Assembly (NCBI RefSeq): GCF_030283145.1
Contig: NZ_JASNWE010000001.1
Span: 186,001-250,000, forward strand
Reading direction: 5' to 3'
Source of the DNA: Actinomadura xylanilytica
GTDB lineage: Bacteria > Actinomycetota > Actinomycetes > Streptosporangiales > Streptosporangiaceae
DNA: 64,000 nt
The position numbers and the translations under genes were made by a program. Every line of letters starts with the position of its first letter. Position 1 is the first letter of the stretch. Positions 1 to 64,000 of this stretch are shown here, piece after piece. Below the pieces are notes generated by a model. That model saw only the letters and a list, made by a program, of their open reading frames with translations, did not search any database and was not told the origin of the DNA.

Positions 1-13
1 GAATGGAGGCGGA

Positions 14-1932
14 GTTCTCCCCGCGCGAGCGGGGGTGGTCCGATGATCCCGGACATGATGTCCTGTGAGGCCACGTTCTCCCCGCGCGAGCGGGGGTGGT
101 CCGTCCACCAACATGTTGTAGAACTCCGTGAGAACGTTCTCCCCGCGCGAGCGGGGGTGGTCCGGTCGGCGCCGAGTCGCTCGGCGAGACGGCCGGGTTC
201 TCCCCGCGCGAGCGGGGGTGGTCCGCTGGGCGCCGGGACGGGACGGTCAACGCCCGGGTTCTCCCCGCGCGAGCGGGGGTGGTCCGTCGGCGTCCGCGAT
301 CGCCTTCGGGACCGGGCCGTTCTCCCCGCGCGAGCGGGGGTGGTCCGCGGCGGGGACCGACCTGGTGCCGGTCCGCGCCGTTCTCCCCGCGCGAGCGGGG
401 GTGGTCCGCGCGCAGGCGCGCGCGAGGCTAGCGGAGCGTCGTTCTCCCCGCGCGAGCGGGGGTGGTCCGGCTGTGGCGCGGTCGAAGGGTGAAGAGGGCA
501 TGTTCTCCCCGCGCGAGCGGGGGTGGTCCGTGGATATCGAGGGGCCATAGCTCAGTTGGCAGGTTCTCCCCGCGCGAGCGGGGGTGGTCCGCCTTGTTTG
601 CGGCGGCGGCCTTCGCGCCGCCCGTTCTCCCCGCGCGAGCGGGGGTGGTCCGCTCACGATGCGCACGTCCACGGTCATGTCGTTGTTCTCCCCGCGCGAG
701 CGGGGGTGGTCCGACCGAGCAGCAGGCCGGCGTGGACGAAGAGGAGTTCTCCCCGCGCGAGCGGGGGTGGTCCGATCACCTGCGAGGCGGACCAGACACC
801 GTTCGCGTTCTCCCCGCGCGAGCGGGGGTGGTCCGCGGCAGGCCGTCGCCTACGAGGTGCTCAGGTCGTTCTCCCCGCGCGAGCGGGGGTGGTCCGGATG
901 TGCTCGCGGCGCAGCGCGCGGCGGTCGAGTTCTCCCCGCGCGAGCGGGGGTGGTCCGCCCCACCTGACCGTCCTGAGAGCCGTCCTCATGTTCTCCCCGC
1001 GCGAGCGGGGGTGGTCCGGGAGCAACTGATCATGGGTGGGTTCCTCGACCGTTCTCCCCGCGCGAGCGGGGGTGGTCCGGCCGAGGAGACGGCGTTTAGC
1101 AACACGAGGTAGTTCTCCCCGCGCGAGCGGGGGTGGTCCGTTCGGGCATCCCCGGCGGGATGGGCGCTCCTGGTTCTCCCCGCGCGAGCGGGGGTGGTCC
1201 GACGCGGCGCCCGCGCACGGGGACGATGCCGCGGTTCTCCCCGCGCGAGCGGGGGTGGTCCGGCACTGGATCGCCTGGAGGACTGCGGGTTAGGGTTCTC
1301 CCCGCGCGAGCGGGGGTGGTCCGAGTTCATCCGCGCGCACGGCACTCTCTACCTCGTTCTCCCCGCGCGAGCGGAGGTGGTCCGCTCGGGCAGGAACACG
1401 AGATTCGGCCGTTCCCATTCTCCCCGCGCGAGCGGGGGTGGTCCGTGGCGTTCGTTGGCGGACTCGTCGTTCTCGCCGTTCTCCCCGCGCGAGCGGGGGT
1501 GGTCCGCTAGTGCTCCCGGATCTGCCCGAGCTGGAGGAGTTCTCCCCGCGCGAGCGGGGGTGGTCCGGTCATCCGGGGCACGGTGGACCGGACCCGGGAG
1601 TTCTCCCCGCGCGAGCGGGGGTGGTCCGAGGCGCGCGCAGGAATGCGAGAGCGTTTCGCGGTTCTCCCCGCGCGAGCGGGGGTGGTCCGGCGCGCGGGGA
1701 GGACCCGCCCTCCTACCGCCGGTTCTCCCCGCGCGAGCGGGGGTGGTCCGCGTAGCGATCACCGGAGGTGCAGGGCGTGGTGTTCTCCCCGCGCGAGCGG
1801 GGGTGGTCCGGGTAGGGAGTGTGGCGCGGGTCGTGTTCTCGGGTTCTCCCCACGCGAGCGGGGGTGGTCCGGGCCGTCGGAGTGCCACCCCGGAGCGGCT
1901 CCAGTTCTCCCCGCGCGAGCGGGGGCGGTCCG
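14..1932 (+). CRISPR. CRISPR array 1 (type I-E repeat), 32 repeats in window
   Basis: There are 32 copies of a 29-base repeat that begins GTTCTCCCC and ends GGTGGTCCG, set at a 61-base period, so spacers are 32 bases; the spacer before the repeat at 1782 is 31. The centre CCCCGC-GCGA-GCGGGG folds into a 6-bp stem with a GNRA-type loop, as expected for Cas6e processing. Variant repeats lie at 1356 (G20A), 1417 (G1A), 1843 (G10A) and 1904 (T23C). Two of these are the last two repeats, so the right end is the old, trailer end and the leader lies left of the window. The 13 bases before the first repeat look like the end of another spacer, so the array is cut by the edge. The repeat equals that of array 3, so the Cas proteins at 38-47 kb can serve it in trans. 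Confidence 0.99.
531..562 (+). other. CRISPR spacer resembling the 5' end of a tRNA gene
   Basis: This is the spacer between the repeats at 502 and 563. Its last 22 bases begin GGGGCCATAGCTCAGTTGG, which matches the acceptor strand, the T8-A9 bridge and the first part of the D arm of an actinobacterial tRNA, most like tRNA-Ala. The 10 bases before it would be upstream flank. It is not a tRNA gene, because it is interrupted by the next repeat. It suggests that the protospacer spans the start of a tRNA gene on a phage, a plasmid or the host chromosome. Confidence 0.75.
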
Positions 1933-1944
1933 CTCTTCATTTTG

Positions 1945-1963
1945 GGTCTCTAGGAAAGGGACC
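1945..1963. terminator. Possible hairpin between array 1 and the Nudix gene
   Basis: GGTCTCT (1945-1951) can pair with AGGGACC (1957-1963) over a five-base loop, with one wobble pair. It sits between the convergent ends of array 1 and the minus-strand Nudix gene, and could end either transcript. No clear T tract is present, so the call is weak. Confidence 0.3.
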
Positions 1964-1964
1964 G

Positions 1965-2429
1965 TTAGCGCCAGCCGACTGTGCTGAACGGGACACCCCG
2001 GCGGTAAGCCGCCAGCCCTTCCACGGTGTAGGGATAGGTGCCCTCTGGGAGAGCCTCAAGCGGGAACCATCCGATCGCCGAGCACTTGTGCGGCTCGGCG
2101 TTGTAGGGCTCACCCTTCCACTGCCGTGCGGCGAAGAACACTCCCACCCGGGCGTCGCCGAGACGGTTGCGGTAGTGGATCAGATGGGCGAACCCGAGGT
2201 CGGACTCAGCGATGTGGACGCCGATCTCTTCCCGTCCCTCACGGACAGCGGCGTGGGTGATCGTCTCGTCGGCTTCGAGCTTGCCGCTGGGCAAGTTCCA
2301 GCAGCCGTCGGCGTACCCGGTCCCCTCGCGCTGGGCGAGCAGCACCTTGCCGTCGCGGACCAGGATCAGCAGGGCGTCCACGATCGAGGTGTACGGAGCC
2401 GGCTTGGCCTGTGCGTTGGCTGGGGTCAT
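1965..2429 (-). CDS. Nudix hydrolase
   Basis: A 154-residue protein with a full Nudix box at about residues 48-70: glycine at the start of GKLEADET, then REGREEIGV, fitting the G-x5-E-x7-REUxEExGU pattern that binds the metal and cleaves a nucleoside diphosphate linked to another group. The N-terminal part (DALLILVRDGKVLLAQR) is the usual first strands of the fold. The substrate cannot be read from the sequence. It is the last gene of the minus-strand operon that includes the kinase, exonuclease-like and radical SAM genes, and lies 7 bases after the kinase stop. In this context it may clear or modify a nucleotide product of the operon, which is inference. Confidence 0.9.
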   Translation of the reverse strand: MTPANAQAKPAPYTSIVDALLILVRDGKVLLAQREGTGYADGCWNLPSGKLEADETITHAAVREGREEIGVHIAESDLGFAHLIHYRNRLGDARVGVFFAARQWKGEPYNAEPHKCSAIGWFPLEALPEGTYPYTVEGLAAYRRGVPFSTVGWR

Positions 2430-2436
2430 AGGCCGG

Positions 2437-3042
2437 TCAGGTTAGCGTGCTGATCAGGCCCTCCGTCGCCAGACGCGCAGAAATCCACTCGACGCGGGCC
2501 GCGGTTTTTCGTCCCGGGGGAATGACGATCGGGTTGAGCCCTGCGGCTTTCAGTTCGGCGCGTAGCAGTTCGTCGAGCTCGTCTTGCTGGTCGGCGACCT
2601 TGTCTCTGAAGCGGTCGCCGTGCTGGCGGGGGTTGAAGGTGTCGACGGGGTAGAAGACCGCGTCGTACAGGTGTGAGGTGGCGCGGCAGAGGTTGGTCAT
2701 GGCCTCCAGGACGTCCCTGTCTTTGGGGGGCAGGAGCATCCGGGCGTAGGCGACGACATTGATCAGGGTCTTGTCGCAGATGAGAAGGTGGTGGTGGCGG
2801 GCGGCGCGGAGCTGCGCGGTGAGCTGCGCGCCAAGCGCATCCAGCTCGGCCACGACGTCGAAGGTGCCGACGTGGTGGAGAACGATCTCCTCCATGAACG
2901 GGCTGATGCGCGCGGGTTCACCAGTGCAGGTGACGTGGATGCCGCGTTCGCGGTAGTGGCTGGTGAGGGCGTGGACGAGCGTGGTCTTGCCGGTGGCGTG
3001 CGTTCCTTCGACGGCGATGACCGTGCAGTCGCGTATCGACAC
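2437..3042 (-). CDS. P-loop nucleotide/nucleoside kinase-like ATPase
   Basis: A 201-residue protein with a Walker A motif GTHATGKTT at about residues 13-21, followed by a helix and a thymidylate-kinase-like pattern (GEPARISPF, then a hydrophobic strand LLICDKTLINVVAYARM with an Asp/Lys pair). Size and layout fit the deoxynucleoside or thymidylate kinase branch of small P-loop kinases rather than an AAA+ machine. The start is GTG at 3042. The gene lies 23 bases after the exonuclease-like gene and 7 bases before the Nudix gene, so the three are very likely one transcript. The phosphoryl acceptor is unknown; dTMP-like nucleotides are a guess from the fold only. Confidence 0.75.
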   Translation of the reverse strand: MSIRDCTVIAVEGTHATGKTTLVHALTSHYRERGIHVTCTGEPARISPFMEEIVLHHVGTFDVVAELDALGAQLTAQLRAARHHHLLICDKTLINVVAYARMLLPPKDRDVLEAMTNLCRATSHLYDAVFYPVDTFNPRQHGDRFRDKVADQQDELDELLRAELKAAGLNPIVIPPGRKTAARVEWISARLATEGLISTLT

Positions 3043-3065
3043 AGGGCCTCACAGGGGGCGCGGGC

Positions 3066-3818
3066 TCACAGGAGCGCTTGGAAGGTGGGGGACTTCGGCC
3101 AGTCGATGCCGTGGCCGGTGAGCTGGTCGTGCAGGATGCGGTTGACATTGACAGTGCCGGTCCAGTGCAGACGACCGGTTGCGCGTGCGGCGACGTAGGC
3201 GGCCGATAGTCCGTGACGCAGATTCAGCACGGTGATGCGTTCGCGCGCTTCGGGGTCCTGGTCGCCGAGCCATCCGTCGCGGTGCAGGGCGGTCATGGAC
3301 TGCCGGGCCAACTCGGGCTGGGTGACGTCGAGGGCCAGTTCGCCGCAGACGTCCACCAAGCGGCGGCTGGTCCCGGCCAGCACATTGCCGACGTCGTAGC
3401 GGGAGTCCACCACCGTTCGTTTCGCCAGGGCGGGGGTGTTCTTGCGGTCGTGCCAGCGCTCCCGTAGTGCCTGGACCGACGCGAGTGGCCGCTCGCTGGC
3501 GTTGCGCAGAATCGCTAGATCGCTGGAGACCTGGTGCCCGATGATGAGGTCGGCCTTCTCCAGCATCGTCGTGATCGCCTGGTCCGCCGAGTGGATCAGC
3601 TCCTGTGTCTGCCCGGGACCGGATACGTAGAAGCTGGTGAACGCGAACTCCTCCGGCGGTGGGCTGGGCGTCTTCGGCAGGTGCAGCCAAGTGATCGACC
3701 AGCAGAACGGAACGTTGCCATCCGGGATTCGGTAGTTCTTGGTCCACTCCACGTCCAGCGAGGCGGCCAGTAGGTGACCGTCTCGCTGGACGGTAGCGGG
3801 CGTGCGGTAGGTGATCAC
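3066..3818 (-). CDS. Putative DEDD-type 3'-5' exonuclease-like protein
   Basis: A 250-residue protein starting with GTG at 3818. Near the N terminus ASLDVEWTK carries the D-x-E of exonuclease motif I. A second motif, IIGHQVSSDLAIL, looks like motif II of the RNase H-like DEDD fold with its Asp. A basic and hydrophobic segment RITVLNLRHGLSAA near residue 205 sits where motif III is expected, but I do not see the usual terminal Asp clearly, so catalysis is uncertain. In the operon it lies between the unknown 278-residue protein and the kinase. Known DnaQ-like proteins trim or proofread nucleic acid; its target here is unknown. An RNase H-like protein without activity is the alternative. Confidence 0.6.
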   Translation of the reverse strand: MITYRTPATVQRDGHLLAASLDVEWTKNYRIPDGNVPFCWSITWLHLPKTPSPPPEEFAFTSFYVSGPGQTQELIHSADQAITTMLEKADLIIGHQVSSDLAILRNASERPLASVQALRERWHDRKNTPALAKRTVVDSRYDVGNVLAGTSRRLVDVCGELALDVTQPELARQSMTALHRDGWLGDQDPEARERITVLNLRHGLSAAYVAARATGRLHWTGTVNVNRILHDQLTGHGIDWPKSPTFQALL

Positions 3819-3875
3819 GTCAGGGCACCTTGTTGGAGGAGCGGGGCTTCATCGGGAGGAACACCGGTTCTTCGT

Positions 3876-4712
3876 TCATGGGGACGCCATCGAGTGAAAC
3901 CGCTGAGTGGGGAAGCAGTCTCCCGCGTTGGTCTCAAGCACCACTCCGACATCGAGGTCCTGCGGCCACTCGTACAGCCCCAGGTGCCGCGCGGCGATCA
4001 GTGCGGAGGCGAGGGCACGTTCGACCGCGCACACGGCGAGCCATTCCAGCGTCACACGCCGGTGGCCGCACTGTCCGGTGAGCGTGTCCAGGGTGAGATG
4101 CGGCTTGATGGTCCGCGAGAAGTACCCGAGCGTCAGCCCCGCGGCCTTGGCCTGTCGCTGAAGGTGTTCAGTGTCTGTGCTGCTGAGGCCGTCGCCGGGA
4201 AGGTCGTGGGCGGCGTCAACGAAGGTGGTTTCACCGCGCAGGCGACCGCTGCGGTGCGGCCACTCGGCGATGAGGGCGTGGACGCCCCGCCCGAACTCGT
4301 TGTCGCCCCGCGGCGCGTCCGGACGCACGGCGGTGCTCGCCGCCCGGAGCACGTCCAGGTCGGGCAGGAGTCCGTAACCGATCAAGAACTGCGCGAGCCG
4401 CCGAGCGCGCAACAGGTCCAGGTCCGCGAGGCGCACCAGCTCGGCGGTCTCGTCAGGGGTGAGCGCGGCCAGCGCGCGGAATCCGAGCTTCATGCGATTG
4501 CTGGCGTTCTCGGCCTTGCTGCGGTGCAGCCGCAGGTACACGACGGCATAGGAGACGGGAACGGAGCGGCCGTCGCTGTCGCGGGCGCTGCAGGTCGCCG
4601 TTGACGTCAGCAAGCGCCGCTTCGTGCGCGACGTCTGCCCGGACCCGTAGGGGTCCTCGGGCCAGCACATGTTGGTGAACCCGCCGTTCGGCACGTCCGC
4701 GGGCTCGATCAT
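3876..4712 (-). CDS. Uncharacterised protein linked to the radical SAM gene
   Basis: A 278-residue soluble protein that I do not recognise. Its ATG overlaps the stop of the radical SAM gene by four bases (ATGA, 4709-4712), so the two are translationally coupled and probably act together. It has scattered cysteines (near residues 16, 42, 215 and 229), a helical middle with a leucine- and arginine-rich stretch, and the C-terminal motif GQCGHRR followed by a helix. There is no membrane segment or signal peptide. Dependence on the radical SAM enzyme, as a partner or as a substrate-binding protein, is inferred only from the coupling. Confidence 0.7.
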   Translation of the reverse strand: MIEPADVPNGGFTNMCWPEDPYGSGQTSRTKRRLLTSTATCSARDSDGRSVPVSYAVVYLRLHRSKAENASNRMKLGFRALAALTPDETAELVRLADLDLLRARRLAQFLIGYGLLPDLDVLRAASTAVRPDAPRGDNEFGRGVHALIAEWPHRSGRLRGETTFVDAAHDLPGDGLSSTDTEHLQRQAKAAGLTLGYFSRTIKPHLTLDTLTGQCGHRRVTLEWLAVCAVERALASALIAARHLGLYEWPQDLDVGVVLETNAGDCFPTQRFHSMASP

Positions 4713-5686
4713 CGGTCGCCCCTCGCGCAGGTCATGATGCTGTCACCGAGGTACTTGCGGACGTGGTTCTCCTTGTAGGGGTACCGCTGCCAGATGTCGG
4801 TGATCGGTTCGTGGAACACGTTGCCCAGCGGCATCCACAGGTCCGGCTGGTTGTAGACGGGCCAGGCGCGGGTGACGCCGTTGGGCTCGATGACGAGCAT
4901 GTGCCCCTCGGTCTCGGCGGTCCAGGGCGTCATCCGCACCGCGGGGGTCCATGCGTGGGTGGTGCGCAGTTCCATGAGCCGGGCGAAGTGGTCGCGGGCC
5001 TCTTCCACGGTGATGAACTCGTTCTCGGGCAAGTCGAGGGCGTTGCCCTTGCGCAGGGGGAGGATCAGCTTGAGCTTGCCCACGTCCAGGACGTCGGCGA
5101 TCTGCAGCAGGTAAGGCAGGCCGTGAAGGACGGAGCGCAGCGCCACCGTGGAGAAGGAGATCGGGATGCCTGCCTCACGGAAGGCGTTGACGCCGGTCAT
5201 GACCTTGTCGTAGTCGCCGCGGACGCGCTGGAAGGTCGAGCGCGGTCCGTCGAAGCCGATGTTGGCGAAGGCGATCTTCCCGGCGAGCTTGGGCGCGACG
5301 TCCACGCCGCGGGTCGCGTTGGTCGGCAGGCCGATGATGAAGCCGTCGGTGAAGATCTCGACGATGTCGGTCAGGTCGCGGCGAAGGAGCGGTTCGCCGC
5401 CGGACAGGAACACGCGCTGGACGCCGGCGAGATTGCTCGCGGCGCTCTCTAGGTCGGCCAGCGTCGGGTCGCGCATCTGCATCGTCTCGGAGCAGAAGTT
5501 GCAGTCGAAGTCGCATCGCTTGGTGATCTGGAGGATGACCGACATCGGCGCGGTGGCCTGGTCGACGAGAGCGGCGAGGTCGGCGTCCGGGGAGAGCGTG
5601 AAGTGGTGGCCGTCGGTGAAGCGGATGGGGCCGGTGTGCTCGGCGGTGTTGCGTGCGGGGATGGGAGGCATTCCAAGCGTCGTCAT
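4709..5686 (-). CDS. Radical SAM enzyme
   Basis: A 325-residue protein starting at ATG 5686. The CxxxCxxC cluster motif is CDFDCNFC at about residue 55, after the strand VILQITKR, and is followed by the SAM-binding strand FLSGGEPLLRRD (GGEP motif). The C-terminal part PLGNVFHEPITDIW resembles the entry of the SPASM/twitch region seen in peptide-modifying radical SAM enzymes, but only one cysteine (TCARG) lies near the C terminus, so a second or third iron-sulfur cluster is unlikely. The family cuts SAM to a 5'-deoxyadenosyl radical; the substrate is unknown. Upstream is a 59-residue peptide gene; downstream it overlaps the 278-residue unknown. Confidence 0.9.
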   Translation of the reverse strand: MTTLGMPPIPARNTAEHTGPIRFTDGHHFTLSPDADLAALVDQATAPMSVILQITKRCDFDCNFCSETMQMRDPTLADLESAASNLAGVQRVFLSGGEPLLRRDLTDIVEIFTDGFIIGLPTNATRGVDVAPKLAGKIAFANIGFDGPRSTFQRVRGDYDKVMTGVNAFREAGIPISFSTVALRSVLHGLPYLLQIADVLDVGKLKLILPLRKGNALDLPENEFITVEEARDHFARLMELRTTHAWTPAVRMTPWTAETEGHMLVIEPNGVTRAWPVYNQPDLWMPLGNVFHEPITDIWQRYPYKENHVRKYLGDSIMTCARGDR

Positions 5687-5781
5687 CAGGGCACTCCAAG
5701 GTGTGGTGGCCTCCGGGCGGCGGCGGGGTGTAGGGACCGGCGAGGTGTAGCCGGCCGCCGCCCGGTGGATTCCGTGGGGAC

Positions 5782-5961
5782 CTACTCCTCCTCGTTGAGT
5801 TCTTCGATGTTGAGCTCGGCCATGGCGCGGATGACCTTGATGGCGTCGGGCAATAGGCCCTGCTGCGCCATCGCCTGCTCGTAGGCGCCGTGCGCGACGT
5901 CCAGCGCGGCATGGACGGGTATCGGGGGTGGGTCGTTGATGTGGGCACACTGTTCAGGCAT
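5782..5961 (-). CDS. Small acidic-tailed peptide upstream of radical SAM gene
   Basis: A 59-residue protein whose ATG at 5961 overlaps the stop of the ATPase gene by eight bases, so it is probably translated by coupling. It has one Cys (residue 5), a proline-rich start (NDPPPIP), a helical middle and an acidic tail ending ELNIEELNEEE. The gap to the radical SAM start is 95 bases. A short peptide directly before a radical SAM gene is the usual place for a RiPP precursor, but there is no repeated core, no Cys/Ser/Thr-rich tail and no Gly-Gly leader site, so it may instead be a small partner protein. Confidence 0.65.
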   Translation of the reverse strand: MPEQCAHINDPPPIPVHAALDVAHGAYEQAMAQQGLLPDAIKVIRAMAELNIEELNEEE

Positions 5962-6367
5962 GAGGCACCTCCAGCACCGCGAACACCCACTTGCCCGTGC
6001 CTGCCGGCCGCCAGCCGTAGTGGGCCGCCAGCTCATCCACGATGAGCAATCCGCGTCCGTCCTCTGCTTGCAGGTCCAGTGGCCTGCGGCGCGGCGGCTC
6101 AGGAGCTGGATCCCAGACCTCGATCGTCAGGGTGCCGATGACTTCCTCGCAGATCCGGACCTTGAAGGCGCGGTGCTTCCGGGCGTTGATCGCGTTGGTG
6201 ACCAACTCCGAGATCACCAGGAGGAAGTTGCCGGCCTGCTCCTCGCTGAGGCCCCAGGTGATGAGGGCGCGGGCGGCGGCGTGGCGCGCGATGCCGGCCG
6301 CCGCGGGCGTCGACAGAAACTCGCGCTCCATCAGGAACTCTTGAGTCTCTTGCGCTGCTGCGGTCAT
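5954..6367 (-). CDS. RsbW-like HATPase (anti-sigma/regulatory ATP-binding protein)
   Basis: Chosen start ATG 6367, preceded by GGGAG; starts at 6379 or 6436 in frame are possible. The 137-residue product has the single-domain HATPase_c pattern of actinobacterial RsbW-like proteins: the N box ISELVTNAINAR, then a G1-type motif EDGRGLLIVDELA near residue 105. Such proteins bind ATP and can bind sigma or anti-sigma factors; many lie beside XRE/DUF5753 regulators, as here. It is the first gene of the minus-strand operon and is divergent from the XRE gene at 6570. A regulatory role for the operon is inference. Confidence 0.8.
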   Translation of the reverse strand: MTAAAQETQEFLMEREFLSTPAAAGIARHAAARALITWGLSEEQAGNFLLVISELVTNAINARKHRAFKVRICEEVIGTLTIEVWDPAPEPPRRRPLDLQAEDGRGLLIVDELAAHYGWRPAGTGKWVFAVLEVPHA

Positions 6368-6472
6368 CGGTGGCTCCCACATCGCAACCCGGGGCGTCCT
6401 GCCGCCACCTGAAGGCGGAGCGAACGTCTGTGTCACCTGACACTGACGCCGAGTGGGCCGGGCGGGCTACAG

Positions 6473-6526
6473 GTTTGACTGTCTTTGACTCCGCCTGCTC
6501 GCAGCCGCGGTCAAAGACCGTCAAAG
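6473..6526. promoter_or_regulatory. Long inverted repeat between divergent operons
   Basis: The left arm 6473-6489 reads GTTTGACTGTCTTTGAC and the right arm 6510-6526 reads GTCAAAGACCGTCAAAG. The right arm is the reverse complement of the left with 15 of 17 positions kept, and each arm holds two TTTGAC units. The dyad lies in the gap between the ATPase-led operon (minus) and the XRE regulator (plus), so it is a likely binding site for the XRE protein controlling both directions. Confidence 0.6.
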
Positions 6527-6569
6527 GTCCGCAGCGCTACATGGCCGATACGTCAGGATCGATCACACG

Positions 6570-7451
6570 ATGCCGTCTTCACCGTCCTCTTCAGCGCAGG
6601 CAGCCCGCGAGCGCCTGGGCGAGCAGCTCCGTGAGATGCGTGCTGCCGAGCGGATCAGCGGGGTGGACTTCGCGCGCCGAGCTGGGTGGCGTGATTCCTC
6701 GCTCGTCAGCCGCACTGAGCGGGGGCAACGCCCCATCACCGTCGAGACCGTCCGCTTGTGGTGCCGGGTCTGCGAGGTTCCCGACCATCGGATGGCCGAG
6801 CTCCTGGCTGAACAGGCCAGCGTCGCGCGCATGTGGGTCTCGCTGCGCGAGCATCATGACCTCGGCCTCGACGCGCGGCAGAAGGCCACGGTCGGCGACC
6901 TGTACTCGCGTATCGACGCCGAGTTCAGCTACCAGACCAAGGTGCTTCCGGGTCTGTTGCAGACCAAGGACTACATGACCGAGATGCTGCGCGGGGTACG
7001 CCGAGACCGCAGGCTGGAGCTGGACGATGTTGCCGACGCGGTCGCCACCCGCATGGATCGGCAGCGGAACCTGCACCGGCCCGGCGTCCGGTTCTGGTTC
7101 CTGTTGGAGGAGACGGTGCTGCGGTACCTGTACTGCGCTCCTGCTGTACACCGCGCGCAGTTGGAGTACCTGATGGGGGCGATGCGGTTGCCGTCGGTGT
7201 ATGCCGTGGCGATCATCCCGATGAACTCCGGCCGGCGGGGAATCCGAGCGCGGGAGTCGTTCGAGATCGACACCTTCCCCAATGGCTCCGTCGAGGCTCA
7301 GGTGGAGTTGCTGTCAGGGCTGTTGACTCTCACTCATCCCGAGGACGTCGCGCTGTACCGGCGGGCGTGGGACGACCTGTTCGGCCTCGCCGTCATCGGC
7401 AAGGAGGCCAGGGCGTTGATCCGATCGGCCCTGGCCGCCCTCGACGGCTGA
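6570..7451 (+). CDS. XRE-family regulator with DUF5753 domain
   Basis: A 293-residue protein. The N-terminal helix-turn-helix covers about residues 12-70 (LGEQLREMR, VDFARRAGW, SLVSRTERG), and the rest is the DUF5753 domain with its typical ATKVLPGLLQT-like segment (here TKVLPGLLQTKDYM) and a C-terminal LFGLAVIG region. The family is very common in actinomycetes next to DUF397, DUF6879 or RsbW-like ATPases. Here it is divergent from an ATPase gene across the dyad at 6473-6526, and its stop is one base from the stop of the convergent DUF6879 gene. It probably represses or activates the adjacent operon. Confidence 0.9.
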   Translation: MPSSPSSSAQAARERLGEQLREMRAAERISGVDFARRAGWRDSSLVSRTERGQRPITVETVRLWCRVCEVPDHRMAELLAEQASVARMWVSLREHHDLGLDARQKATVGDLYSRIDAEFSYQTKVLPGLLQTKDYMTEMLRGVRRDRRLELDDVADAVATRMDRQRNLHRPGVRFWFLLEETVLRYLYCAPAVHRAQLEYLMGAMRLPSVYAVAIIPMNSGRRGIRARESFEIDTFPNGSVEAQVELLSGLLTLTHPEDVALYRRAWDDLFGLAVIGKEARALIRSALAALDG

Positions 7452-7452
7452 C

Positions 7453-8232
7453 CTACTCGGGCTTGAACTCGGCGTGTGGAGTCGCCCGGTTCCACGCCGT
7501 CTCGAAGGACCCGGCGATATCGCGGGCGACGCGCGGGTCGGAGTTGAAGGAGTAGACGCGCGGGTTGGAGTCGTCGCCACGCTGGAAGTTCCATCGGATG
7601 ACACGGTCGTCGAACACCCAGCAGTCAGCGGCGGGCACCAGCAGGTCTGCGGCCTGGTCGCGCCACAGCCATCGGATGTCCTCGCCCACCGCGATATTCG
7701 CGTGAGTGACCGCGTGCTCCCACTTCATGTACTCCGACATCGGCCGGGAGATGATGCGGACACGCCGCCAGCGAACCCCGCGGCGGGTGGCCTCACGAAC
7801 GATGTCCCCGAACTCTTCGAGATCGTGATCGACGACGGCGATGTCCCCGGACTCGCGCCACTCCTCGAAACGGGCGGCCTCGGTGACGTCGTAGGCGTCC
7901 CTGCATTCGAAGCGGATCACCGACCGCTCAGCGGCGGCGGCCAGAGCGGCGAAGTCATGGGGGCCGGCGCCCTCCCGGCCTTGCTCGTACTCATCGTCGA
8001 TCGCCTCGCGGATCGCGGGGAACAGCCGGTCAGGCACCCATACGTCGGTCTCGTCCTCGCCCTTGCCCACGTCCTCGCTGAGACGCTGGGTCGTGCCCGG
8101 ATCGGCCACCGCCTTTCCTCGGACGTAGAGGCCGCCGGGAGTTCGCCACACGGCAGGGCACTCCGCCTTGTCGGAGTCAGGGTCTCCACCGACGAAGTCC
8201 ACCTCGGAAGGATCGATGTGGTTCTGATCCAT
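7453..8232 (-). CDS. DUF6879 family protein
   Basis: A 259-residue protein, taken from ATG 8232 (MDQNHIDPSE), which gives a normal acidic N terminus; an upstream in-frame extension to 8346 looks non-coding. The last 180 residues match the DUF6879 pattern: RFECRDAY, then RISRPMSEYMKWEH, VGEDIRWL, a WVFDD strand and a Trp/Phe-rich end. The first 80 residues are acidic and lack a known fold. DUF6879 proteins are usually the small partner of XRE/DUF5753 regulators; this one is convergent with such a regulator. The biochemical function is unknown. Confidence 0.75.
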   Translation of the reverse strand: MDQNHIDPSEVDFVGGDPDSDKAECPAVWRTPGGLYVRGKAVADPGTTQRLSEDVGKGEDETDVWVPDRLFPAIREAIDDEYEQGREGAGPHDFAALAAAAERSVIRFECRDAYDVTEAARFEEWRESGDIAVVDHDLEEFGDIVREATRRGVRWRRVRIISRPMSEYMKWEHAVTHANIAVGEDIRWLWRDQAADLLVPAADCWVFDDRVIRWNFQRGDDSNPRVYSFNSDPRVARDIAGSFETAWNRATPHAEFKPE

Positions 8233-8450
8233 GGCGTGGGTCCTCTCTCGTAACGGCGCTTCCACTAGGAACCTCACGCGGGGCTCGGTCGCGGTCAATG
8301 TACTCGGGAGCCCCGGCCGGTATCTCGGATATACGACCGGGCACACAGAGCGCAGCCATGACTTCCCAGGCCAGTATCCGCCTCACTTCGACACTCCCTG
8401 AAGAATCTCGACACGCCGTGCGTTGACTTTAATTGATCACAGCCCAAACG

Positions 8451-8490
8451 TGATGCATCATCTACTCATAGCCTTTAGTTGATGCACTCA
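8451..8490. promoter_or_regulatory. AT-rich promoter region with TGATGCATCA palindrome
   Basis: The 281-base gap between the divergent genes at 8232 and 8514 is AT-rich at 8420-8490. It holds a perfect 10-base palindrome TGATGCATCA (8451-8460) and a further TTGATGCA half site at 8479-8486. TTGACTTT at 8423 could be a -35 box. This is the likely control region of the plus-strand module that starts at 8514. Confidence 0.45.
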
Positions 8491-8513
8491 GAGCTGACGG
8501 CATCGGGGGAACG

Positions 8514-8807
8514 ATGGGGAAGTTGGTCACGACTGCACAGGATGACCTGGTCGTACGTCGAGCGCACCTGCTGCGGTTGCGGTTCGAGCTGGTGCGGCTC
8601 GGGGTCGCGGTCCGGGTGCGCAGAGCACGTCAGGGACGATTGCGGTTGCGGATACGCCACTCGGGGTGGTCGGAGACGGTTCTGTGCGCGGGCGCCGATG
8701 ACGCGTTCGCCTTCGTGACGGCTCACGGCCGCCTGCTCGGTCCGGCTGAGGATGCCCGCGTGGTCGCCCGGTTGCTGGTGTGGATGGCTGAGCGGCGTCA
8801 GCGATGA
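8514..8807 (+). CDS. Small arginine-rich hypothetical protein
   Basis: A 97-residue basic protein with alternating Arg/Leu/Val strands (HLLRLRFELVRLGVAVRVRR) and a helical C terminus rich in Ala and Arg. GGGGGAA precedes the ATG. Its last four bases overlap the start of the DUF2637 gene (ATGA, 8804-8807), so it belongs to that operon. I do not recognise a family. The charge suggests nucleic-acid or membrane-surface binding, but this is a guess. Confidence 0.65.
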   Translation: MGKLVTTAQDDLVVRRAHLLRLRFELVRLGVAVRVRRARQGRLRLRIRHSGWSETVLCAGADDAFAFVTAHGRLLGPAEDARVVARLLVWMAERRQR

Positions 8808-9784
8808 GCTGGCCTCATCGCCTGCACTCCCCCGCTGCCGGGTCCGGTGCGCCCGGTGGGCTTGAAACGGCTCTCGTCGGAACGGCGGTCACGGGCTCGG
8901 CTCGGACAGTGGGAGTGGTTGCGGGGACGGTCGCTCCGCTGGTCGTGGGGTTGGCGGTGCTGGGCGGGCTCGGGTCGTTCGCGACGGTGCGGGGCATGGC
9001 CGGCCCCTACTTCGGCGATCTGGCGTGGATCGTCCCAGTCGGTATGGACCTGGGGATTCTCGTGCTGCTCACCTGGGACCTGCTGATGGAGTACCTCGGC
9101 CTGCCATGGCCGGTACTGCGGTGGGTGGCCTGGGCGTACATCGCCGGCACCGTGATGGTCAACGTCGCCGCCGCACAGGGCGACCTAGCGGGCAGCGTGA
9201 TGCACGCGGCCATGCCCGTCCTGTTCGTCACCGTCGTCGAAGGCGTCCGGCATCTGATCCGTTGGTGGGCTGGGCTCGCGGCCGGCGACCGGGTCGAACG
9301 TGTCCCGCGGATGCGCTGGATCCTCGCGCCGCTCTCCAGCCTGTCGCTCTGGCGCCGCATGGTCCTCTGGCACGTGACGTCCTACCAGCAGGGACTGGAG
9401 CTGGAGCAGCGTCACCTGATGGCCGTCTCCCGCCTCCAAGAGGAACACGGCCGGTGGCGCTGGCGCTGGCGCGCGTCCCTCGCCGAGCGCCTCGCCCTGC
9501 GCCTGCCACCCGGCGGGGCCAACGCGCCCCGCGACCAAGGCTCCGTCCCGGACCGCGCCGACAGCAGGGACAGCGAAGAACGGAACGCCGAGTCGTCCCA
9601 TGCCCGTCAGGACGAGTTGATGGCCGCCGCGCGCAGCCTCCTCGACGAGGCCGACCGGGAAGGGGTACGGCTCAGCCGGGACCGTCTCGGCAAGCGTCTG
9701 CGTGAACTCGGCTTCACGGTCGGCAACGGTCGGCTCGCCGAGATCAACAGCGCCCTCCGTAGGGAACCCACGGAGAGCAACTGA
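8804..9784 (+). CDS. DUF2637 membrane protein (Spd/transfer-type)
   Basis: A 326-residue protein with four predicted membrane helices between about residues 35 and 150 (VVAGTVAPLVVGLAVLGGL, LAWIVPVGMDLGILVLL, VAWAYIAGTVMVNVAAA and AMPVLFVTVVEGV). This is the DUF2637 pattern found on actinomycete conjugative elements. A cytoplasmic arginine-rich region follows, and residues 270-320 look like a helix-turn-helix (RLSRDRLGKRLRELGF). It overlaps the gene before it and, by one base, the primase-like gene after it (TGATG at 9782-9786). A role in element spread or maintenance is inferred from the family. Confidence 0.8.
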   Translation: MSWPHRLHSPAAGSGAPGGLETALVGTAVTGSARTVGVVAGTVAPLVVGLAVLGGLGSFATVRGMAGPYFGDLAWIVPVGMDLGILVLLTWDLLMEYLGLPWPVLRWVAWAYIAGTVMVNVAAAQGDLAGSVMHAAMPVLFVTVVEGVRHLIRWWAGLAAGDRVERVPRMRWILAPLSSLSLWRRMVLWHVTSYQQGLELEQRHLMAVSRLQEEHGRWRWRWRASLAERLALRLPPGGANAPRDQGSVPDRADSRDSEERNAESSHARQDELMAAARSLLDEADREGVRLSRDRLGKRLRELGFTVGNGRLAEINSALRREPTESN

Positions 9785-11775
9785 TGACGACACCGTCCGC
9801 ACCGGACGAGGAAGCACGCCAGGCCGAAGAGCGGCAGCGTCGAGCCGAGATCCTTCACGGCATCTCCGAACACGAGCTCGGCCGCCTGCACGCTGGGGAT
9901 CTTCCCTGGGAGCAATGGCTTGCGAGCGCGCATCGGCACGGGCACCTCGGGTTCGCGAACACGTTGTTGATCGGTGCGCAAAGGCCGTCCGCCACCGACG
10001 TCCGCTCGTACGAGGAGTGGAAAGCGCAGGGCCGCCAGGTGGCGCGGGGTGAGACGGGGATGCGGATTCTCTCGCGTGGTGGGATGCCCCGACCGGTGTT
10101 CGATATCGCTCAGACCAGCAGGTCCTCTCAAGGTCCGGCGGCCTCGCTGACACCTGCTCAGGTAATGAAGCAACTTCACCGCCTTGCCGCGGGCCTTGAG
10201 CTCTACGTCGATCGTGACCAGAGCTGGACGTACACCGGTCGCCCGGAACGACGAATCGTCATCCCCGCCGAACTCGACGACGAGCAAGCCACGACCCTGC
10301 TCGCTCACCAGCTCGCGCACATCCTCCGACGCGGCGACCGGCCGGACCCGGCCGGCGAGGAACCGACCGCCTGTCACGGTGTGCGGCGCGTACGAGCCGA
10401 CTCGATCGCCTACCTGGTCCTGGCCCACCTAGGGATGGACACTTCGCACCTGTCGTTCCCGCCCGTCCAAGGGTGGGCCGGCACGGACCCACGCGCGAAT
10501 CCGCAGGCTGCACTCAAGACGGTCTGCGAGGACGTCCTGTCCGTGGCCGGCCGGACACGCCGACATTTGGACACCTTGCCGTCGGCCAGCGAGCCCAGCC
10601 GAGCAGGCGGTGAACCGAACGTCGTCCAGCTCAGCCCCGGTTCGAGCGACTCGACCAGCCCTTCGGTTGATGCCTTGCTAGCGGTTCACCTGGACGCTCA
10701 CGCGTTCTACGAAGAGCACCTGCCCGGAAGCTGGGCGCCTTCCTATCTTGCAGAGCGAGGTTTCACCGTTGATATCCAAGCGCTCTGGCAACTCGGGTAC
10801 GCGCCGCAGGACCGGCACTCGCTCATAGATCACCTGCGCGGGCTGGGGCACTCGGACGAGACCGTCATCGCGGCGGGACTGGCCAGGCGAGGCCGAGATG
10901 GTGAGCCGTACGACGTCTTCCGCGATCGGATCCTGTTTCCGCTCAGGAATCCGGACGGGGCGGTCGTCGGGTTCATCGGCCGGAGACCCGACGAGGGTCC
11001 TGGTCCCAAATACCTCAACAGCCCGGAGACGTCCGTCTTCCGCAAGAGCGAGCTGCTGTTCGGGCTGTACGAGGGCCGCGGCCGTCTCGCTCGCGGCTCC
11101 CGCCCGATCATCGTCGAAGGACCGCTCGACGCGATCGCGGTCGACCTCGCCGCACCGGGCAACCCCGTGGCCGTCGCCTTGTGCGGGACGGCGATCACCA
11201 CCGCCCACCTCGACTCCCTCGCCCGTCATACCGATCTGAACACGGCGGGCGTCGTCCTCGCTCTGGACGGCGACCACGCGGGCGAAACCGCGACACTACG
11301 CGCCTGGACGACGTTGGCCCAGGTCACCGGACCGGTCGAGGTGTTGTGTCTCTCCAGTGACGTAGACCTGGCCGACATCCTCCACGACCAAGGGTGTGCG
11401 GGCGTATGCGAAGCGCTACATTTGATGGTTCCGCTTGCGGACCTGGTGGTCGACGCGAGCATCGAGCGGTCCGGGGGGACGCTTGAGTTCGCCGAACATC
11501 GGTTGGCGGCGGTCCGCGCGGCGACCTCGCTGATAGCTCGGATGCGAGCACCGCAGATCGCCAGGCAGGTCGCCCGCGTCGCGACCCGCACCGGCCTGGA
11601 CACCACGACCGTGACCGCCGCGCTCGCCTCCGCCATCAGCCCCGACATGGCAAGCGACCCCACAACCGCCGCCGAGGACTTCCCCTTACCGCCGCTCGCC
11701 GGCCCGACCCTCGACCCTGCCGGCACCCGCACCCCCCATCGCGCGAACCAACCCCAACAGCAGCGCAGACGATGA
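9784..11775 (+). CDS. ArdC-like domain fused to DnaG-type TOPRIM primase core
   Basis: A 663-residue protein. Residues about 20-110 resemble the ArdC N-terminal ssDNA-binding domain (FANTLLIGAQRP, then YEEWKAQGRQVARGETG). Residues 140-250 look like the metallopeptidase-like part, but the zinc motif is degenerate (HQLAH in place of HExxH). Residues 300-560 are the DnaG-type catalytic core: FRDRILFPLRN, then the TOPRIM motifs VEGPLDAIAV and LALDGDHAGE. There is no CHC2 zinc finger. It is probably an element-borne primase or ssDNA-protection protein that supports plasmid-like replication or transfer. It overlaps DUF2637 at its start. Confidence 0.8.
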   Translation: MTTPSAPDEEARQAEERQRRAEILHGISEHELGRLHAGDLPWEQWLASAHRHGHLGFANTLLIGAQRPSATDVRSYEEWKAQGRQVARGETGMRILSRGGMPRPVFDIAQTSRSSQGPAASLTPAQVMKQLHRLAAGLELYVDRDQSWTYTGRPERRIVIPAELDDEQATTLLAHQLAHILRRGDRPDPAGEEPTACHGVRRVRADSIAYLVLAHLGMDTSHLSFPPVQGWAGTDPRANPQAALKTVCEDVLSVAGRTRRHLDTLPSASEPSRAGGEPNVVQLSPGSSDSTSPSVDALLAVHLDAHAFYEEHLPGSWAPSYLAERGFTVDIQALWQLGYAPQDRHSLIDHLRGLGHSDETVIAAGLARRGRDGEPYDVFRDRILFPLRNPDGAVVGFIGRRPDEGPGPKYLNSPETSVFRKSELLFGLYEGRGRLARGSRPIIVEGPLDAIAVDLAAPGNPVAVALCGTAITTAHLDSLARHTDLNTAGVVLALDGDHAGETATLRAWTTLAQVTGPVEVLCLSSDVDLADILHDQGCAGVCEALHLMVPLADLVVDASIERSGGTLEFAEHRLAAVRAATSLIARMRAPQIARQVARVATRTGLDTTTVTAALASAISPDMASDPTTAAEDFPLPPLAGPTLDPAGTRTPHRANQPQQQRRR

Positions 11776-11802
11776 CAAGATCACTTTGACCCGGAGACCG
11801 GC

Positions 11803-12693
11803 ATGACCACCGAGCAGCATCCTGACCCCATCGCCGAGGGATTCACCCACAGCGGCCAGCGGATGGTCCAGATCGTGGCGCTGGCGGCAGTGGTCCAACA
11901 GACCTGCACCCAGTACAAGGACCGGTTGAGGGCGGCGAGGGAAACACGCGAGGCCGAAGCCGAACAAGCAGCAACACGGGACCTCAAAGCGGCGTTCGAG
12001 GAAGCCCGCTCCCGCTGGGCGCCGGCCCACGACCGCCAGTGGCTCCGCGACGCGGACCTCCTTCACGTCGCGCAGGCCTGGGGCGCGGCCGTCCCCTATG
12101 CCGCCGACCACACCTCGGCGGCCTCGGTCGTGGCCAAATGCGAAGAACGGCTCCGCGGTCTTCACCCGCACGCGATGAGCCACTACGACCGATTCCGAGA
12201 ACACGGCCAAGACCCGCTCAGCGCCATGAGCAACGCGGGAACTTACTTCACCCGGAACCCGAATGTACGGACCGGCGACCCGGCACCCCGCCGCCCAGAA
12301 CTGCCGGAAGGAACCGAACCCAACTGGCCCGCCACCATCCACACACCAGACCGCACTGAGCCAGAAGAAGCCCGGCAGGAACAGCGCGCCCGAAAGATCA
12401 TCGACGAGCTCGGTGAACGCCTCCGCATCCAAGGACGAGACGTCGACCCAACCCAGATGCGCACCGTCCTGGAGGTCACCACCAACCTCCCCGACCACAT
12501 CATCACCAAGGCGACTGGCCCGACCGTCCGCCCCTATCCGAGGCCATCGCCCCAGGCCGGTCCGGCAGCCGAAGACTTCCCGCACACCATCGACCAGGCC
12601 CTGGCGATGGCAGCCAAACAACCCTTCGAAGAAGCCTCCACCAGGAAATCACCGCCCCAGTCACAAGACCGGAACCGGCGCCGCAACCGCTAA
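11803..12693 (+). CDS. Hypothetical mobile-element protein
   Basis: A 296-residue hydrophilic protein starting 27 bases after the primase-like gene, so probably in the same operon. Residues 35-75 form a highly charged helix (ARETREAEAEQAATRD) with coiled-coil character; the C-terminal third is proline-rich and ends in a basic tail QDRNRRRNR. No membrane segment or known motif is visible. Similar proteins follow primase genes on actinomycete elements, as far as I recall, but no function is established. Confidence 0.65.
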   Translation: MTTEQHPDPIAEGFTHSGQRMVQIVALAAVVQQTCTQYKDRLRAARETREAEAEQAATRDLKAAFEEARSRWAPAHDRQWLRDADLLHVAQAWGAAVPYAADHTSAASVVAKCEERLRGLHPHAMSHYDRFREHGQDPLSAMSNAGTYFTRNPNVRTGDPAPRRPELPEGTEPNWPATIHTPDRTEPEEARQEQRARKIIDELGERLRIQGRDVDPTQMRTVLEVTTNLPDHIITKATGPTVRPYPRPSPQAGPAAEDFPHTIDQALAMAAKQPFEEASTRKSPPQSQDRNRRRNR

Positions 12694-12711
12694 AGCGGCA
12701 GGAGACAACCC

Positions 12712-13011
12712 ATGGAAACGATCACTTCAACCCCGTACTTCCCACTTCTCCTCGTCGGAGCCCTGGTCGGCATCGCCGTGCTTCCGACCTTCATCGCCAT
12801 CGTCCGAGGCGTGGACGAGATCATGCTGATCATCCTGTTCAACGTTCTCGCCTGCGCCACCGTCCTCGGCTGGCCCATCGCCCTGGTCATGGCCATCAAA
12901 TGGCCCCGGCGCCGAGACTACGAAACACCTCCGCCTCGCCATCCCCGCCCGCCACGAATTCAATCCACTCCGCCGCACGAATACTGGTGGACACAAGAAC
13001 GCCAACAATAG
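12712..13011 (+). CDS. Superinfection-immunity-like small membrane protein
   Basis: A 99-residue protein with two membrane helices: about residues 10-33, ending in LPTFIAIVRG, and about 40-63, FNVLACATVLGWPIALVMA. The pattern LPTxIAxxRG, a short loop, FNxxLxxTxxGWxxALxxA is that of the superinfection immunity family related to phage T4 Imm. A proline-rich cytoplasmic tail follows. In T4, Imm blocks entry of DNA from a second phage at the inner membrane. Being on a mobile element, it could exclude related elements or phages, which is inference. AGGAGA precedes the ATG. Confidence 0.65.
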   Translation: METITSTPYFPLLLVGALVGIAVLPTFIAIVRGVDEIMLIILFNVLACATVLGWPIALVMAIKWPRRRDYETPPPRHPRPPRIQSTPPHEYWWTQERQQ

Positions 13012-13122
13012 ATTCAGGAGTTCTTCCTCCACGCGTTAACCACCATCATGCTCGGGGCGAGCACGAGACCGGGTGTGGCCACACAGGCGTGAGCTGCGAT
13101 CATTTGGGAGATCTTGGTCCCC

Positions 13123-13656
13123 ATGGCGAACTGGCAGGACCGCGCACACACGGCAGCACCCTTGCCGGCCGGGCTGATCACCGGCGCCGGTCTCACGATC
13201 CTCCTTGGCGCAACCGTCCTGACCATAGGCGGACCACTGCGCACCGCGCTGCTGATGACCGTCGCGATCGGACTGTTCACGGCGGTCGTGGTGACAACGA
13301 CCAGGAGCTGGACCGAACACCGCGAGCGCGCCGTGGCGGGCGCGCACCATCGTGCGCAACGCATCGCGATGGCACAGGCTCTGCGCACCGGACAACCACC
13401 CGACAACCCGGCACTCGACGCCCCCCTTTTGGCCCTCATCGAACACCACCAACAACAGCGTCACCGAATGCGCCGCTGGCGCCCCCTCGCTCTCACCTTG
13501 TTCATCGTTTGGCTGGGAACGGTTCTCTACCTAGGACTCTTCGGCTGGGCATCGCTGACCCCATTCCTCGCCACACTCCTAACCGTCGTCTCGATCAGTC
13601 GCCGCCAGCGCAACAGAGAACGCCATCTCGAACAGCGGCTCCACTCACGCGCCTAA
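13123..13656 (+). CDS. Hypothetical membrane protein
   Basis: A 177-residue protein taken from ATG 13123, with GGGAG 12 bases upstream; TTG 13114 is an in-frame alternative. Two hydrophobic hairpins, at about residues 20-65 and 125-160, flank a charged 60-residue middle rich in Arg, His and Gln (HHRAQRIAMAQALR, EHHQQQRHRMRR). It is the last gene of the 8.5-13.7 kb module. The family is unknown. Confidence 0.6.
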   Translation: MANWQDRAHTAAPLPAGLITGAGLTILLGATVLTIGGPLRTALLMTVAIGLFTAVVVTTTRSWTEHRERAVAGAHHRAQRIAMAQALRTGQPPDNPALDAPLLALIEHHQQQRHRMRRWRPLALTLFIVWLGTVLYLGLFGWASLTPFLATLLTVVSISRRQRNRERHLEQRLHSRA

Positions 13657-13721
13657 AGATTGTGTCTCGCGTGGGTGGTCTGTGGACTGCGGGATAACCC
13701 GGGACCGTGTCGTCAAATCTT

Positions 13722-13830
13722 GCGCTCCGGTTGGTGCCGGACGAGTTGTGAGAGCTGGTCGAGCCGTTGGTTCCGGGGTTCGTGCCGCGTCGTCAGGGTG
13801 GCGGAACGGCCGGTCGGCCGGGACGGCTCC
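13722..13830 (+). pseudogene. Remnant of an IS5-family transposase N terminus
   Basis: Reading from 13725 gives LRLVPDEL, a stop at 13749, then ELVEPLVPGFVPRRQGGG. This is the standard start of actinomycete IS5-family transposases (RLVPDELWELVEPL...), with the Trp codon changed to TGA. The match ends near 13830. It is a short fragment of a different IS from the one at 13.95 kb. Confidence 0.6.
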
Positions 13831-13950
13831 CCGGGGCGCTGACCTGAACCACATTCCCGAATGCGACACATGCCCACTATTTGTGGATTGTCTGGGTGAG
13901 GCTGCCAGCCGTGGTGATCGCGTTGGAGAATTTGGCATCTAGAGTGCTTA

Positions 13951-14850
13951 GAGCTCGTAACACGATCTTGTTGATGTGGGCTGGTTGGGCGTTACCGGTG
14001 TGACGATTCGGCCGTTCGTGATGGTGTGGGTACTCGACCGTGGATTGTGGACGATGAGTTGTGGGCGTTGATCGAGCCGTTGTTGCCACCGTGGCCGGAG
14101 CGGTCTCCGGGGCCTCGGCCGGTGTCGGACCGGCTCTGTCTGCAGGGCATTCTGTTCGTCCTCTACAACGACATAGCCTGGCAACTTCTGCCGTTGGAGC
14201 TGGGCTTCGGCTCTGGACAGACGTGCTGGCGTCGCCTGGACCGGTGGCAGAAAGCAGGGGCTTTCGACCGGCTGCACCGGGTCCTGCTCGCCGAGCTGAA
14301 CGCGGCCGGCAAGCTCGACTGGTCACGGGCCTGCGTGGATGGTTCTCACATCCGCGCGAAAAAGGGGGCGCCGACACCGGTCTGTCGCCGGTCGACCGGC
14401 GGAAGACAGGCAGCAAGCACCATCTGATCTGCGACGGACGCGGCACCCCACTGAAGGTCATCACGACCGCGGCGAACGTCAACGACGTCACCCAGACCCT
14501 CGCCCTGGTCGACGGCATCCCGCCCGTCACAGGGCGCCCCGGCCACCCCCGGCGCCGACCTGAATCCCTGCTCGGTGACAAGGGCTACGACTCCAACACC
14601 CACCGCGACGCACTGCGGAACCGACGCATCCTGCCTGTCATCTCACGCAAGGGATCCCCGAACATCAAGGGCATCGGCAAGCTCCGCTACGTCGTCGAGC
14701 AGACCTTCGCCCTGCTCCACCAGTTCAAGCGGCTCGCGGTGCGCTGGGAACGCCGCACCGAACTCCACGACGCCTTCGTCTCCCTCGCCTGCAGCCTGAT
14801 CTGCTTCAGGCGCCTCAAGCAGTGCCGGTCATGAGCGGTGGTACCAGTTC
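13951..14850 (+). mobile_element. IS5-family insertion sequence with two-frame transposase
   Basis: The first frame (14026 to about 14370) encodes the N-terminal part WIVDDELWALIEPLLPP through ACVDGSHIRAKKG, and the second frame (about 14370-14834) encodes GLSPVDRRKTGSKHH through the DDE end VEQTFALLHQFKRLAVRWE. The frames meet at A-AAA-AAG-GGG (about 14360), a classic -1 slippery site, so a fused transposase is expected as in other IS5-family members. I could not find a matching terminal repeat at the right side by eye, so the outer limits are approximate and the right end may be lost. Confidence 0.75.
14026..14834 (+). CDS. IS5-family transposase (made by -1 frameshift)
   Basis: ORF A (14026-14427) has the helix-turn-helix-like N terminus and the first catalytic Asp in ACVDGSHIRAKK. 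ORF B continues in the -1 frame with LLGDKGYDSNTHRD (second Asp) and VVEQTFALLHQFKRLAVRW (Glu). The total is about 268 residues, normal for the family, so it may still be active. Insertion beside an older IS remnant at 13.7 kb marks this region as a repeated target. Confidence 0.8.
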
Positions 14851-14880
14851 AAGAAGTGCTCGGCACGCGCGCGTACGGAG

Positions 14881-15696
14881 TCAGGCACGCAACGCGATGA
14901 AGAGCTGGTACCCGGTGACCCCAAGCCCGCCGCAGGCCATACCGAGGCCCACGACTGCCATCAGCGCCATCATGACCTGGCCGTACAGGGACTGGCGGGC
15001 GGAGGCGCGGCTGGGGTTGCGCGGGTCGTAACTGAGCTCCAGTTGCTGCCCGCCAGTCGGCTCCCGGTAGAAGTGCAGCCCGCCGTCCTGGTCCACATAC
15101 CGGTACACCTTGGTTTTGTCGGTGTAGTGGTCGAGTTCGGCCATCACCGTGATTCCGTGCTTGGGGAGGCGCAGCGCGTCGTACAGGCCTCGTCCCAGCG
15201 CCAGGGCCATGAATGCCCCCGCGCACGCGAAGAGTTGAAAGAACGGCAGCGCGATCGCCCATGCCGGCTCACGGAGCACCGCCACTGCCACATCGATCAC
15301 CGCGAAGACCGCGATCACGGCGACAACGAGATCGCGCTTCGAGGGCCTTCGGGGGTGCCCAGCAGGCACTTCGGTGATCAGATCTTCGCCGTCGACGCGT
15401 GGTCCTTCGGCCGCTCTCTCGGGCAGGCGGGCCCCCAGGGCGGCGCAGAACGCGGTCACGGCAGCGGCGCTGGCATCGTGAACCGCGTACACGGCAGGAG
15501 GGCGGTCGGCCTCTGCAGTCGTCAGTACGACCTCGAACGAGCGGTCGAGGCTGCGGACCGCTTCGATGGCGTCCAGTGGAATTCGTGCCACGCGCCCGTC
15601 CTGTTCCCACTGCACGTAGTCGAGTCCGTCTCCGAAGCGGGCGGTGGCACTGCTGCCGCGCAGCACAAGGGATGGGAGGGCAGGCGTCGTCGTCAT
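14881..15696 (-). CDS. DUF3592-like membrane protein
   Basis: A 271-residue protein from ATG 15696; ATG 15702 is two codons earlier. The N-terminal 100 residues are soluble (VLRGSSATARFGDG, then PLDAIEAVRSLDRSFEVVL). Two hydrophobic helices follow near residues 135-185, then a beta-rich stretch KVYRYVDQDGGLHFYREPTGG of the kind found in DUF3592 proteins, and a last membrane helix at the C terminus. It may be envelope-linked. It is the only intact gene between the IS and the truncated DHFR-like gene. Confidence 0.6.
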   Translation of the reverse strand: MTTTPALPSLVLRGSSATARFGDGLDYVQWEQDGRVARIPLDAIEAVRSLDRSFEVVLTTAEADRPPAVYAVHDASAAAVTAFCAALGARLPERAAEGPRVDGEDLITEVPAGHPRRPSKRDLVVAVIAVFAVIDVAVAVLREPAWAIALPFFQLFACAGAFMALALGRGLYDALRLPKHGITVMAELDHYTDKTKVYRYVDQDGGLHFYREPTGGQQLELSYDPRNPSRASARQSLYGQVMMALMAVVGLGMACGGLGVTGYQLFIALRA

Positions 15697-15850
15697 GTGC
15701 ATATGACGGCTGAGATCAACAAACGGTTGCCCACCGTCGTGGCAGGCGCACGCCACAGCCTTGGGGCAGAAGGCGGCTCCACTCAGCACTGGGGCATCTT
15801 GCTCCCTGGCACCACCGGGCCACGGCGATGATCCAGAAGCAAAGTCACGC

Positions 15851-16105
15851 ATGCTGAAGGCCAAGCCGGGGGGTGAGCTGCAGGTGCACGGGAGCGGCGC
15901 CCTGGTCCGGTGGCTGCTGGCCAACGATCTGGTCGATGAGATGACTCTGATCGTGATCCCGGTGATCGTTGGCCTGGGCGCGAGACTGTTCCCGGAGACC
16001 GGTCCGGATCTTGCGCTCGACCTGGTCGAGTCGCGGGTCGACTCCAGGGGCGTGACGATCCAGGTCTACCGGCCGGCCGGTCGCCCGCGGTATGCAACGG
16101 CTTGA
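15851..16105 (+). pseudogene. Truncated dihydrofolate reductase/RibD-C family gene (C-terminal part)
   Basis: The 84 codons from ATG 15851 read KPGGELQVHGSGALVRWLLA, LVDEMTLIVIPVIVG, LFPETGPDLALDLVES and VTIQVYRPAGRP, the C-terminal half of RibD-C/DHFR-like reductases, which are normally about 190 residues. The first half, with the NADPH-binding start, is missing and replaced by unrelated sequence, so it is probably not functional. Confidence 0.75.
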
Positions 16106-16158
16106 GGTCCCTGACCACCGAACCACGCTGTCTTGACACCGCAGGAGATGATCTTCAG

Positions 16159-16301
16159 ATGCAGTACCTGGTTTCCGTGATCGATGACAAGAGCGATCCC
16201 GGCAGCACGGACAGGCGGCCTGCCATCAGCGCGTTCAACGAACGACTTATCGCACCGCCGAGACCGCCTACCTGACCCGCCGCCGCGATCAACTGCGATA
16301 G
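16159..16301 (+). pseudogene. YciI-like N-terminus joined to a sigma-factor-like C-terminus
   Basis: From ATG 16159, with AGGAG upstream, the frame reads MQYLVSVIDDKSDPGST and AISAFNERLIA, the start of a YciI/DGPF-domain protein, then stops at 16273. From about 16248 another frame reads YRTAETAYLTRRRDQLR and stops at 16301, resembling the C terminus of the sigma factor usually encoded next to such genes. An internal deletion joining the two is the simplest explanation. The sigma part is short and uncertain. Confidence 0.5.
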
Positions 16302-16393
16302 CACCCGCCGATCCCGACCAAAACCCCGCGCAGCAGCGCCGACCCCGGGGCGCCCTGCCGATGCATTCCGCAACCTGTCGGGGTACCGGTAGG

Positions 16394-16804
16394 TCAGGTA
16401 CTCGCAGCGGGGGCGGTGAGGATGGTGCATACCTCACCGCTTCCGCAGTTCGCCGGGTCCGTGGCGGCAGCCCGGCGTTTGAGTGCTCGCAGAGCGTCCC
16501 GGGCTTGGCCGAGTTCGACCAGGCGCTGCTCGACCTGGGCCAGGTGCTGGTCAATGAGGTCGGTGACATGCGCGCACGGCGCTTGACCGCCGTCGCGGAT
16601 CGCCAGGACGCCGCGGATCTCGGCGAGGCTGAGCCCGGCGGCCTGGGCGTCGCGGATGAACGCCAGCCGCAGAACGGCTTCCTCGGGGTAGTGGCGGTAG
16701 CCACCGGAGGTGCGGGGCGGCTCCGGGAGCAGGCCGGCGTCCTCGTAGAACCGGATGGTCTTGGCCGTCACCCCGGCCTGGGCGGCGAGCACTCCGATGC
16801 GCAT
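16394..16804 (-). CDS. MerR-family metal-responsive regulator
   Basis: A 136-residue protein with the MerR winged-helix start (IGVLAAQAGVTAKTIRFYEDAGLLP), the long dimerisation helix, and cysteines that can bind metal: CAHVTDL near residue 78 and the C-terminal loop CGSGEVC. This is the layout of the mercury/lead/zinc branch. It is divergent from merB at 16895, and the 18-base palindrome at 16825-16842 lies between them in the usual over-spaced promoter. It very likely represses and, with metal, activates merB. Confidence 0.88.
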   Translation of the reverse strand: MRIGVLAAQAGVTAKTIRFYEDAGLLPEPPRTSGGYRHYPEEAVLRLAFIRDAQAAGLSLAEIRGVLAIRDGGQAPCAHVTDLIDQHLAQVEQRLVELGQARDALRALKRRAAATDPANCGSGEVCTILTAPAAST

Positions 16805-16818
16805 CCTTGAAGCCTACA

Positions 16819-16850
16819 CTGGACCTTCCAGTGCACTGGAAGCTTTATCT
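16819..16850 (+). promoter_or_regulatory. MerR-type promoter/operator for merB
   Basis: The perfect 18-base palindrome CTTCCAGTGCACTGGAAG (16825-16842) lies between a -35-like CTGGAC (16819-16824) and a -10-like TTATCT (16845-16850). The 20-base spacer is longer than the usual 17, which is the mark of promoters that MerR-family activators untwist. Confidence 0.8.
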
Positions 16851-16894
16851 TTCCAGAGGAAGCACCCGAACGCTGCCCGCCGGAGGAGACGATC

Positions 16895-17914
16895 GTGCTG
16901 GAACTGACCGTGCTGACCGTGCCGGACTGCCCGAGCGAGCCCGTCCTGGTCGACCGGCTGACCCAGGCCCTGGACGGCCGCCCGGACGCGCCGATCATCC
17001 GGCGGGTGGTCGAGACCGAGGCGGATGCCGCCCGCTGGGGGATGCGCGGCTCCCCGACCCTGCTGATCAACGGGGTCGATGTGTTCGCCGCCCCGAACAC
17101 CCCGACCAGCGTGTCCTGCCGCCTCTATCGGGATGAGACCGGGTCGACCGGCGGCGCCCCCTCGATCGCCGCGCTCGGTGAGGCGCTCCGGCACGCTGCG
17201 CAGACCCCGATCCCCGCGGCGCTCGCGCAGGCGGCCGGCCGGTCCGGGCTTGGTCGCGTCGCCCCCGTCGAAGGAGGACTGCGGGCGGTCCACCAGCGGG
17301 TGCTGCGAGCCTTCACCGAGACCGGCCGGCCACCTGCGCAGGCCGACCTCGACGAGGCCGCCGCCCCGTACGGCACGAGCGGCGCCGAGGTGATGGCACA
17401 GCTGCACACCGCCGACTTCCTGCGCCTGGACGCCGCGGGCGCGCTCACCGCGGCCTACCCGTTCTCCCCGACCCCAACGGCGCACCGAGTGCAGATCAGC
17501 GGCGGCCCCGAGGTGTTCTCGATGTGCGCGATCGACGCGCTCGGCATCGCCGCCATGGTCGGCCAGGACGTCACGATCCGCACCACCGAACCCGGAACCG
17601 GCACGCCGATCACCGTGACCGTGCCCGCCGATGGCCAGACTGTGGTGTGGGAGCCCGCTGACGCGGTGGTCTTCTACGGGCAGCAGCAGGCCGACTGCGG
17701 CGACTGCTGCTCGGCCGGACCATCGGGTGAGGCGGCCGCGCCGTCGGTGGCCGCGGACGTCTGCTGCGGCTACATCAACTTCTTCACCAGCACCGACGCC
17801 GCCCAGGCCTGGGTGGACGACCACCCCGAGATCTCCGGCCGACTCCTGCGCCAGCGAGAAGCGTGGGAGATCGGCGTGCACATCTTCAGCCCTCTCCTGA
17901 AACCGACCCCCTGA
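16895..17914 (+). CDS. merB: Organomercurial lyase MerB with N-terminal thioredoxin-like domain
   Basis: A 339-residue protein with GTG start 16895 and GGAGGAG upstream. Residues 1-90 look like a thioredoxin-fold domain (LELTVLTVPDCPSEPVLVDRL, GSPTLLING) with one Cys of the usual CxxC. Residues 120-330 are MerB: FSMCAIDAL carries the catalytic Cys and Asp of the C-x-x-D motif, and VCCGYINFFTS carries the second catalytic Cys. Typical MerB is about 215 residues, so the N-terminal domain is an addition. MerB breaks the C-Hg bond of organomercurials and releases Hg(II); no merA reductase is visible nearby. Confidence 0.9.
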   Translation: MLELTVLTVPDCPSEPVLVDRLTQALDGRPDAPIIRRVVETEADAARWGMRGSPTLLINGVDVFAAPNTPTSVSCRLYRDETGSTGGAPSIAALGEALRHAAQTPIPAALAQAAGRSGLGRVAPVEGGLRAVHQRVLRAFTETGRPPAQADLDEAAAPYGTSGAEVMAQLHTADFLRLDAAGALTAAYPFSPTPTAHRVQISGGPEVFSMCAIDALGIAAMVGQDVTIRTTEPGTGTPITVTVPADGQTVVWEPADAVVFYGQQQADCGDCCSAGPSGEAAAPSVAADVCCGYINFFTSTDAAQAWVDDHPEISGRLLRQREAWEIGVHIFSPLLKPTP

Positions 17915-18226
17915 CCAAATCGACAATCAGGGATTGTCGCACCGGTATCGGCCGGGCGACGCGATTCTCGTGGCGGGACAGGAGGCTGCTGGTCGAGTCG
18001 GCCCCCAGCGTCGTCGCCGACCTGGCCCGCCGGATCGAACTGATCACGTTCACCGTTGTTGGGAGGGCAGACCAAGTATGAGAGAAAGGGACAGCCATGT
18101 CGCTGACCAGGACGATCACACAGCCCCGCCCAGCGCGCCGCACGGCCACGATGGGTGTGCTCCGGAGCTGACGATGGCCCGACGCGATGCGCGGGCCATA
18201 CGTCGTGGTGGCAGGTCGATGGTGTC

Positions 18227-18469
18227 TCAGGCGGTGGCGGGCTGGAGGAGTTCGATCTCGACGGCCAGCACATCGAGGGCTTCCTTCTCGGGGCCGTAGA
18301 TGCGGCGAATGTTGGCCAGTTGCTGTTCGCGGGGGCTGTCGGGGTTGACGTTGGCCGCTCCTTCGACGTCGAGCATCTCCTCGAAGCTGGCGTAGCGGGC
18401 CACCCGCTTGACGCGGGTGAAGGCGTCGTCGCGGCCGCAGACGAACCCGATGTGGTCGCCGGCCTTCAT
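18227..18469 (-). pseudogene. Truncated ASCH-domain gene
   Basis: The 80 codons from ATG 18469 read MKAGDHIGFVCG, FTRVKRVARYASFEEML and REQQLANIRRIYGPEKEAL. This is the second half of ASCH-domain proteins, including the conserved V-x-R-V-x-x-Y-x-S-F segment. The first 40-60 residues are missing; upstream of 18470 the DNA is a resolvase fragment on the other strand. The ATG may still allow a short product. Confidence 0.6.
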
Positions 18470-18470
18470 G

Positions 18471-18620
18471 TTCGCGGTCCTGGCCGCAGCCGCCGAGTTC
18501 GAGGTGGAACTGCGCGCCGAGCGCCAGACCGAGGGGATCGCCGCCACCAGGCGCCGCGAGGCCACCGGCGTCATGCTGCCCGGCAAGAAGAAGACCGGCC
18601 GACCCCGCGTCATCTGCCGT
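18471..18620 (+). pseudogene. Serine resolvase fragment
   Basis: The plus frame from 18471 reads FAVLAAAAEFEVELRAERQ, TEGIAATRRREATG and KKKTGRPRV, matching the helix E region and hinge of serine resolvases (AEFERxLxxERQxEGIAxA...GR). Neither the catalytic N terminus nor the DNA-binding C terminus is present. It abuts the truncated ASCH gene head to head. Confidence 0.6.
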
Positions 18621-18658
18621 CCGGTGGCACCCCCCTGTAGGCATCCCGGCCGCGCGGG

Positions 18659-19222
18659 TCACGGGGCGATGACGCATTCGGCCAGTTCCCGCGCGGCGGC
18701 CGCTGGGTCGGTGCCGGGGCGGGTCGCCCCGGCGGCGAGGGTGCCGTCGATGAGGAGCAAGAGCTGGTCGGCGCCGCGCTCGGGCCGTGGGTGCCCAAGC
18801 GCGACCAGTTCGCGCTCCAGGAGGTCGTGAACGAGCCGCCGGTAGTCGCGGGTGATCTCGTGCGCAGGGTGGTCAGGGTCGGTCAGGGCGAGGTCGGCAG
18901 CCAGGTAGCGACAGCCGTGGAACCCGGGCGTCGCAGTGATCTCGCCGAGCCGGTCGAACACGGCCAGCAGACGCTCGCGCGGGTTGTCGCCGGCGGCGTC
19001 CATGGTGCGCCGGTAGTCGGCGGCGTCGTCGCCGGCGGCGGATCTGAGGACTTCGACGATCAGGCCGTCCTTACCGCCGAAGTGCTCGTACAGCGATCGC
19101 CTGGCCACGTTCGCCGCCTTGAGTAGCGCGTCCACGCCGACATTCACGCCCTGGCTGTAGATCAGCTGGTGAGCGGCCTCCAGTAGTCGCTCTCGCGGGC
19201 CCGGTTGTGTGCGAACGCTCAT
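18659..19222 (-). CDS. TetR-family regulator
   Basis: A 187-residue protein. Residues 10-55 are the TetR helix-turn-helix (RERLLEAAHQLIYSQGVNV, VARRSLYEHFGGKDGLI). The ligand domain has the C-terminal pattern QLLLLIDGTLAAGATR typical of TetR proteins that control small oxidoreductase genes. It is divergent from the SnoaL-like gene at 19311, with a near-palindrome at 19251-19270 between them, so it probably represses that gene and the reductase after it. Confidence 0.9.
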   Translation of the reverse strand: MSVRTQPGPRERLLEAAHQLIYSQGVNVGVDALLKAANVARRSLYEHFGGKDGLIVEVLRSAAGDDAADYRRTMDAAGDNPRERLLAVFDRLGEITATPGFHGCRYLAADLALTDPDHPAHEITRDYRRLVHDLLERELVALGHPRPERGADQLLLLIDGTLAAGATRPGTDPAAAARELAECVIAP

Positions 19223-19250
19223 GAAGGCCAGGCTCCCATGGATTGACTAG

Positions 19251-19270
19251 TAGATCAACCGGTCGATATA
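19251..19270. promoter_or_regulatory. Probable TetR operator
   Basis: TAGATCAACCGGTCGATATA keeps 16 of 20 positions when read on the opposite strand, centred on ACCGGT. It lies in the 88-base gap between tetR and the SnoaL-like gene. Confidence 0.5.
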
Positions 19271-19310
19271 CATGTGCAGACCGATCGATCTATCTACATC
19301 TGGAGGGGTT

Positions 19311-19697
19311 GTGCCTTTCCGTACCACCGCCGAGGTCATCGACCGCTTCAACCGCGCCTTCGTCGACCGCGACCGCGACCTTCTCACGGACCTGATCGCC
19401 GAGGACTGTGTGATGGAGTCCGTCCAGCCGGCCCCCACCGGGGAACGCGTCACAGGCCGCCAGGCCTGCCTGGACTGGTGGAGCGTGCTCGTGGACGACC
19501 GCACCAGCCAGTTCGAACCGCAGGAGGTCGTGGTCGCGGGGGAACGGGCGACGCTCCGCTGGAACTACCGCTACGGCCCCGGTCCCTCGGACTGGGTCAG
19601 CGGAGTGAACCTCATGCACGTGCGCGACGGCCAGATCATCGAGGCTCTCGGCTACAGCAAGACCGCCAGCGAAGTCCCGCTGGCCACCGACAACTGA
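19311..19697 (+). CDS. SnoaL-like (NTF2-fold) protein
   Basis: A 128-residue protein from GTG 19311, with GGAGGGG directly upstream; an earlier ATG at 19272 lacks a ribosome site. The sequence fits the NTF2-like fold: EVIDRFNRAFVDRDRDLL, then LIAEDCVMES, RATLRWNYRYG and VNLMHVRDGQIIEALGYSK. Members include polyketide cyclases and small isomerases or binding proteins; the substrate is unknown. It is followed by a truncated reductase and divided from tetR by the operator. Confidence 0.8.
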   Translation: MPFRTTAEVIDRFNRAFVDRDRDLLTDLIAEDCVMESVQPAPTGERVTGRQACLDWWSVLVDDRTSQFEPQEVVVAGERATLRWNYRYGPGPSDWVSGVNLMHVRDGQIIEALGYSKTASEVPLATDN

Positions 19698-19713
19698 AGG
19701 ACAGGATCCCCTC

Positions 19714-19932
19714 ATGCGCAGTTACCACGTCAACAGCGGGGCCGGGATCCCCGGTCTGTCGATCAAGGATCATCCCGACCTCCAGCCCGGTCCCGGACAG
19801 ATGCTCGTCGCGGTGCGCGCCGCGTCCCTCAGCTACCGCGAGCTGATGATCCTGCGCGGCGACTACGTGCTCCCGGTGAAACCGGATGTGGTGCCGGTCT
19901 CCGATGGGGCCGGCAAGCTCATCGTCGGCTGA
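19714..19932 (+). pseudogene. Truncated zinc-type alcohol dehydrogenase/quinone reductase
   Basis: The 72 codons read VRAASLSYRELMILRGDY, then PDVVPVSDGAGKLIVG and stop. This is the first quarter of a medium-chain reductase, which normally runs for about 330 residues (SDGAGEVVAVG...). The gene stops where the catalytic domain should go on, and a hairpin follows at 19941. It sits in the SnoaL-like operon. Confidence 0.75.
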
Positions 19933-19940
19933 TTCACCCC

Positions 19941-19965
19941 CCTGCCCCGGCCCACCCGGGGCAGG
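19941..19965 (+). terminator. Strong hairpin after truncated reductase
   Basis: CCTGCCCCGG (19941-19950) pairs perfectly with CCGGGGCAGG (19956-19965) over a five-base loop. There is no T tract, only a CT-rich tail. It is likely to end the SnoaL-like operon. Confidence 0.55.
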
Positions 19966-19988
19966 CTCCCTCCCCCGGGCGAACGCCA

Positions 19989-20837
19989 TCACTGCCCCTT
20001 TCGCGCCTACTTGATCTGCTCTCCTACCTCTCCCGCGTCCGCCAGTTCCTCGCCTGGCTCCCGGCCGCCGAGCTGTCCGGCGACCCGTTCACCGACGCCG
20101 GCGCCCGCGACGGCGCCGCCCGCGACTACCGCACCCACCTGCTCACCGTCGCCAACCGCAAGCCCTCCACGGTGAACGCCCACCTGACCGCGATCGACGA
20201 CCTGTTCCGCCGCGCCGGGATCGGGCCCGCCGCCGCCAAGCGCCAAGACCGGCCGAGCGCCGCACCGCGCGCCCTGGACGGCCGGGACCTCACCCGCTAC
20301 CTGCGCGCCTGCGAACGCGCCGCACTCCGCGACCGCGCGATCGCCTTCACCGAGATGTACGCCGGAACCCGCGGCGGCGAGACCGTCGCCCTGGACCTCG
20401 ACGACCTGCGCCTGTCGGCGAAAAAGGGCACCGTGATCGTCCGGTTCGGCAAGGGCGGCCGCTACCGCGAGATCCCCGCCCACCCCAAACTCCTGACCGT
20501 CCTGCAGCAGTGGCTAACCCTCCGCGCGACCTGGCCCGGCTCCCTCGACAGCAACGCGCTGTTCCTCAACCACCACGGCGGCCGCCTGTCGGTGCGCGGC
20601 GCCTACGCCATCCTCGTGGCGATCGCCGACCACGCCGACCTGGACATCGGCGTCGACGCCGCCTTCACCCCGCACGCCCTGCGGCACACCGCCGGGACCA
20701 CGATGGTGCGCGCAGGCACCGACATCGTCATCGTCGCCGAAATCCTCGGCCAGTCCCTGGAGACCACCCGCCGCTACAGCCTGCCCACCCAGCAGGACAA
20801 GGAACAGGCCGTCCTCCACATCCCCGTCGACGAGTAG
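19989..20837 (+). pseudogene. Tyrosine recombinase/integrase, probably lacking its start
   Basis: The catalytic part is intact: MYAGTRGGETVAL (first Arg), GKGGRYREIP (Lys), TPHALRHTAG (His-x-x-Arg) and ILGQSLETTRRYSL with the nucleophilic Tyr; the usual His of LGH is Gln. The frame stays open upstream of the first ATG (20172), with RVRQFLAWL and ARDYRTHLL, which is the core-binding domain, but I see no start codon with a ribosome site there. It is either truncated at the 5' end by the DNA change near 19.97 kb or started at a weak codon. It was probably an integrase or transposon recombinase. Confidence 0.7.
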
Positions 20838-20949
20838 CCACCGCGACGTCCCCACTGACGTTTACGCGACCGACTGCTGACGCTGAAGCGACCGATGCAC
20901 TGACATCCCGCGCTCAGAACCGCTGACGCTCAGGCGACCGACGACAGCT

Positions 20950-21420
20950 GTCACCGGTGGGCGCGGTCGGTCGGGGTGGTGCGGCGGCGGCCGGTGCGAT
21001 GCGGCGGAGCTTGGCGTGGACAGCCTGGATCGCGGCGCGGGCCGTGGCGGAGGTCTGGGCGTCGGCGGCGTCTCGGCGGGCTGCGGCCTCGGCGACGCGG
21101 GCGGCGGCCTGGGCGCGGACGGCGGCGACGAGATGCTGGTGGCTGGGTGCGGTGACCGGGGGCCCTCGGCGAGCCATGCGGGGAGCGGTCCCGGACCCAT
21201 CCTGCGACGTGATGGAGGCCGCCCGGCGAGAATGCGTACAGCCACGGGTCGTCGCTGGGGCTTGTGGTTCAGCGAGTACAGGACGTCCCCCGGGGTCCAT
21301 CCGGCATCCCACCACGGGCTGAGGATGTGCCATTGGTGCCTGGCAGTCAGCCGTGACAGCGTTCGGTCAGCGCGCATGGCGGCGGCAAGCGGGGCGGCGG
21401 CTCTTCGCCGCCGGCACCCA
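20950..21420 (-). pseudogene. Frameshifted remnant of an actinomycete element Rep-like protein
   Basis: On the minus strand one frame reads LSRLTARHQWHILSPWWDAG then TPGDVLYSLNHK. The next frame continues DPWLYAFSPGGLHHVAGWVRD, and a third frame gives HLVAAVRAQAAARVAEAAAR to a basic end. In this order they form the C-terminal half of the replication/HTH proteins found on actinomycete plasmids and ICEs, broken by at least two frameshifts. The identity is from memory of the pattern (GWTPxDVLYxLNHxPxG...W...V.GW) and is tentative. I see no gene in the rest of 20.84-21.79 kb. Confidence 0.45.
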
Positions 21421-21795
21421 CAGCGCGGAAGGCGCGTCAACGACCTCGACGTGCAGGCCGGGACCGTGGGTCGCCGTCGGGGAGAGGCGGCGTTCGTCCG
21501 GTCCCGGCCTGGGCCGGTCGGGCATAGCACCGGGGGATGCCGGCGTGGACGTGGGGGAGGTCCACGATGCCCGACGTGTGATCACTGCCCTGACTCGCCA
21601 GGCAGCAGTTTCCAGATGCTGATCGTCATGGTCTCGATGGCGACGGGTTGGGAAGGGTGCGGACGTACTCGCGAGCGTCATGTCGTTGAGCCCCGGAGCG
21701 ATCGGGTGGGGTGGGGCCGCGAGATGGAGCTCCCGGTCGAGTCGGTCTTGGGCTCGGCGTGCGGACGGTGCCGTGGTTGTTCGCCAGGCCCGGAG

Positions 21796-22197
21796 TCAGA
21801 TTGCGGGGAGGCTGAACCAGAAGCGCAGTCCAGGGCCGGGGGTTAGGCGCTGGAACCCGTAGTCGGTGGCCAGTGTCTCGATGAGGAGCAGACCTCGGCC
21901 ATCAAGGGCTGTCTCGTTGTCGGGGGCATCGCTGTGCCTCCGCACGTGGGGGACGGTGGCGGCGCCTTCGTCGATGACGTCGATGTGCAGGTGGCTTCCG
22001 TCGGTGGTGGCCCTGACTTCGATCTTGGTGCTGGTGGTGTGCTTGATCGCGTTGCTGAGCGCCTCTGTGAGCAGCAGCGCCGCGTCTGTTTGGGCAGGGT
22101 GGGCGGATCCGATCAGGTCGTTGAGCCATCGGCGTGCGGCTTTGGCTTCGGAGGGGTCGGCGGCGAAGACGCGCGAGCCCAGGTGCTGCGCGGTCAT
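21796..22197 (-). CDS. RsbW-like HATPase regulatory protein
   Basis: A 133-residue HATPase_c protein: N box LLLTEALSNAIKH, then VIDEGAATVP, LDGRGLLLIETLATDYGFQ and FWFSLP. It overlaps by one codon the 109-residue gene upstream (22194-22197, ATGA). It is the second such ATPase in the window; like the first it belongs with an XRE/DUF5753 gene (22671). It may act as an anti-sigma or anti-anti-sigma switch. Confidence 0.8.
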   Translation of the reverse strand: MTAQHLGSRVFAADPSEAKAARRWLNDLIGSAHPAQTDAALLLTEALSNAIKHTTSTKIEVRATTDGSHLHIDVIDEGAATVPHVRRHSDAPDNETALDGRGLLLIETLATDYGFQRLTPGPGLRFWFSLPAI

Positions 22198-22523
22198 CGG
22201 GTGATGATGTCGATGAGGCGGAGGGCGGCGCCGACCACGTCATCGGTCGAGTGCCAGTGCCCTCCGTGCCAGGCATAGAGCCACCGTCTGTTGCTCTCGG
22301 CCGCTCCGACGGCGATCCGCGTCCGCGGTCGCTTGATCATGGGGACCAGCAGTACGGCTTCCGAGCGACCGGGGTGCAGCAGCAGCGAGGTGTGGCTGCG
22401 GGCACCCAAGGCCAAGGCGAGCGCGCCGAGGTACTCGAACCGGATGAGATGTGGGCTGCGCTGTTGGACGTTCAGGCGTTGGCGGTCGGGATTGTGGAGT
22501 TGGATCAGTTGGGGTTCCATCAC
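22194..22523 (-). CDS. Hypothetical actinobacterial protein
   Basis: A 109-residue protein with RFEYLGALALALGARSH, LLVPMIKRPRTRIAVG and a WLYAWHGGHWHS motif near the C terminus. The last motif, with conserved Trp and His, recurs in small proteins beside RsbW-like ATPases and XRE/DUF5753 genes. It is divergent from the XRE gene at 22671 and coupled to the ATPase gene. The function is unknown. Confidence 0.65.
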   Translation of the reverse strand: MMEPQLIQLHNPDRQRLNVQQRSPHLIRFEYLGALALALGARSHTSLLLHPGRSEAVLLVPMIKRPRTRIAVGAAESNRRWLYAWHGGHWHSTDDVVGAALRLIDIITR

Positions 22524-22619
22524 CGGGCCTCCTCGGGCAGATTTCGGACACGCTGCGTAGGCGAGTCGCTACACTGCTGACTTTGGACCGGTCATGGTTC
22601 AAAGTAAAGGCTCTAGATT

Positions 22620-22643
22620 GAACTAGTTCTTTAGAACTTGTTC
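22620..22643. promoter_or_regulatory. Two tandem palindromes before XRE gene
   Basis: GAACTAGTTC (22620-22629) is a perfect palindrome and GAACTTGTTC (22634-22643) a near one, 14 bases apart centre to centre. They lie in the divergent gap between the 109-residue gene and the XRE gene, and probably form its operator. Confidence 0.55.
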
Positions 22644-22670
22644 AGTGGCGGCGACGAAAGGGGATGTTCC

Positions 22671-23525
22671 ATGGCGAATAGGGTGAGCCCGACGGTGCGG
22701 CGGAGGCGTCTCGCGGGGGTGCTGGCGCGACTGCGGGCCGACTCCGGCTTGACCCGCGAACAGGTCGCCGACTACGTCGGTATCGGCGCCGTCACCATCA
22801 CCCGGATCGAGAGTTGCAAGACCCCCGCCAAGCCCGCCGACGTGGCGATGATGGGCAAGCTCTACGAGCTGGGTGAAGAGGAGACCGAGGCGCTGGTGGC
22901 TCTCGCCCGCCAGGCGCGCAAGCGGGGTTGGTGGCAGCAGTACGGCGATGCGTTCCCGGCCTGGTTCGAGGTGTACGTCGGCCTGGAGGAAGAGGCGTCG
23001 AAGATCCGTTCGTGGCAGCCCGAACTGGTTCCCGGCCTGCTCCAGTCCCCCGGATATGCCCGAGCGCTGATCCTGGCGGAGCCGGAGGTCCCTGTCGAAG
23101 AGGAGATCGAGCGGCGGCTCGCGGTCAGGGCCAAGCGGCAGGACCTCTTGAGCGCCGTGGATGCTCCGCAGATGCACGTGGTCGTGAGCGAGGGCGCGCT
23201 CCGGCAGAAGATCGGAGGGCCCGAAGTGATGCGGGAGCAGTTGCGACGGCTGGGTGCCGCTTGCGATCAGGACTCGATGGCGATCCAGGTCCTGCCGTTC
23301 GACGCCGGCGCGCATCCGGCCATGCAGAGCGGGTTCCACCTGCTGTCGTTCGTCGAGCCGGATCCGACGGTCGCACACATCGCATATCGGACGGGCGGCC
23401 TATATTTGGAGCAGCCATCCGAAGTAGACGTCTACGAGGATCTTTTCGACCGGTTGTGCGCGAAGGCGCTCGACGCTGAAGCGTCCCGCACGCTGATCGA
23501 AAGGATCGCCGCTGAGATGTCCTGA
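22671..23525 (+). CDS. XRE-family regulator with DUF5753 domain (Scr1-type)
   Basis: A 284-residue protein from ATG 22671. It starts with VSPTVRRRRLAGVLARLR and the HTH (LTREQVADYVGIGAVTITRI), then the DUF5753 domain with WQPELVPGLLQSPGYARAL, VVVSEGALRQKIGG, IQVLPFDAGAHPAM and FHLLSF. The DUF397 gene follows after 16 bases, the usual pairing. In some streptomycetes such pairs act as regulator-antagonist couples; toxin-antitoxin-like activity has also been proposed for the family. The local palindromes suggest self-regulation. Confidence 0.92.
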   Translation: MANRVSPTVRRRRLAGVLARLRADSGLTREQVADYVGIGAVTITRIESCKTPAKPADVAMMGKLYELGEEETEALVALARQARKRGWWQQYGDAFPAWFEVYVGLEEEASKIRSWQPELVPGLLQSPGYARALILAEPEVPVEEEIERRLAVRAKRQDLLSAVDAPQMHVVVSEGALRQKIGGPEVMREQLRRLGAACDQDSMAIQVLPFDAGAHPAMQSGFHLLSFVEPDPTVAHIAYRTGGLYLEQPSEVDVYEDLFDRLCAKALDAEASRTLIERIAAEMS

Positions 23526-23541
23526 TCACGGAGGACACCTG

Positions 23542-23763
23542 GTGGATCTCGACCCGCACGAGCCTGCGCCGACAGCCTGGCGTAAGAGCAGCCACAGTGG
23601 CCAAGGCGACGCCGACTGTGTCGAGGTCGCCGAGACCGGATGGCACGTCGCAGTCCGCGACAGCAAAGCCCCACAGGGTGCGAAGCTGTTCCTATCTCGC
23701 CGGCAGTGGTCGGACCTGCTCACCGCGATCCGCTCCAGTACTGGGAGCGGCGAGGGTAGGTGA
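23542..23763 (+). CDS. DUF397 protein
   Basis: A 73-residue protein with GTG start and GGAGG upstream. It has the standard DUF397 pattern: WRKSSHSGQGDADCVEVAE, then VAVRDSKAP and FLSRRQWSDLL. It is the usual small partner of the XRE/DUF5753 protein encoded just upstream. Confidence 0.92.
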   Translation: MDLDPHEPAPTAWRKSSHSGQGDADCVEVAETGWHVAVRDSKAPQGAKLFLSRRQWSDLLTAIRSSTGSGEGR

Positions 23764-23863
23764 CTCAGCGCGCGAGCCCCTCGCTCGGCCACACCTTCGC
23801 CCAGGTGCTGGTGCGGAGCTCAGAGGCCGCGATCTGACCGGTTGATCCGGCGGGGCCTGCCGC

Positions 23864-25351
23864 TCATATTCCGGCCGGCTTCCCGCTCTTTGGCATGCGG
23901 TTGGACCGTGCGGTGGTGGGAGACAGCGCATCGATCGCCGGTGTGGTCGCAAGGGATTCCGCCATCGGGGCAGGGAAGTCGGTCGCGGCCAGGCTGCCTG
24001 GGTGTTGTTGGGCGGGTGTCGTGTTGCGGTGGAGCAGAAGTGCGATCTCCTGCTCGACGGTTCCGTTCTTCGCGCTGATGGTTTGGGCGACTTCTCCAAG
24101 GGTGGTGATCGTGTGTCGGCTTTGGACCGTCAGAGCGTTGTACAGGGTGAGGAGTTCACGGACTCGGGCGGACGAGCGCAGGGAGGATTGGTTGGGCGGG
24201 CTTCTACGTAGGACGTCGAGGACGGCGATGTCGTTGACGGCGGTGCGGTGGTGGTCGGCGATGGTGGCGTAGGTGTCGATGGCCTTGAGGGCGGCGGCGC
24301 TGATGTGGGTGATGTCGGTGATGGTGGGGGCGAGAAGTTCAGGTGGGGTGAGCCGGTAGGAGGCCCGGGGGCCTGGGGTCCAGTCGGGGGCTTGGTAGAC
24401 GAGGCGTCCGAGGCGGACGACGAGGTCGGAGGTGTCCAGGACGGGGCCGGTGGCGGGGGTGCCGTACTGGCCGGTGAAAGCGGTCCAGCGCCGGGAGATC
24501 GTTCTCCATTTGGCGCCGGTTCTCCGAGTGGTGATCGCGGCTCGGTCGAGCGCGTCGGCGTGGTCATGTTCGTTCAGGTCGCGCATGCGTAGGGCCAGCT
24601 GTTTGATGATGCGGACGCTGATATCGCAGGTGATGGCGGCGGATCTGGACAGGTAGCGCCACGTCGATACCGAGCTGGAGGCGGTGACGCCGGGATCGCT
24701 GAGGCGTTGCAGGGTGGTGCGGATGCCGTGGATGAGGTCCTCGCCGACGGCGGGTGGAGTGCGTTCGGGAACGCGTTGGAGAGAGATAGCGGAGACCGGG
24801 GCGTGATCGTTTCGCCGACCGAAGGTGTGGGAGAGGAGCGCGGCTTGGACGAGGGGCGCGGCGGCTGTCGAGTGGGGGGCGTCCATGTGTCGGGCGACGT
24901 ATGCGGCGGTCGCGGTGTGGTCGCTGAGCATGTGAAGCAGGGATCGGGCGGTGTCGGTAGCGGCCATGACGGCGGCGTCGGGCGTGGCGGTGGCGGTGGT
25001 GAGGAGGTCCAGGCCGCAGCCGAGCGCGATGGAGCCGGCACGGAGGTGTTCGGCCAGGGGCGCGGTGGGTGGTTCGCTTTCTGCTGGGGTACCGAGGGCG
25101 CGTTGGGCTTGTCTGACCAGGATGCTTGTTCGGCGGGCGGCGTCCCGTACGCCAGTTCCTTCGGTGTACGGGACGCCGAATCCGATGGAGATCCGGTCGG
25201 TGTAGCGGGCCAACACGCCCGTGAGCCGGGCTAGTTCGGCGGATGTGTCGGCTTGGCGCGCTTGCGCTGGGGCGTCGGGCGCTTGGAGTGCGCGTCTGAC
25301 TTCGTTCAGGTGGTCGGCGGCGATCGAGGCCATGTCTCCGAAGGTGGCCAT
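23864..25351 (-). CDS. Hypothetical helical protein of the mobile element
   Basis: A 495-residue protein taken from ATG 25351 (MATFGDMASIAADHL). It is almost all alpha-helical, rich in Ala, Thr and Arg, with no membrane segment and no motif I know. Heptad-like hydrophobic spacing recurs along the chain. It starts a minus-strand run of element genes whose start is near 35.0 kb, and is separated by 5 bases from the next gene at 25357, so it is in the same operon. Its size and position after the coupling protein suggest an accessory transfer or regulation role, but there is no direct sign of it. Confidence 0.65.
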   Translation of the reverse strand: MATFGDMASIAADHLNEVRRALQAPDAPAQARQADTSAELARLTGVLARYTDRISIGFGVPYTEGTGVRDAARRTSILVRQAQRALGTPAESEPPTAPLAEHLRAGSIALGCGLDLLTTATATPDAAVMAATDTARSLLHMLSDHTATAAYVARHMDAPHSTAAAPLVQAALLSHTFGRRNDHAPVSAISLQRVPERTPPAVGEDLIHGIRTTLQRLSDPGVTASSSVSTWRYLSRSAAITCDISVRIIKQLALRMRDLNEHDHADALDRAAITTRRTGAKWRTISRRWTAFTGQYGTPATGPVLDTSDLVVRLGRLVYQAPDWTPGPRASYRLTPPELLAPTITDITHISAAALKAIDTYATIADHHRTAVNDIAVLDVLRRSPPNQSSLRSSARVRELLTLYNALTVQSRHTITTLGEVAQTISAKNGTVEQEIALLLHRNTTPAQQHPGSLAATDFPAPMAESLATTPAIDALSPTTARSNRMPKSGKPAGI

Positions 25352-25356
25352 GGACG

Positions 25357-26124
25357 CTACCGGAGGTCGTCGCGGAGCCGGCCGACGTGCAGGGCTGCTT
25401 GGAGGCACGCGAGCTGGTCGTCGGGGTCGCCGGCGAGCTCGGCGGCGCGGACCAGATTCCGGGCCGCATTGGCGGCCAGGTCGTGGAGGGCGTCGGCGGT
25501 CGGCGTCGCGTCGGTGACCTGTGGCGACGTGCCTCGCAGAATCGGTGCCTGGGTGAGGGCCTGGCGGGCTTGTGTCGCGTGTTCCTCGGCCATGCCCCAG
25601 GCGATGAACCCGTCGGGTGTGCGGTCGGCGAAGGCGGTGATGACGCGTTCGGCGTAGGCGAGATCGTTGAGGGTCTCGTTGAGGATTTCGGCGAACCAGG
25701 TGCCGCGTACGTCCTCGTGTTCCGGCTCGGTGTTGCTGGTCATGGCGTTCTCCTGTGTGTGGATGTGCGGATCCGGACCACGCGCGGTGGACGGCCCGAC
25801 ACGGGGCCTATGCGGTGCGGTGCGGCGCGGGCCCTGTTGGCGGAGGGCTGTTCCTCGCGCTTGTGGGCCGAGCTGGTGGTGGACGTGCACGGCGATCTCG
25901 TCGGCGTAGAGCTCGTGGCCGGTGGCGACGGCTTCGGCGAAGTCGATGCCCTGAGCCGTCGCGAGGTGCTCCATGTCGCAGAGCAGTCCGCTGATCAGCG
26001 CCTTGGTGTATGAGGCATCGCCGTCCAGGGCCGACATCTCGTTGCGGAACACGTCCTGCTCATACGCGCGGAGCGCGTGCGCGGCATTGTCGACGTGCAG
26101 CGCGTTGGGGCAGGTGTCGCGCAT
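25357..26124 (-). CDS. Hypothetical protein; one 255-residue frame or two fused genes
   Basis: One open frame runs from 26124 to 25357. Its first 85 residues are a helical domain (VDNAAHALRAYEQDVFRNEM, then LCDMEHLATAQGIDF), followed by a low-complexity Arg/Pro stretch. An internal ATG at 25743 has AGGAGA seven bases upstream and begins a second domain, FAEILNETLNDLAYAERVIT to HVGRLRDDLR. The second part alone (128 residues) looks like a normal gene, so two genes may have fused through loss of a stop, or translation may start at both sites. Confidence 0.6.
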   Translation of the reverse strand: MRDTCPNALHVDNAAHALRAYEQDVFRNEMSALDGDASYTKALISGLLCDMEHLATAQGIDFAEAVATGHELYADEIAVHVHHQLGPQARGTALRQQGPRRTAPHRPRVGPSTARGPDPHIHTQENAMTSNTEPEHEDVRGTWFAEILNETLNDLAYAERVITAFADRTPDGFIAWGMAEEHATQARQALTQAPILRGTSPQVTDATPTADALHDLAANAARNLVRAAELAGDPDDQLACLQAALHVGRLRDDLR

Positions 26125-26138
26125 CTCGCTTCCTCAGC

Positions 26139-26543
26139 TCAGCTCAGCGCGGTGTGGACGTGGCCGACATGCTGGGCGGCGGCGAGGCAGGCGATGCGGT
26201 CGGCAGGGTCGGTGACCTTGTTGACCGTGCCGAGCAGGGCCCGGGTCACCGCGGTGACGAGTTCGTCGACCCGTCTGGCGAACTCGCGGTGGTCGTCGCC
26301 GGCGGGCGGATCAGCTCCGTCGGGATAGGACACCGAGGGTGCTTGGGAGAACGCCCACCAGGCGTCGGTCGCCTCTGCCAGCGCTGTGGCATAGGCCGGA
26401 TAGGACTCGTCCGGCGCGATCTGCGTCAGCAGCAGGATGGCCCGCTCGATCAGCTCAAGGCCGACGAGCGTGGCCGTGATCATCGCGGGCAGCGAATCGG
26501 CCGTCTGGAGCTGCCTGGTGACATAGGCGATGTGATCGTTCAT
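26139..26543 (-). CDS. Hypothetical small helical protein
   Basis: A 134-residue protein with a helical pattern; the ending IACLAAAQHVGHVHTALS is similar to the end of the 25357 product (LACLQAALHVGRLRDDLR). The two may be distant paralogues. It lies between the 255-residue frame and the DUF4913 gene in the same direction. The function is unknown. Confidence 0.6.
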   Translation of the reverse strand: MNDHIAYVTRQLQTADSLPAMITATLVGLELIERAILLLTQIAPDESYPAYATALAEATDAWWAFSQAPSVSYPDGADPPAGDDHREFARRVDELVTAVTRALLGTVNKVTDPADRIACLAAAQHVGHVHTALS

Positions 26544-26570
26544 GGAAATCCTCCACGGGTGGGTGTGAGT

Positions 26571-26981
26571 TCAGGAGCCGGCCAGCCAGCCGGTCGGCAA
26601 TGGAGCGACCGCCGCTTTGTGCGGGTCCAAATGCTCGGCTTCGGTGCATTGGTAGAAGGGTCCACGAGGGCCGAGCAGGATGGGGAGTTGGTGGTCGAGG
26701 TGGTCTCGGTACCAGAGGCTGATGCCGGTGGCGCCTTGTAGGCGCATCGCCTCCCACGAGTACCAGAGGGAGGTGAGGCGAGAGATGGCTTCGGCGTGCC
26801 GCCACCATTGCGCACACCAGCGGAATTCACCACCGAGGGTGCGCCGGTACATCGGGATGAAGTGGCAGGTCAGCCACGCGTCGATGGTCGGGTAGCGAGG
26901 TTTGGGCTGATCGGGTGCGGTGCCCTGAGAGGCATTGTTGCCCGGCACGTTCTGCTGGTCCTGCTGTATCTCGGTCGACAT
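26571..26981 (-). CDS. DUF4913 family protein
   Basis: A 136-residue protein with the DUF4913 pattern: LGGEFRWCAQWWRHAEAISR, LWYSWEAMR, then WYRDHLDHQLPILL and GPFYQCTEAEH. Its Trp-rich middle and its place next to the coupling-protein gene are typical of actinomycete conjugative elements. The function is not known. Confidence 0.8.
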   Translation of the reverse strand: MSTEIQQDQQNVPGNNASQGTAPDQPKPRYPTIDAWLTCHFIPMYRRTLGGEFRWCAQWWRHAEAISRLTSLWYSWEAMRLQGATGISLWYRDHLDHQLPILLGPRGPFYQCTEAEHLDPHKAAVAPLPTGWLAGS

Positions 26982-27078
26982 GCTTCTCCTTGGTCAGGGT
27001 GTTCAAGGGTGACTCCTTTCTTTGCTGCGTGGATACGGGTTCGATCGCGCTCAGGTCCGATAGGCGCAGCGGATCAGG

Positions 27079-28896
27079 TCATGGTTCTTCCTTGTGCACG
27101 TCGATGGTCCGAGGCCGGTCGTGGTGGCGGCGGGCGCCGTCGGCGATTTGTGTCTCGGCGGCTTTGATGGCGCGGTTGATGGCTGCGGTGTGGGGTCCGC
27201 GGTACCAGGGGCGGAGGTGGATGAGGGCGGGTTTGGTGCCGGTGGCCAGGAGGAGTGCGGTGCCGGTGGGGAGGGCGCGGATGTCTGCGGCTTCGAGGAT
27301 TTCTTGGCGGCGTAGGGAGATTTGTTCGCTGGTGCGGCCGTCGGCGTGGGTGAGGGATCGGACGGGGACGTCGTGTTGTCCGGTGAGGGTGGCCAGGTCG
27401 CGGGTGAGGCGGGGTGAGTCGATGCCGGCGCCGATGATTTTGCGGGTGGCGGCGCCCCAGAGGGCGGCCATGCCGGGTTCGCCCCAGACGGTGATGCCTT
27501 GTTCGTAGGACTGGAGGATGGTGACGGGGATGATGCCGCGTGAGCCGAGGTGGGAGTAGAGCTGGGGGAGGTCGGCGATGCGGCAGATGTTGGCGGCCTC
27601 GTCGAGGGCGACGACCAGGGGCGGGTCGAGGCGTCCGCCGGCTTGTTCGGCGTGATGTTCGGCGGCGCGCATGGTGGTGTCGGTGAGCGCGGCGATCAGC
27701 GGCGCGGCGGCCGACAGCGACTTGGACAGTAGGTAGAGGGTGTCGCGGGAGGTCGCGAACGCGCCGGGGTCGAATACGGGCAGGTTCTTGTTCGGGGTGA
27801 CCCAGGTGAGGATTTCCTGGTCGCGGAGGCATTTCGCGGCGGTGCGGGCGGTCTGGTAGATCCCGTCGCGGGTCTCGACGGCGCCGTTCTGGGTGCCTTT
27901 CAGCGATGAGGCCATGAGGTCGAATCCGGCGTCGTGCAGGAGTTCGATGGGGGTGGGGACGGCGGGTTCGTCGAGCCATCCGGCGACGTGGTGCAGGGAT
28001 CGGGCGGAGGTCGCGGCGGCGAGGAGGAGGGCACAGAGCAGGTCTTGGGCGGCGGGTCCCCATAGGTCTTTCTTTTGTCCGTCGTCGACGGTGAGGACGA
28101 AGTGTCCGGCGAGGCGGTGGGCTTCTTCGACGGTGCGTAGTTCGGCGAGGGGGTTCCACCACCATTCCTGTGGTTGGTAGGTGATGTGTTGCGGGTCGAA
28201 CAGCCAGATCCGTCCGCCTGTTCGTTTGGCGCGCAGGGTCGCGATCGCCGACCAGAGATCGGCTTTGTTGCTGGTGGCGATGACGGGGCCGGGTGCTGAC
28301 AGGACGTGCGGGATGCTCTGGGTGGTGGTCTTGCCCGACCGCGGCGCCATGAACGCCACCACCGTGTCCTCCCACGAGGCGAACAGCGTCTCCCCGCCCT
28401 GCCGGCCCCGCTGGAAGGCCTCGCCCAGCACCAAGCCGACGTCATCGGGCGCGAGCCGATTTGGCTTTGTGTCGTGCAGCGAGCGGCGCAAGGCGACCGC
28501 CTTGCTTGCCGATGCTGCTGGCTTGAGGGCGTCCAAACCTGGGTTGTCGGCAAGGGCCGCTATGGGGTCTCCGGGCTGAAGGAGGTGGGACGCCGTGCGC
28601 AGCCATACCGTCCACACGACCCCGACCAGCCCACACACGAGAACGAGCAGCACGAACATGACGAGCGGTGTGGAGGTGCCCGGCCACAGCGCATGAGTTT
28701 GTCGGCGTGCGAGGGCCACCGCGAAGTCGGTCCCGAAGACCATGACGTGCCCGCCTGCCACGAACGCTGCGATTCGGGCGGCGGCCCAGACGATCCAGAG
28801 GAGGCCGATCGGCGCCCAGCAGCCGGCCAGGATCATCCATCCGCCGGTCGCGCCGGTGTGCCAGATCGACGGGCGGGGCCCCAGCGCCCGGGTCAT
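27079..28896 (-). CDS. VirD4/TraG-type coupling ATPase
   Basis: A 605-residue protein. Two N-terminal membrane helices (GGWMILAGCWAPIGLLWIV and STPLVMFVLLVLVCGLV) precede a cytoplasmic ATPase domain with Walker A MAPRSGKTTT near residue 187 and Walker B PLVVALDEAANI near residue 415, then SRGIIPVTILQSYEQG. This is the coupling protein that brings the DNA-relaxase complex to a type IV secretion channel; no relaxase gene is recognised in the window. It overlaps the VirB4-like gene by four bases (28893-28896). Confidence 0.92.
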   Translation of the reverse strand: MTRALGPRPSIWHTGATGGWMILAGCWAPIGLLWIVWAAARIAAFVAGGHVMVFGTDFAVALARRQTHALWPGTSTPLVMFVLLVLVCGLVGVVWTVWLRTASHLLQPGDPIAALADNPGLDALKPAASASKAVALRRSLHDTKPNRLAPDDVGLVLGEAFQRGRQGGETLFASWEDTVVAFMAPRSGKTTTQSIPHVLSAPGPVIATSNKADLWSAIATLRAKRTGGRIWLFDPQHITYQPQEWWWNPLAELRTVEEAHRLAGHFVLTVDDGQKKDLWGPAAQDLLCALLLAAATSARSLHHVAGWLDEPAVPTPIELLHDAGFDLMASSLKGTQNGAVETRDGIYQTARTAAKCLRDQEILTWVTPNKNLPVFDPGAFATSRDTLYLLSKSLSAAAPLIAALTDTTMRAAEHHAEQAGGRLDPPLVVALDEAANICRIADLPQLYSHLGSRGIIPVTILQSYEQGITVWGEPGMAALWGAATRKIIGAGIDSPRLTRDLATLTGQHDVPVRSLTHADGRTSEQISLRRQEILEAADIRALPTGTALLLATGTKPALIHLRPWYRGPHTAAINRAIKAAETQIADGARRHHDRPRTIDVHKEEP

Positions 28897-30341
28897 GTGT
28901 CGCCTCTGATGGCCTGGTCGGTGTCGTAGAGCCGTTTCTCCGCCCCGACCAGCGACAGCTCGACCGGGATCCCGAGACGTTCACCGGTCTTGATCAGGTA
29001 CTTGCCGCGTCCGGGATGGCGGATGCCGGGCTGCCAGGAGTCCGGCGCGGACCAGGAGGTGACCAGGTGCTGCTCGGGTCCGGTGAGCGGGGTGATCTCG
29101 TGGACGCGGACTAGCTCGCGCGGTGGCAGCCCGGCCAGCACGGTGATCGCCGAACGGTCGGCGAAACCCCGGGCCTTGGCGCGATCCTCCTCGGTGGCCA
29201 TGGCGTCCAGGTCGGCGAGCGAGTGCGTGACCATGATCGAGGCCATGCCCTTGGCGCGGTTGAGGCGGGTGAGCGCGTCGGCGTGCTCGACCAGCCCGGG
29301 TGCTCCGCGCAACGCCCGCCAGAGTTCGTCCATCACCCCGAGGTAGGAGCGGCGCGGGCCGGCATGGAGGTCGGCGAGCGCGGCGGCGGCGTCGACCATC
29401 CCGAAGGCGTACGCCCAGGTGCACAACATGGCCGCGGTGAGCAGCTTGTCCCCTGCCGCTCGTACGCGGGAGATGTCGACGCTGATCGCGGGCGCGTCCA
29501 GGTCGAGAGGCCGGGTGGTGGGGGCGTCGAAGACGCCTGCCAGGGATCCGTTGCACAACAGGTCCAGAGTGAAGACCAGCTCGCTGGTCCGGTCCCGGTA
29601 GGTGTCGACCGCGTCGGTTCTGGCCGCCGACCGAAGCTCGGCGGGTCCTTCCTCCAGCACCCGCAGGACGTCGGGGACCGTCGGCTCGTGCTCCAGCCGT
29701 CGGTCCAAAAGATCGACCGCGCGGCCGAGTACGACCTCCTCGGCGTTGGTGATCCGGGACTCGCGGACGAGCGTGCACAGCGCCATGAGCAGTGCCAGCC
29801 GCCGTCCCCGCACCTCCCACCGCAGAGCCTCGCCGCGGACGCCGGTCTGTGTGCGCAGGACGTGGCCGAGCGGCCCGGCGTCGAGCGGGTTGATCCGGTC
29901 GACACCGCGGCCGACGCGGATGACCTGTCCGCCCAGATAGTCGACCAGCATCGTGTAGTCCGGCTTGGTGTCTCCCAGCACGATCGGCGTCGTTCCGGTC
30001 GCGACGGCACCGGTCACCAGGCGTTTGACCAGGGTGGACTTTCCCGTTCCGGGCTGCCCGAGAACGAACATCCCCGGATTGGTCACCAGCCCCGCGCGCA
30101 TCCACGCCAGCGGGTCCAGGCACACGACCTCGCCCCAGAGTTGGTGACGGCCGATCGGTGTCCCCACCGTGGGCGTTCCCGATCCCGCGGTGAACGGGTA
30201 CAGACCGCAGGCCTGCATCGTGGTCGCCTGGAACTCCGGAGACGGCTCAACGTGCATCGCCCGCCCGCCGCCCGGCTGTTTCCAGCCCCACGCGGGCGCC
30301 AACGCCTCCGACATCGCCTCGGCTTCGACACTTCGGATCAT
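28893..30341 (-). CDS. VirB4/TraC-like conjugation ATPase
   Basis: A 482-residue protein from ATG 30341 (MIRSVEAEAM). Walker A is GQPGTGKSTLVKRL near residue 97; Walker B is YLGVMDELWRAL near residue 335, followed by KGMASIMVTHSLADLDAM and VLAGLPPREL, in VirB4-type order. The long N-terminal domain of VirB4 seems to be provided by the SCO6880-like protein encoded just upstream, so the two probably work as a split VirB4. It energises assembly of the transfer channel. Confidence 0.88.
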   Translation of the reverse strand: MIRSVEAEAMSEALAPAWGWKQPGGGRAMHVEPSPEFQATTMQACGLYPFTAGSGTPTVGTPIGRHQLWGEVVCLDPLAWMRAGLVTNPGMFVLGQPGTGKSTLVKRLVTGAVATGTTPIVLGDTKPDYTMLVDYLGGQVIRVGRGVDRINPLDAGPLGHVLRTQTGVRGEALRWEVRGRRLALLMALCTLVRESRITNAEEVVLGRAVDLLDRRLEHEPTVPDVLRVLEEGPAELRSAARTDAVDTYRDRTSELVFTLDLLCNGSLAGVFDAPTTRPLDLDAPAISVDISRVRAAGDKLLTAAMLCTWAYAFGMVDAAAALADLHAGPRRSYLGVMDELWRALRGAPGLVEHADALTRLNRAKGMASIMVTHSLADLDAMATEEDRAKARGFADRSAITVLAGLPPRELVRVHEITPLTGPEQHLVTSWSAPDSWQPGIRHPGRGKYLIKTGERLGIPVELSLVGAEKRLYDTDQAIRGDT

Positions 30342-30355
30342 GGTCAGGTCCTCGT

Positions 30356-31840
30356 TCAGTGGATGAGGCGGTGGGCGAGTTCGGGTGGGCAGATTCCGCA
30401 CGGGAGGGTGGTGGCGAAGCCGGTGGCCTGCCCGCCCCAGAGGCGACGGAGTCGGATCTTTGCCGACTCGGCAGCGGCCTCCACGTGCGCCGTGGCGCGG
30501 TCGAGGTGGGCGGGATCGGTGACGGTGACGGTCGCGTAGAGCGAGATGAGGCAGACCCCGGCGCCCATGGCCTCTTCGGCGGCAGCCTGGCGGGCGCGGG
30601 CGGAGTCCCAGGTGTCGCGCGCTGTCTCGTCGCGTCCGGTACGGCGCCGGAACTGGGCTCGGAACGCCGCGGCGTTCACCTCCTGCTGGAGAGTGCGGCT
30701 TGCCGCAGCGGCGGGCAGCACCCGGTACTGCAACGTGACGCGTTTGGGGAACGGCCCGGGGGCGACAAGGCGGGCCAACACGTCCGAGCGGACGTTCTGA
30801 CGTGGCGGTTCGTGCCAGGCCCAGGACACGCTGGTGCCGCCGTCGTGCTCGTAGTGGCCGGTGTGCTCGGTCGCGGCGACGGGGCCCGCGTCGCACCAGC
30901 CGAGAATCTCCTCGGAGCCGTGCTGGGCGAGCAGCCGGTCGACCTCGCCACGGGCGTGCGGGTCGAACGCGGTACGGACCGTTCCGGCGATCTCCGCAGG
31001 GCTCGCCCGCCCCAGCACCATCACCCCGCAGCCGGCCAGGGAGGAGGACAGCCCGTCCAGGGTGCGCCCGAGGTCGCCGACCGCGTCCATCAAACCCTTG
31101 GGCGACGAGGGTGACAGCCGGGGGGCGAAGGTGATGGAGACCCGGGTGTCGACGTCGGCTGCCGCCGCGGGTGCGCTGCTCACCAGCTCTTTGATGATCT
31201 GAACGGCGGCGCGGGGCGCGGTGGGGACCAGGGCCCGGCCTACCGTGTCGGCCAACGTCGAGCCAGGATCTGGCGCGGTGTCCACCGTGACGGTCACCCA
31301 GCGGACCATCGGGAGGTGGCCGAGGGAGGCGAGCCATCCGCCCCAGGACGCGACCCACGAGTCTGCGTCGGTGCGGTCGGCGAGCCAGGTCGATGCGGGG
31401 ACGACTCGCATGGTCGCGGTGAGCAGCCCGGTGCGGCGGTCCCACACGATTCCGTACCGGCCGCCGTAGCCGTCCTCGGCGCTGAGCAGCGTCAGCGGGG
31501 CCAGCACCCCGGGGAGCTGGAAAGCACGCGGGTGGTCGACCACCACCCCGGCGCGGTACTGGTGACGGTGCAGCCGACTCCCCCACCACCAGCGGCATCG
31601 CGCCAACAGCAGCCGCGCCACCGGTACCCCGCCAACACGCACCAGGCCCAACGCTGCAGCGATCAGTGCGGGCGGGAGGAGATACAGCAGCGCTTCCGGT
31701 ACCAGCGCGGCGGACGCGATCACCACCATCGCCGTGCCGAGGGCGATGAACGTGGCCGTGGTGTCCATTCCCAGCAGGCCGATGCCATGCCGGCGACGCC
31801 ACCCTCCGTAGGTGCGGACTTCATGCCCCACCACCGCCAC
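30356..31840 (-). CDS. SCO6880-family conjugation protein
   Basis: A 494-residue protein with two close membrane helices near residues 30-75 (ATFIALGTAMVVIASAALV and ALLYLLPPALIAAALGLV), a PrgI-like start, then a large cytoplasmic domain like the N-terminal part of VirB4 (VDHPRAFQLPGVLAPLTLL, GRYGIVWDRRTGLLTATMR). This is the layout of the SCO6880 family of actinomycete ICEs. It is 14 bases from the VirB4-like gene and overlaps the VirB6-like gene, so it is in the same operon. Confidence 0.85.
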   Translation of the reverse strand: MAVVGHEVRTYGGWRRRHGIGLLGMDTTATFIALGTAMVVIASAALVPEALLYLLPPALIAAALGLVRVGGVPVARLLLARCRWWWGSRLHRHQYRAGVVVDHPRAFQLPGVLAPLTLLSAEDGYGGRYGIVWDRRTGLLTATMRVVPASTWLADRTDADSWVASWGGWLASLGHLPMVRWVTVTVDTAPDPGSTLADTVGRALVPTAPRAAVQIIKELVSSAPAAAADVDTRVSITFAPRLSPSSPKGLMDAVGDLGRTLDGLSSSLAGCGVMVLGRASPAEIAGTVRTAFDPHARGEVDRLLAQHGSEEILGWCDAGPVAATEHTGHYEHDGGTSVSWAWHEPPRQNVRSDVLARLVAPGPFPKRVTLQYRVLPAAAASRTLQQEVNAAAFRAQFRRRTGRDETARDTWDSARARQAAAEEAMGAGVCLISLYATVTVTDPAHLDRATAHVEAAAESAKIRLRRLWGGQATGFATTLPCGICPPELAHRLIH

Positions 31841-33218
31841 CTCCTCCTGCGTCGGTGGCGCCGGTCGGGCCGCCGGCCTCGCCGGTGCCGCTGGGTTTGT
31901 TCAGCCACCGGATCATGTCCGGGCCTCGGCGACGTTCTCGGTTCCATGTCTGGACCATGGCCGGGCCGACCGGCTCGCCGCTTCCGCCCTGCTGGCCGTT
32001 AGGAGAGCCCGCGTCGCCGCCGTCGCCTCGTCCGGCGGGGTGGTCACCGCCCGCAGGCTGATCACTCCCGCTGGGAGCGCCGTGCTCGTCAGACGAGGGG
32101 GTCGGAGCGGTGGGCTGGTCTGTTGCGGAGGCGTCCGGGGCACCGTGCGCGGGCTGTGCTCCGGACGGCCCTTCACCGTGGGCGCCTTGCCCGAGTTGCT
32201 GGTTCAGGAAGTCGGCGTGCTCCCCGGCCGAGTTGCCTTGGCCTCCGCCGGACCCACCGCCTGCGCCGAAGGAACGCAGAGCACCGAGCGCGGTCGCCCC
32301 ACCCAGGACCGCGGACAGGATGCCGGCGCCGTTGCTGGACTCGGGGCCCCCGGTGGTCCAGTCGAAGAACTTCAACAGCACCGGAAAGGCGATGAGGCTG
32401 ATCAGCATCATCGCGAACCCCATCAGGACGGCCTGGAGGTCCTTGCCGTCACCGATGAGCACGAACGCGGTCGCGTACACCGCCGCGGCCGCCGCCTTGT
32501 AGAAGATCAGGGCCAGCCCCCAGCCGGTGACCTTCTTGAACCACGGCCGGGTCGCCGAGGTGATCATGCCCGCCGCGGCCAGCGGGAGCACCCCGGCGAG
32601 GATGATCAACGCGGCCTGGCGGAACAGCAGCAGGATCGCCTGGACGATGCCAATGAGCAGGGCGGCCAGGCTCATGATGACCACGACCCCGGCGGGTATC
32701 CCGCTGGGCAGAGTGACGATCTTGCTCATGCGGTCGGCGAAGTCGCCCTGGGAGGCGGCCTCCAGCACCCATTCGGACCAGGTATCGCCCCACTGCAGCA
32801 ACTGATCGGGCAGCAGGACCCCGATCGCGGTGACCGTCGCCAGCACCACCAGTCCCCCGCCAGCGTCGATCAGCGGATCGGCCTTGCGTGCCAGCGTCAT
32901 CTTCCCGGCCACGATCAGCAACGCCATCATCGCGACAGCGATCGTGATCGGCTGCATGAGCTGGTGCATCAGGCCGACCGCGGACTCGTTCTCCAGGTCC
33001 GGCGACGGCGACTTCACCCACCAGGAGGCGGTGTTCGACACGAACCAGCCCACCGCGGACTGGAACGCCTTGGCCATCTCATCCAGGACGTTCCCGCCGA
33101 TCATGGCGGGGATATCGGGCATCGGCGGCCCGAACGGGTGACCATCGCCCTTGTCCACGTTCTGCACGCACTGCGGATCCAGCACCGACGCGCACGGCGC
33201 CGGCCGGAGCAACGTCAT
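31821..33218 (-). CDS. VirB6/TrbL-like polytopic membrane protein
   Basis: A 465-residue protein from ATG 33218. About six membrane helices lie between residues 90 and 310 (QPITIAVAMMALLIVAGKM, GLVVLATVTAIGVLL, AGVVVIMSLAALLIGIVQAI, AALIILAGVLPLAAAGMI, VLMGFAMMLISLIAFPVLL). A Gly/Ser/Pro/Gln-rich tail of 150 residues ends in GGGGGGGA. This is the usual form of the inner-membrane channel subunit in Gram-positive type IV systems. Its start overlaps the stop of the gene before it by one base (TGATG). Confidence 0.82.
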   Translation of the reverse strand: MTLLRPAPCASVLDPQCVQNVDKGDGHPFGPPMPDIPAMIGGNVLDEMAKAFQSAVGWFVSNTASWWVKSPSPDLENESAVGLMHQLMQPITIAVAMMALLIVAGKMTLARKADPLIDAGGGLVVLATVTAIGVLLPDQLLQWGDTWSEWVLEAASQGDFADRMSKIVTLPSGIPAGVVVIMSLAALLIGIVQAILLLFRQAALIILAGVLPLAAAGMITSATRPWFKKVTGWGLALIFYKAAAAAVYATAFVLIGDGKDLQAVLMGFAMMLISLIAFPVLLKFFDWTTGGPESSNGAGILSAVLGGATALGALRSFGAGGGSGGGQGNSAGEHADFLNQQLGQGAHGEGPSGAQPAHGAPDASATDQPTAPTPSSDEHGAPSGSDQPAGGDHPAGRGDGGDAGSPNGQQGGSGEPVGPAMVQTWNRERRRGPDMIRWLNKPSGTGEAGGPTGATDAGGGGGGGA

Positions 33219-33958
33219 CAGCGGCCCCCTTGGGGGAAGCGGATGAAGCCGTCCAGCGACTCGACCGGATAGGCCGAACCGCCCCAGCCGCCACCCAGCG
33301 GCGCGACCGCCCGCCAGTCGCCCTCGCGCCACTGCACCCCGATCCTGGTGGCGGCGCGAACGGTCGAATCGCTGTCGCCGGGACCGGCCGACACCAGATC
33401 CAAGTTCGCGGTGTCGGGGGTGTAGCCGAGCCAGCGGAATCCCTCGATCACCACCGATGCCCGCTCGGGCACCGGGGCGGGTTCACGCTGCTGGTCGTAG
33501 ACGCTTCGGGTGGAGGCCAGCAGCGCGTCGACGCCAGGCCCGACGACCTGTTCATTGATCGTCGGCTCGGACACCCCCGAACCCCACAGCGCATTCGCCC
33601 GCACACTGATGTGGATCGCGGCCAGCAGCGCCCCACGCGGTGTGCGGGAGAACCCCAACGCCAACCCATTGCGCGTGTCATGCGGCCCCTCTTCAGCCGA
33701 GCGCGGCAGTCGCACCCCCTGGTAGTCGTCCCAGATCAAACCGTCCAGGGACAGCGTCGGAGCGGGCTGTAGCTGAGAGACAGGCTGAACGGGGAGCCGG
33801 ATAGGGGCCGACCTCATCCGGTCAGTGGCCGTACACCCGCCGGTGTGCAAGGCCGCATACACCAGGACGCCGCCCGCCAGAGCCACGACCGCGACGCGCC
33901 TGGTCTTCGGCGACCCCATGCCGCGAAGGTTGAGAGGGCCCATGCGCCGGTTCCTCAT
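33218..33958 (-). CDS. Conjugation-module protein with one membrane anchor
   Basis: A 246-residue protein from ATG 33958. A basic start and one hydrophobic helix (VAVVALAGGVLVYAAL, residues 22-37) lead to LHTGGC, a weak lipobox-like site, and then to an extracytoplasmic domain with GFSRTPRGALLAAIHISVRA and WLGYTPDTANLDLV. The layout, a short anchor plus an external domain of about 200 residues, resembles VirB8/TcpC-type proteins, though I see no firm motif. It is translationally coupled with the VirB6-like gene. Confidence 0.65.
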   Translation of the reverse strand: MRNRRMGPLNLRGMGSPKTRRVAVVALAGGVLVYAALHTGGCTATDRMRSAPIRLPVQPVSQLQPAPTLSLDGLIWDDYQGVRLPRSAEEGPHDTRNGLALGFSRTPRGALLAAIHISVRANALWGSGVSEPTINEQVVGPGVDALLASTRSVYDQQREPAPVPERASVVIEGFRWLGYTPDTANLDLVSAGPGDSDSTVRAATRIGVQWREGDWRAVAPLGGGWGGSAYPVESLDGFIRFPQGGR

Positions 33959-34293
33959 TTGAAGAACACCCCCACGATCGGAGCGGCGGTGGCAGCCAGG
34001 CTCAGCCCGCCCAGCGCCCACGGGACTCCGGTGGCGCCGTCGGCGGCGAACGCTGAGCGGTTCTTACGGCCGATCGCCATCTGCCCGGCGCAGATGAGCA
34101 AGCCCGCGAGACCGCAGATGACCACGCCCCATTTGCCCCACGAGAGCAGGACGTCCATCTTCGTATCGAGGCCGGGCGGAGGAGAAGGCGGCGGATCAGG
34201 GATCTTCACCGGCGGCGAAGTGTCGTGCGGGAAGGACATTGGCAGGGCCTGCAAGCGTGGGAACGAGAGTGAACCGAGCGAATTGATCGGCAT
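33955..34293 (-). CDS. Small two-helix membrane protein, VirB2/TrbC-like
   Basis: A 112-residue protein from ATG 34293. A Pro-rich N-terminal half (PPSPPPGLDTK) is followed by two membrane helices, WGKWGVVICGLAGLLICAG and WALGGLSLAATAAPIVGVF, joined by a short basic loop GRKNRS. The topology and its place in the operon fit a pilin-like VirB2/TrbC subunit, which is inference. It overlaps the next gene by four bases. Confidence 0.65.
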   Translation of the reverse strand: MPINSLGSLSFPRLQALPMSFPHDTSPPVKIPDPPPSPPPGLDTKMDVLLSWGKWGVVICGLAGLLICAGQMAIGRKNRSAFAADGATGVPWALGGLSLAATAAPIVGVFFK

Positions 34294-34325
34294 GACGCCT
34301 CCATCGATAGTGAGGGGGTTGTTCG

Positions 34326-35015
34326 TCAGTGGCAGGGGCGGCAGTGGGCCAGCTCCCAGACGGTCTCCAGCACCTCGCGAACCTTTCGCGGCAACGGGAC
34401 GGTCGCCGGGTCGTCGATGAGGCGCAACTCGGGGACGAACGGCATCCGAACGACCCCGCACACCCGGTCATGCAGCAGCCCGAACCGCGCCGCCGCGTCC
34501 TTGGGCTCAGGGCCGGCACCGTCCGCGACGATGACCAGCGCGGCGATGTGTCCATCGCCCTGACCGCGCGCGGCGTCGATCGCGGTCACGGCGCGGGTCG
34601 CGTGCCAGGCAGCCGACACGGTGTTTCGGGCGACCAGCACCACCGGCCCCTCGGCTCGCACATATGGACGGCCCTCGCGCAGCAGCCCGGCCACCGCACC
34701 CATGTCCCGCGCCGGACACATCAGCCGCGCCAGCGTGCTGACCCCCGCGCCACCGTGCGCGCCGACCAGCACCGTCCCGCCCGACCGCCCGTCACCACGG
34801 CCGTGCATCGGGGGCGGCTGTTGGGCAGGTCGGCCCGTTGGTGGTCCGCCGGCCCACGCAAGGTCACGGCGCTGCCCGCCCGGCATGGTGCCCGGACGTC
34901 CAAGGCCCCCGCTCGGTGACGACCCGTCCGAGCTCCCGGTGAACTGGTTCCGCAACGCTCTGCCCGGATCTCCGGGCATTGGGGCCGGCATGACCCTGGT
35001 CGATCCGTCCGGCAT
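34326..35015 (-). CDS. ParA/MinD-like P-loop protein of the transfer module
   Basis: A 229-residue protein from ATG 35015; ATG 34991 is also possible. After a Pro/Gly-rich start it has the Walker A variant VLVGAHGGAGVSTLAR near residue 88, then GPVVLVARNTVSAAWHATRA and AALVIVADGAG, the strand order of MinD/ParA-like ATPases. The deviant lysine of ParA is not at the usual place, so ATPase activity is uncertain. It may be a DUF6668-type protein. It is the first gene of the minus-strand conjugation operon and divergent from 35210. Confidence 0.6.
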   Translation of the reverse strand: MPDGSTRVMPAPMPGDPGRALRNQFTGSSDGSSPSGGLGRPGTMPGGQRRDLAWAGGPPTGRPAQQPPPMHGRGDGRSGGTVLVGAHGGAGVSTLARLMCPARDMGAVAGLLREGRPYVRAEGPVVLVARNTVSAAWHATRAVTAIDAARGQGDGHIAALVIVADGAGPEPKDAAARFGLLHDRVCGVVRMPFVPELRLIDDPATVPLPRKVREVLETVWELAHCRPCH

Positions 35016-35209
35016 GGCGTGTTTCGGATTGTGTGGTCTGTGGTGTGGAAACACCGCGAACCCCCGATCTGCTGCTGTGAGTGGTGTGGCGATCACCGTA
35101 CGTGGCATAATTACGGAGCGCAAGCATCGTCAAAGATGTTGGGCGCGTGTCATGAACTCGAAGAACGTGCTTCCGCCGCACCCGTTCGCCACACTGAGAG
35201 GGACCTACC

Positions 35210-35533
35210 GTGACCCACACCCCAGGAGCCGGCACCATGACCGAGCAGCCCACCGGACGCGACCCCGACGTGCTCACCACGGCCGAACTCGCGACCAGGC
35301 TCGGTCTGTCGGCCCAGACCGTCCGCCGGATGGCCAACGCCGGGCAACTGCCCGCGCTCAAGACCGGCAAGGACTTCCGCTACTCCTGGGAAGCGGTCCG
35401 CCAAGTGCTGCGGCAGCCCCACCACGAACCGGGGACGCCCACCGATGACCTGCAAGACCAACCGAAGAGGGGCGCCGGCTACCGCGCCCAACGCCGCGCC
35501 CGCACCGGCGCCGAAACCACCGACCAGAAGTAA
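35210..35533 (+). CDS. Excisionase-type HTH protein
   Basis: A 107-residue protein from GTG 35210, with GAGAGGGA upstream; ATG 35237 is also possible. It contains the HTH_17/MerR-like motif DVLTTAELATRLGLSAQTVR, then RMANAGQLPALKTGKDFRYS, and a basic tail RGAGYRAQRRARTG. It is divergent from the conjugation operon and 18 bases before the NlpC/P60 gene. It may regulate the transfer genes or act as a recombination directionality factor. Confidence 0.8.
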   Translation: MTHTPGAGTMTEQPTGRDPDVLTTAELATRLGLSAQTVRRMANAGQLPALKTGKDFRYSWEAVRQVLRQPHHEPGTPTDDLQDQPKRGAGYRAQRRARTGAETTDQK

Positions 35534-35551
35534 CCACCCCGGACGGCCTGC

Positions 35552-36544
35552 ATGCTGAAGGCCGTCGCCTGCACGAGTGCCGCCGCTCTCACGCTCCCGC
35601 TGGCGCTGCTCTTCCCAGTGGCCGCCGGATCCAACTCATCAGAAACCACCGCGGCGGCGGGCGCGCCGACCGTGTCCGCAAAGAACGAGATTCCGTCCGA
35701 CTACCTGCGCTGGTACCAGGACGCCGCACAGACCTGCCCTGGCCTGCCATGGAACGTGCTGGCCGCGATCGGCAGCGTCGAATCCGACCACGGCCGCTCC
35801 CAACTGCCTGGCATCCACTCCGGCGTGAACTCAGCCGGGGCCGGCGGCCCGATGCAGTTCTTGGCCGCAACCTGGGCGACCTACGGCATCGATGGTGACC
35901 ACGACGGCCGCGCCGACCGCTACAACCCCGCCGACGCCATCTACGGCGCCGCCCACTACCTGTGCGCCAACGGCGCAGGCGAGGGCGGCAAGCGCCTCTA
36001 CAACGCGATCTTCCGCTACAACCACGCCGACTGGTACGTCCGGAAAGTCCTAGCCCAAGCCGCCAAGTACGCCGCCGCCAAAGCCGCCGATGTGGTCGCC
36101 ACCGGCCACGCCGGCACCGCCGTCCGCGCCGCGCTGCATTGGCTAGGCACCCCCTACTCGTGGGGAGGCGGCGGACCTGCCGGACCCAGCTATGGCACCG
36201 CCCAAGGCTCCGGCATCAAGGGCTTCGACTGCTCCGGGCTGACCCAACACGCCTGGGCCAAGGCTGGCATCCGCCTCCCACGCATCGCCGCCGACCAGTT
36301 CAACGCCGGACCCCACATCCCCCGCTCGCGCCTGCAACCAGGGGACCTCGTCTTCTTTGCCACCACACCGGCCAACCCGCACACCATCCACCACGTCGGG
36401 ATCTACCTCCCCCAAGGCCGCATGATCCACGCACCACACACCGGCGACGTCGTCCGCATCTCCCGCTTCGCCGGCAACCCCTACCGCGAACGCGAATATG
36501 CAGGCGCCACCCGCCCAGGCCCACTTCAGACCCATCAGACCTAG
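35552..36544 (+). CDS. Secreted bifunctional lytic transglycosylase-NlpC/P60 hydrolase
   Basis: A 330-residue protein. The signal peptide CTSAAALTLPLALLFPVAAG is followed by a transglycosylase domain, with the Glu in NVLAAIGSVESDHGRS near residue 78, GPMQFLAATWATYG, then YNPADAIYGAAHYLC. The NlpC/P60 domain has the catalytic Cys in GFDCSGLTQHAWAKAG near residue 230 and His in HHVGIYLPQGRMIHAP. Together they cut glycan and stem peptide of the wall, which fits opening a path for the transfer channel, as VirB1-like proteins do. Confidence 0.92.
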   Translation: MLKAVACTSAAALTLPLALLFPVAAGSNSSETTAAAGAPTVSAKNEIPSDYLRWYQDAAQTCPGLPWNVLAAIGSVESDHGRSQLPGIHSGVNSAGAGGPMQFLAATWATYGIDGDHDGRADRYNPADAIYGAAHYLCANGAGEGGKRLYNAIFRYNHADWYVRKVLAQAAKYAAAKAADVVATGHAGTAVRAALHWLGTPYSWGGGGPAGPSYGTAQGSGIKGFDCSGLTQHAWAKAGIRLPRIAADQFNAGPHIPRSRLQPGDLVFFATTPANPHTIHHVGIYLPQGRMIHAPHTGDVVRISRFAGNPYREREYAGATRPGPLQTHQT

Positions 36545-36636
36545 CCATCCCGCAGGCCCGCCCGTCCCCCACGGCCACCGACGAACTCGAATCAGCGACC
36601 CATCACACGCGCCAGGAGACACAGCCCGTGCAATCC

Positions 36637-36858
36637 ATGAAGTACACCAACCTCGCCGAACTCCCCACCGTCGTCGACATCAAGACCGCAGCCAGTGCCC
36701 TCGGCCTCTCCCGCACATACGCATACGAACTCGCCAAGAACAACCAATTCCCATGCCGCATCATCCGCATCGGCTCCACCTACCGGGTGCCCACAGCCGA
36801 CCTCCTGAGCCTGCTCGGCGTCGACCGGCTCCGCATGGATCACGCGAACACCGAATAG
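36637..36858 (+). CDS. Small Xis-like helix-turn-helix protein
   Basis: A 73-residue protein from ATG 36637, with GGAG 22 bases before and a GTG nine bases upstream. The HTH is VDIKTAASALGLSRTYAYEL, followed by FPCRIIRIGSTYRVPTADLL, the pattern of the small excisionase-like proteins usually found next to integrase genes on actinomycete elements. A strong hairpin follows at 36869. A frameshifted copy lies at 54743-54954. Here the integrase is 12 kb away, beyond the CRISPR-Cas locus. Confidence 0.82.
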   Translation: MKYTNLAELPTVVDIKTAASALGLSRTYAYELAKNNQFPCRIIRIGSTYRVPTADLLSLLGVDRLRMDHANTE

Positions 36859-36868
36859 CCGAACCTCC

Positions 36869-36896
36869 GGGGGCCGTGGCACTCGCCACGGCCCCC
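36869..36896. terminator. Strong hairpin between the HTH gene and CRISPR array 2
   Basis: GGGGGCCGTGGC (36869-36880) pairs perfectly with GCCACGGCCCCC (36885-36896) over four bases. It can end the plus-strand NlpC/P60-HTH transcript and the minus-strand pre-crRNA of array 2, whose trailer end is 25 bases away. Confidence 0.7.
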
Positions 36897-36920
36897 TCAT
36901 CACACCCAACCGATGATCCT

Positions 36921-37681
36921 CCGACACACCCCGCACGCGCGGGGAGAATGGAGCGAGCTGCACCCGGAACTCGGCGTTGAACGGGCCACCCCCGCTCGCG
37001 CGGGGAGAACGGACCGGGCTGGGGACGGATCACGCCGCGTGCCGGGCCACCCCCGCTCGCGCGGGGAGAACGAGGTCGACGGCCGCGGGGAGGCCAAGGA
37101 TTTCGGGCCACCCCCGCTAGCGCGGGGAGAACGATGGTCATGCTCGGGTCCCTCCTAGATAGGGAGGGCCACCCCCGCTCGCGCGGGGAGAACGGCTGGG
37201 GGTCCTCAGGAGGCCCGGCCGGGGGCGGGCCACCCCCGCTCGCGCGGGGAGAACTCCTCGGCCAGCATCGCCTCGTAGAGCTCGACCGGGCCACCCCCGC
37301 TCGCGCGGGGAGAACTCCCCGCTCGCGGTGTACTCCTGGGCTACGGCCGGGCCACCCCCGCTCGCGCGGGGAGAACTTCGAGCTTGATGCTTTCCATGGT
37401 TTTGCTCCCGGGCCACCCCCGCTCGCGCGGGGAGAACCCAGAATCCCCTTAAAAGCTCTTCGACTGTTTCGGGCCACCCCCGCTCGCGCGGGGAGAACCA
37501 GCTCGGCTTACAGAAAGGGCAGCGGCGGTTCGGGCCACCCCCGCTCGCGCGGGGAGAACCGCCGCCTACGTCGCCAAGCACGGCCGCGAACCGGGCCACC
37601 CCCGCTCGCGCGGGGAGAACGGTCGTCCTCCCTCATTCATCCGCCACTCGAACGGGCCACCCCCGCTCGCGCGGGGAGAAC
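36921..37681 (-). CRISPR. CRISPR array 2 (type I-E), 13 repeats
   Basis: There are 13 repeats of 29 bases at a 61-base period, on the minus strand; in that direction they begin GTTCTCCCC and end GGTGGCCCG, one base different (T26C) from arrays 1 and 3. The left-most copy (36921-36949) has seven differences and is the degenerate trailer end. Repeats at 37104 and 37165 each carry one change. The leader end is on the right, 21 bases from the cas2 stop, so the array follows cas2 in the same direction and may be read from the cas operon or from a promoter inside cas2. Confidence 0.98.
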
Positions 37682-37705
37682 ACTTCGCGACCTGCAGTGT
37701 TGTCA
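37682..37705 (-). promoter_or_regulatory. Leader-repeat junction of array 2, next to the cas2 stop
   Basis: Reading on the minus strand, the cas2 stop (37705-37703) is followed by seven bases and then GCAGGTCGCGAAGT directly before the first repeat. The same 14 bases precede the first repeat of array 3, so they are probably the sequence read by the Cas1-Cas2 integrase for spacer insertion. Any longer leader must lie inside cas2. Confidence 0.75.
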
Positions 37706-38017
37706 GGGGTTTACTGTTTCGTTATCTGGTTCGGTGGGGTTGAGGGCGATGAGGGTGAGGCCGTCGAAGTCGATGGGTGTGCGGCGGCGGTGGCCGGCAG
37801 TGTGGAGTGTGAAGCCTTGTTCGTTGGCGTCGGGATGCAGGAGGAGGGCGGCTCCGTCGCCGATGGATGCGGCGATGGTGGTCCAGAGTTCGGTGCGGAC
37901 GCGTGCGGAGAGGGTGCCGACGTAGAGGCCGGGCATGGGCTCGATCATCCAGCGGGTGAGGGCGCCGCGTAGGTGGTCGGGGATCGCAGTGGTGGCGATG
38001 ACGGTCATGGTCGCCAT
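37703..38017 (-). CDS. cas2: CRISPR-associated Cas2 (type I-E)
   Basis: A 104-residue protein from ATG 38017; ATG 38008 is three codons inside. It has the type I-E Cas2 pattern: MTVIATTAIPDHLRGALTRW, then MPGLYVGTLSARVRTELW and GAALLLHPDANEQGF. Cas2 dimers join two Cas1 dimers to capture and insert spacers. The start is one base after the cas1 stop. The C-terminal end is close to array 2, with little room for a leader. Confidence 0.95.
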   Translation of the reverse strand: MATMTVIATTAIPDHLRGALTRWMIEPMPGLYVGTLSARVRTELWTTIAASIGDGAALLLHPDANEQGFTLHTAGHRRRTPIDFDGLTLIALNPTEPDNETVNP

Positions 38018-38018
38018 G

Positions 38019-38993
38019 TCACTCGTGTCCGTAGTTGGTGCCGCCTGCGAGGCGCCCGAAGTCGGGGTCCCACAGGTCGACGAGTTCTTCGGCGGCTTCC
38101 TCGGCGTCCTCTTGGCGGGTGCCATCGTCGGGATCCAGAAGAGTTTGGATGTCGGCGACGATGCGCGGCAGCAGGCGGAACAGGCGCAGGCCGTCGCGGA
38201 ACGAACGGCGGGCCTGGCCGTCGGGGTCGGTGGAGTCGTGGAGGGCGAAGGCCAGCGGGAGGGTGAGTTCGGCCTTGTAGAGATCGGCGATGTCATAGAC
38301 GAAGGAATGCGAGGTGCCGGTGTGGACGAACCCGAGGCCGGGGGTGCAGCCGATGGCGTTGATCGCGGCGTGGGCTATGCCGTAGAGGCAGGTGTTGGCG
38401 GCTGAGAGGGCCCGGTTGACGGGGTCCTGCGCGTCCCAGTCGTCGGGGGCGTAGGAGCGTTTGAAAGGGCGTACACCGTTCTGCTCGGCGAGCATCCGGT
38501 ACAGCGCTTTCATGCGCTGCCCTTCCAGGCCGCGCAACTGGGCGATGCCGGCGTCAGCCGGGACGGTGTCGCCGAACCGCTGGCGGTACATGCGCCGTGC
38601 GACGGCGGCGCGCTGGGTATCGTCGCTCCACGCGCGAACCTGGGTCTCCAGCCACCGGGTGGGCAGGGAGTCTGCGACGGACGCGGCATAGCAGCGGACT
38701 CCGCCGGCCCCGGTGCAGATGACGGTGGTGCCATGCCGTGCGAGGGTCGACAACGCGCGGGTGGTGATCGACACGCCTGGACCGAGCAATAGGCAGCCGA
38801 GGGCCGCGGTGGGCAGGGCGACGCGGTGAACGTCGTCGCCGAGCTCGAAACGGGCTGTGACGCCGGTGTCGTCCTGCACGATGCGCGCGATGTCGATGTA
38901 GAGGAACGACAGCGAATCGCCGATACGGGGCAGCATCGCGGCAGTAGGCGCGGCCAAGCGCTGGCGAGCGTTACGGGGAGATCTAGTGCTCAT
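38019..38993 (-). CDS. cas1: CRISPR-associated Cas1 integrase (type I-E)
   Basis: A 324-residue protein from ATG 38993. Conserved parts include LPRIGDSLSFLYIDIARIVQ, ALSTLARHGTTVICTGAGG, then the metal-site segment NRALSAANTCLYGIAHAAIN, GFVHTGTSHSFVYDIADLYK with His and Asp, and a helical acidic C terminus. It is the catalytic subunit of spacer insertion. The start overlaps the cas6e stop by four bases (38990-38993). Confidence 0.96.
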   Translation of the reverse strand: MSTRSPRNARQRLAAPTAAMLPRIGDSLSFLYIDIARIVQDDTGVTARFELGDDVHRVALPTAALGCLLLGPGVSITTRALSTLARHGTTVICTGAGGVRCYAASVADSLPTRWLETQVRAWSDDTQRAAVARRMYRQRFGDTVPADAGIAQLRGLEGQRMKALYRMLAEQNGVRPFKRSYAPDDWDAQDPVNRALSAANTCLYGIAHAAINAIGCTPGLGFVHTGTSHSFVYDIADLYKAELTLPLAFALHDSTDPDGQARRSFRDGLRLFRLLPRIVADIQTLLDPDDGTRQEDAEEAAEELVDLWDPDFGRLAGGTNYGHE

Positions 38994-39634
38994 GATGCGG
39001 GGGCGATGGTGAGGAGCCCGCAGCCGAACGATTTGCCGCGGCCGATGCCCGTGCGGATCCGTTCGAGGAGCATCTTGGGGTCGGTGACAGTGGCGGTGCC
39101 GTCGAAGCGGGTGCGGGCGTGGGTGAGGCGGGTGTTGTCGCCGCGCTTGCCGGTGACCTGGCCCAGCGGGCTGCTGTACATGCTGTGCAGGACGAGCCCG
39201 GCGGTGTCGGCCTGGCGCTGCCACCACTGGTCGGCGTCGGCGCCGTTCAGGGGGACGACCTGTTTGGGGCGTCCGGCTGTGGTGTTCTTGCCCAGCTTGC
39301 GGGTGGCGTTAGCGGTGATCCGGTAGTGGACGTTGGCGCCTTCGCGTAGGCCGTCCAGGAGGGGGGTCAGGTTCTTGGTGCGGGCCGCGCCGTAGGCATC
39401 GGGCAGGTGCTGGAGGGCGGGTTCGATGGTGCTCTGGACCAGGATGGTGAATCCGGCGGGCTGCTCTTCCAGCCGGAACAGGGCGGCGGCCTGACGGCGG
39501 GCTTCGGGCCCGAGGTCGTCGGGGAACAGGCTCATGATGCGCTGGTGCAGTTTGACGACGTCACGAAGGTCGCCGTGCACGGCGCGGTGTCGGGGGTCGG
39601 GGGCGATCTGGGTGATCCACAGGTCGGTGCTCAT
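38990..39634 (-). CDS. cas6e: crRNA endonuclease Cas6e (Cse3)
   Basis: A 214-residue protein from ATG 39634. RAVHGDLRDVVKLHQRIMSL carries the His used in cleavage of the repeat stem-loop, and the glycine-rich end RIRTGIGRGKSFGCGLLTI is the G-loop of the second ferredoxin-like domain. It cuts pre-crRNA at the base of the CCCCGC/GCGGGG hairpin and stays bound to the crRNA 3' handle. Confidence 0.95.
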   Translation of the reverse strand: MSTDLWITQIAPDPRHRAVHGDLRDVVKLHQRIMSLFPDDLGPEARRQAAALFRLEEQPAGFTILVQSTIEPALQHLPDAYGAARTKNLTPLLDGLREGANVHYRITANATRKLGKNTTAGRPKQVVPLNGADADQWWQRQADTAGLVLHSMYSSPLGQVTGKRGDNTRLTHARTRFDGTATVTDPKMLLERIRTGIGRGKSFGCGLLTIAPAS

Positions 39635-40455
39635 GCTGGTCCGCTTCCGATGGACGGATCGGGGTTCAGGTGCCGGTTGAGACGCTTGAGGTAGTCGATG
39701 CCCAAGCCCGCGCACTGTTCGGCGGGCAGGTTCAGGTGCCGGCGGTAGACGGGACGGGTCCGGTATTGCCGGTTGTGCGGTGAGAAGGAGACCGGGTCGT
39801 CCTGGGCCTCGGTGTAGACCTGGTCGGAACCTGTGGTGTTCGGGTCCTCGGGCCAGGCGTCGGCGGTGAACGGGGTGTCCGCACGGAACTCGACGGTGAC
39901 GATCTGGTCCCGGGTCGGTGCCTGACGTGCGAGAGGCAGGTCGATCAGGCCGGTGGCCGGGTCGTCGTGAAGTGCGGCCAGCAGCAGAGGGGCATTGGGT
40001 GGGCAGGATCGGCGGCCCAGGTAGGGCGGCCAGACCGGGGCGCGCAGGGCGTCGGCGCAGGTGTCCAACAGGTCGGGACGTGGCGCGGTGACGGCGACGG
40101 CGAACGCGGCGTCCTGAAGGTAGAAGCGGTTGGAGACCAGGGTGGCGGTGTCGGCGGAGCGGCGTTTGCCTTCTGCGGTGATGACGGTGAGCGGGCGGGG
40201 CATTCCTCCGCCGACCGTGTGGAAGTCGCGCAGCAGGGTTCCGGGGCGGTCGATCCGCACCGTGAAGCGCAGCTCGGCCAGTTCGCCCAGAGGCTGGTCG
40301 CGGTGGCGCCCCAGGGCCGCGGCGATCATCCCGATGAGGCCGGACCGGGTGGGCGCCCGGGAGGTGTCGCGCTGGTTGAAGCGCGAGCGTTCTCCCCAGG
40401 ACTGGAGCGGAGCGCTGAGGTGCAGCAACAGCCCTGTGGTGGACGGGGCGGTCAC
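39631..40455 (-). CDS. cas5e: Cascade subunit Cas5e
   Basis: A 274-residue protein. The N terminus LLLHLSAPLQSWGERSRFNQ and RDTSRAPTRSGLIGMIAAAL is the standard Cas5e start; the last third has PVYRRHLNLPAEQCAGLG. It caps the 5' handle of the crRNA in Cascade. It overlaps cas6e by four bases and cas7e by four bases. Confidence 0.95.
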   Translation of the reverse strand: MTAPSTTGLLLHLSAPLQSWGERSRFNQRDTSRAPTRSGLIGMIAAALGRHRDQPLGELAELRFTVRIDRPGTLLRDFHTVGGGMPRPLTVITAEGKRRSADTATLVSNRFYLQDAAFAVAVTAPRPDLLDTCADALRAPVWPPYLGRRSCPPNAPLLLAALHDDPATGLIDLPLARQAPTRDQIVTVEFRADTPFTADAWPEDPNTTGSDQVYTEAQDDPVSFSPHNRQYRTRPVYRRHLNLPAEQCAGLGIDYLKRLNRHLNPDPSIGSGPA

Positions 40456-41651
40456 ACCGTTTCCTTCACCGCGAGCGCACTGTCGAGGGCTCCGTCGATC
40501 AGCTCGTCGAAGGACTTGACGCGGTCCCCGAGGCCGTCGGTGTCGGCGGTGGACAGCGTCGACAGCGTCGCGTGGGCGCTGTGGCGCAGCCCGCCGGTCC
40601 CCAGCAGAGTCTGTGCGGCGGCGGCGTAGGTGCTGAGCGCCTTGACCGAGGGGTCGCTGTGGCCGCCGGAGTGGTCGGCGCGGACGGGCTTCTCGAAGGC
40701 CGCCGCATGGGAGAGCGGACGGTCGGTCCGGACGGCCAGGTGTGCCAGGTGGGGGATGGTGTTGGGGGCTGTGGAGTTCTTCTTGGCGTGCGGAAGTGAC
40801 AGCAGTCCGGCCCGGATCAACGCGGCGGCCAGTTCGCGGGTGTCGGCGAGGTCGCCGCCAAGGTTGGTGTGCAGGTCGCGCAGGTCCAGGACGATGTAGC
40901 GGTAGAGCACTCCGGCGCTGTGTTCGGCCTGGCCCATGTGGGCGCTGCCGGTGGTGTCTCCCCAGGAGTCGGTGACGTCGTCGACCGCGCTGAAGTAGTC
41001 GATCTCGGTGTCGGTGGCGTGGGTGGTGAAGGAGTGGGCGACCTGGACGGCGCCGTCGACCTTGGCCTCGTCGACCTGGGCGAGCATCCGGCCGAACAGG
41101 CTGATGATCCCGTTGCGGCTGCGCAGCACCGCGTCGACCTCGGCGCCGGGGATGACGGAGTGCTTGCGCTCGAACTTGGCGGGGTCCTTGGCCTGTTCGA
41201 GAACGTCCCGGTGCGTGATGGCCAGTTCAGCGAGTTCGGCGATGCCGGTACTGGGGATGTAGATCATCGCAGCCGTGGCCCAGGCGTCCGAGAGGCCATT
41301 GGACGGCTCGTCCGCGTCCTTCTTCTTTTTCGGTGCTTCGGCGCCGACGCTGCTGGCGATCGCCGTGTGGCGTCCGGCGCGTTCGGCGAGGTCGGCCGGC
41401 CAGTCGTGCGCGTTCACCAGGTGATCGGCCAGATACTCGGGCAGGCGCCGGGTGCGCAGGGCGTTCTGGCCGAGGGCCTGCTGTAGGTGCAGGCGCATGG
41501 CGCGCTTCCAGCACTGGCTGCTAACCCGGGTGCGCTCCCGGTCTCCCCACTTCACGGTCTTGATCGCGTTGTTGTCGTCGCGGTTCAGGTTCGCGAACGG
41601 GACGGGCTGGATGATGTGCGCTTCGAGGTAGCGGCCGGGGATCGTGGTCAT
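40452..41651 (-). CDS. cas7e: Cascade backbone subunit Cas7e (Cse4)
   Basis: A 399-residue protein from ATG 41651. It begins YLEAHIIQPVPFANLNRDDN and VKWGDRERTRVSSQCWKRAM, the typical Cas7e start, with later segments FGRMLAQVDEAKVDGAVQVA and YFSAVDDVTDSWGDTTGSAH. Six copies usually bind the spacer part of the crRNA. It lies 31 bases after cse2. Confidence 0.95.
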   Translation of the reverse strand: MTTIPGRYLEAHIIQPVPFANLNRDDNNAIKTVKWGDRERTRVSSQCWKRAMRLHLQQALGQNALRTRRLPEYLADHLVNAHDWPADLAERAGRHTAIASSVGAEAPKKKKDADEPSNGLSDAWATAAMIYIPSTGIAELAELAITHRDVLEQAKDPAKFERKHSVIPGAEVDAVLRSRNGIISLFGRMLAQVDEAKVDGAVQVAHSFTTHATDTEIDYFSAVDDVTDSWGDTTGSAHMGQAEHSAGVLYRYIVLDLRDLHTNLGGDLADTRELAAALIRAGLLSLPHAKKNSTAPNTIPHLAHLAVRTDRPLSHAAAFEKPVRADHSGGHSDPSVKALSTYAAAAQTLLGTGGLRHSAHATLSTLSTADTDGLGDRVKSFDELIDGALDSALAVKETV

Positions 41652-41682
41652 GGGTTGCTCCTGTGAACGAGTCTGGAATTGG

Positions 41683-42264
41683 CTATTCGGAGTCGTGCTC
41701 TTCGCCGTCTGCGGCTTGTGCGGCCTCACGTTCGGCTGCGTACCGGGTCCGATAAAAGGACTGCAACCAGCGGCGCGTGACCTGGTCGCGGTAGTCCTCC
41801 CAGTCGCACAGGTCCAGCAGCAATTGCGCCCAGTCCACCGCCGACGGGCGGTCGGACAAGACCCGGACCGCCGAGGGCAGATGACGGTGCACGCCGTCGA
41901 CGCTCTGCCGGGTGAGCAGGCTCAGACGTGCCTCAACTGCTTGTTCGCGCAGCACGCGGCCGACGCCCTCGGCAAGACAGGTACCGAAATTGCGCTGCGA
42001 GGGGCCACCGGCGCCGCGCGCTTGGGGCGGTAGTGAGGCGATCATCGCCGCGACCGCGTAGTAGGCGCGCTCGCTGCTGTCGCGACCTCGCGGTACCCGC
42101 CAGGCGATGGCTTGGTGCATCCGCTGGCATCGGTCCATCGGGCGGCCCAGTCCGCTGCGGAGAGCGGCGCGTTTGCCGGGATCTTCGCACAACCGCAGAA
42201 CGTCGGTGACGAAGTCCTGGGCATGGTCATATCTGGTCTTGGACGGTTGTTCCTGAGTGGTCAT
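41683..42264 (-). CDS. cse2: Cascade small subunit Cse2 (Cas11)
   Basis: A 193-residue helical protein from ATG 42264. It has LRLCEDPGKRAALRSGLGRP near the N terminus, RAYYAVAAMIASLPPQARGA, and the end WAQLLLDLCDWEDYRDQVTR RWLQSF, as in other actinomycete Cse2 proteins. It holds the displaced DNA strand in the R-loop. The 110-base gap to cas8e has no gene. Confidence 0.93.
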   Translation of the reverse strand: MTTQEQPSKTRYDHAQDFVTDVLRLCEDPGKRAALRSGLGRPMDRCQRMHQAIAWRVPRGRDSSERAYYAVAAMIASLPPQARGAGGPSQRNFGTCLAEGVGRVLREQAVEARLSLLTRQSVDGVHRHLPSAVRVLSDRPSAVDWAQLLLDLCDWEDYRDQVTRRWLQSFYRTRYAAEREAAQAADGEEHDSE

Positions 42265-42374
42265 GAGGTCCTGCCGAGAGGGATCGGATGTGCTGAAAGC
42301 AGGTCCCGGCGCACCGAGATCAGGCATGTGCGCTGGAGGATCGGTCCTTGGCGGGAGGGGAGGCCGTGGGCAGG

Positions 42375-43901
42375 TCAGTCCTTGCCCTTGGGCTTACGGC
42401 GACCGCCGTACAACTCCACCCGGGCGTGCTCGATCGCGCGGGCGCTGCGAACGTCGCGGACATGGTCCTGCGTGACCTGGTCGAACGTGGTGCTGGCCGC
42501 GTTCAGGAACGGCTGCCACGGATTCAGGTACTCCTGCCGGCGCATCCGGCCCCAGAAGATCTCCTCCGCAGCCGGCCAGTAGCCGGCGGCGGCATGCTCC
42601 GACCACGCGCACGGGCCGAGCTTGGTGTCGGTGACCGCGGCCCACGCCCGTTTGACGGCGAGGTCGAGCCGCCGCCCGTACAGCTCCCCGGCGTTACGCA
42701 GATCACCGATGCGCCGGGCCGCGGCGGGATCGTCGTCCCAGATCCGGAAGAACAGCGGCGGGGTGGTGGCCGAGACGAACTGGACGTCCTTGGTCTTGCC
42801 GTCCTGCTCGAAACCCAGCGCCCGCACCTTGAACGTCCCGAGATCGTCGATGGTCTCGAACACCTCGGGGCGTCGGGCGTGTTGCGGCTGGGCGGTACCG
42901 GTGGTGTCCAGTTGCAGGAGTCCGTCCAGGTCACGCCAGAGCGCGCGCCCTGCGTCGGCCGGACGCGAGTAGGGGTTCCCCTGCTTGCTGATCTGTTGGA
43001 TCACGTAGGCATCGTGGGTCGAGGGCTGCTTGTGGCGGCGTCCCCAGGTGACATAGGCGTCGGTGACGTGGGCGCCGGTGGCATCGGGGACGAGCAGCAG
43101 CGCGTGCTGCCAGCCGCCGGTCAACCGGGAACACGGCCCGGGATACGCCTCGGGTTGCCTGGGCGGCGCCAACGGGTCGGGGAGGTCGGGCAGCTCCCAC
43201 GGACATAGGTCGTCCTGGGGCTGCAACCCCGGCGGCGGGAGCGTCAGACCGGCCAGCAGCGTCTCTAGTAGCGAGTCGCCCTCAGGATGGTAAGACAGGC
43301 TCGATCGCAGCGGCCCCGCCGACACGTCCGCCGCGGTCGTGTCCGCGTGGGTGCGTGTCCCGCATCGACCCGAAGGCCCGTAGTACAGCCAGACGAGCAA
43401 CGCGGCGAGGGCGTCGGCTGCCGGGATCGGTACCGGTGTGGCATCCCAGTGATGGCCGAACCAGACGGCGTTATTGCCGGCCGGTCGGCCCACGGCGACC
43501 TTGTTCACCCCGGCGCTCTTGGGACACACCTCGGGATCGGCCAGCCGCGGGTCCTGGAGGAACGGACGGTCAGGGTCGAAGAGATCGAACCTGCCGGTCA
43601 GACCTTCGAAATAGCCGCCGACCGCGTCGGGGTCCAGAGGCGCACCTTGAAGGTCTTCCCGGCGGTCCCGCCAGTCGTCCTCCCCCGCGTCCAATCCTGT
43701 GATCCGCGCCGTCATCGCGTACAGCAGGCGGTAGGTGGCCGATAGCGCGGGCGGTGGCGTGATGGTCAGCGCCTGGATCTCGTGCGCGTGGATGAGCAGG
43801 TCCTTCAAACCGACCTTTGAAGGACGTTCGGGATCCGGATCCTTCCAGCGGACCTCGGCCCACCGCTCGGTGGCCAGATCGAAACTGGGTCGCTGCACCA
43901 T
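42375..43901 (-). CDS. cas8e: Cascade large subunit Cas8e (Cse1)
   Basis: A 508-residue protein with GGGGAGG six bases before the ATG. It has the Cse1 features: GLKDLLIHAHEIQALTITPP near the start, LFDPDRPFLQDPRL and VGRPAGNNAVWFGHHWDATP, a region that contacts the PAM in other Cse1 proteins. The C-terminal part is the helical bundle. It recognises the PAM and recruits Cas3. It leads the cas8e-cas2 operon. Confidence 0.95.
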   Translation of the reverse strand: MVQRPSFDLATERWAEVRWKDPDPERPSKVGLKDLLIHAHEIQALTITPPPALSATYRLLYAMTARITGLDAGEDDWRDRREDLQGAPLDPDAVGGYFEGLTGRFDLFDPDRPFLQDPRLADPEVCPKSAGVNKVAVGRPAGNNAVWFGHHWDATPVPIPAADALAALLVWLYYGPSGRCGTRTHADTTAADVSAGPLRSSLSYHPEGDSLLETLLAGLTLPPPGLQPQDDLCPWELPDLPDPLAPPRQPEAYPGPCSRLTGGWQHALLLVPDATGAHVTDAYVTWGRRHKQPSTHDAYVIQQISKQGNPYSRPADAGRALWRDLDGLLQLDTTGTAQPQHARRPEVFETIDDLGTFKVRALGFEQDGKTKDVQFVSATTPPLFFRIWDDDPAAARRIGDLRNAGELYGRRLDLAVKRAWAAVTDTKLGPCAWSEHAAAGYWPAAEEIFWGRMRRQEYLNPWQPFLNAASTTFDQVTQDHVRDVRSARAIEHARVELYGGRRKPKGKD

Positions 43902-44118
43902 GGAACCTCCCCTTCTCCGATGAGATGACCGACCGGTAACCTGATCACCGGCGGCGAAAGTCGTCTCGAATGCGTCCGCTCCCCTGAAGCAGACGGCCCG
44001 GCACGACGACGGGCGCCGCCAACGATGTTGAGAAATCCCTGTTCAGCGGGGGTGAGCCGCCTGTCTGGGGCAGGAATGCGTGGCTCAGAGAACAAGTCCC
44101 TGCGAAAGCGGGGGTGTG

Positions 44119-44158
44119 CCGAGACTCCCGGAACGACGCGTCCGGGGGTCTCGGTTTT
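44119..44158. terminator. Hairpin between cas3 and cas8e
   Basis: CCGAGACTCCCGGA (44119-44132) pairs with TCCGGGGGTCTCGG (44141-44154) over eight bases, with one wobble, and is followed on the plus strand by TTTTC. It lies 29 bases after the cas3 stop in the 281-base gap before cas8e. It could limit read-through from cas3 or stop antisense transcription entering cas3. The rest of the gap (43902-44118) should hold the cas8e promoter. Confidence 0.6.
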
Positions 44159-44182
44159 CAAAATGTAGCAAGCCTGTATGGG

Positions 44183-47029
44183 CTAGAGCACGTGAAATCC
44201 ACGAACGGAGTCGTATTGGACCGGTCCTGACCGCATACGGCCATACCAGTGCCCATCGGAGCCACGCCTCATCGGCAGCAGCCTCCACTCGCCGAGCACC
44301 GAATTCCTTGTCCAAGCGTCGGGCAGATCCAGAAACTCGGCATCGCCGCCGGTCCATGTCCCCGGCACCGGGATCATGTGCCGGGCGATCAGCCGGGCCT
44401 CGACAGAGGTCACCCGTGATCCACCGTTCAGCCCGGGGACGGGGATCTTGCCCTCTTCATCCAGCGTCCAGCGGCCCGACTCCTGCTCGTAGGCGCACAC
44501 CAGCCGCGCCGAGTCCGCCCCGAGACGGGTGGTGATCAGCGCTGTGCCGACCTCGGCCTGAGCGTTGCTGAGCTTCCACAGGTCGTCGCGCAGAGGAGTG
44601 CTGTGGGGCGGCTTGATCGCCACCAGGCCTGAGAGTGCCCCCTCGGCCGCCTCGGCGGCCAGCCGCTCGTCGTCCGCCGCCCGGATCCGCGCCGCGGTGG
44701 GTTCCTCCGGAGAGGCCACCTGGGCGAAGTCATCGGCGTAGACGGCGTCCACAAGTTCCTGTACGGCGCCGGGGATCTGGATCGGCTTCCCGTCCCGCTC
44801 CTGAAGAAGCCGGCTCGTGCGGTGCAAAAGCGACTCGTCGTAGACCTCACCCCACTCCGTCGGCACCGTGAAAGCGCCCTCGGCGTTCACCGGGTCCAGA
44901 ATCACGATCTGGGGATCGGCGCCGACCCAGCCGGGGCGCCGTTCGAGGTGCCGGTCTCCCCGCTTGTCACGGTGCCGCTGGCACCTGCCCGATCGCTGCA
45001 ACAGCAGCGCCATCGGCGCCAGGTCCGTGATGAGAAGGTCGAAGTCCAGGTCCAGTGACTGTTCGATGATCTGTGTGGAAACCAGAACCGTGCGGGGACG
45101 AGCACCGTCCTTACCGAAATCGGTTTCGCAGCGATCGGTGATCTCGGCTCGGTCACCGGCCCGGAACCTCGAATGCAGCAATCGCAGAGCAGGCGGCTCC
45201 GCACCGGACTCTTTCAACCTGCCGAACCACTCGGCCAGCCCTCGATACGTTTCCTGCGCTTCGCCCACGGTGGTGCAGCACACCAGGACACAACCTCGGT
45301 CACCGTTCACGACCGGCGCCAGCAACTCCCGGATGATCGAGGACCGATGGCCTGGATGCTGAATATCTGGGCCACGGCGCACCGGCAGGACCTCGAATCC
45401 GAGTTGCCGTTCCCGTTCGCTCAGCACCTCCCGCGGTTCACTGACCTCTCCGGAGACCGCGTCGGCGAAAAGCCATCCCGGATAGCAAGGCCGCAGCTCC
45501 GCCGATGTCTCGTGGCCACCTCCGCGCAGATACGCCTCCACCAGAGACCGTGCGGACGAACCCGTGAGCGTGGCCGACAACAGCACCACCGGGGCCTTCA
45601 GCGCCCCCAGCCACTCCAACAGCCGCAGCAGCAGGGAATGCATCCAGGCGTCATAGGAGTGGGCCTCGTCGATGACCACGACCTTGCCCGCCAGCGCCAG
45701 TAATCGCAGAACGTTGTACTTCACCGGCAGGACACCCGTCAGGCCCTGGTCGATGGTGAAGGTGCTCAGCGGAGCCAGCAGCCCACGTCGGCTCGCGTGC
45801 AACCACTGCGTCGCCTCCAGCGAGGCGCCCTTGGTGGTGACCACCCTGTCGCCATCGGCGGCCGAAGCCGCCGCGTTGCCGGCCGCGTCCGAAGACAACC
45901 ACGCCATGCTGTGCACACGAGTCAATGCGGCGTCCTCCAGCAAGGCCCGCCCGGCGAACGCCGATACCCGCTTGTGTATCGCATCCGTCGTCGCCATCGT
46001 CGGCAAGCAGAAACCAAGCCCGCCCACCCCGCACGCGCGAGCCAACACAGACGCCGCGTGCAAGGCGACCTCGGTCTTGCCGTCCCCCGGCGGCGCGGTC
46101 ACCAGCAGCAGCCCCGGCCCCTGCACCAACTCCGGCAATCCGCTGACGACCGAGGACTGCAACGCATTGGGCTCGAGATCGAAGAGCTCCTGGAACGTAC
46201 GTTCGGCGAACACCGCACGCCCGAGCCCAGCGTCCCGCACCGTCTGCGGGGCATCGGCCACCGCACGCTCCCAATGCGCACGCACCTCCACTGGCGAAGC
46301 GCCCCACCCCTGAGCCGGGATCCGGGCAGAGATGAACTCCTCCTGGCTCGCCAGCCAGTCCGCGACGATCACGATCCCGATCACCACGACCGCGACCGGC
46401 ACATCAAGACGCTCGCGCAGCGGCTCGTGGGCGCCGGTCAGATCCTCAAGCACTCGCGCGTGGGCCCGGCACTGCTCCTCCCACACGCCATCGCCCACCC
46501 CTTCCCGCGCCCGAGGATTCTTCAGTTCCTGGCGTCTCAACGCGGCACAGAAACGCCCGTGATGCCCCCCGAGAAGCTGAGCGATCTGATGACCCACATC
46601 GCGCCGGGCCGTCTCGCCGGCCGGATAACCCAGCGCCCTGAAGATCTCGACCAGCACCCACTGCGACACCTCGTCATGCCGCAACCCCCGGACCGGGCCG
46701 GAGTCCCCGTACTCCGGAGACTCAGTCACCAACTTCCGGTGAAGGTCCTCGACCAGCACCTGGAACGACGGCGACACCTTCCCGATGTCATGCAGGCCGG
46801 CCCAGAAACAGACCAGCCTCCTCATGTCGGCCAACGGCGGCCCATCACCGCCACCAGGCCGAAGCACGGCGATCCCCTCGACCCACACGTCCCACAACGC
46901 ACCAGCGATCGCGGCGGTATCGACCAGGTGGCAGATCAGTGGATAAGGAGCGGGCAGCCCGTTCTGCTTACCCCACAAGCGGGCATCAGCAGCCGGCGGC
47001 TGAGGTGACACGTGACCATCAGACGACAT
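44183..47029 (-). CDS. cas3: CRISPR-associated helicase-nuclease Cas3 (HD and DExH)
   Basis: A 948-residue protein. The N-terminal HD nuclease domain has PLICHLVDTAAIAGALW (first His) and FWAGLHDIGKVSPSFQ (HD pair), then LLGGHHGRFC. The helicase has Walker A APPGDGKTEVALHAAS near residue 310, the DEAH box VVIDEAHSYDAWMHSLLL near residue 455 with VVLLSATLTG, and motif VI region LLLQRSGRCQRH. It unwinds and degrades target DNA after Cascade binding. It has its own transcription start in the 165-base gap shared with the array 3 leader. Confidence 0.96.
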   Translation of the reverse strand: MSSDGHVSPQPPAADARLWGKQNGLPAPYPLICHLVDTAAIAGALWDVWVEGIAVLRPGGGDGPPLADMRRLVCFWAGLHDIGKVSPSFQVLVEDLHRKLVTESPEYGDSGPVRGLRHDEVSQWVLVEIFRALGYPAGETARRDVGHQIAQLLGGHHGRFCAALRRQELKNPRAREGVGDGVWEEQCRAHARVLEDLTGAHEPLRERLDVPVAVVVIGIVIVADWLASQEEFISARIPAQGWGASPVEVRAHWERAVADAPQTVRDAGLGRAVFAERTFQELFDLEPNALQSSVVSGLPELVQGPGLLLVTAPPGDGKTEVALHAASVLARACGVGGLGFCLPTMATTDAIHKRVSAFAGRALLEDAALTRVHSMAWLSSDAAGNAAASAADGDRVVTTKGASLEATQWLHASRRGLLAPLSTFTIDQGLTGVLPVKYNVLRLLALAGKVVVIDEAHSYDAWMHSLLLRLLEWLGALKAPVVLLSATLTGSSARSLVEAYLRGGGHETSAELRPCYPGWLFADAVSGEVSEPREVLSERERQLGFEVLPVRRGPDIQHPGHRSSIIRELLAPVVNGDRGCVLVCCTTVGEAQETYRGLAEWFGRLKESGAEPPALRLLHSRFRAGDRAEITDRCETDFGKDGARPRTVLVSTQIIEQSLDLDFDLLITDLAPMALLLQRSGRCQRHRDKRGDRHLERRPGWVGADPQIVILDPVNAEGAFTVPTEWGEVYDESLLHRTSRLLQERDGKPIQIPGAVQELVDAVYADDFAQVASPEEPTAARIRAADDERLAAEAAEGALSGLVAIKPPHSTPLRDDLWKLSNAQAEVGTALITTRLGADSARLVCAYEQESGRWTLDEEGKIPVPGLNGGSRVTSVEARLIARHMIPVPGTWTGGDAEFLDLPDAWTRNSVLGEWRLLPMRRGSDGHWYGRMRSGPVQYDSVRGFHVL

Positions 47030-47194
47030 TGGGCATGCTCCAAGACGGTTCCGATCTGTGACGACGCCACTACATCACCCGCCACCGACAAAACCGCCCC
47101 CAGCACGTAGGCTCGACCCGTGCCACACCACCACGAACCGATCCAGCCAGGTCTCAAAACGGTAACGCACCTCTAGAGTCGCAGGTCGCGAAGT
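47030..47194. promoter_or_regulatory. Divergent region: cas3 promoter and array 3 leader
   Basis: This 165-base gap serves cas3 on the minus strand and array 3 on the plus strand. Its last 14 bases, GCAGGTCGCGAAGT (47181-47194), touch the first repeat and equal the junction of array 2. The middle is AC-rich (about 47070-47120), as leaders often are. I cannot place -10/-35 boxes with confidence. Confidence 0.7.
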
Positions 47195-48814
47195 GTTCTC
47201 CCCGCGCGAGCGGGGGTGGTCCGTTCGGGTCGCCTGCGTGGTCCCGGGTGGGGGCGTTCTCCCCGCGCGAGCGGGGGTGGTCCGACGAAGACGGCGAAGG
47301 CGACGGCTGTGCGGGCGTTCTCCCCGCGCGAGCGGGGGTGGTCCGACGTAGAGAAAGTCCTCATTCAGTCCCGTGACGTTCTCCCCGCGCGAGCGGGGGT
47401 GGTCCGACCGCCGCGCTGGCCGCGCTGACCGACCTGTCGTTCTCCCCGCGCGAGCGGGGGTGGTCCGGGCAAGGGCACCGTCATGACGCCGGGCCGGGTG
47501 TTCTCCCCGCGCGAGCGGGGGTGGTCCGGCTTCATCGGCCTCACGCTGAGCCTGTTCGAGGTTCTCCCCGCGCGAGCGGGGGTGGTCCGTTGAGACTGAT
47601 TACCTCTTTCTCGGTGCCGAGGTTCTCCCCGCGCGAGCGGGGGTGGTCCGTCGATGCGCGCCGTATCGAGGTCCTGATCGCGGTTCTCCCCGCGCGAGCG
47701 GGGGTGGTCCGAACTCCTCAACGCCAACCAGCGAGCGCACTGGGTTCTCCCCGCGCGAGCGGGGGTGGTCCGCCCCAACCGAGGAACCGTTCGTCTTGGC
47801 CGCCGTTCTCCCCGCGCGAGCGGGGGTGGTCCGAGACTGAGACAGAGGCCGGGAGTTCGCGCTCCGTTCTCCCCGCGCGAGCGGGGGTGGTCCGATCGGA
47901 AGCTACGCGAAGTCGATCGTCGCCGCGTTCTCCCCGCGCGAGCGGGGGTGGTCCGTCGTGGGAGGCGTCGACCGCGGCGTGGTATTCGTTCTCCCCGCGC
48001 GAGCGGGGGTGGTCCGGTGCGACCGGGGGTTCACTGGGTCGCGTCGGCGTTCTCCCCGCGCGAGCGGGGGTGGTCCGCACGAGGTCCTGGCGGCCGCCGT
48101 CGCGGTCGCGTGTTCTCCCCGCGCGAGCGGGGGTGGTCCGCTGTACAGCCTCATGTGTTCTCTGGGCAACGGGTTCTCCCCGCGCGAGCGGGGGTGGTCC
48201 GTCGGTGCGCTGGCTCGGCTCAAAGAGTGCATCGTTCTCCCCGCGCGAGCGGGGGTGGTCCACCAGGGTCAGCACGGGCGTCACGTCGGCGCCGGTTCTC
48301 CCCGCGCGAGCGGGGGTGGTCCGCCGGACACGTCCGCTCGTCGAGCTTGGCCAACGTTCTCCCCGCGCGAGCGGGGGTGGTCCGTCCTTGTAGGCCGCGG
48401 CCCAGTCCACGGCCGCGTTCTCCCCGCGCGAGCGGGGGTGGTCCGGTCAATCATGAACTGGACACCGGCAAATACGTGTTCTCCCCGCGCGAGCGGGGGC
48501 GGTCCGTCCTGGGAGCGCAGCGCCACCGAAGTGGCGGGGTTCTCCCCGCGCGAGCGGGGGGTGGTCCAAGGGCAGACATCGGAGGCGCCTTGTCGCCATC
48601 GTGTTCTCCCCGCGCGAGCGGGGGTGGTCCGCTCTGCGACCACGCGTCCGTGGGCGTGTTGCTGTTCTCCCCGCGCGAGCGGGGGTGGTCCGGGTGTCGC
48701 CGTGGCCGAGAAGCATGAACGCCGGTTCTCCCCGCGCGAGCGGGGGTGGTCCGACCGGGAAGGGAACCTGACGTTGCGCTACATGGTTCTCCCCGCGCGA
48801 GCGGGGGTGGTCTG
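47195..48814 (+). CRISPR. CRISPR array 3 (type I-E), 27 repeats
   Basis: There are 27 repeats identical in consensus to array 1 (start GTTCTCCCC, end GGTGGTCCG) and 26 spacers, nearly all of 32 bases; the spacer at 48078-48111 is 34. The leader is on the left, beside cas3. Decay grows to the right: 48234 (G29A), 48478 (T23C), 48539 (an inserted G and G29A) and the last repeat 48786 (C28T). All 26 spacers look different from each other. Confidence 0.99.
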
Positions 48815-48817
48815 AGG

Positions 48818-48868
48818 TTTCCCCCGTTCCACGGCCAACTCAGGTCACGTGGCCGTGAAACGGGGGAA
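48818..48868 (+). terminator. Long hairpin at the trailer end of array 3
   Basis: The arm 48819-48837 (TTCCCCCGTTCCACGGCCA) pairs with 48850-48868 at 18 of 19 positions over a 12-base loop. It starts four bases after the last repeat, so it probably ends the pre-crRNA. I see no gene in the remaining 48.87-49.12 kb. Confidence 0.65.
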
Positions 48869-49124
48869 GCTCAGATTGCCGTCGATCTTGTTGCGTAATC
48901 TGCGGCGCGGCGCCACGACGCCGCACCTGAAAGCCAGCGCCAAGGTGAAGCACGGTGAGGCCATGCCGCGGCACGTCGGCATGGCCACCGCCAGCGACCA
49001 TTTCGGAGGTGGGAGAGCCTGAGCAGGCCTCCCCACGACTCGCGCGGGCCTTACAGACCCCGCTATCGTCCCCTGGCCAGGTCAGACTCAGGAGGAGGAG
49101 GCTCCGTACAGAGCGCTCCATAGG

Positions 49125-50477
49125 TCAGTTCTTCGAGCGTTCACGACTGCGGATCTTGTTGAAGGCGTTGAGGGCCGTGTCGTCGGCGTCGTCGAGGGTG
49201 TGGAGGTATCGCTCGGTGGTGGAGATCGAGCCGTGACCGAGGCGCTCCTTGACCACCTGGAGATCGGCCCCGCCGGCCAGGAGCCATGATGCGTGGGCGT
49301 GGCGGAGGTCATGAATGCGGACTTCGATGTCGAGGTCGGCTTGTTGGAGCGCGGGTTTCCAGATCTGGTTGCGGAACCAGTTGGCCGGGATGTGTCCGTC
49401 GGTGTCCCTGATGCGGGGCTGGCGGGGCTGGTCCTTCCCACCGGCTCGCCGGTGGGCGCGATAGGCGGCTACGGCCTGCCTGCAATGTGTGCATCGGCAC
49501 TTCGCCGCGTTGTAGGCGCTGAGTGTGCCATGACGGTAGCGGTGCCCTTTCTCGTTCTCTTCGGTCCAGCCCAGGGTCTCTGTGACGGCGTCGATGTAGG
49601 GGTGACGCTTGGAGGGGGTGTCGGGCCGGTAGACGAATAGAAGATCGTCCCGGCCTAGTTTTGCTGAGTCGAAGTGCTCCTGAAGTTTGTCGGCGATCTG
49701 CGTGCTGAGCTTGAAGCGCCTCCACTCCTTGTCCTTGGGGTAGTCCTTGACCAGGAAGCGTCGGCCCTCGGGGTGGAACTTGGGATTGAGTTCCACCACG
49801 ACCCTGCTGACGGTCAGGATCCGGGCCTTGACCTTGAGGTCTCCCGCCCGCAACTCGGTGAGCTCGCCCCAGCGCAGACCGGTCTCGATGGCGGTCTCGA
49901 CAAGGAGCTTGGCGTCCGCGTCTGGCAGCGCTCGGTACAGCTCGTCGAACTGGTCCGGATTGATGATCTCCAGCGGCTTGACCGGAACGGTAGGCGTCCG
50001 GACGCCCTTGCACGGATGGATGTACGTGACCTGATCGTTCAGCGCCGTGGAGAAGATCGCGCTGAGCACCACCTTGTTGTACCTGATGGTCGCCGGGGAG
50101 ACCCCGGCCTGCTTCATGCACTTGATCCATACTCGGATGTGTTCGGGAAGGATGTCCATCATCCGCATCGACCCGAACTCGGGCATGACGTGCTTGTAGA
50201 TCGAGTAGTGATAGCTCTGCATCGTTGTGGGTTCGACCTCGTGGTTAGGCAGCCACGTCTCCTCGACGTACTTCCTGAAGGTCTGCCGGCCTCGCTTGAG
50301 GTTCAGATCCCTCCCCTTGCCGGCCTCCGCCTCGGCTCGCTGCCAGGCCTTGTCGGCCTCCTTCTTGGACGAGAAGGTGCCCGCCGACGCGATCCGCCCC
50401 TTGAGGTCTTCGTAGCAGGCCGTGTAGCGAGGCTTCCCCTTGCCGTTCACCCGCTTGAACGAGTAGCCCATCACCAC
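49125..50477 (-). CDS. Tyrosine integrase of the element
   Basis: A 450-residue protein (start 50477 or ATG 50471). The N terminus has the arm-binding AP2-like part (ACYEDLKGRIASAGTFSSKK), then the core-binding domain (RKYVEETWLPNHEVEP) and the catalytic domain with ETGLRWGELTEL (Arg), IHDLRHAHASWLL (His-x-x-Arg), RLGHGSISTTERYLH (His and Tyr). An insertion with CRCTHCRQAVAAYR near residue 325 looks like a small zinc knuckle. The gene points away from the attachment core at 50634, with two arm-type repeats between them. It is full length, so the element may still move. Confidence 0.93.
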   Translation of the reverse strand: MVMGYSFKRVNGKGKPRYTACYEDLKGRIASAGTFSSKKEADKAWQRAEAEAGKGRDLNLKRGRQTFRKYVEETWLPNHEVEPTTMQSYHYSIYKHVMPEFGSMRMMDILPEHIRVWIKCMKQAGVSPATIRYNKVVLSAIFSTALNDQVTYIHPCKGVRTPTVPVKPLEIINPDQFDELYRALPDADAKLLVETAIETGLRWGELTELRAGDLKVKARILTVSRVVVELNPKFHPEGRRFLVKDYPKDKEWRRFKLSTQIADKLQEHFDSAKLGRDDLLFVYRPDTPSKRHPYIDAVTETLGWTEENEKGHRYRHGTLSAYNAAKCRCTHCRQAVAAYRAHRRAGGKDQPRQPRIRDTDGHIPANWFRNQIWKPALQQADLDIEVRIHDLRHAHASWLLAGGADLQVVKERLGHGSISTTERYLHTLDDADDTALNAFNKIRSRERSKN

Positions 50478-50495
50478 TCCCCCGAGTGATCGTTT

Positions 50496-50514
50496 GTTAG
50501 TGGCTCGTTAGTGG
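50496..50514. repeat. Two GTTAGTGG direct repeats (possible integrase arm sites)
   Basis: GTTAGTGG occurs at 50496-50503 and 50507-50514, 11 bases apart, between the integrase start and the attachment core. The same spacing of the motif occurs at 54222-54240 beside the second core. Confidence 0.55.
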
Positions 50515-50633
50515 ACTCCGCCTCACTAGGTGGCATCCAACACCACCTCACATCACACAGACTATGCCTCTGACCTGCATCTTTGCATTGATCACCAGAG
50601 TCTGTCGAGGGTGAAGTGAACGCCCATAATCCA

Positions 50634-50693
50634 CTGGGGGTCAAGGGGTCGTGGGTTCAAATCCCGCCGTCCCGACCGGGTAAGCGCAGGTCA
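50634..50693 (+). other. Attachment core: 3' part of tRNA-Pro (att copy 1)
   Basis: The sequence from CTGGGGG through GTGGGTTCAAATCCCGCC to CGTCCCGACC is the anticodon-arm to acceptor part of a tRNA-Pro with anticodon GGG, followed by GGGTAAGCGCAGGTCA. The 5' half of the tRNA is absent, so it is not a working gene but the part carried by a mobile element. A 60-base copy with two differences lies at 54119-54178; the last 44 bases are identical. Confidence 0.85.
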
Positions 50694-50694
50694 G

Positions 50695-50727
50695 AAGGGC
50701 TTCGGAGATCATTCCGGAGCCCTTTTT
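50695..50727 (+). terminator. Rho-independent terminator after att copy 1
   Basis: AAGGGCTTCGGA (50695-50706) pairs with TCCGGAGCCC (50713-50722) with one wobble, and TTTTT follows. It is of the kind that ends tRNA genes, so it was probably carried with the core. Confidence 0.8.
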
Positions 50728-50768
50728 CGATCTTGGAAGTCGATGGGGAGCCGAACGGGGAGCCACCG

Positions 50769-51005
50769 TCACGCGACTGTCGCGGACTTCTGGGTCTTCC
50801 TCTTCGTCGGCTCGGCCTTGCTCGCGCCGAACACGGTGTTGATCGCCTCGGCGCCCTTGGTGATCACCGGCCTGAGCTGGTGCCGGTAGACCTCTTCGGT
50901 GACCGCCGTCCCGGAGTGCCCGCACAGATCGGCGATGTTCTCGATCGGCACTCCGCTGTCACTCAGACCGCGTTTGAGATCTGCTGTGAAGCCGTAGGAC
51001 TGGCA
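50769..51005 (-). pseudogene. C-terminal fragment of a second tyrosine integrase
   Basis: The minus frame reads SGVPIENIADLCGHSGTAVT then EEVYRHQLRPVITKGAEAIN, which is the end of a tyrosine recombinase with the LGH-like and Tyr region. About 60-75 codons remain; the rest is lost at about 51005. It lies next to att copy 1, as the 3' end of an element integrase often does, so it is a relic of another element at this site. Confidence 0.75.
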
Positions 51006-51055
51006 GGGCGATCCGCCTTGGTGATCAGTAGGATCGGCAGGTAGGAGGGCATGTG

Positions 51056-51436
51056 ATGTTGCAGGTTCTGTACAGCGGGGAAACCAGGGAGCTTGAGCTC
51101 TCCGGGACGCGTCGAGGGCTCCTGGCGTTCGGGCAGCTGCTGCGGGGGAAGGCTGGAAGCTGTGATCTCTCGGAGAACCGGCACCCCTCTCCCTACGAAA
51201 GGTCGCTGTCCGAGATCGCGTTCCGGGAGGATCCGGAGCGCGACACCGCTTCGATCGTCACGGAGGACAGGATCCTGAGGATCCAGGGAGGGCGGGAAGC
51301 TCTCAACCTCCTCGCCGACAACATCGAAGACTTCGCCTCCGAGGCAGATGCAAGCGATCATTGCCACGTCGACTCCCCGACCTGCGACCACATCGCGCCA
51401 GAGTCGGCCCCTCTGGTGATTGCGTTCATGAGGTGA
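51056..51436 (+). CDS. Hypothetical protein, possibly Imm32-like
   Basis: A 126-residue protein from about ATG 51056. LQVLYSGETRELELSGTRRG then LLAFGQLLRG recalls the start of small immunity-like proteins (Imm32), with an acidic second half and DHCHVDSPTCDHIAPES before the end. The family match is by pattern only. It is the one intact-looking gene in the decayed stretch between the two att copies. Confidence 0.5.
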   Translation: MLQVLYSGETRELELSGTRRGLLAFGQLLRGKAGSCDLSENRHPSPYERSLSEIAFREDPERDTASIVTEDRILRIQGGREALNLLADNIEDFASEADASDHCHVDSPTCDHIAPESAPLVIAFMR

Positions 51437-51499
51437 GCGGAGAGCTCTCGGCTGCACGGCGGTCACAGGCCTCAGTGCGAGAGAGTGATCGTGGGCCTG

Positions 51500-51998
51500 G
51501 TCTGGTTGCCGGTCGGCCTCGGGTGAGGCGGCGGACCATGATGCCGATCATCGCCCAGCGGATCATCGTCTCCGAGTGGGCGGGGCTGGTCTCATAGTCC
51601 CTGGCGAGGCGCCGGTGGGCGGTAAGTCACGAGAAGGTGCGCTCCACCGCCCACCGCTTGGGCAGGACCTGGAAGCCGCGCTGGTCAGGATCCTTGCGGA
51701 CGATCTCCAGCTCACGGCCGAGGATCTGGGCGGTCCAGTCGACCAGACGGCCGGCGAAGCCCTGGTCGGCCCAGACCTTCCGGACCCCGGGGTGGTCGAG
51801 CCTGGTCCACAGCAACGGCCGCTTCGCGCCGTCGCGGTCCTGGATGCTCGCCGCGACGACGTGGACGGCCAAGAGCAGGCCGAGGGTGTCGGTGACCATG
51901 AACCTCTTGCGGCCCTTCACCTTCTTACCCGCGTCGAAGCCCCTGGTGGCAGCGGGGACGGTATCGGCGGTGCGGACGGACTGCGAGTCGATCAAACC
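51500..51998 (-). pseudogene. IS5-family transposase remnant with a nonsense codon
   Basis: The minus frame from 51995 reads MIDSQSVRTADTVPAATRGF, HVVAASIQDRDGAKRPLLW, VWADQGFAGRLVDWTAQ and KRWAVERTFS, then TGA in place of the Trp codon, and continues LTAHRRLARDYETSPAHSET. The 5' third is missing. It is thus truncated and broken. Confidence 0.8.
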
Positions 51999-52012
51999 CG
52001 CGCTGGGCTCCG

Positions 52013-52303
52013 CGTCGCGACCGTCAGCTTTACGGCGCCCTCAGCGAACTGGGCTATCCGCAGGTCTCGGCTCGTGAGCAGATCATCCCGAGCCGCGTGC
52101 CCACTGACGCGAAGGCGAACGCGCTGGAGATCGGCCCTGAGCGGACCGTCATCGAGATCACGCACGTGGGCGTGACAGCCGAAGGACGGGCGGTCAAGGT
52201 GACCATCGCCGTTGCCCCCGTCCACTACCTGACTGCCGGGTACGAGCTCCGCTCACCTGACACCCGGAGGTCGCAAACCGATGATCACGCGTCGCGTTGA
52301 GGA
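52013..52303 (+). pseudogene. C-terminal (UTRA) fragment of a GntR-family regulator
   Basis: The frame reads RQLYGALSELGYPQVSAREQ, SRVPTDAKANALEIGPERT and VAPVHYLTAGYELRSP, the effector-binding half of GntR/UTRA regulators found on actinomycete elements. The DNA-binding half is missing; the transposase remnant abuts it at about 52.0 kb. Confidence 0.65.
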
Positions 52304-52490
52304 GCGCGCCCGGACGCCCGCCGCGATGGCCGAGCTGCCCGCGTTCGTGTACGAACTAATCTCGCTGCACGACTCCAGAGGGATCGTATGCCTAGAAATA
52401 TTCCAAAAGGCTTATAAAGAGTACTGCAAACTAAGCGAACGCGATGATGTGCTCCGCCGACGCCTCCAGGCATTCCGGGCAGAACTTTAG
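52281..52490 (+). CDS. Small hypothetical protein
   Basis: A 69-residue protein beginning inside the end of the GntR fragment. The text LPAFVYELISLHDSRGIVCL then FQKAYKEYCKLSERDDVLRR is helical and hydrophilic. Local GC is lower than around it. No family recognised; it may be a decayed gene. Confidence 0.4.
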   Translation: MITRRVEERARTPAAMAELPAFVYELISLHDSRGIVCLEIFQKAYKEYCKLSERDDVLRRRLQAFRAEL

Positions 52491-52544
52491 GCAAAACATG
52501 TGCGAAAGGCGTCAACTCCCCCACGCGACCTAGCTCTCAACACC

Positions 52545-52888
52545 TTCGCAGGCGCATCCGTTACCACTACCGCGGCAATGCCTACGGATCCACACTCCGG
52601 CTCTCGCTCGGATGCCTGCTGGGGCTGGAACTGCGGCGAGTCGGAAGCGGTACGCGACTAACCTTCGCCCAGATGGGAGAAGCCACTCTCACGGAGTGGA
52701 TGCACGAACACGCCCAGGTCTGCTGGATCAAGCACCCCGAGCCATAAACAGTCGAGTCAGCACAGATGACACAGCTGAACCTGCCGCTGAATCTCGACCA
52801 GAACCGTCACAACGCCTTCCATACTCAGCTCGCGGCGCTGCGTGCTGAAGTACGCCAGCGAGCACGCGGGTTGCCCATCACCAGGTGA
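52545..52888 (+). pseudogene. GIY-YIG nuclease-family gene, C-terminal part with a stop codon
   Basis: The frame reads RRRIRYHYRGNAYGSTLRLS, GLELRRVGSGTRLTF, TEWMHEHAQVCWIKHPEP, then TAA at about 52745, and continues TVESAQMTQLNLPLNLDQNR to RARGLPITR. This is the C-terminal half of the actinobacterial GIY-YIG proteins; the nuclease motif itself is gone and a Trp codon is replaced by a stop. Confidence 0.65.
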
Positions 52889-53153
52889 GAGGCCCGACTA
52901 AGCCCGCTCGCCGATCATGGCTACGGCACCCCGCCCCCAAGTTAGTCCGAGACCGTTCACCTTGATCACCTCCAGGCTCTCTCCCTTCGGCGAGGCGACA
53001 CCAGCAGGCGAAGCGCCCCCAGCAAGGGATTAGCCTCTTGTGGTCAGAGTACAACCTTGCACGCCAGGGACAGTGTCGATCCTGCCCTACGCCGTGATAG
53101 GCACCTAGTGAATCATCTAAGGACTCAGCTAGCAGGGACACCGGGAGCGGCGA

Positions 53154-53852
53154 ATGTCGCACAATGTGCGCCCACATTTCCGAGACGGGAAATGGGTTAG
53201 GGGCTACCGAAGAAGGAACCCAGGCCGGCAATCAAACGTCCCCGGGCCAGGCGATGGCGACGACATCGTATTGCGCCTTGCTATTATCATCGTCGCACTG
53301 GTCGTGGCAGTCCCAAGTTTGGGCTTCACAGTCAAGTATCTATCGTCGAAATCAACAAAAGGGTCCCAGGCTCAGACACCCACCAATGCACTATCAGTAG
53401 CGGCTAGGAATAACTTCAATCGAGCCGAAGCCGCATTGACAACACACCACCTCAGGACGAAACTCTCAGTGCGATTCGACAGTGACTGCGCGAGACATTC
53501 AGAAGGTGAGATGCATGAATACTTCCGATCCAACCCATGCAAGTACCTGGCACGGGCATACATGCAAATCGGAGAAGGAGGTCAAAATCTGGCACTCGCG
53601 GCACTCTCGTGGGTGGAAATGCCTAATGTCGATTTGGCTTCCAACTTGAACCATCTTGTCGACGTAGATGTCGGCAATATAATCGAGCTTTCGCGCGAGA
53701 CAAAGAAATTCGAAAAAATAATCTATGACGAACGCACCTATATATCTGGAATCAAGGGCACCTTCGTCTGGAGCGTTGAAGTGAAACCCGTTTTTCAAAC
53801 AGTATCCGACTCTCTGATTAATCAGATCATCACAGATACTAGACAATCTTAG
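53154..53852 (+). CDS. Hypothetical membrane-anchored protein of low GC
   Basis: A 232-residue protein with a basic start, one membrane helix (LAIIIVALVVAVPSLGFTV, about residues 41-60) and an external or cytoplasmic helical domain with two Cys (DSDCARHSEG, RSNPCKYLARAYM). Its codon use is clearly more AT-rich than its neighbours, with many ATA, AAA and TTA-type codons, which suggests transfer from a lower-GC source. No family recognised. No gene is seen in 52.89-53.15 or 53.86-54.11 kb. Confidence 0.55.
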   Translation: MSHNVRPHFRDGKWVRGYRRRNPGRQSNVPGPGDGDDIVLRLAIIIVALVVAVPSLGFTVKYLSSKSTKGSQAQTPTNALSVAARNNFNRAEAALTTHHLRTKLSVRFDSDCARHSEGEMHEYFRSNPCKYLARAYMQIGEGGQNLALAALSWVEMPNVDLASNLNHLVDVDVGNIIELSRETKKFEKIIYDERTYISGIKGTFVWSVEVKPVFQTVSDSLINQIITDTRQS

Positions 53853-54118
53853 CGGTCAATAATTCGGCCCGCACGCGCAGCTGGCTCGCAGGCCGGAATT
53901 TGAGGCCTGGCTCGAAGCTAGCCGATGCAGGCAGGCGGGTATCGCCCGTCTGCCACATCCAGGCTACGGGCGCGCCCCAACGCAAATCGAACCGTCCACC
54001 TTGAGGACCACACGGGGACCACACGCGATGCGTCGCGGCGAACACAACCCTGGTCACAGCACTTCACACACACGTTCGAGAGTTGCTTTGAGGTGCACAT
54101 ACCATTTCCCCCGCAGTC

Positions 54119-54178
54119 CTGGGGGCCAAGGGGGCGTGGGTTCAAATCCCGCCGTCCCGACCGGGTAAGCGCAGGTCA
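54119..54178 (+). other. Attachment core: 3' part of tRNA-Pro (att copy 2)
   Basis: A second copy of the 60-base core at 50634-50693, with two differences (T8C and T16G); 44 bases from 54135 are identical. It again lacks the 5' half of the tRNA. On its right side lie a terminator and two GTTAGT repeats, the mirror arrangement of copy 1, so it looks like the left boundary of another element. Confidence 0.85.
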
Positions 54179-54212
54179 AAGGCCAATTCTCCATCACGGG
54201 GAGCTGGCCTTT
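54178..54212 (+). terminator. Hairpin after att copy 2
   Basis: AAAGGCCA (54178-54185) pairs with TGGCCTTT (54205-54212), with further pairing inside (CTCC with GGAG). It replaces the different terminator behind copy 1. Confidence 0.6.
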
Positions 54213-54221
54213 CGCTTGTTC

Positions 54222-54240
54222 GTTAGTCGTTCGTTAGTGG
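54222..54240. repeat. Two GTTAGT direct repeats beside att copy 2
   Basis: GTTAGTCG (54222-54229) and GTTAGTGG (54233-54240) have the same 11-base period as the pair at 50496. They are possible integrase arm sites. I see no gene from here to 54.69 kb. Confidence 0.5.
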
Positions 54241-54688
54241 ACGAACCCCCGCCACCCGGCCGCCAGAAGGTTCACACCGGACGCCACGACATCGACAGGC
54301 CCAAGATCCACCCGCCATGTGTTCCAGCTCCCAGGACCGGGCACCCCGCTACGCGCCCCACCGAATCACGCCACGCCACCACCAACCGGCCACTTTCAAC
54401 ACAAGCCAGCACAACCGCCGATCCCGGCGCTCACAGCCCCCAATGCTGACTTGCCCCTCAGCCAGAGCCACACGCTCAACTGCGCTCACCCCACAGGGAC
54501 CCGGGTCCAAAGCGCCGCCACCTCGCCCGTCCAGAGCAAGCCGGACAACGCCCGATCAGCGTCAGCAGCCAACATTGCTGTTGTCGCAGGCGATCAGCGC
54601 GGGGGCGATGACGAGACCACATGCACGACGCAGAGCTTCTCGAAGCCATCCAGGGCGCGCGAAAACGTACGCAAGGATGGCGGCCGTC

Positions 54689-54717
54689 GAGGGGCCGTGC
54701 GTGGCACACGGCCCCTC
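54689..54717. terminator. Hairpin after the HTH pseudogene
   Basis: GAGGGGCCGTG (54689-54699) pairs perfectly with CACGGCCCCTC (54707-54717). It stands where the intact HTH gene at 36637 has its hairpin, so the two regions share ancestry. Confidence 0.6.
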
Positions 54718-54742
54718 TCGGTGACATGGCCTGCCCAGGTGC

Positions 54743-54954
54743 TCAGGAGATCTGGCTACGCACCTGGTTCGCCTCGAGCAGGTTCAGAAGTCCGGCTGTT
54801 GGAACGCGATAGACGGTGCCGATTCGGATGACACGGCAGGGAAATTTGTTTCGCTTGGCGAGGTCGTAGGCGCATGTTCGGGAGAGGCCCAGTGCTCTGG
54901 CCGCCGTCATGATGCTGACGACGGTGGGAGTTCGGCGAGATCGGTGTACTTCAT
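54743..54954 (-). pseudogene. Frameshifted copy of the Xis-like HTH gene
   Basis: From ATG 54954 the frame starts MKYTDLAELP like the intact gene at 36637 (MKYTNLAELP), but one C is missing from the following C run, and the homology goes on in the next frame: TVVSIMTAARALGLSRTCAY, FPCRVIRIGTVYRVPTAGLL. One base lost from a run of four C bases explains it. A protein from another start is possible but unlikely. Confidence 0.75.
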
Positions 54955-55219
54955 GGTTGCACGATCGTGTCTCCAGACTTATGGGCGGCGAGAAGCTGGC
55001 GAGTTCAAGCTGGATGTGGAACTCGAGATCAGGCTGCCGTCGATCGCGGGCGCCACTGACGCCCGCGACTGAGCTCACGACAATTCCACGTGATCGCCGT
55101 CCGCCTTCAACGTGATCCTCCGTAGTCGCAGTTCGTCCGACCGCACCGAGCCGCGGTGCTCATTCCGGAAGGCTGTGCCCGGAGCGCGGGGTGCTCGTGG
55201 TCGTGCGTCGGGACGTGGG

Positions 55220-55990
55220 TCAGGTGAAGGCGCCGGCGGCGGTGATGGGGGCCAGGATCAGGATGGTCCAGGCGAACCAGCGCCGCACCCGGTCGGCGTC
55301 CAGTCGTCCGGCGAGCTTGCCTGCGGCCAGGGAGGCGAGCAGCGCCGCGCCGGCGAAGGCGAGCATGATCGTCCAGTCCAACTCCGCGGCGGTGCCGGCA
55401 TGCCCAGCGAAGGCGGCGATGGAGTTGATGACGATGATGACCAGGGAGGTGGCGACCGCTTCGGCGGCGGGCAGGCCCAGGAGCAGGGTGAGGGCGGGGA
55501 CGACGGCGAAGCCGCCGCCGACGCCCAGCAGTCCGGTCAGCAGTCCGATACCGGCTCCGGTGGCCAGGGCGCGGGGCAGGCAGCGGCGGCGGTTGACACG
55601 GCCGCCGGTGGCCCGGCAGGCGCCGCCGGTGCTCTCGCCGCCGCGAAGCATCCGCATGGCGATGACGATCATGACCAGTGCGAAGGCCGGAAGCAGTAGC
55701 CGGTCGGGTAGGCCGCGGCCCACTGCCGCACCGGCCAGTGCCGCCGGCACGCCACCGGTGGCGAAGACCACGGTGACGGGCCAGCGCACCTGTCCTTTTC
55801 CGAGCCGTGGGACCAGGGCGCCGAGGCTGGAGACGGTGACCACAACCAGCGCGGTAGGAATGGCCACCGTCATCGGCTGCCCGGCCCCGTAGACCAGCAC
55901 CGGTACGGCCAGGACCGATCCGCCGGCGCCCAGCAGGCCCAGGGTGGCACCGACGATGAGCGCGCCCGCGAGCACCAGGGCGAGGGTCAT
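55220..55990 (-). CDS. TauE/SafE-family sulfite/organosulfur exporter
   Basis: A 256-residue protein with seven to eight membrane helices in two repeats, each starting with the family signature: LIVGATLGLLGAGGSVLAVP near the N terminus and GIGLLTGLLGVGGGFAVVPA near residue 155. It moves sulfite or related anions across the membrane. It overlaps the rhodanese gene by four bases and is the last gene of the sulfur operon. Confidence 0.92.
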   Translation of the reverse strand: MTLALVLAGALIVGATLGLLGAGGSVLAVPVLVYGAGQPMTVAIPTALVVVTVSSLGALVPRLGKGQVRWPVTVVFATGGVPAALAGAAVGRGLPDRLLLPAFALVMIVIAMRMLRGGESTGGACRATGGRVNRRRCLPRALATGAGIGLLTGLLGVGGGFAVVPALTLLLGLPAAEAVATSLVIIVINSIAAFAGHAGTAAELDWTIMLAFAGAALLASLAAGKLAGRLDADRVRRWFAWTILILAPITAAGAFT

Positions 55991-56595
55991 GCCCGCTCCT
56001 GGCTCTCACCGCCGGTACCGCGGGAGCGGAGCTTGGCCAGGGAGTGGTCGAGGTCGAAGCGCGGGCCGCGGTTGTAGGGGAGTTTGGCCAGTGCCATGCC
56101 CATGGCACAGGTGTCGGTGACGGCGGCGAAGGCCAGCCCGGCGCCGATCGCACCGGCCAGGAAACGGGCCCGTGGCCAGCGGAGGCTGGCGGCGATGGAG
56201 GACGCGACGATGCCGCCGGCGACCAGGCGGACCTGGCGCTCAAGTCCCCACCGCGGCCTGCCGTCGAGGCGGGTGGTGGGGCCGGCCGCGGCGGTCCAGG
56301 CGTTCATTCCGCCGGCCAGGATCTGCGCCTGGTCCAGTCCGGCGCCGGTGAGGACGCCGTATGCGCGGGTGGCGCGGCCGCCGGTCTGGCACACCAGCAG
56401 GATCGGGCCGGCCGCGGCAGCGGTGATGCGCTGCGGGTGGGTCTCGATCTGGTCCAGGGACAGGTTGAGGGCGCCGGGGATGTGAACGGCGGCGTATTCG
56501 GCGGGGGTGCGGACGTCCACGACCTGAATGGCGGGGTCGCCGTGCAGGAGGGCCTGTGCGGCGGATACATCGAGGTTGGGAGTGGAGGTCATCAA
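55987..56595 (-). CDS. Rhodanese with C-terminal DUF2892 membrane domain
   Basis: A 202-residue protein (ATG 56595 or 56592). The rhodanese domain has VVDVRTPAEYAAVHIPGALN and the active loop LLVCQTGGRATRAY with its Cys near residue 69. The rest is two hydrophobic helices (VRLVAGGIVASSIAASL, ARFLAGAIGAGLAFAAV) of the DUF2892 type, as in YgaP. It carries sulfane sulfur at the membrane, probably handing it on in the persulfide pathway. Confidence 0.9.
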   Translation of the reverse strand: MMTSTPNLDVSAAQALLHGDPAIQVVDVRTPAEYAAVHIPGALNLSLDQIETHPQRITAAAAGPILLVCQTGGRATRAYGVLTGAGLDQAQILAGGMNAWTAAAGPTTRLDGRPRWGLERQVRLVAGGIVASSIAASLRWPRARFLAGAIGAGLAFAAVTDTCAMGMALAKLPYNRGPRFDLDHSLAKLRSRGTGGESQERA

Positions 56596-56638
56596 AGGGG
56601 TCCTTCGCGTGAGAGGTGGTCAAGATTCAAGATTTTGG

Positions 56639-58009
56639 TCAGGTGGCTGCCGCGGTGGACCGCAGGTCGGCCACGCCGGCGCCGGTCAGCACGATCGGCC
56701 TGTAGCCGGCTCGCAGCAGCAGGCTGGCGGCGATGGCGGCGCGGCGGCCCGAACCGCAGGCCACCAGCACGGGCCGGGCGGGGTCGAGTCCGGCGGGAAT
56801 GCCGTTGGTGACCAGGTCGGGCAGGAAGCGGTGGACCGCGCCGGGGTAGGGGGTGGCGCGCTGCTCGCTGGGCATCCGCACATCCAGTAGTTGGGCGGCG
56901 GGCTCGGCGAGCCGGGCGGCGAACTCGGACAGTTCCAGCAGTTCGAACCCCTTGGTCGCGGCCGGCCCGGGATCGTTGATGACGCCCTGGACGCTGTCGA
57001 TGCCGATCTGGGCGAGCTGGGTGACCGCCTGGCGTACCTGCGCACCGGGCGCGGTCTCATCTGCCTCGCCCTCGGTGTCAGCGCCGGTCCCGGCGACGAG
57101 GATGATCGGTGCCTGATAGGGCAGCAGCCAGCCCGCCCAGCTGCCGAAGTCGTCGGCCAGCTCGATACCGAGCGAGCCGGGCAGCATCCCGGCGGCCTGC
57201 TCGGCCCGGGGGCGGATGTCGACCAGGTGCGCGCCATCGGGCGCCTGGCCGGGGCCGATCAGCGGTGGGGCGGCGGCGGGCTGGGGCGGTGCGCCCAGGG
57301 TGTTGGCCGGTCCCATGTGCTGGTAGAAGGCGGGGATCGGCATCGGCTCGGCCAGCAGCCGGTCGGCGAACTGTTCGGCGTCGTCTATGGCCAGCAGCGG
57401 ATTGCCGGTGTTCTCGGCGGCGATGGTGGAGGTGTAGCGTCCCGCGCCGCTGGAGGTGCAGAACGACCCCTGGCCATGGGTGGGCAGCAGCTCCACATGA
57501 CCGGGGAGCCCGGCCAGGCGGCGCAGTGAGCGGTGCTGGTGCCGGGCCAGAGTACGGGCGCGTTCGGGCCCGAGCAGGTCGGGCCGCCCGGCTGAGGACA
57601 CCAGCAGGCTGCCGCCGGAGAACACCGCGGCCGGCTCGCCCTCGATCAGCACCAGGTAGGAGGTGTGCTCGGGCGTGTGGCCGGGGGTGTGGATCGGGCG
57701 CAGCGACAGTCCTCGCCCGCCGGAGATGTCCTCCAGGTGGAAGGCCGGGGTGTGCCGGTAGGCGGGGGCCGCGGCGGCGGGCAGCACGAGCTCGGCGCCG
57801 CTGCGCAGCGCGGCCTGCGGGCCACCGGAGACGTAGTCGTTGTGCAGGTGGGTCTCGGCCACGAACCGCAGCTCGACATCGCGCTGGGCCGCGGCCTCCA
57901 GGAACCGGTCGATGTCGCGCTGCGGGTCGACCAGCACCCCCTGCCCCTGGTGGATCAGCAGGTAGCTCTGGTCCCCCAGCCCTGGGGTCCGGAACGAAAC
58001 GATCTCCAT
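56639..58009 (-). CDS. Persulfide dioxygenase-like MBL protein with two rhodanese domains
   Basis: A 456-residue protein. The metallo-beta-lactamase domain (1-230) has FVAETHLHNDYVSGG and HTPGHTPEHTSYLV, the iron ligands of ETHE1-type persulfide dioxygenases. A first rhodanese-like domain (about 250-345) lacks a Cys in its loop (ILVAGTG) and is inactive as sulfurtransferase; the second (about 365-456) has VLVACGSGRRAAIAASLLL with the Cys. The enzyme oxidises persulfide to sulfite, which the TauE protein could export. A CstR-type operator lies 17 bases upstream. Confidence 0.9.
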   Translation of the reverse strand: MEIVSFRTPGLGDQSYLLIHQGQGVLVDPQRDIDRFLEAAAQRDVELRFVAETHLHNDYVSGGPQAALRSGAELVLPAAAAPAYRHTPAFHLEDISGGRGLSLRPIHTPGHTPEHTSYLVLIEGEPAAVFSGGSLLVSSAGRPDLLGPERARTLARHQHRSLRRLAGLPGHVELLPTHGQGSFCTSSGAGRYTSTIAAENTGNPLLAIDDAEQFADRLLAEPMPIPAFYQHMGPANTLGAPPQPAAAPPLIGPGQAPDGAHLVDIRPRAEQAAGMLPGSLGIELADDFGSWAGWLLPYQAPIILVAGTGADTEGEADETAPGAQVRQAVTQLAQIGIDSVQGVINDPGPAATKGFELLELSEFAARLAEPAAQLLDVRMPSEQRATPYPGAVHRFLPDLVTNGIPAGLDPARPVLVACGSGRRAAIAASLLLRAGYRPIVLTGAGVADLRSTAAAT

Positions 58010-58025
58010 GATTCACCTTTCCTCA

Positions 58026-58041
58026 ATACCCGGGGGGGTAT
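58026..58041. promoter_or_regulatory. CsoR/CstR-type operator before the persulfide operon
   Basis: ATACCCGGGGGGGTAT has six-base inverted arms ATACCC/GGGTAT around four G bases. It resembles the site before the repressor gene at 58461 and the known CsoR/CstR type of operator. Confidence 0.75.
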
Positions 58042-58168
58042 GTGCCGGTCATGGCTCCGCCCTGGCCGGTAGCCCCGGCAGGGCTTGGCGGTGGCGGAGG
58101 TGTCAGATCAGGTGTGAGCGCCGGGACCGGGCCCTCGGACCCGCCCCGGAAGGGTCACGACCGCGAGG

Positions 58169-58450
<282 letters not shown>

Positions 58451-58460
58451 TCACCCACAA

Positions 58461-58478
58461 CATACCCCCTGGGGTATG
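58461..58478. promoter_or_regulatory. CsoR/CstR operator before the repressor gene
   Basis: CATACCCCCTGGGGTATG has perfect eight-base arms around CT. It lies 22 bases upstream of the repressor start, so the repressor controls itself. Confidence 0.85.
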
Positions 58479-58724
58479 TGACCAGGCAAATTGATGTGTC
58501 TGGTCACACATCACCCACCACCGCGCAGCGGGTCCACTCCGGCGGTGACTTCCGGGGGCACCGAGGCGGAGGTCACCTCCCTGTCGGCACCCCGGCACCC
58601 CGGCACCCACCATGGACATCCGCCCCCTCTTATCAAGCAGGGCGAGACAGGACGATCGACACGGTCGACGACGATCCTCGCGGACCAGGCCGCCATGACT
58701 GAGCGACAAGATGGCGGGTGACCG

Positions 58725-59317
58725 ATGAGCAGCCAGAGCGAGCGGCCGGCCAGGCCCAAGCGCCGCTCGTTCACCGCGGCCTACAAGGCTGGGGCCAACC
58801 CCAACATCCTGCCCGCCGCCGTTTACACCCTGGCCAAATGCGAATGGATCAGGCATGGGCATCCGCTCTGCCTGATCGGTGACTCGGGCACCGGCAAGTC
58901 CCACCTGCTTATCGCGCTGGGCACCGAGGCCGCCATGGTCGGCTTCCGGGTCAAGTACGTGCTGGCCGCCAAGCTGGTCAACGAACGGGTCGAGGCCGCC
59001 GACGAACCCCAGCTCAACAGACCATCACCCGCTACGGCCGCGTCGACCTGCCCTGCATCGGGGAGCTGGGCTACATGGAGCTCGACAAACGCGGCGCCGA
59101 CCTGCTCTTCCAGGTACTCACCGAACGCGCGGAGAGGGCCAGCGTCGCGATCGCCTCCAACGAGAGCTTCGGCGGCTGGACCAACACCTTTACCGACCCC
59201 CGTCTCTGCGGCGCCATCGTCGACCGTCTCACCTTCAACGCCACGATCATCGACACCGGCAATGATTCTTTCCGGATGGCCCAGACCCGAGCCCGCCAAG
59301 CCACCGAACTCGCCTGA
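58725..59317 (+). pseudogene. IstB-like IS21 helper ATPase, fused and frameshifted
   Basis: The first 20 codons (RPARPKRRSFTAAYKA) look like the start of an IS3-type transposase OrfA. The frame then turns into IstB: LCLIGDSGTGKSHLLIALG (Walker A), GFRVKYVLAAKLVNE. Near 59025 the homology moves to the next frame: LPCIGELGYMELDKRGADLL (Walker B region), SVAIASNESFGGWTNTF and RLTFNATIIDTGNDSFR. The first 90 residues of IstB are missing. Confidence 0.75.
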
Positions 59318-59930
59318 CTGAAGGATCCAAACGATGGCCCCGCTCCTCCGGCCCGACCGACGACCCGGCCGGACGGGTCAGCGCTCCACCAGCGCCCCCG
59401 CGCCCCTCAGCCTCCCGCGCACGTTCCGCGACCGGTAGGCACCAGCGATCCGTCAGGGTGCCGCCCGACCGTCCAAGGTGCCCGCCGGCTGCTCCCCATC
59501 GCGCGAGGGGAGACGCAACAGCTCCAAGCCTTTGGATTCCCCCCACCCGGGCATCCCTACTGGACAGCTGAGACGCTGGCCAGGATGGCGCTTCGGTATC
59601 CGAACTCGACCTCACGCCGTGGGCTACGGCGGATTCTGTTCCGCCGGCGGTTTCCAGTCGGCTGTGCTCTCCCCAGTGTTCGTGGGCCTAGACCAATCCG
59701 ATTCCAGCTCCCGCCGCATCGAACTGGGCGTGCGGTCCTTCCGCACCCAGCTCACCGACGCCGGTCACCGCCGGTATTCGGCTTCTCCCGCCCAGGGCTC
59801 GCCAGGTCTGGGCGGGACGACGATTCCAGACAACTGATACCGCGACCTGGCGGTTCCGGGCACCGCCGGGGTCACAATCGGGCCGTGACGGTACCGGACA
59901 ATGTGATCGATGTGGTTGTGTTCGGCTGTG
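59318..59930. other. Intergenic stretch without a recognised gene
   Basis: No reading frame here shows known motifs or a convincing start. It has a small hairpin CTCCCC...GGGGAG near 59493-59513. The last 100 bases should hold the promoter of the kinase gene. Confidence 0.5.
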
Positions 59931-61883
59931 ATGCAGGGTGTTGGGAAAGTCGTGATCGGCCGATACCGGCTGGTGGAGATGCTGGGCGAGGGCGGGATGG
60001 GCGCCGTCTGGCGCGCGCACGATGAGCGGATGCGCCGGGACGTGGCGCTCAAGCAGCTCAAGCTCCCCCTGAGCCTGGACGCCGACTTGCGTGAACAGCT
60101 GGTGGCGCGGATGGCGCGGGAGGCGCGGTCGATCGGGATGCTCAAGCACCCCGGCGTCGTGACCGTTTATGACCAGTTCCACGATGAGGACGATCTGCCC
60201 TGGATCGTGATGGAGCTGGTGGAGGGCAGTTCCCTGGCCGCCGTCATCAGCGACGAGGGTCCGCTGGACGAGGTGTGGGCCGCCCGGATCGGCGAGCAGG
60301 TCGCCGCAGCGCTGGCCGCCGCGCACCGGGCGGGGATCGTGCACCGGGACATCAAGCCCGCCAATATCCTGATCGAAGGCCGGCGGGCTGTGGTCACCGA
60401 CTTCGGGATCGCCGCCGTCCCCGGAGAGGTCACCCTCACTGCCACCGGCGCCCTGGTGGGCACCCCGGCCTATCTGTCGCCTGAACAGGTCAACGACCGC
60501 CAGGCCACCTCCGCCTCTGACATCTGGTCCCTGGGCGCCACCCTGTACGCCGCCGTCGAAGGCCGTCCCGCCTTTAGCGGCGGCACCCTCGGGGCGCTGC
60601 TTCTGGCCGTTTCCCAGGGTGAACCCGCCCCCACCCAGCGCGCTCAGCGCCTGGCATCCATTCTGCGCGACCTGCTGAACCGTGATCCCGAGCGGCGTCC
60701 CACCGCCGAGGCCGCCGCCACCGCTCTCGCCGCATTGGCCGCGCCGCAACCGGCCACCCCGCAACCAGTTGCCGCTGCATCAGCCGGCACCGCACCAGAC
60801 CTGGCGAGCCTCGCCCTCGTAACACCTTTCCCCCAGCCCTCGCGCCGCGCCTTCCTGGTCACGACGAGCACCGCCGCTCTCGCGCTGGCCGTCCCCGTCG
60901 GCTACCTCCTCACTCGCGACCGGCGGGCTGAACGGCCCCGCGGGAACCACACTCCCGCCCCCGCTGGCCCAGCCTCTCTCGGTCGTCCCCTCACCGGTCA
61001 CAGCGGGCCAGTCAGCGGGGTGGCCTTCAGCCCGGACGGCAGGACTCTGGCCACCGCGAGCGATGACCAGACGGTACGGCTCTGGGACGTGGCCACCCGC
61101 ACGCCCCACCACCAGGCCCTCACCGGCCACAGCGGCGCCGTTCGCGCGCTGGCGTTCAGCCCCGACGGCAAGATCCTGGCCACCGGGGGCGACGACAAGA
61201 CGGTGCGGCTTTGGGACATGGTCACCCGCGCCCCTCTCGGCAAGCCCCTCCCCGACCACTTCGATTCCGTCTGGTCGGTGGCGTTCGGCCCCGACGGCAA
61301 GACCTTGGCCACCGGAGACGGCGACGGGACGGTGTGGCTGTGGAATCTGGACACCCGCAAGCACCACGACGTGCCCCTCGTGCACAGCAACGGCGTCGGC
61401 GCATTGGCGTTCAGCCCGGACGGCAAGACCTTGGTCGCCGCGAGCACCCAGGTGATGATGTGGGACGTGGCGATCCGTAGGCCCGTCTACCAGCCGCTCA
61501 AGGGCGACAGCCACGGTGTCGGTGCGGTGGCGTTCCACCCGGACGGCAAGATCTTGGCCACCGCAAGCCACTTCCAGGCGGCGCGGCTGTGGAACACGCG
61601 CACCCGCAAGCCCATCGGTGACCCCCTCGTGGACAGAGGCGCCGCCGGCGCGGTGGCCTTCAGCTCCAATGGCAAGGTCTTGGCCACCGCGAGCGATGAC
61701 GAAACGGTGCGGCTGTGGGATGTGGCCGCCCGAAGGCCCCTCACCCGGCCCCTCACCGGCCACACCAACACCGTCGAGGCGCTGGCGTTCAGTCCCGACG
61801 GCAGGACCCTCGTCAGCGCAAGCGCCGACCACACCGTGCGGCTGTGGGACGTGGCACTCGTGAACCAGAGCGCACCAGTCTGA
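59931..61883 (+). CDS. Serine/threonine kinase with WD40 propeller
   Basis: A 650-residue protein from ATG 59931. The kinase domain (10-265) has LGEGGMGAVWRAHD (P-loop), VALKQL (Lys41), GIVHRDIKPANILI (catalytic loop) and TDFGIAAV (DFG). An Ala/Pro-rich linker and one membrane helix (AFLVTTSTAALALAVPVGYL, about 305-325) follow, then seven WD40 repeats, each of the type VAFSPDGKxLATxSxDxTVRLWD, which make one full propeller. The layout is that of actinomycete membrane kinases whose external domain senses a ligand. Confidence 0.93.
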   Translation: MQGVGKVVIGRYRLVEMLGEGGMGAVWRAHDERMRRDVALKQLKLPLSLDADLREQLVARMAREARSIGMLKHPGVVTVYDQFHDEDDLPWIVMELVEGSSLAAVISDEGPLDEVWAARIGEQVAAALAAAHRAGIVHRDIKPANILIEGRRAVVTDFGIAAVPGEVTLTATGALVGTPAYLSPEQVNDRQATSASDIWSLGATLYAAVEGRPAFSGGTLGALLLAVSQGEPAPTQRAQRLASILRDLLNRDPERRPTAEAAATALAALAAPQPATPQPVAAASAGTAPDLASLALVTPFPQPSRRAFLVTTSTAALALAVPVGYLLTRDRRAERPRGNHTPAPAGPASLGRPLTGHSGPVSGVAFSPDGRTLATASDDQTVRLWDVATRTPHHQALTGHSGAVRALAFSPDGKILATGGDDKTVRLWDMVTRAPLGKPLPDHFDSVWSVAFGPDGKTLATGDGDGTVWLWNLDTRKHHDVPLVHSNGVGALAFSPDGKTLVAASTQVMMWDVAIRRPVYQPLKGDSHGVGAVAFHPDGKILATASHFQAARLWNTRTRKPIGDPLVDRGAAGAVAFSSNGKVLATASDDETVRLWDVAARRPLTRPLTGHTNTVEALAFSPDGRTLVSASADHTVRLWDVALVNQSAPV

Positions 61884-61934
61884 TGGTGCACCGAAGCCCG
61901 CCGTCGGCCCCGGACTCGTGGGGTAACGCCGGTC

Positions 61935-62066
61935 CGCCTCGGTGAGGTGACCGGCGGCGACGGCACCCACTACCGCGGGAACCTGGCCTACGACCTGGTC
62001 AAGACAGCCGTCAATCGCCTGGCACTGGCCCAGGCCGAGGAACTTCACATGGCCGCAGCTCGGTGA
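61935..62066 (+). pseudogene. Short fragment of an unidentified element gene
   Basis: The frame reads LGEVTGGDGTHYRGNLAYDL and then VKTAVNRLALAQAEELH, ending TGA at 62064. It looks like the end of a real protein but I cannot name the family, and the start is missing. Confidence 0.3.
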
Positions 62067-62310
62067 GGTCGCCTCACCGCAGGCCGGCTTCGATGTCGCT
62101 CTCCACCAGCAGCTTGGAATCGGCGCCGGGGAGCGCTCGGTAGAGCTGATCGAACTGCTCGGGGGTGATGATGTCCAGCGGCTTCTCCGGGACGGTGGGA
62201 GTCCGCACGCCCTTGCCGGGATGGAGGTAGCTGACCTGGTCGTTGAGCGCGGTCGTGAAGATCGCGCTGAGCACCACCTTGTTGTACCTGATGGTGGCCG
62301 ACGAGACGCC
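62041..62310 (-). pseudogene. Internal fragment of a tyrosine integrase
   Basis: The minus frame reads SSATIRYNKVVLSAIFTTAL, then HPGKGVRTPTVPEKPLDIIT and ESDIEAGLR, a stop in place of Trp, and GDLTELR. It is closely similar to residues about 125-215 of the intact integrase at 49125 (SPATIRYNKVVLSAIFSTAL). Both ends are missing. It is a relic of a sister element. Confidence 0.85.
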
Positions 62311-62406
62311 GTTCTCACCTGCATGTTCACAGTCGATCGCGTGATCTGTCCAGGATGATGTGAACGATCATCATTCAGGGGGTTGATACCCGGCCGGATC
62401 CTCTGC

Positions 62407-64000
62407 CTACGCGACGGTGGCCGGGTCGACCCGGCCCCTCGCCTCGCCGGCGCGAAGAAAGCGGCCGGTGCGACGCTGGCCGAGGCCGCCTGCCGCGGTG
62501 CCCTGGCCGAAAGCGTACTGTCCGGCGACCAGGACCGCGGTCACGGCATGGTCGTTGCGGTTGACCATCCGCGACAGGTTCCCGAACGGTTCGAACGGGT
62601 CCTCGGCGTAGGCGTCGAGGGAGTCGTCCAGGCGGGCAGGGTCGATGACGACCAGGTCGGCGCGGTCTCCTTGGCGCAGCCGGCCTGCGTCCAGGGCGAA
62701 CCAGTCGGCCAGTTCCCCGGTCAGCCGGTGGACGGCGTGTTCGAGGGCCATGAAGGGGCGGCCCGCCTGCTCGGCGTCGTGGACGCGGCGCAGGAAGCGC
62801 AGACCGACGTTGTAGAACGCCATGTTGCGCAGATGGGCACCCGCGTCCGAGAAACCGATCTGAACCCCCGAGTGTGCCGCCACCTTGTCCAGACGCTCGG
62901 GCCGGTGGTTGGAGATCGTGGTGCGCCAGCGGATCGAGGTGCCATGCTCCAGGACGAGGTCCAGGTAGGCGTCGACCGGGTGCTGGTCACCGCGTTCCAC
63001 CGCGACCTGTCCGAAGGACTTGCCGACCAGCGAGGGGTCGGGGCAGGCGACGATCTCGGCATCGTTCAGGTCCCGATGCCAGACCCGGGGGGTGAACCGC
63101 TTGGCATAGTCGCGCTTGAACCACTGGCGGTAGCCGGGGTCGCGGAGCAACTCGTCGCGTTCGGCCTGCTCCCGCAGGTGCAGCGCGGCGGCGCCGGCGC
63201 CCAGCTCCTCGAAGATCACCAGGTCGATGCCGTCGGCGTACACCTCGAACGGCACCGGCAGGTGTTGCCAGCGGAAGTCACCGCCGAGGAGGTTCACCGC
63301 GCTGGCCGCCGGCGGCATGAGGTGGATGACCGCGGGGTTCGACTTGACGTCCGCAGCGGACAGCAGACTCGTCTTGAGCGGTTTGCGTACGGTTCCGATG
63401 CTGCCGAGCAGGAATCGTCCGATGTCGCTGGGCGACCCCACGTCCGGCGCAGCCTGCAGGATGCGGCCCCGGGCCCGCAACAGCCGTGTGAGCCGGCGCA
63501 TCTCGTTGCTCTTGGCGTAGGTGGAGGGCAGGGTTCGCGACCGGCACCGTTCCCCGTCGAGTTTGTCGAACAGCAGCCGTTGTGCCGACATCCCCACGAA
63601 GCCTGCGTCCAGTGCTTCTCGGAGCATCTCCACCATGCGCCCGAGTTCTGCGGGAAGGGGCCGCACGTCGTGCCGGGTCGCGCGGGCCAGACCCATCACC
63701 GCGGCGCGGATGTCGGAGTGCCCGATGAAGGCCGCGACGTTGGGTCCCAGCGGTAGCTCCTCCAGCGCCTCGGCGTACTCCGCGGCGTTCGACCAGGACC
63801 GTCGCCTGGAGAGCATGTCGATGACATGCCGGCGCGGGATGGCCTCGACGCGTCCGAACAGGTCCCCCGCGTCCTCGGGGGTGACGTGGACCGTGGAGAG
63901 CGAGCAGGAGCCGAGCAGGACGGTCGTCACCCCGTGCCGCAGGCTCTCGCTCAGTTCCGGAGCGGCGAGGATCTCGGCGTCGTAGTGGGTGTGGATGTCC
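62407..64000 (-). CDS. N-acyl-D-amino-acid deacylase/amidohydrolase (5' end outside window)
   Basis: The frame runs off the right edge; the bases up to 64000 read DIHTHYDAEILAAPEL, which holds the H-x-H metal motif of the amidohydrolase fold near the N terminus. Later parts are GVTTVLLGSCSLS, VAAFIGHSDIRAAVMG, EALDAGFVGMSAQRL, then QIGFSDAGAHLRNMAFYN (the fifth metal-type Asp) and LRQGDRADLVVIDPARLDD at the end. At least 530 residues. It cuts N-acyl bonds of D-amino acids or similar amides; the exact substrate is unknown. It seems an ordinary chromosomal gene. Confidence 0.88.
   Translation of the reverse strand, partial: DIHTHYDAEILAAPELSESLRHGVTTVLLGSCSLSTVHVTPEDAGDLFGRVEAIPRRHVIDMLSRRRSWSNAAEYAEALEELPLGPNVAAFIGHSDIRAAVMGLARATRHDVRPLPAELGRMVEMLREALDAGFVGMSAQRLLFDKLDGERCRSRTLPSTYAKSNEMRRLTRLLRARGRILQAAPDVGSPSDIGRFLLGSIGTVRKPLKTSLLSAADVKSNPAVIHLMPPAASAVNLLGGDFRWQHLPVPFEVYADGIDLVIFEELGAGAAALHLREQAERDELLRDPGYRQWFKRDYAKRFTPRVWHRDLNDAEIVACPDPSLVGKSFGQVAVERGDQHPVDAYLDLVLEHGTSIRWRTTISNHRPERLDKVAAHSGVQIGFSDAGAHLRNMAFYNVGLRFLRRVHDAEQAGRPFMALEHAVHRLTGELADWFALDAGRLRQGDRADLVVIDPARLDDSLDAYAEDPFEPFGNLSRMVNRNDHAVTAVLVAGQYAFGQGTAAGGLGQRRTGRFLRAGEARGRVDPATVA

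Follow-up and report, generated by a model that had tools for sequence, protein, structure and literature searches.

A five-gene radical SAM cassette shared by bacteria and temperate phages: a possible viperin-like pathway for an abnormal nucleotide

Organization of the locus

What might a bacterium do with an operon that joins a radical SAM (rSAM) enzyme to a nucleotide kinase, a Nudix hydrolase and exonuclease-like proteins? We addressed this question for a window of 64,000 nt, the whole stretch of DNA analysed here (Actinomadura xylanilytica GCF_030283145.1, NZ_JASNWE010000001.1, positions 186,001–250,000). A first-pass annotation had described seven closely spaced or overlapping minus-strand genes with a divergent XRE regulator, and had suggested that they make or remove a modified nucleotide or a modified peptide, perhaps in defence. 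All of these genes are present, arranged as follows in window coordinates:

1965..2429, minus strand: Nudix (MutT-like) pyrophosphohydrolase, 154 aa (PF00293, 3.1e-18)
2437..3042, minus strand: P-loop nucleotide-kinase-like protein, 201 aa, AAA_28/thymidylate-kinase-like (PF13521, 9e-14; alignment)
3066..3818, minus strand: DnaQ/exonuclease-fold (DEDD-like) protein, 250 aa (AlphaFold2 pLDDT 88.9; structure comparison)
3876..4712, minus strand: degenerate DnaQ-fold paralogue, 278 aa (hhalign to the 250-aa family, probability 99.3)
4709..5686, minus strand: rSAM enzyme, 325 aa (PF04055, 1e-15; AlphaFold2 pLDDT 88.3)
5687..5781, minus strand: 95-nt gap between peptide and rSAM genes with a G+C-rich hairpin (folding against shuffles)
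5782..5961, minus strand: 59-aa ORF (relative only in A. rubrisoli L036)
5954..6436, minus strand: HATPase_c_2 (RsbW-like) regulator, outside the core (PF13581, 2.1e-13)
6570..7451, plus strand: divergent XRE/DUF5753 regulator, outside the core (PF19054, 1.1e-31; PF13560, 8.5e-11)

The rSAM and 278-aa genes overlap by 4 nt and the HATPase and peptide genes by 8 nt, and the remaining intergenic gaps measure 7 to 95 nt. The hairpin in the 95-nt gap (−43.2 kcal/mol, z −2.42, equalled by 6 of 200 shuffles) is a possible attenuator or cassette boundary. The operon is real, but the part of it that is conserved is a core of five genes (rSAM, 278-aa, 250-aa, kinase and Nudix). We rejected the seven genes as a unit, since the HATPase, peptide and XRE genes directly flank an rSAM gene in only one other locus, that of A. 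rubrisoli (L036). HATPase-type genes, some of them accompanied by XRE genes, do recur within several kb of the rSAM gene in L039, L049 and L050 and in the phage loci L058, L084, L089 and L093, so a looser regulatory link to the core is possible. The 59-aa ORF probably belongs to this regulator module and not to the core: A. rubrisoli encodes a relative (E 9e-17), the surroundings of rSAM genes, searched in 10 regions, yielded none (best E 1.4), and none was found outside A. rubrisoli in the compared loci (ORFs ≥40 aa, E≤1e-4).

Conservation and mobility of the cassette

The five-gene core, here termed family A, recurs in 19 loci, 13 bacterial and 6 viral. Every one of the 18 loci whose contig is long enough to include the kinase gene has it, and 17 of these 18 keep the order rSAM, DnaQ-fold protein, kinase (the exception is L046). 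At least one DnaQ-fold protein is found in 19/19 loci and the fast-evolving 278-aa paralogue in 18/19. A pyrophosphohydrolase is encoded in 17/18 loci (16 Nudix, 1 MazG). The 250-aa protein occurs in 14/19 loci (absent from L040, L042, L043, L045 and L047) and L041 has no Nudix gene. Neither of the outcomes that would have spoken against the original proposal, a gene set without conservation or an rSAM family lodged in a different known pathway, was found.

Among 297 genomes of the order, a set that includes the window's own genome and in which up to 10 candidates per genome were scored, the kinase (E≤1e-20) is present in exactly the five that have a full-length rSAM of at least 65% identity, which indicates an association beyond chance. 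Matches to the rSAM in six further genomes of the order are four members of a sister family (G115, G288, G025 and G064) and two fragments, G260 (65% over residues 2–96) and G095. A separate scan also gave weak matches in G288. Across the phylum the rSAM was found in at least 1 of 396 genomes at E≤1e-40. The phylum survey scored 5 candidates per genome and the other genome surveys at most 7–10, and these counts are therefore lower bounds.

The sister rSAM family, family B, comprises 11 loci in bacterial genomes. A nucleotide kinase is kept in all 11 (10 thymidylate-kinase-like, 1 guanylate-kinase-like), with MazG (9/10) in place of Nudix and an HhH-GPD protein (11/11) in place of the DnaQ-fold proteins. 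The partners are drawn from different protein families, which suggests that unrelated enzymes serve equal roles. The only Pfam match of the HhH protein is PF00730, below its cut-off, and the protein lies nearest to TIGR03252, again below the cut-off (101.4 bits, cut-off 136.5).

Family A is also cargo of temperate phages. Streptomyces phage Gilgamesh carries the cassette as gp39–43, and in Gilgamesh-like phages it fills the cargo slot in 5 of the 16 visible slots and is missing from the other 11. Alternative contents of the slot include a thymidylate-synthase/NDK/exonuclease/AAA_28-kinase cassette; a set in L104 that joins a B12-binding rSAM, a thymidylate kinase passing TIGR00041 (93.1 bits) and a Nudix protein; and RiPP cassettes, with an FxLD methyltransferase (420.2 bits, cut-off 320) and a graspetide maturase (399.8 bits, cut-off 350). 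L102 encodes a 387-aa CxxxCxxC protein that has no match in Pfam, PDB sequences or NCBIfam, and which we therefore term rSAM-like from its motif alone. The annotation of Gilgamesh further includes a queuine tRNA-ribosyltransferase. The viral scans were limited to the patterns searched, and the portal scan missed L058 and L093. With one rSAM per family as query, plasmid carriage was rejected (72,556 plasmids yielded nothing at E≤1e-15). Phage carriage of family B was likewise rejected: a single family B rSAM found no family B member in viral contigs, and tblastn at E≤1e-10 returned only the Gilgamesh family A copy.

The window cassette is surrounded by conjugation, integrase and CRISPR-Cas genes, and 32 nt separate the Nudix stop codon from the end of the last repeat in the adjoining CRISPR array (61-nt period). 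We rejected a functional link to this array: by blastn, the repeat occurs only in loci of the window's own genome, and outside that genome the compared loci contain no full-length spacer match. Comparison of neighbours for defence genes, proposed earlier, revealed no dominant known system among 80 neighbour proteins of family A loci (11 loci, 7 kb on each side, own gene caller, ≥100 aa, with L045:1228–2079 omitted). Pfam and PADLOC matches among them are mads_2-like (3), QatA-like, PifA-like, E1-E2-like and pVip-type rSAM (1 each), PTPS, extra rSAM, integrases and transposases (2 each) and a SAM methyltransferase family (3). Outside the core, just two groups are shared by more than five of the compared loci: HATPase-type regulators, present in 7, and a methyltransferase-like group, present in 6. 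For nine proteins of the window, PADLOC 2.0.0, a tool without cut-offs, matched the Nudix protein to PDC-S07 (1.1e-13) and the rSAM to pVip models (2.6e-10 and 3.2e-07), with all remaining matches at E≥4e-05. Within the literature collection searched, which leaves out most subscription papers, no title or abstract describing the cassette was found.

The cassette proteins

The rSAM has a CxxxCxxC SAM-cluster motif (C58, C62 and C65), which is present in 18/18 aligned rows. Its invariant Arg and Lys residues include R149, R156, K204, K206 and K213. These are the only three cysteine columns common to all 18, with none for auxiliary clusters, and the match to Pfam SPASM falls below threshold (16 bits, cut-off 21.5). 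Pfam detects no B12-binding domain. When the AlphaFold2 model was compared with the PDB, the eight top rows were viperins or viperin-like proteins (Z 24.0–24.9; rmsd 2.4–2.6 Å over 253–257 residues; 15–16% identity), and the entry titles of six of these name CTP or UTP; TM scores against mouse viperin with CTP are 0.68/0.75. The peptide maturases SuiB (Z 23.8) and SkfB (Z 23.5) are nearly tied with these and rank above other viperin entries (5vsl, 23.0; 5vsm, 22.6; 6b4c, 20.1). SkfB also has the best Foldseek E-value and, with PqqE, is among the best PDB sequence matches, being the first of them. Identification of the rSAM as a viperin was rejected: it scores 28.9 bits on profile NF038283 against a curated cut-off of 180 (39.8 bits for one family B rSAM). 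Sub-threshold matches to this profile are ubiquitous (142/149 genomes, 14/14 controls), and sequence therefore lends viperin no support.

The 250-aa protein has, judging from its model, an RNase H-like exonuclease fold. The closest structures to it are exonuclease domains from DNA polymerases of family B (Z 14.6, 3.6 Å over 181 residues), although Foldseek alone gives a weak best E of 5e-4. Its description as DEDD exonuclease-like stands for the fold, and three of the four DEDD acids are kept as assigned by motif spacing and not from model coordinates: D22 (8/9 rows, the ninth beginning past this position), E24 and D100 (both 9/9). Ala207 occupies, in 9/9 rows, the spacing at which a DEDDh motif expects the last Asp. 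The 278-aa protein, formerly listed as unknown, indeed has no match in Pfam, NCBIfam, PADLOC (E≤0.1) or PHROG (E≤0.01), but profile comparison with its 250-aa neighbour (hhalign probability 99.3, E 3.5e-20) identifies it as a degenerate paralogue of that protein. The kinase matches the PHROG thymidylate kinase (2e-14) and falls below the cut-offs of PF02223 (4.3e-05) and of the dTMP kinase profile TIGR00041 (21.1 bits, cut-off 83.25). The Nudix protein is well above that of PF00293 (66.5 bits, cut-off 21.1).

Function and relation to known systems

The reading we prefer, to which we give a probability of about 45%, is that the five genes form a mobile pathway dealing with an abnormal (deoxy)nucleotide on viperin-like lines. 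The cassette looks like a kit to make, activate and clear an unusual nucleotide, which moves between soil bacteria and their viruses, and the modified nucleotide possibly serves in conflict with viruses. The 19-locus set, the exchange of partners in family B with the kinase kept, and an rSAM model narrowly closest to viperins all favour the nucleotide part of the original suggestion. The rSAM would apply a 5′-deoxyadenosyl radical to a nucleotide substrate, for which a mono- or triphosphate is the likeliest choice because the fold is viperin-like and auxiliary clusters are absent. The thymidylate-kinase-like P-loop kinase would then phosphorylate either this substrate or the product and bring it nearer to the triphosphate level. 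The Nudix enzyme, replaced by MazG in relatives, could limit self-harm by hydrolysing surplus analogue or the normal NTP that competes with it. Recognising or removing the analogue, on the nucleic acid or the polymerase of the cell itself, would fall to the DnaQ-fold pair, or to HhH-GPD in family B; given its incomplete classical active site, the DnaQ-fold pair may act as binding subunits. A precedent for removal exists: a viral exoribonuclease is able to excise viperin's ddhCMP from RNA (PMC9415739). The likely beneficiary would be the carrying element or lysogen, through poisoned replication or transcription of rival phages. Carriage by temperate phages, and the position of the window copy among conjugation and CRISPR-Cas genes, make the defence suggestion plausible on indirect grounds.

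Other explanations account for parts of this evidence. The set could be a small nucleoside natural-product cluster in which rSAM, kinase and Nudix yield a secreted nucleoside antibiotic, the DnaQ-fold or HhH-GPD proteins confer self-resistance and phages are not the target. Actinobacteria are known for antibiotics, almost all named carriers are actinobacteria, the phage slot also accepts RiPP cassettes above curated cut-offs, and BlsE of blasticidin S is a structural neighbour of the rSAM (Z 20.1). Yet the cassette would make a very small secondary-metabolite cluster, inspection by eye showed no conspicuous exporter or phosphatase among its neighbours, and only the HATPase-type and methyltransferase-like groups recur, which makes this explanation unlikely. 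Phage carriage, the Gilgamesh queuine tRNA-ribosyltransferase and the family B combination of kinase, HhH-type protein and rSAM would also suit a DNA (or RNA) modification pathway in which kinase and rSAM change bases of the polymer or of the dNTP precursor as protection from restriction, in the style of thymidine hypermodification. We consider this quite unlikely, as the cassette is dispensable in the phage lineage, occurs in bacterial genomes as well and, in both families, has no thymidylate-synthase-like gene; the HhH protein, moreover, resembles TIGR03252.

Nudix and MazG, long known as sanitising enzymes, would fit nucleotide sanitation or cofactor housekeeping, with the set clearing a damaged nucleotide from host or phage. 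Such a role leaves the invariant rSAM, the rarity of the cassette and its cargo-slot behaviour unexplained, and is very unlikely. The modified-peptide half of the original suggestion fares worst: that the rSAM modifies the upstream 59-aa peptide agrees with the fold similarity to SuiB and SkfB and with the adjoining genes in the window and A. rubrisoli. This is the one near relative with the arrangement, however, the shared cysteines are those of the SAM cluster, and kinase, Nudix and DnaQ-fold proteins would have no role, so that a RiPP pathway appears highly improbable.

The viperin-like nucleotide pathway can be extended to a bolder, doubtful proposal: a new mobile chemical-antiviral class, independent of viperin, of interchangeable nucleotide-analogue cassettes on phages and conjugative elements, for superinfection exclusion or defence. 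Each would combine an enzyme that makes the analogue, a kinase that activates it and further enzymes for clean-up, and the class would include the rSAM family, the B12-rSAM and thymidylate-synthase slot cassettes and bacterial family B. If this is right, nucleotide analogues made by radical chemistry would not be special to viperin but would recur as mobile weapons between bacteria and viruses, one cassette of ~4 kb would also hold the kinase for activation and the enzymes for clean-up, and such cassettes would be a source of new enzymes for nucleoside-analogue synthesis. Gilgamesh has been sequenced and infects the laboratory host S. lividans, which makes the question testable at once.

Several known systems offer comparisons. 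The DefensePredictor study predicts aGPT-Pplase, MazG and nucleotide kinase as nucleotide-modifying defence domains, and the cassette shares this use of nucleotide enzymes; the passage on these domains names no rSAM–kinase–Nudix–DnaQ cassette, and the main text does not contain 'radical SAM' or 'Nudix' (PMC13092281). The SPASM RiPP maturases SkfB, SuiB and PqqE have close folds, but the window rSAM differs in its missing auxiliary-cluster cysteines and in that no conserved precursor was found. Thymidine hypermodification sets resemble family B in uniting a P-loop kinase, an HhH-type protein and an rSAM, and differ in their thymidylate-synthase-like gene; in a comparison aimed at the aGPT-PPlase and hmdU DNA kinase families, Pfam gave only PF00730 for the HhH protein and AAA_28/Thymidylate_kin-type models for the kinases. 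OxsB exemplifies the B12-dependent rSAM nucleotide chemistry of the oxetanocin type. The L104 slot cassette is similar in its composition, whereas the window rSAM has no B12-binding domain. Viperin and SAND proteins share the CxxxCxxC motif and resemble the rSAM model in fold (~255 residues at 2.4–2.6 Å), nearly tied in this with SuiB and SkfB, and one PADLOC model for prokaryotic viperins is named kinase-associated. The window rSAM stands apart from them in profile score and sequence identity, and cassettes of its type bring Nudix or MazG together with DnaQ-fold or HhH-GPD partners.

Gene order and conservation of the cassette

The first-pass annotation described seven minus-strand genes beneath a divergent XRE gene, and all eight are present:

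1965-2429, minus strand, Nudix hydrolase
2437-3042, minus strand, P-loop kinase
3066-3818, minus strand, 250-residue protein
3876-4712, minus strand, 278-residue protein
4709-5686, minus strand, radical SAM enzyme (rSAM)
5782-5961, minus strand, 59-residue ORF
5954-6436, minus strand, HATPase
6570-7451, divergent, XRE/DUF5753 regulator

The five genes from rSAM to Nudix are kept together elsewhere; the other three lie outside this conserved unit. The rSAM and 278-residue genes share 4 nt, and the 250-residue, kinase and Nudix genes then follow at distances of 57, 23 and 7 nt. The HATPase gene overlaps the 59-residue ORF, and 95 nt containing a G+C-rich hairpin (z -2.42 for the fold of the gap) divide this pair from rSAM. 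Among the loci compared, a relative of the 59-residue peptide and an HATPase relative immediately adjoining rSAM were each found only in A. rubrisoli (locus L036); 10 regions around rSAM genes contained no relative of the peptide. Because HATPase-type genes, in L049 and L050 together with XRE-type genes, lie within a few kb of rSAM at other loci, these genes are treated as a regulator module common near such cargo and kept apart from the pathway. In A. hibisca, the gene directly upstream of rSAM encodes what by eye is a 2'-5' RNA ligase/phosphoesterase-like protein (L037 9186-9920).

Of the 297 genomes searched in the order, five, the window's own included, contain a full-length rSAM relative of at least 65% identity, and kinase matches at E ≤ 1e-20 occur in exactly the same five. 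The 278-residue protein is found in these five; genome G257 also has a remnant of it and G030 a short match. The 250-residue protein is found in four of them, and beyond these there are a remnant in G257 and weak matches in G288. The cassette is uncommon across the phylum: at E ≤ 1e-40 it turns up in 1 of 396 genomes, which is a minimum count. With loci added from a named-genome scan (22 loci), viral-contig scans and a phage search, those with a window-type rSAM (family A) number 19 after removal of duplicates: 13 bacterial (the window and L036-L047) and six viral (L058, L084, L089, L090, L091 and L093). A kinase is detected by HMM in 18/18 loci, leaving out L036, which ends before that gene, and Nudix in 16 of 18, counting reversed genes in L039 and L047 and a displaced one with fragments in L043; L046 has MazG in its place and L041 has neither. 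The 278-residue type is missing only from L046 (18/19), and the 250-residue type from L040, L042, L043, L045 and L047 (14/19). The L040 kinase and the L036 278-residue gene are split between frames. The order rSAM, DnaQ-fold protein, kinase is kept in 17 of 18 loci; L046 begins with the kinase. Adjoining the cassettes of L040 (951-5831) and L047 (4816-9728) is a shared QueD-, QueE- and thymidylate-kinase-like cluster, its families scored for L040, which is perhaps another nucleotide-modifying cassette.

A sister rSAM family (family B), 30-34% identical to the window rSAM in six rows, comprises 11 loci (L032, L033 and L048-L056) from Actinomadura species, Thermomonospora, Phytohabitans, two genomes of the window's taxonomic family, an actinobacterial MAG and a Sphingobacteriales MAG. 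All 11 contain a nucleotide kinase, thymidylate-kinase-like in 10 and guanylate-kinase-like in L048 (55.1 bits where the cut-off is 160.45), and an HhH-GPD protein (one member scores 101.4 bits with TIGR03252, cut-off 136.5). MazG is present in 9/10, with none found near L048 and L056 being cut off. Actinomadura rubrisoli H3C3 has both cassette types (L036 and L053).

Fold and sequence of the encoded proteins

The only cysteines common to all 18 aligned rSAM rows are the three of CxxxCxxC. The predicted rSAM structure (pLDDT 88.3) is best matched by viperins and viperin-like enzymes (eight rows, Z 24.0-24.9, rmsd 2.4-2.6, 253-257 residues), six of which have CTP or UTP in their titles; three further viperin entries lie lower (Z 23.0, 22.6 and 20.1). 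SuiB (Z 23.8) and SkfB (Z 23.5) are nearly as close, within about 1 Z unit, and SkfB is both the top PDB sequence match and the best by Foldseek E-value; PqqE (Z 20.3), BlsE (Z 20.1) and MoaA (Z 19.5) follow. By sequence the window rSAM is not a viperin, reaching 28.9 bits with the viperin profile, whose cut-off is 180. In a control search, viperin matches below the cut-off turned up in 142 of 149 genomes and in 14/14 control genomes, and none in either set exceeded it.

A genome search with the 278-residue protein brings up its operon neighbour, the 250-residue protein (28% identity, E 5.8e-4). Comparison of their profiles (9 against 10 sequences) gives a probability of 99.3 and E 3.5e-20, and the two are therefore paralogues. 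The 250-residue model (pLDDT 88.9) looks most like the exonuclease domains found in family B DNA polymerases, with polymerase alpha at the top (Z 14.6, rmsd 3.6 Å, 181 residues); TREX1 is also among the Foldseek rows, whose E-values are weak (best 5e-4). Asp22, Glu24 and Asp100, assigned by motif, are retained, and the last-Asp site, placed by motif spacing, is Ala207 in 9/9 rows. Asp138, Arg140, Tyr141, Asp142, Arg152, Arg153, Asp156, Arg201 and His202 are also invariant. We take this protein to have an exonuclease fold whose classical site is incomplete and which bears a new patch of conserved polar residues.

Mobile elements and phage cargo

The window cassette lies between a relaxase gene 3 kb upstream of the window start (locus L129) and a tyrosine integrase gene, with TraG/D-type coupling, DUF2637, primase and Cas1/Cas3 genes around it, in what is probably a conjugative or mobilisable element:

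15-1932, CRISPR array
36982-37681, CRISPR array, same repeat family
about 37703-46825, Cas1/Cas3-type genes, in a region with conjugation genes and the integrase
47196-48815, CRISPR array, same repeat family
49125-50471, tyrosine integrase

This arrangement suggests that the CRISPR-Cas genes are carried by a mobile element. A tRNA-Val gene overlapping the end of the relaxase ORF (L129 16804-16877) is a possible attachment site. Spacer 9 (531-563) has 22 nt identical to the 5'-end region of a tRNA-Ala gene about 100 bp downstream of a family B MazG gene (L030); its target could be an integration site or a phage tRNA.

In Streptomyces phage Gilgamesh the five cassette genes are gp39-43, annotated as hypothetical proteins, thymidylate kinase and MutT-like, nothing more. 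Viral copies form one clade within family A, which groups with Frankia and Actinophytocola (100/99 in a 25-row tree, where L044 is a long branch). A Gilgamesh portal-protein scan (16 contigs) and the earlier viral loci gave 19 contigs of this phage lineage, and the slot upstream of gp44 is at least partly visible in 16, holding the cassette in five and other cargo in 11. In L091 the cassette is present and the flanking Gilgamesh genes are without matches. Cargo of L096, L097, L098, L103, L105 and L106 was judged by eye; one precursor-like ORF scored in L103 had no match. The other contents include:

L102 2462-8190 and L094 3211-8966, seven-gene cassette: thymidylate-synthase-like protein, NDK, CxxxCxxC protein with no family match, DnaQ-type exonuclease (PF00929), AAA_28 kinase, aldo-keto reductase and a final protein that has no Pfam match (families scored for L102; L094 assigned by eye from the same gene order)
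L104 61-2686, B12-binding rSAM, thymidylate kinase (93.1 against a curated cut-off of 83.25) and Nudix, a possible nucleoside-analogue cassette
L099, FxLD RiPP methyltransferase (420.2 against 320)
L101, graspetide maturase (399.8 against 350) and its precursor domain (51 against 25)

Elsewhere in the Gilgamesh record (101504-104276; L087 16505-19277), gp114 is annotated as a queuine tRNA-ribosyltransferase and gp116 as a PAPS-reductase-like protein, which hints at 7-deazaguanine DNA modification.

A proposed nucleotide pathway

Loci of both rSAM families retain a kinase, a nucleic-acid-type enzyme and, in most cases, a pyrophosphohydrolase, although the latter two are unrelated between families. 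This swap of unrelated parts argues more strongly for a nucleotide pathway than any other evidence. We favour a viperin-like pathway: the rSAM would make an abnormal nucleotide; the kinase would activate it; Nudix or MazG would limit it; and the DnaQ-fold or HhH-GPD proteins would shield the nucleic acids or polymerase of the producer. The analysis establishes folds, protein families, gene order and mobility, from which the substrate, the product, the direction of the kinase step and an effect on phages are inferred. The protective step has a precedent in the SARS-CoV-2 nsp14 exoribonuclease, which removes viperin's ddhCMP from RNA (PMC9415739).

The main rivals would have the same enzymes make a secreted nucleoside antibiotic, modify nucleic acids, sanitize nucleotides or mature a RiPP. 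The nearness of SuiB and SkfB to the rSAM model counts for the last of these. According to PMC12926258, PMC9642334 and PMC10732462, viperin products are chain-terminating NTPs active against phage T7 in E. coli. A review among these adds that Streptomyces class I lanthipeptides, too, inhibit phage transcription, which would be in keeping with a cargo slot where RiPP and nucleotide cassettes replace one another.

We found no description of the cassette in the open-access full-text literature (PMC). The nearest idea, in PMC13092281, is that nucleotide-modifying domains (aGPT-Pplase, MazG and nucleotide kinase) are predicted to act in defence; the passages of PMC10853773 on nucleotide kinase and radical SAM deal with Dnd systems. 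We regard the cassette as a new mobile package of several enzymes, distinct from viperin, for viperin-like nucleotide chemistry.
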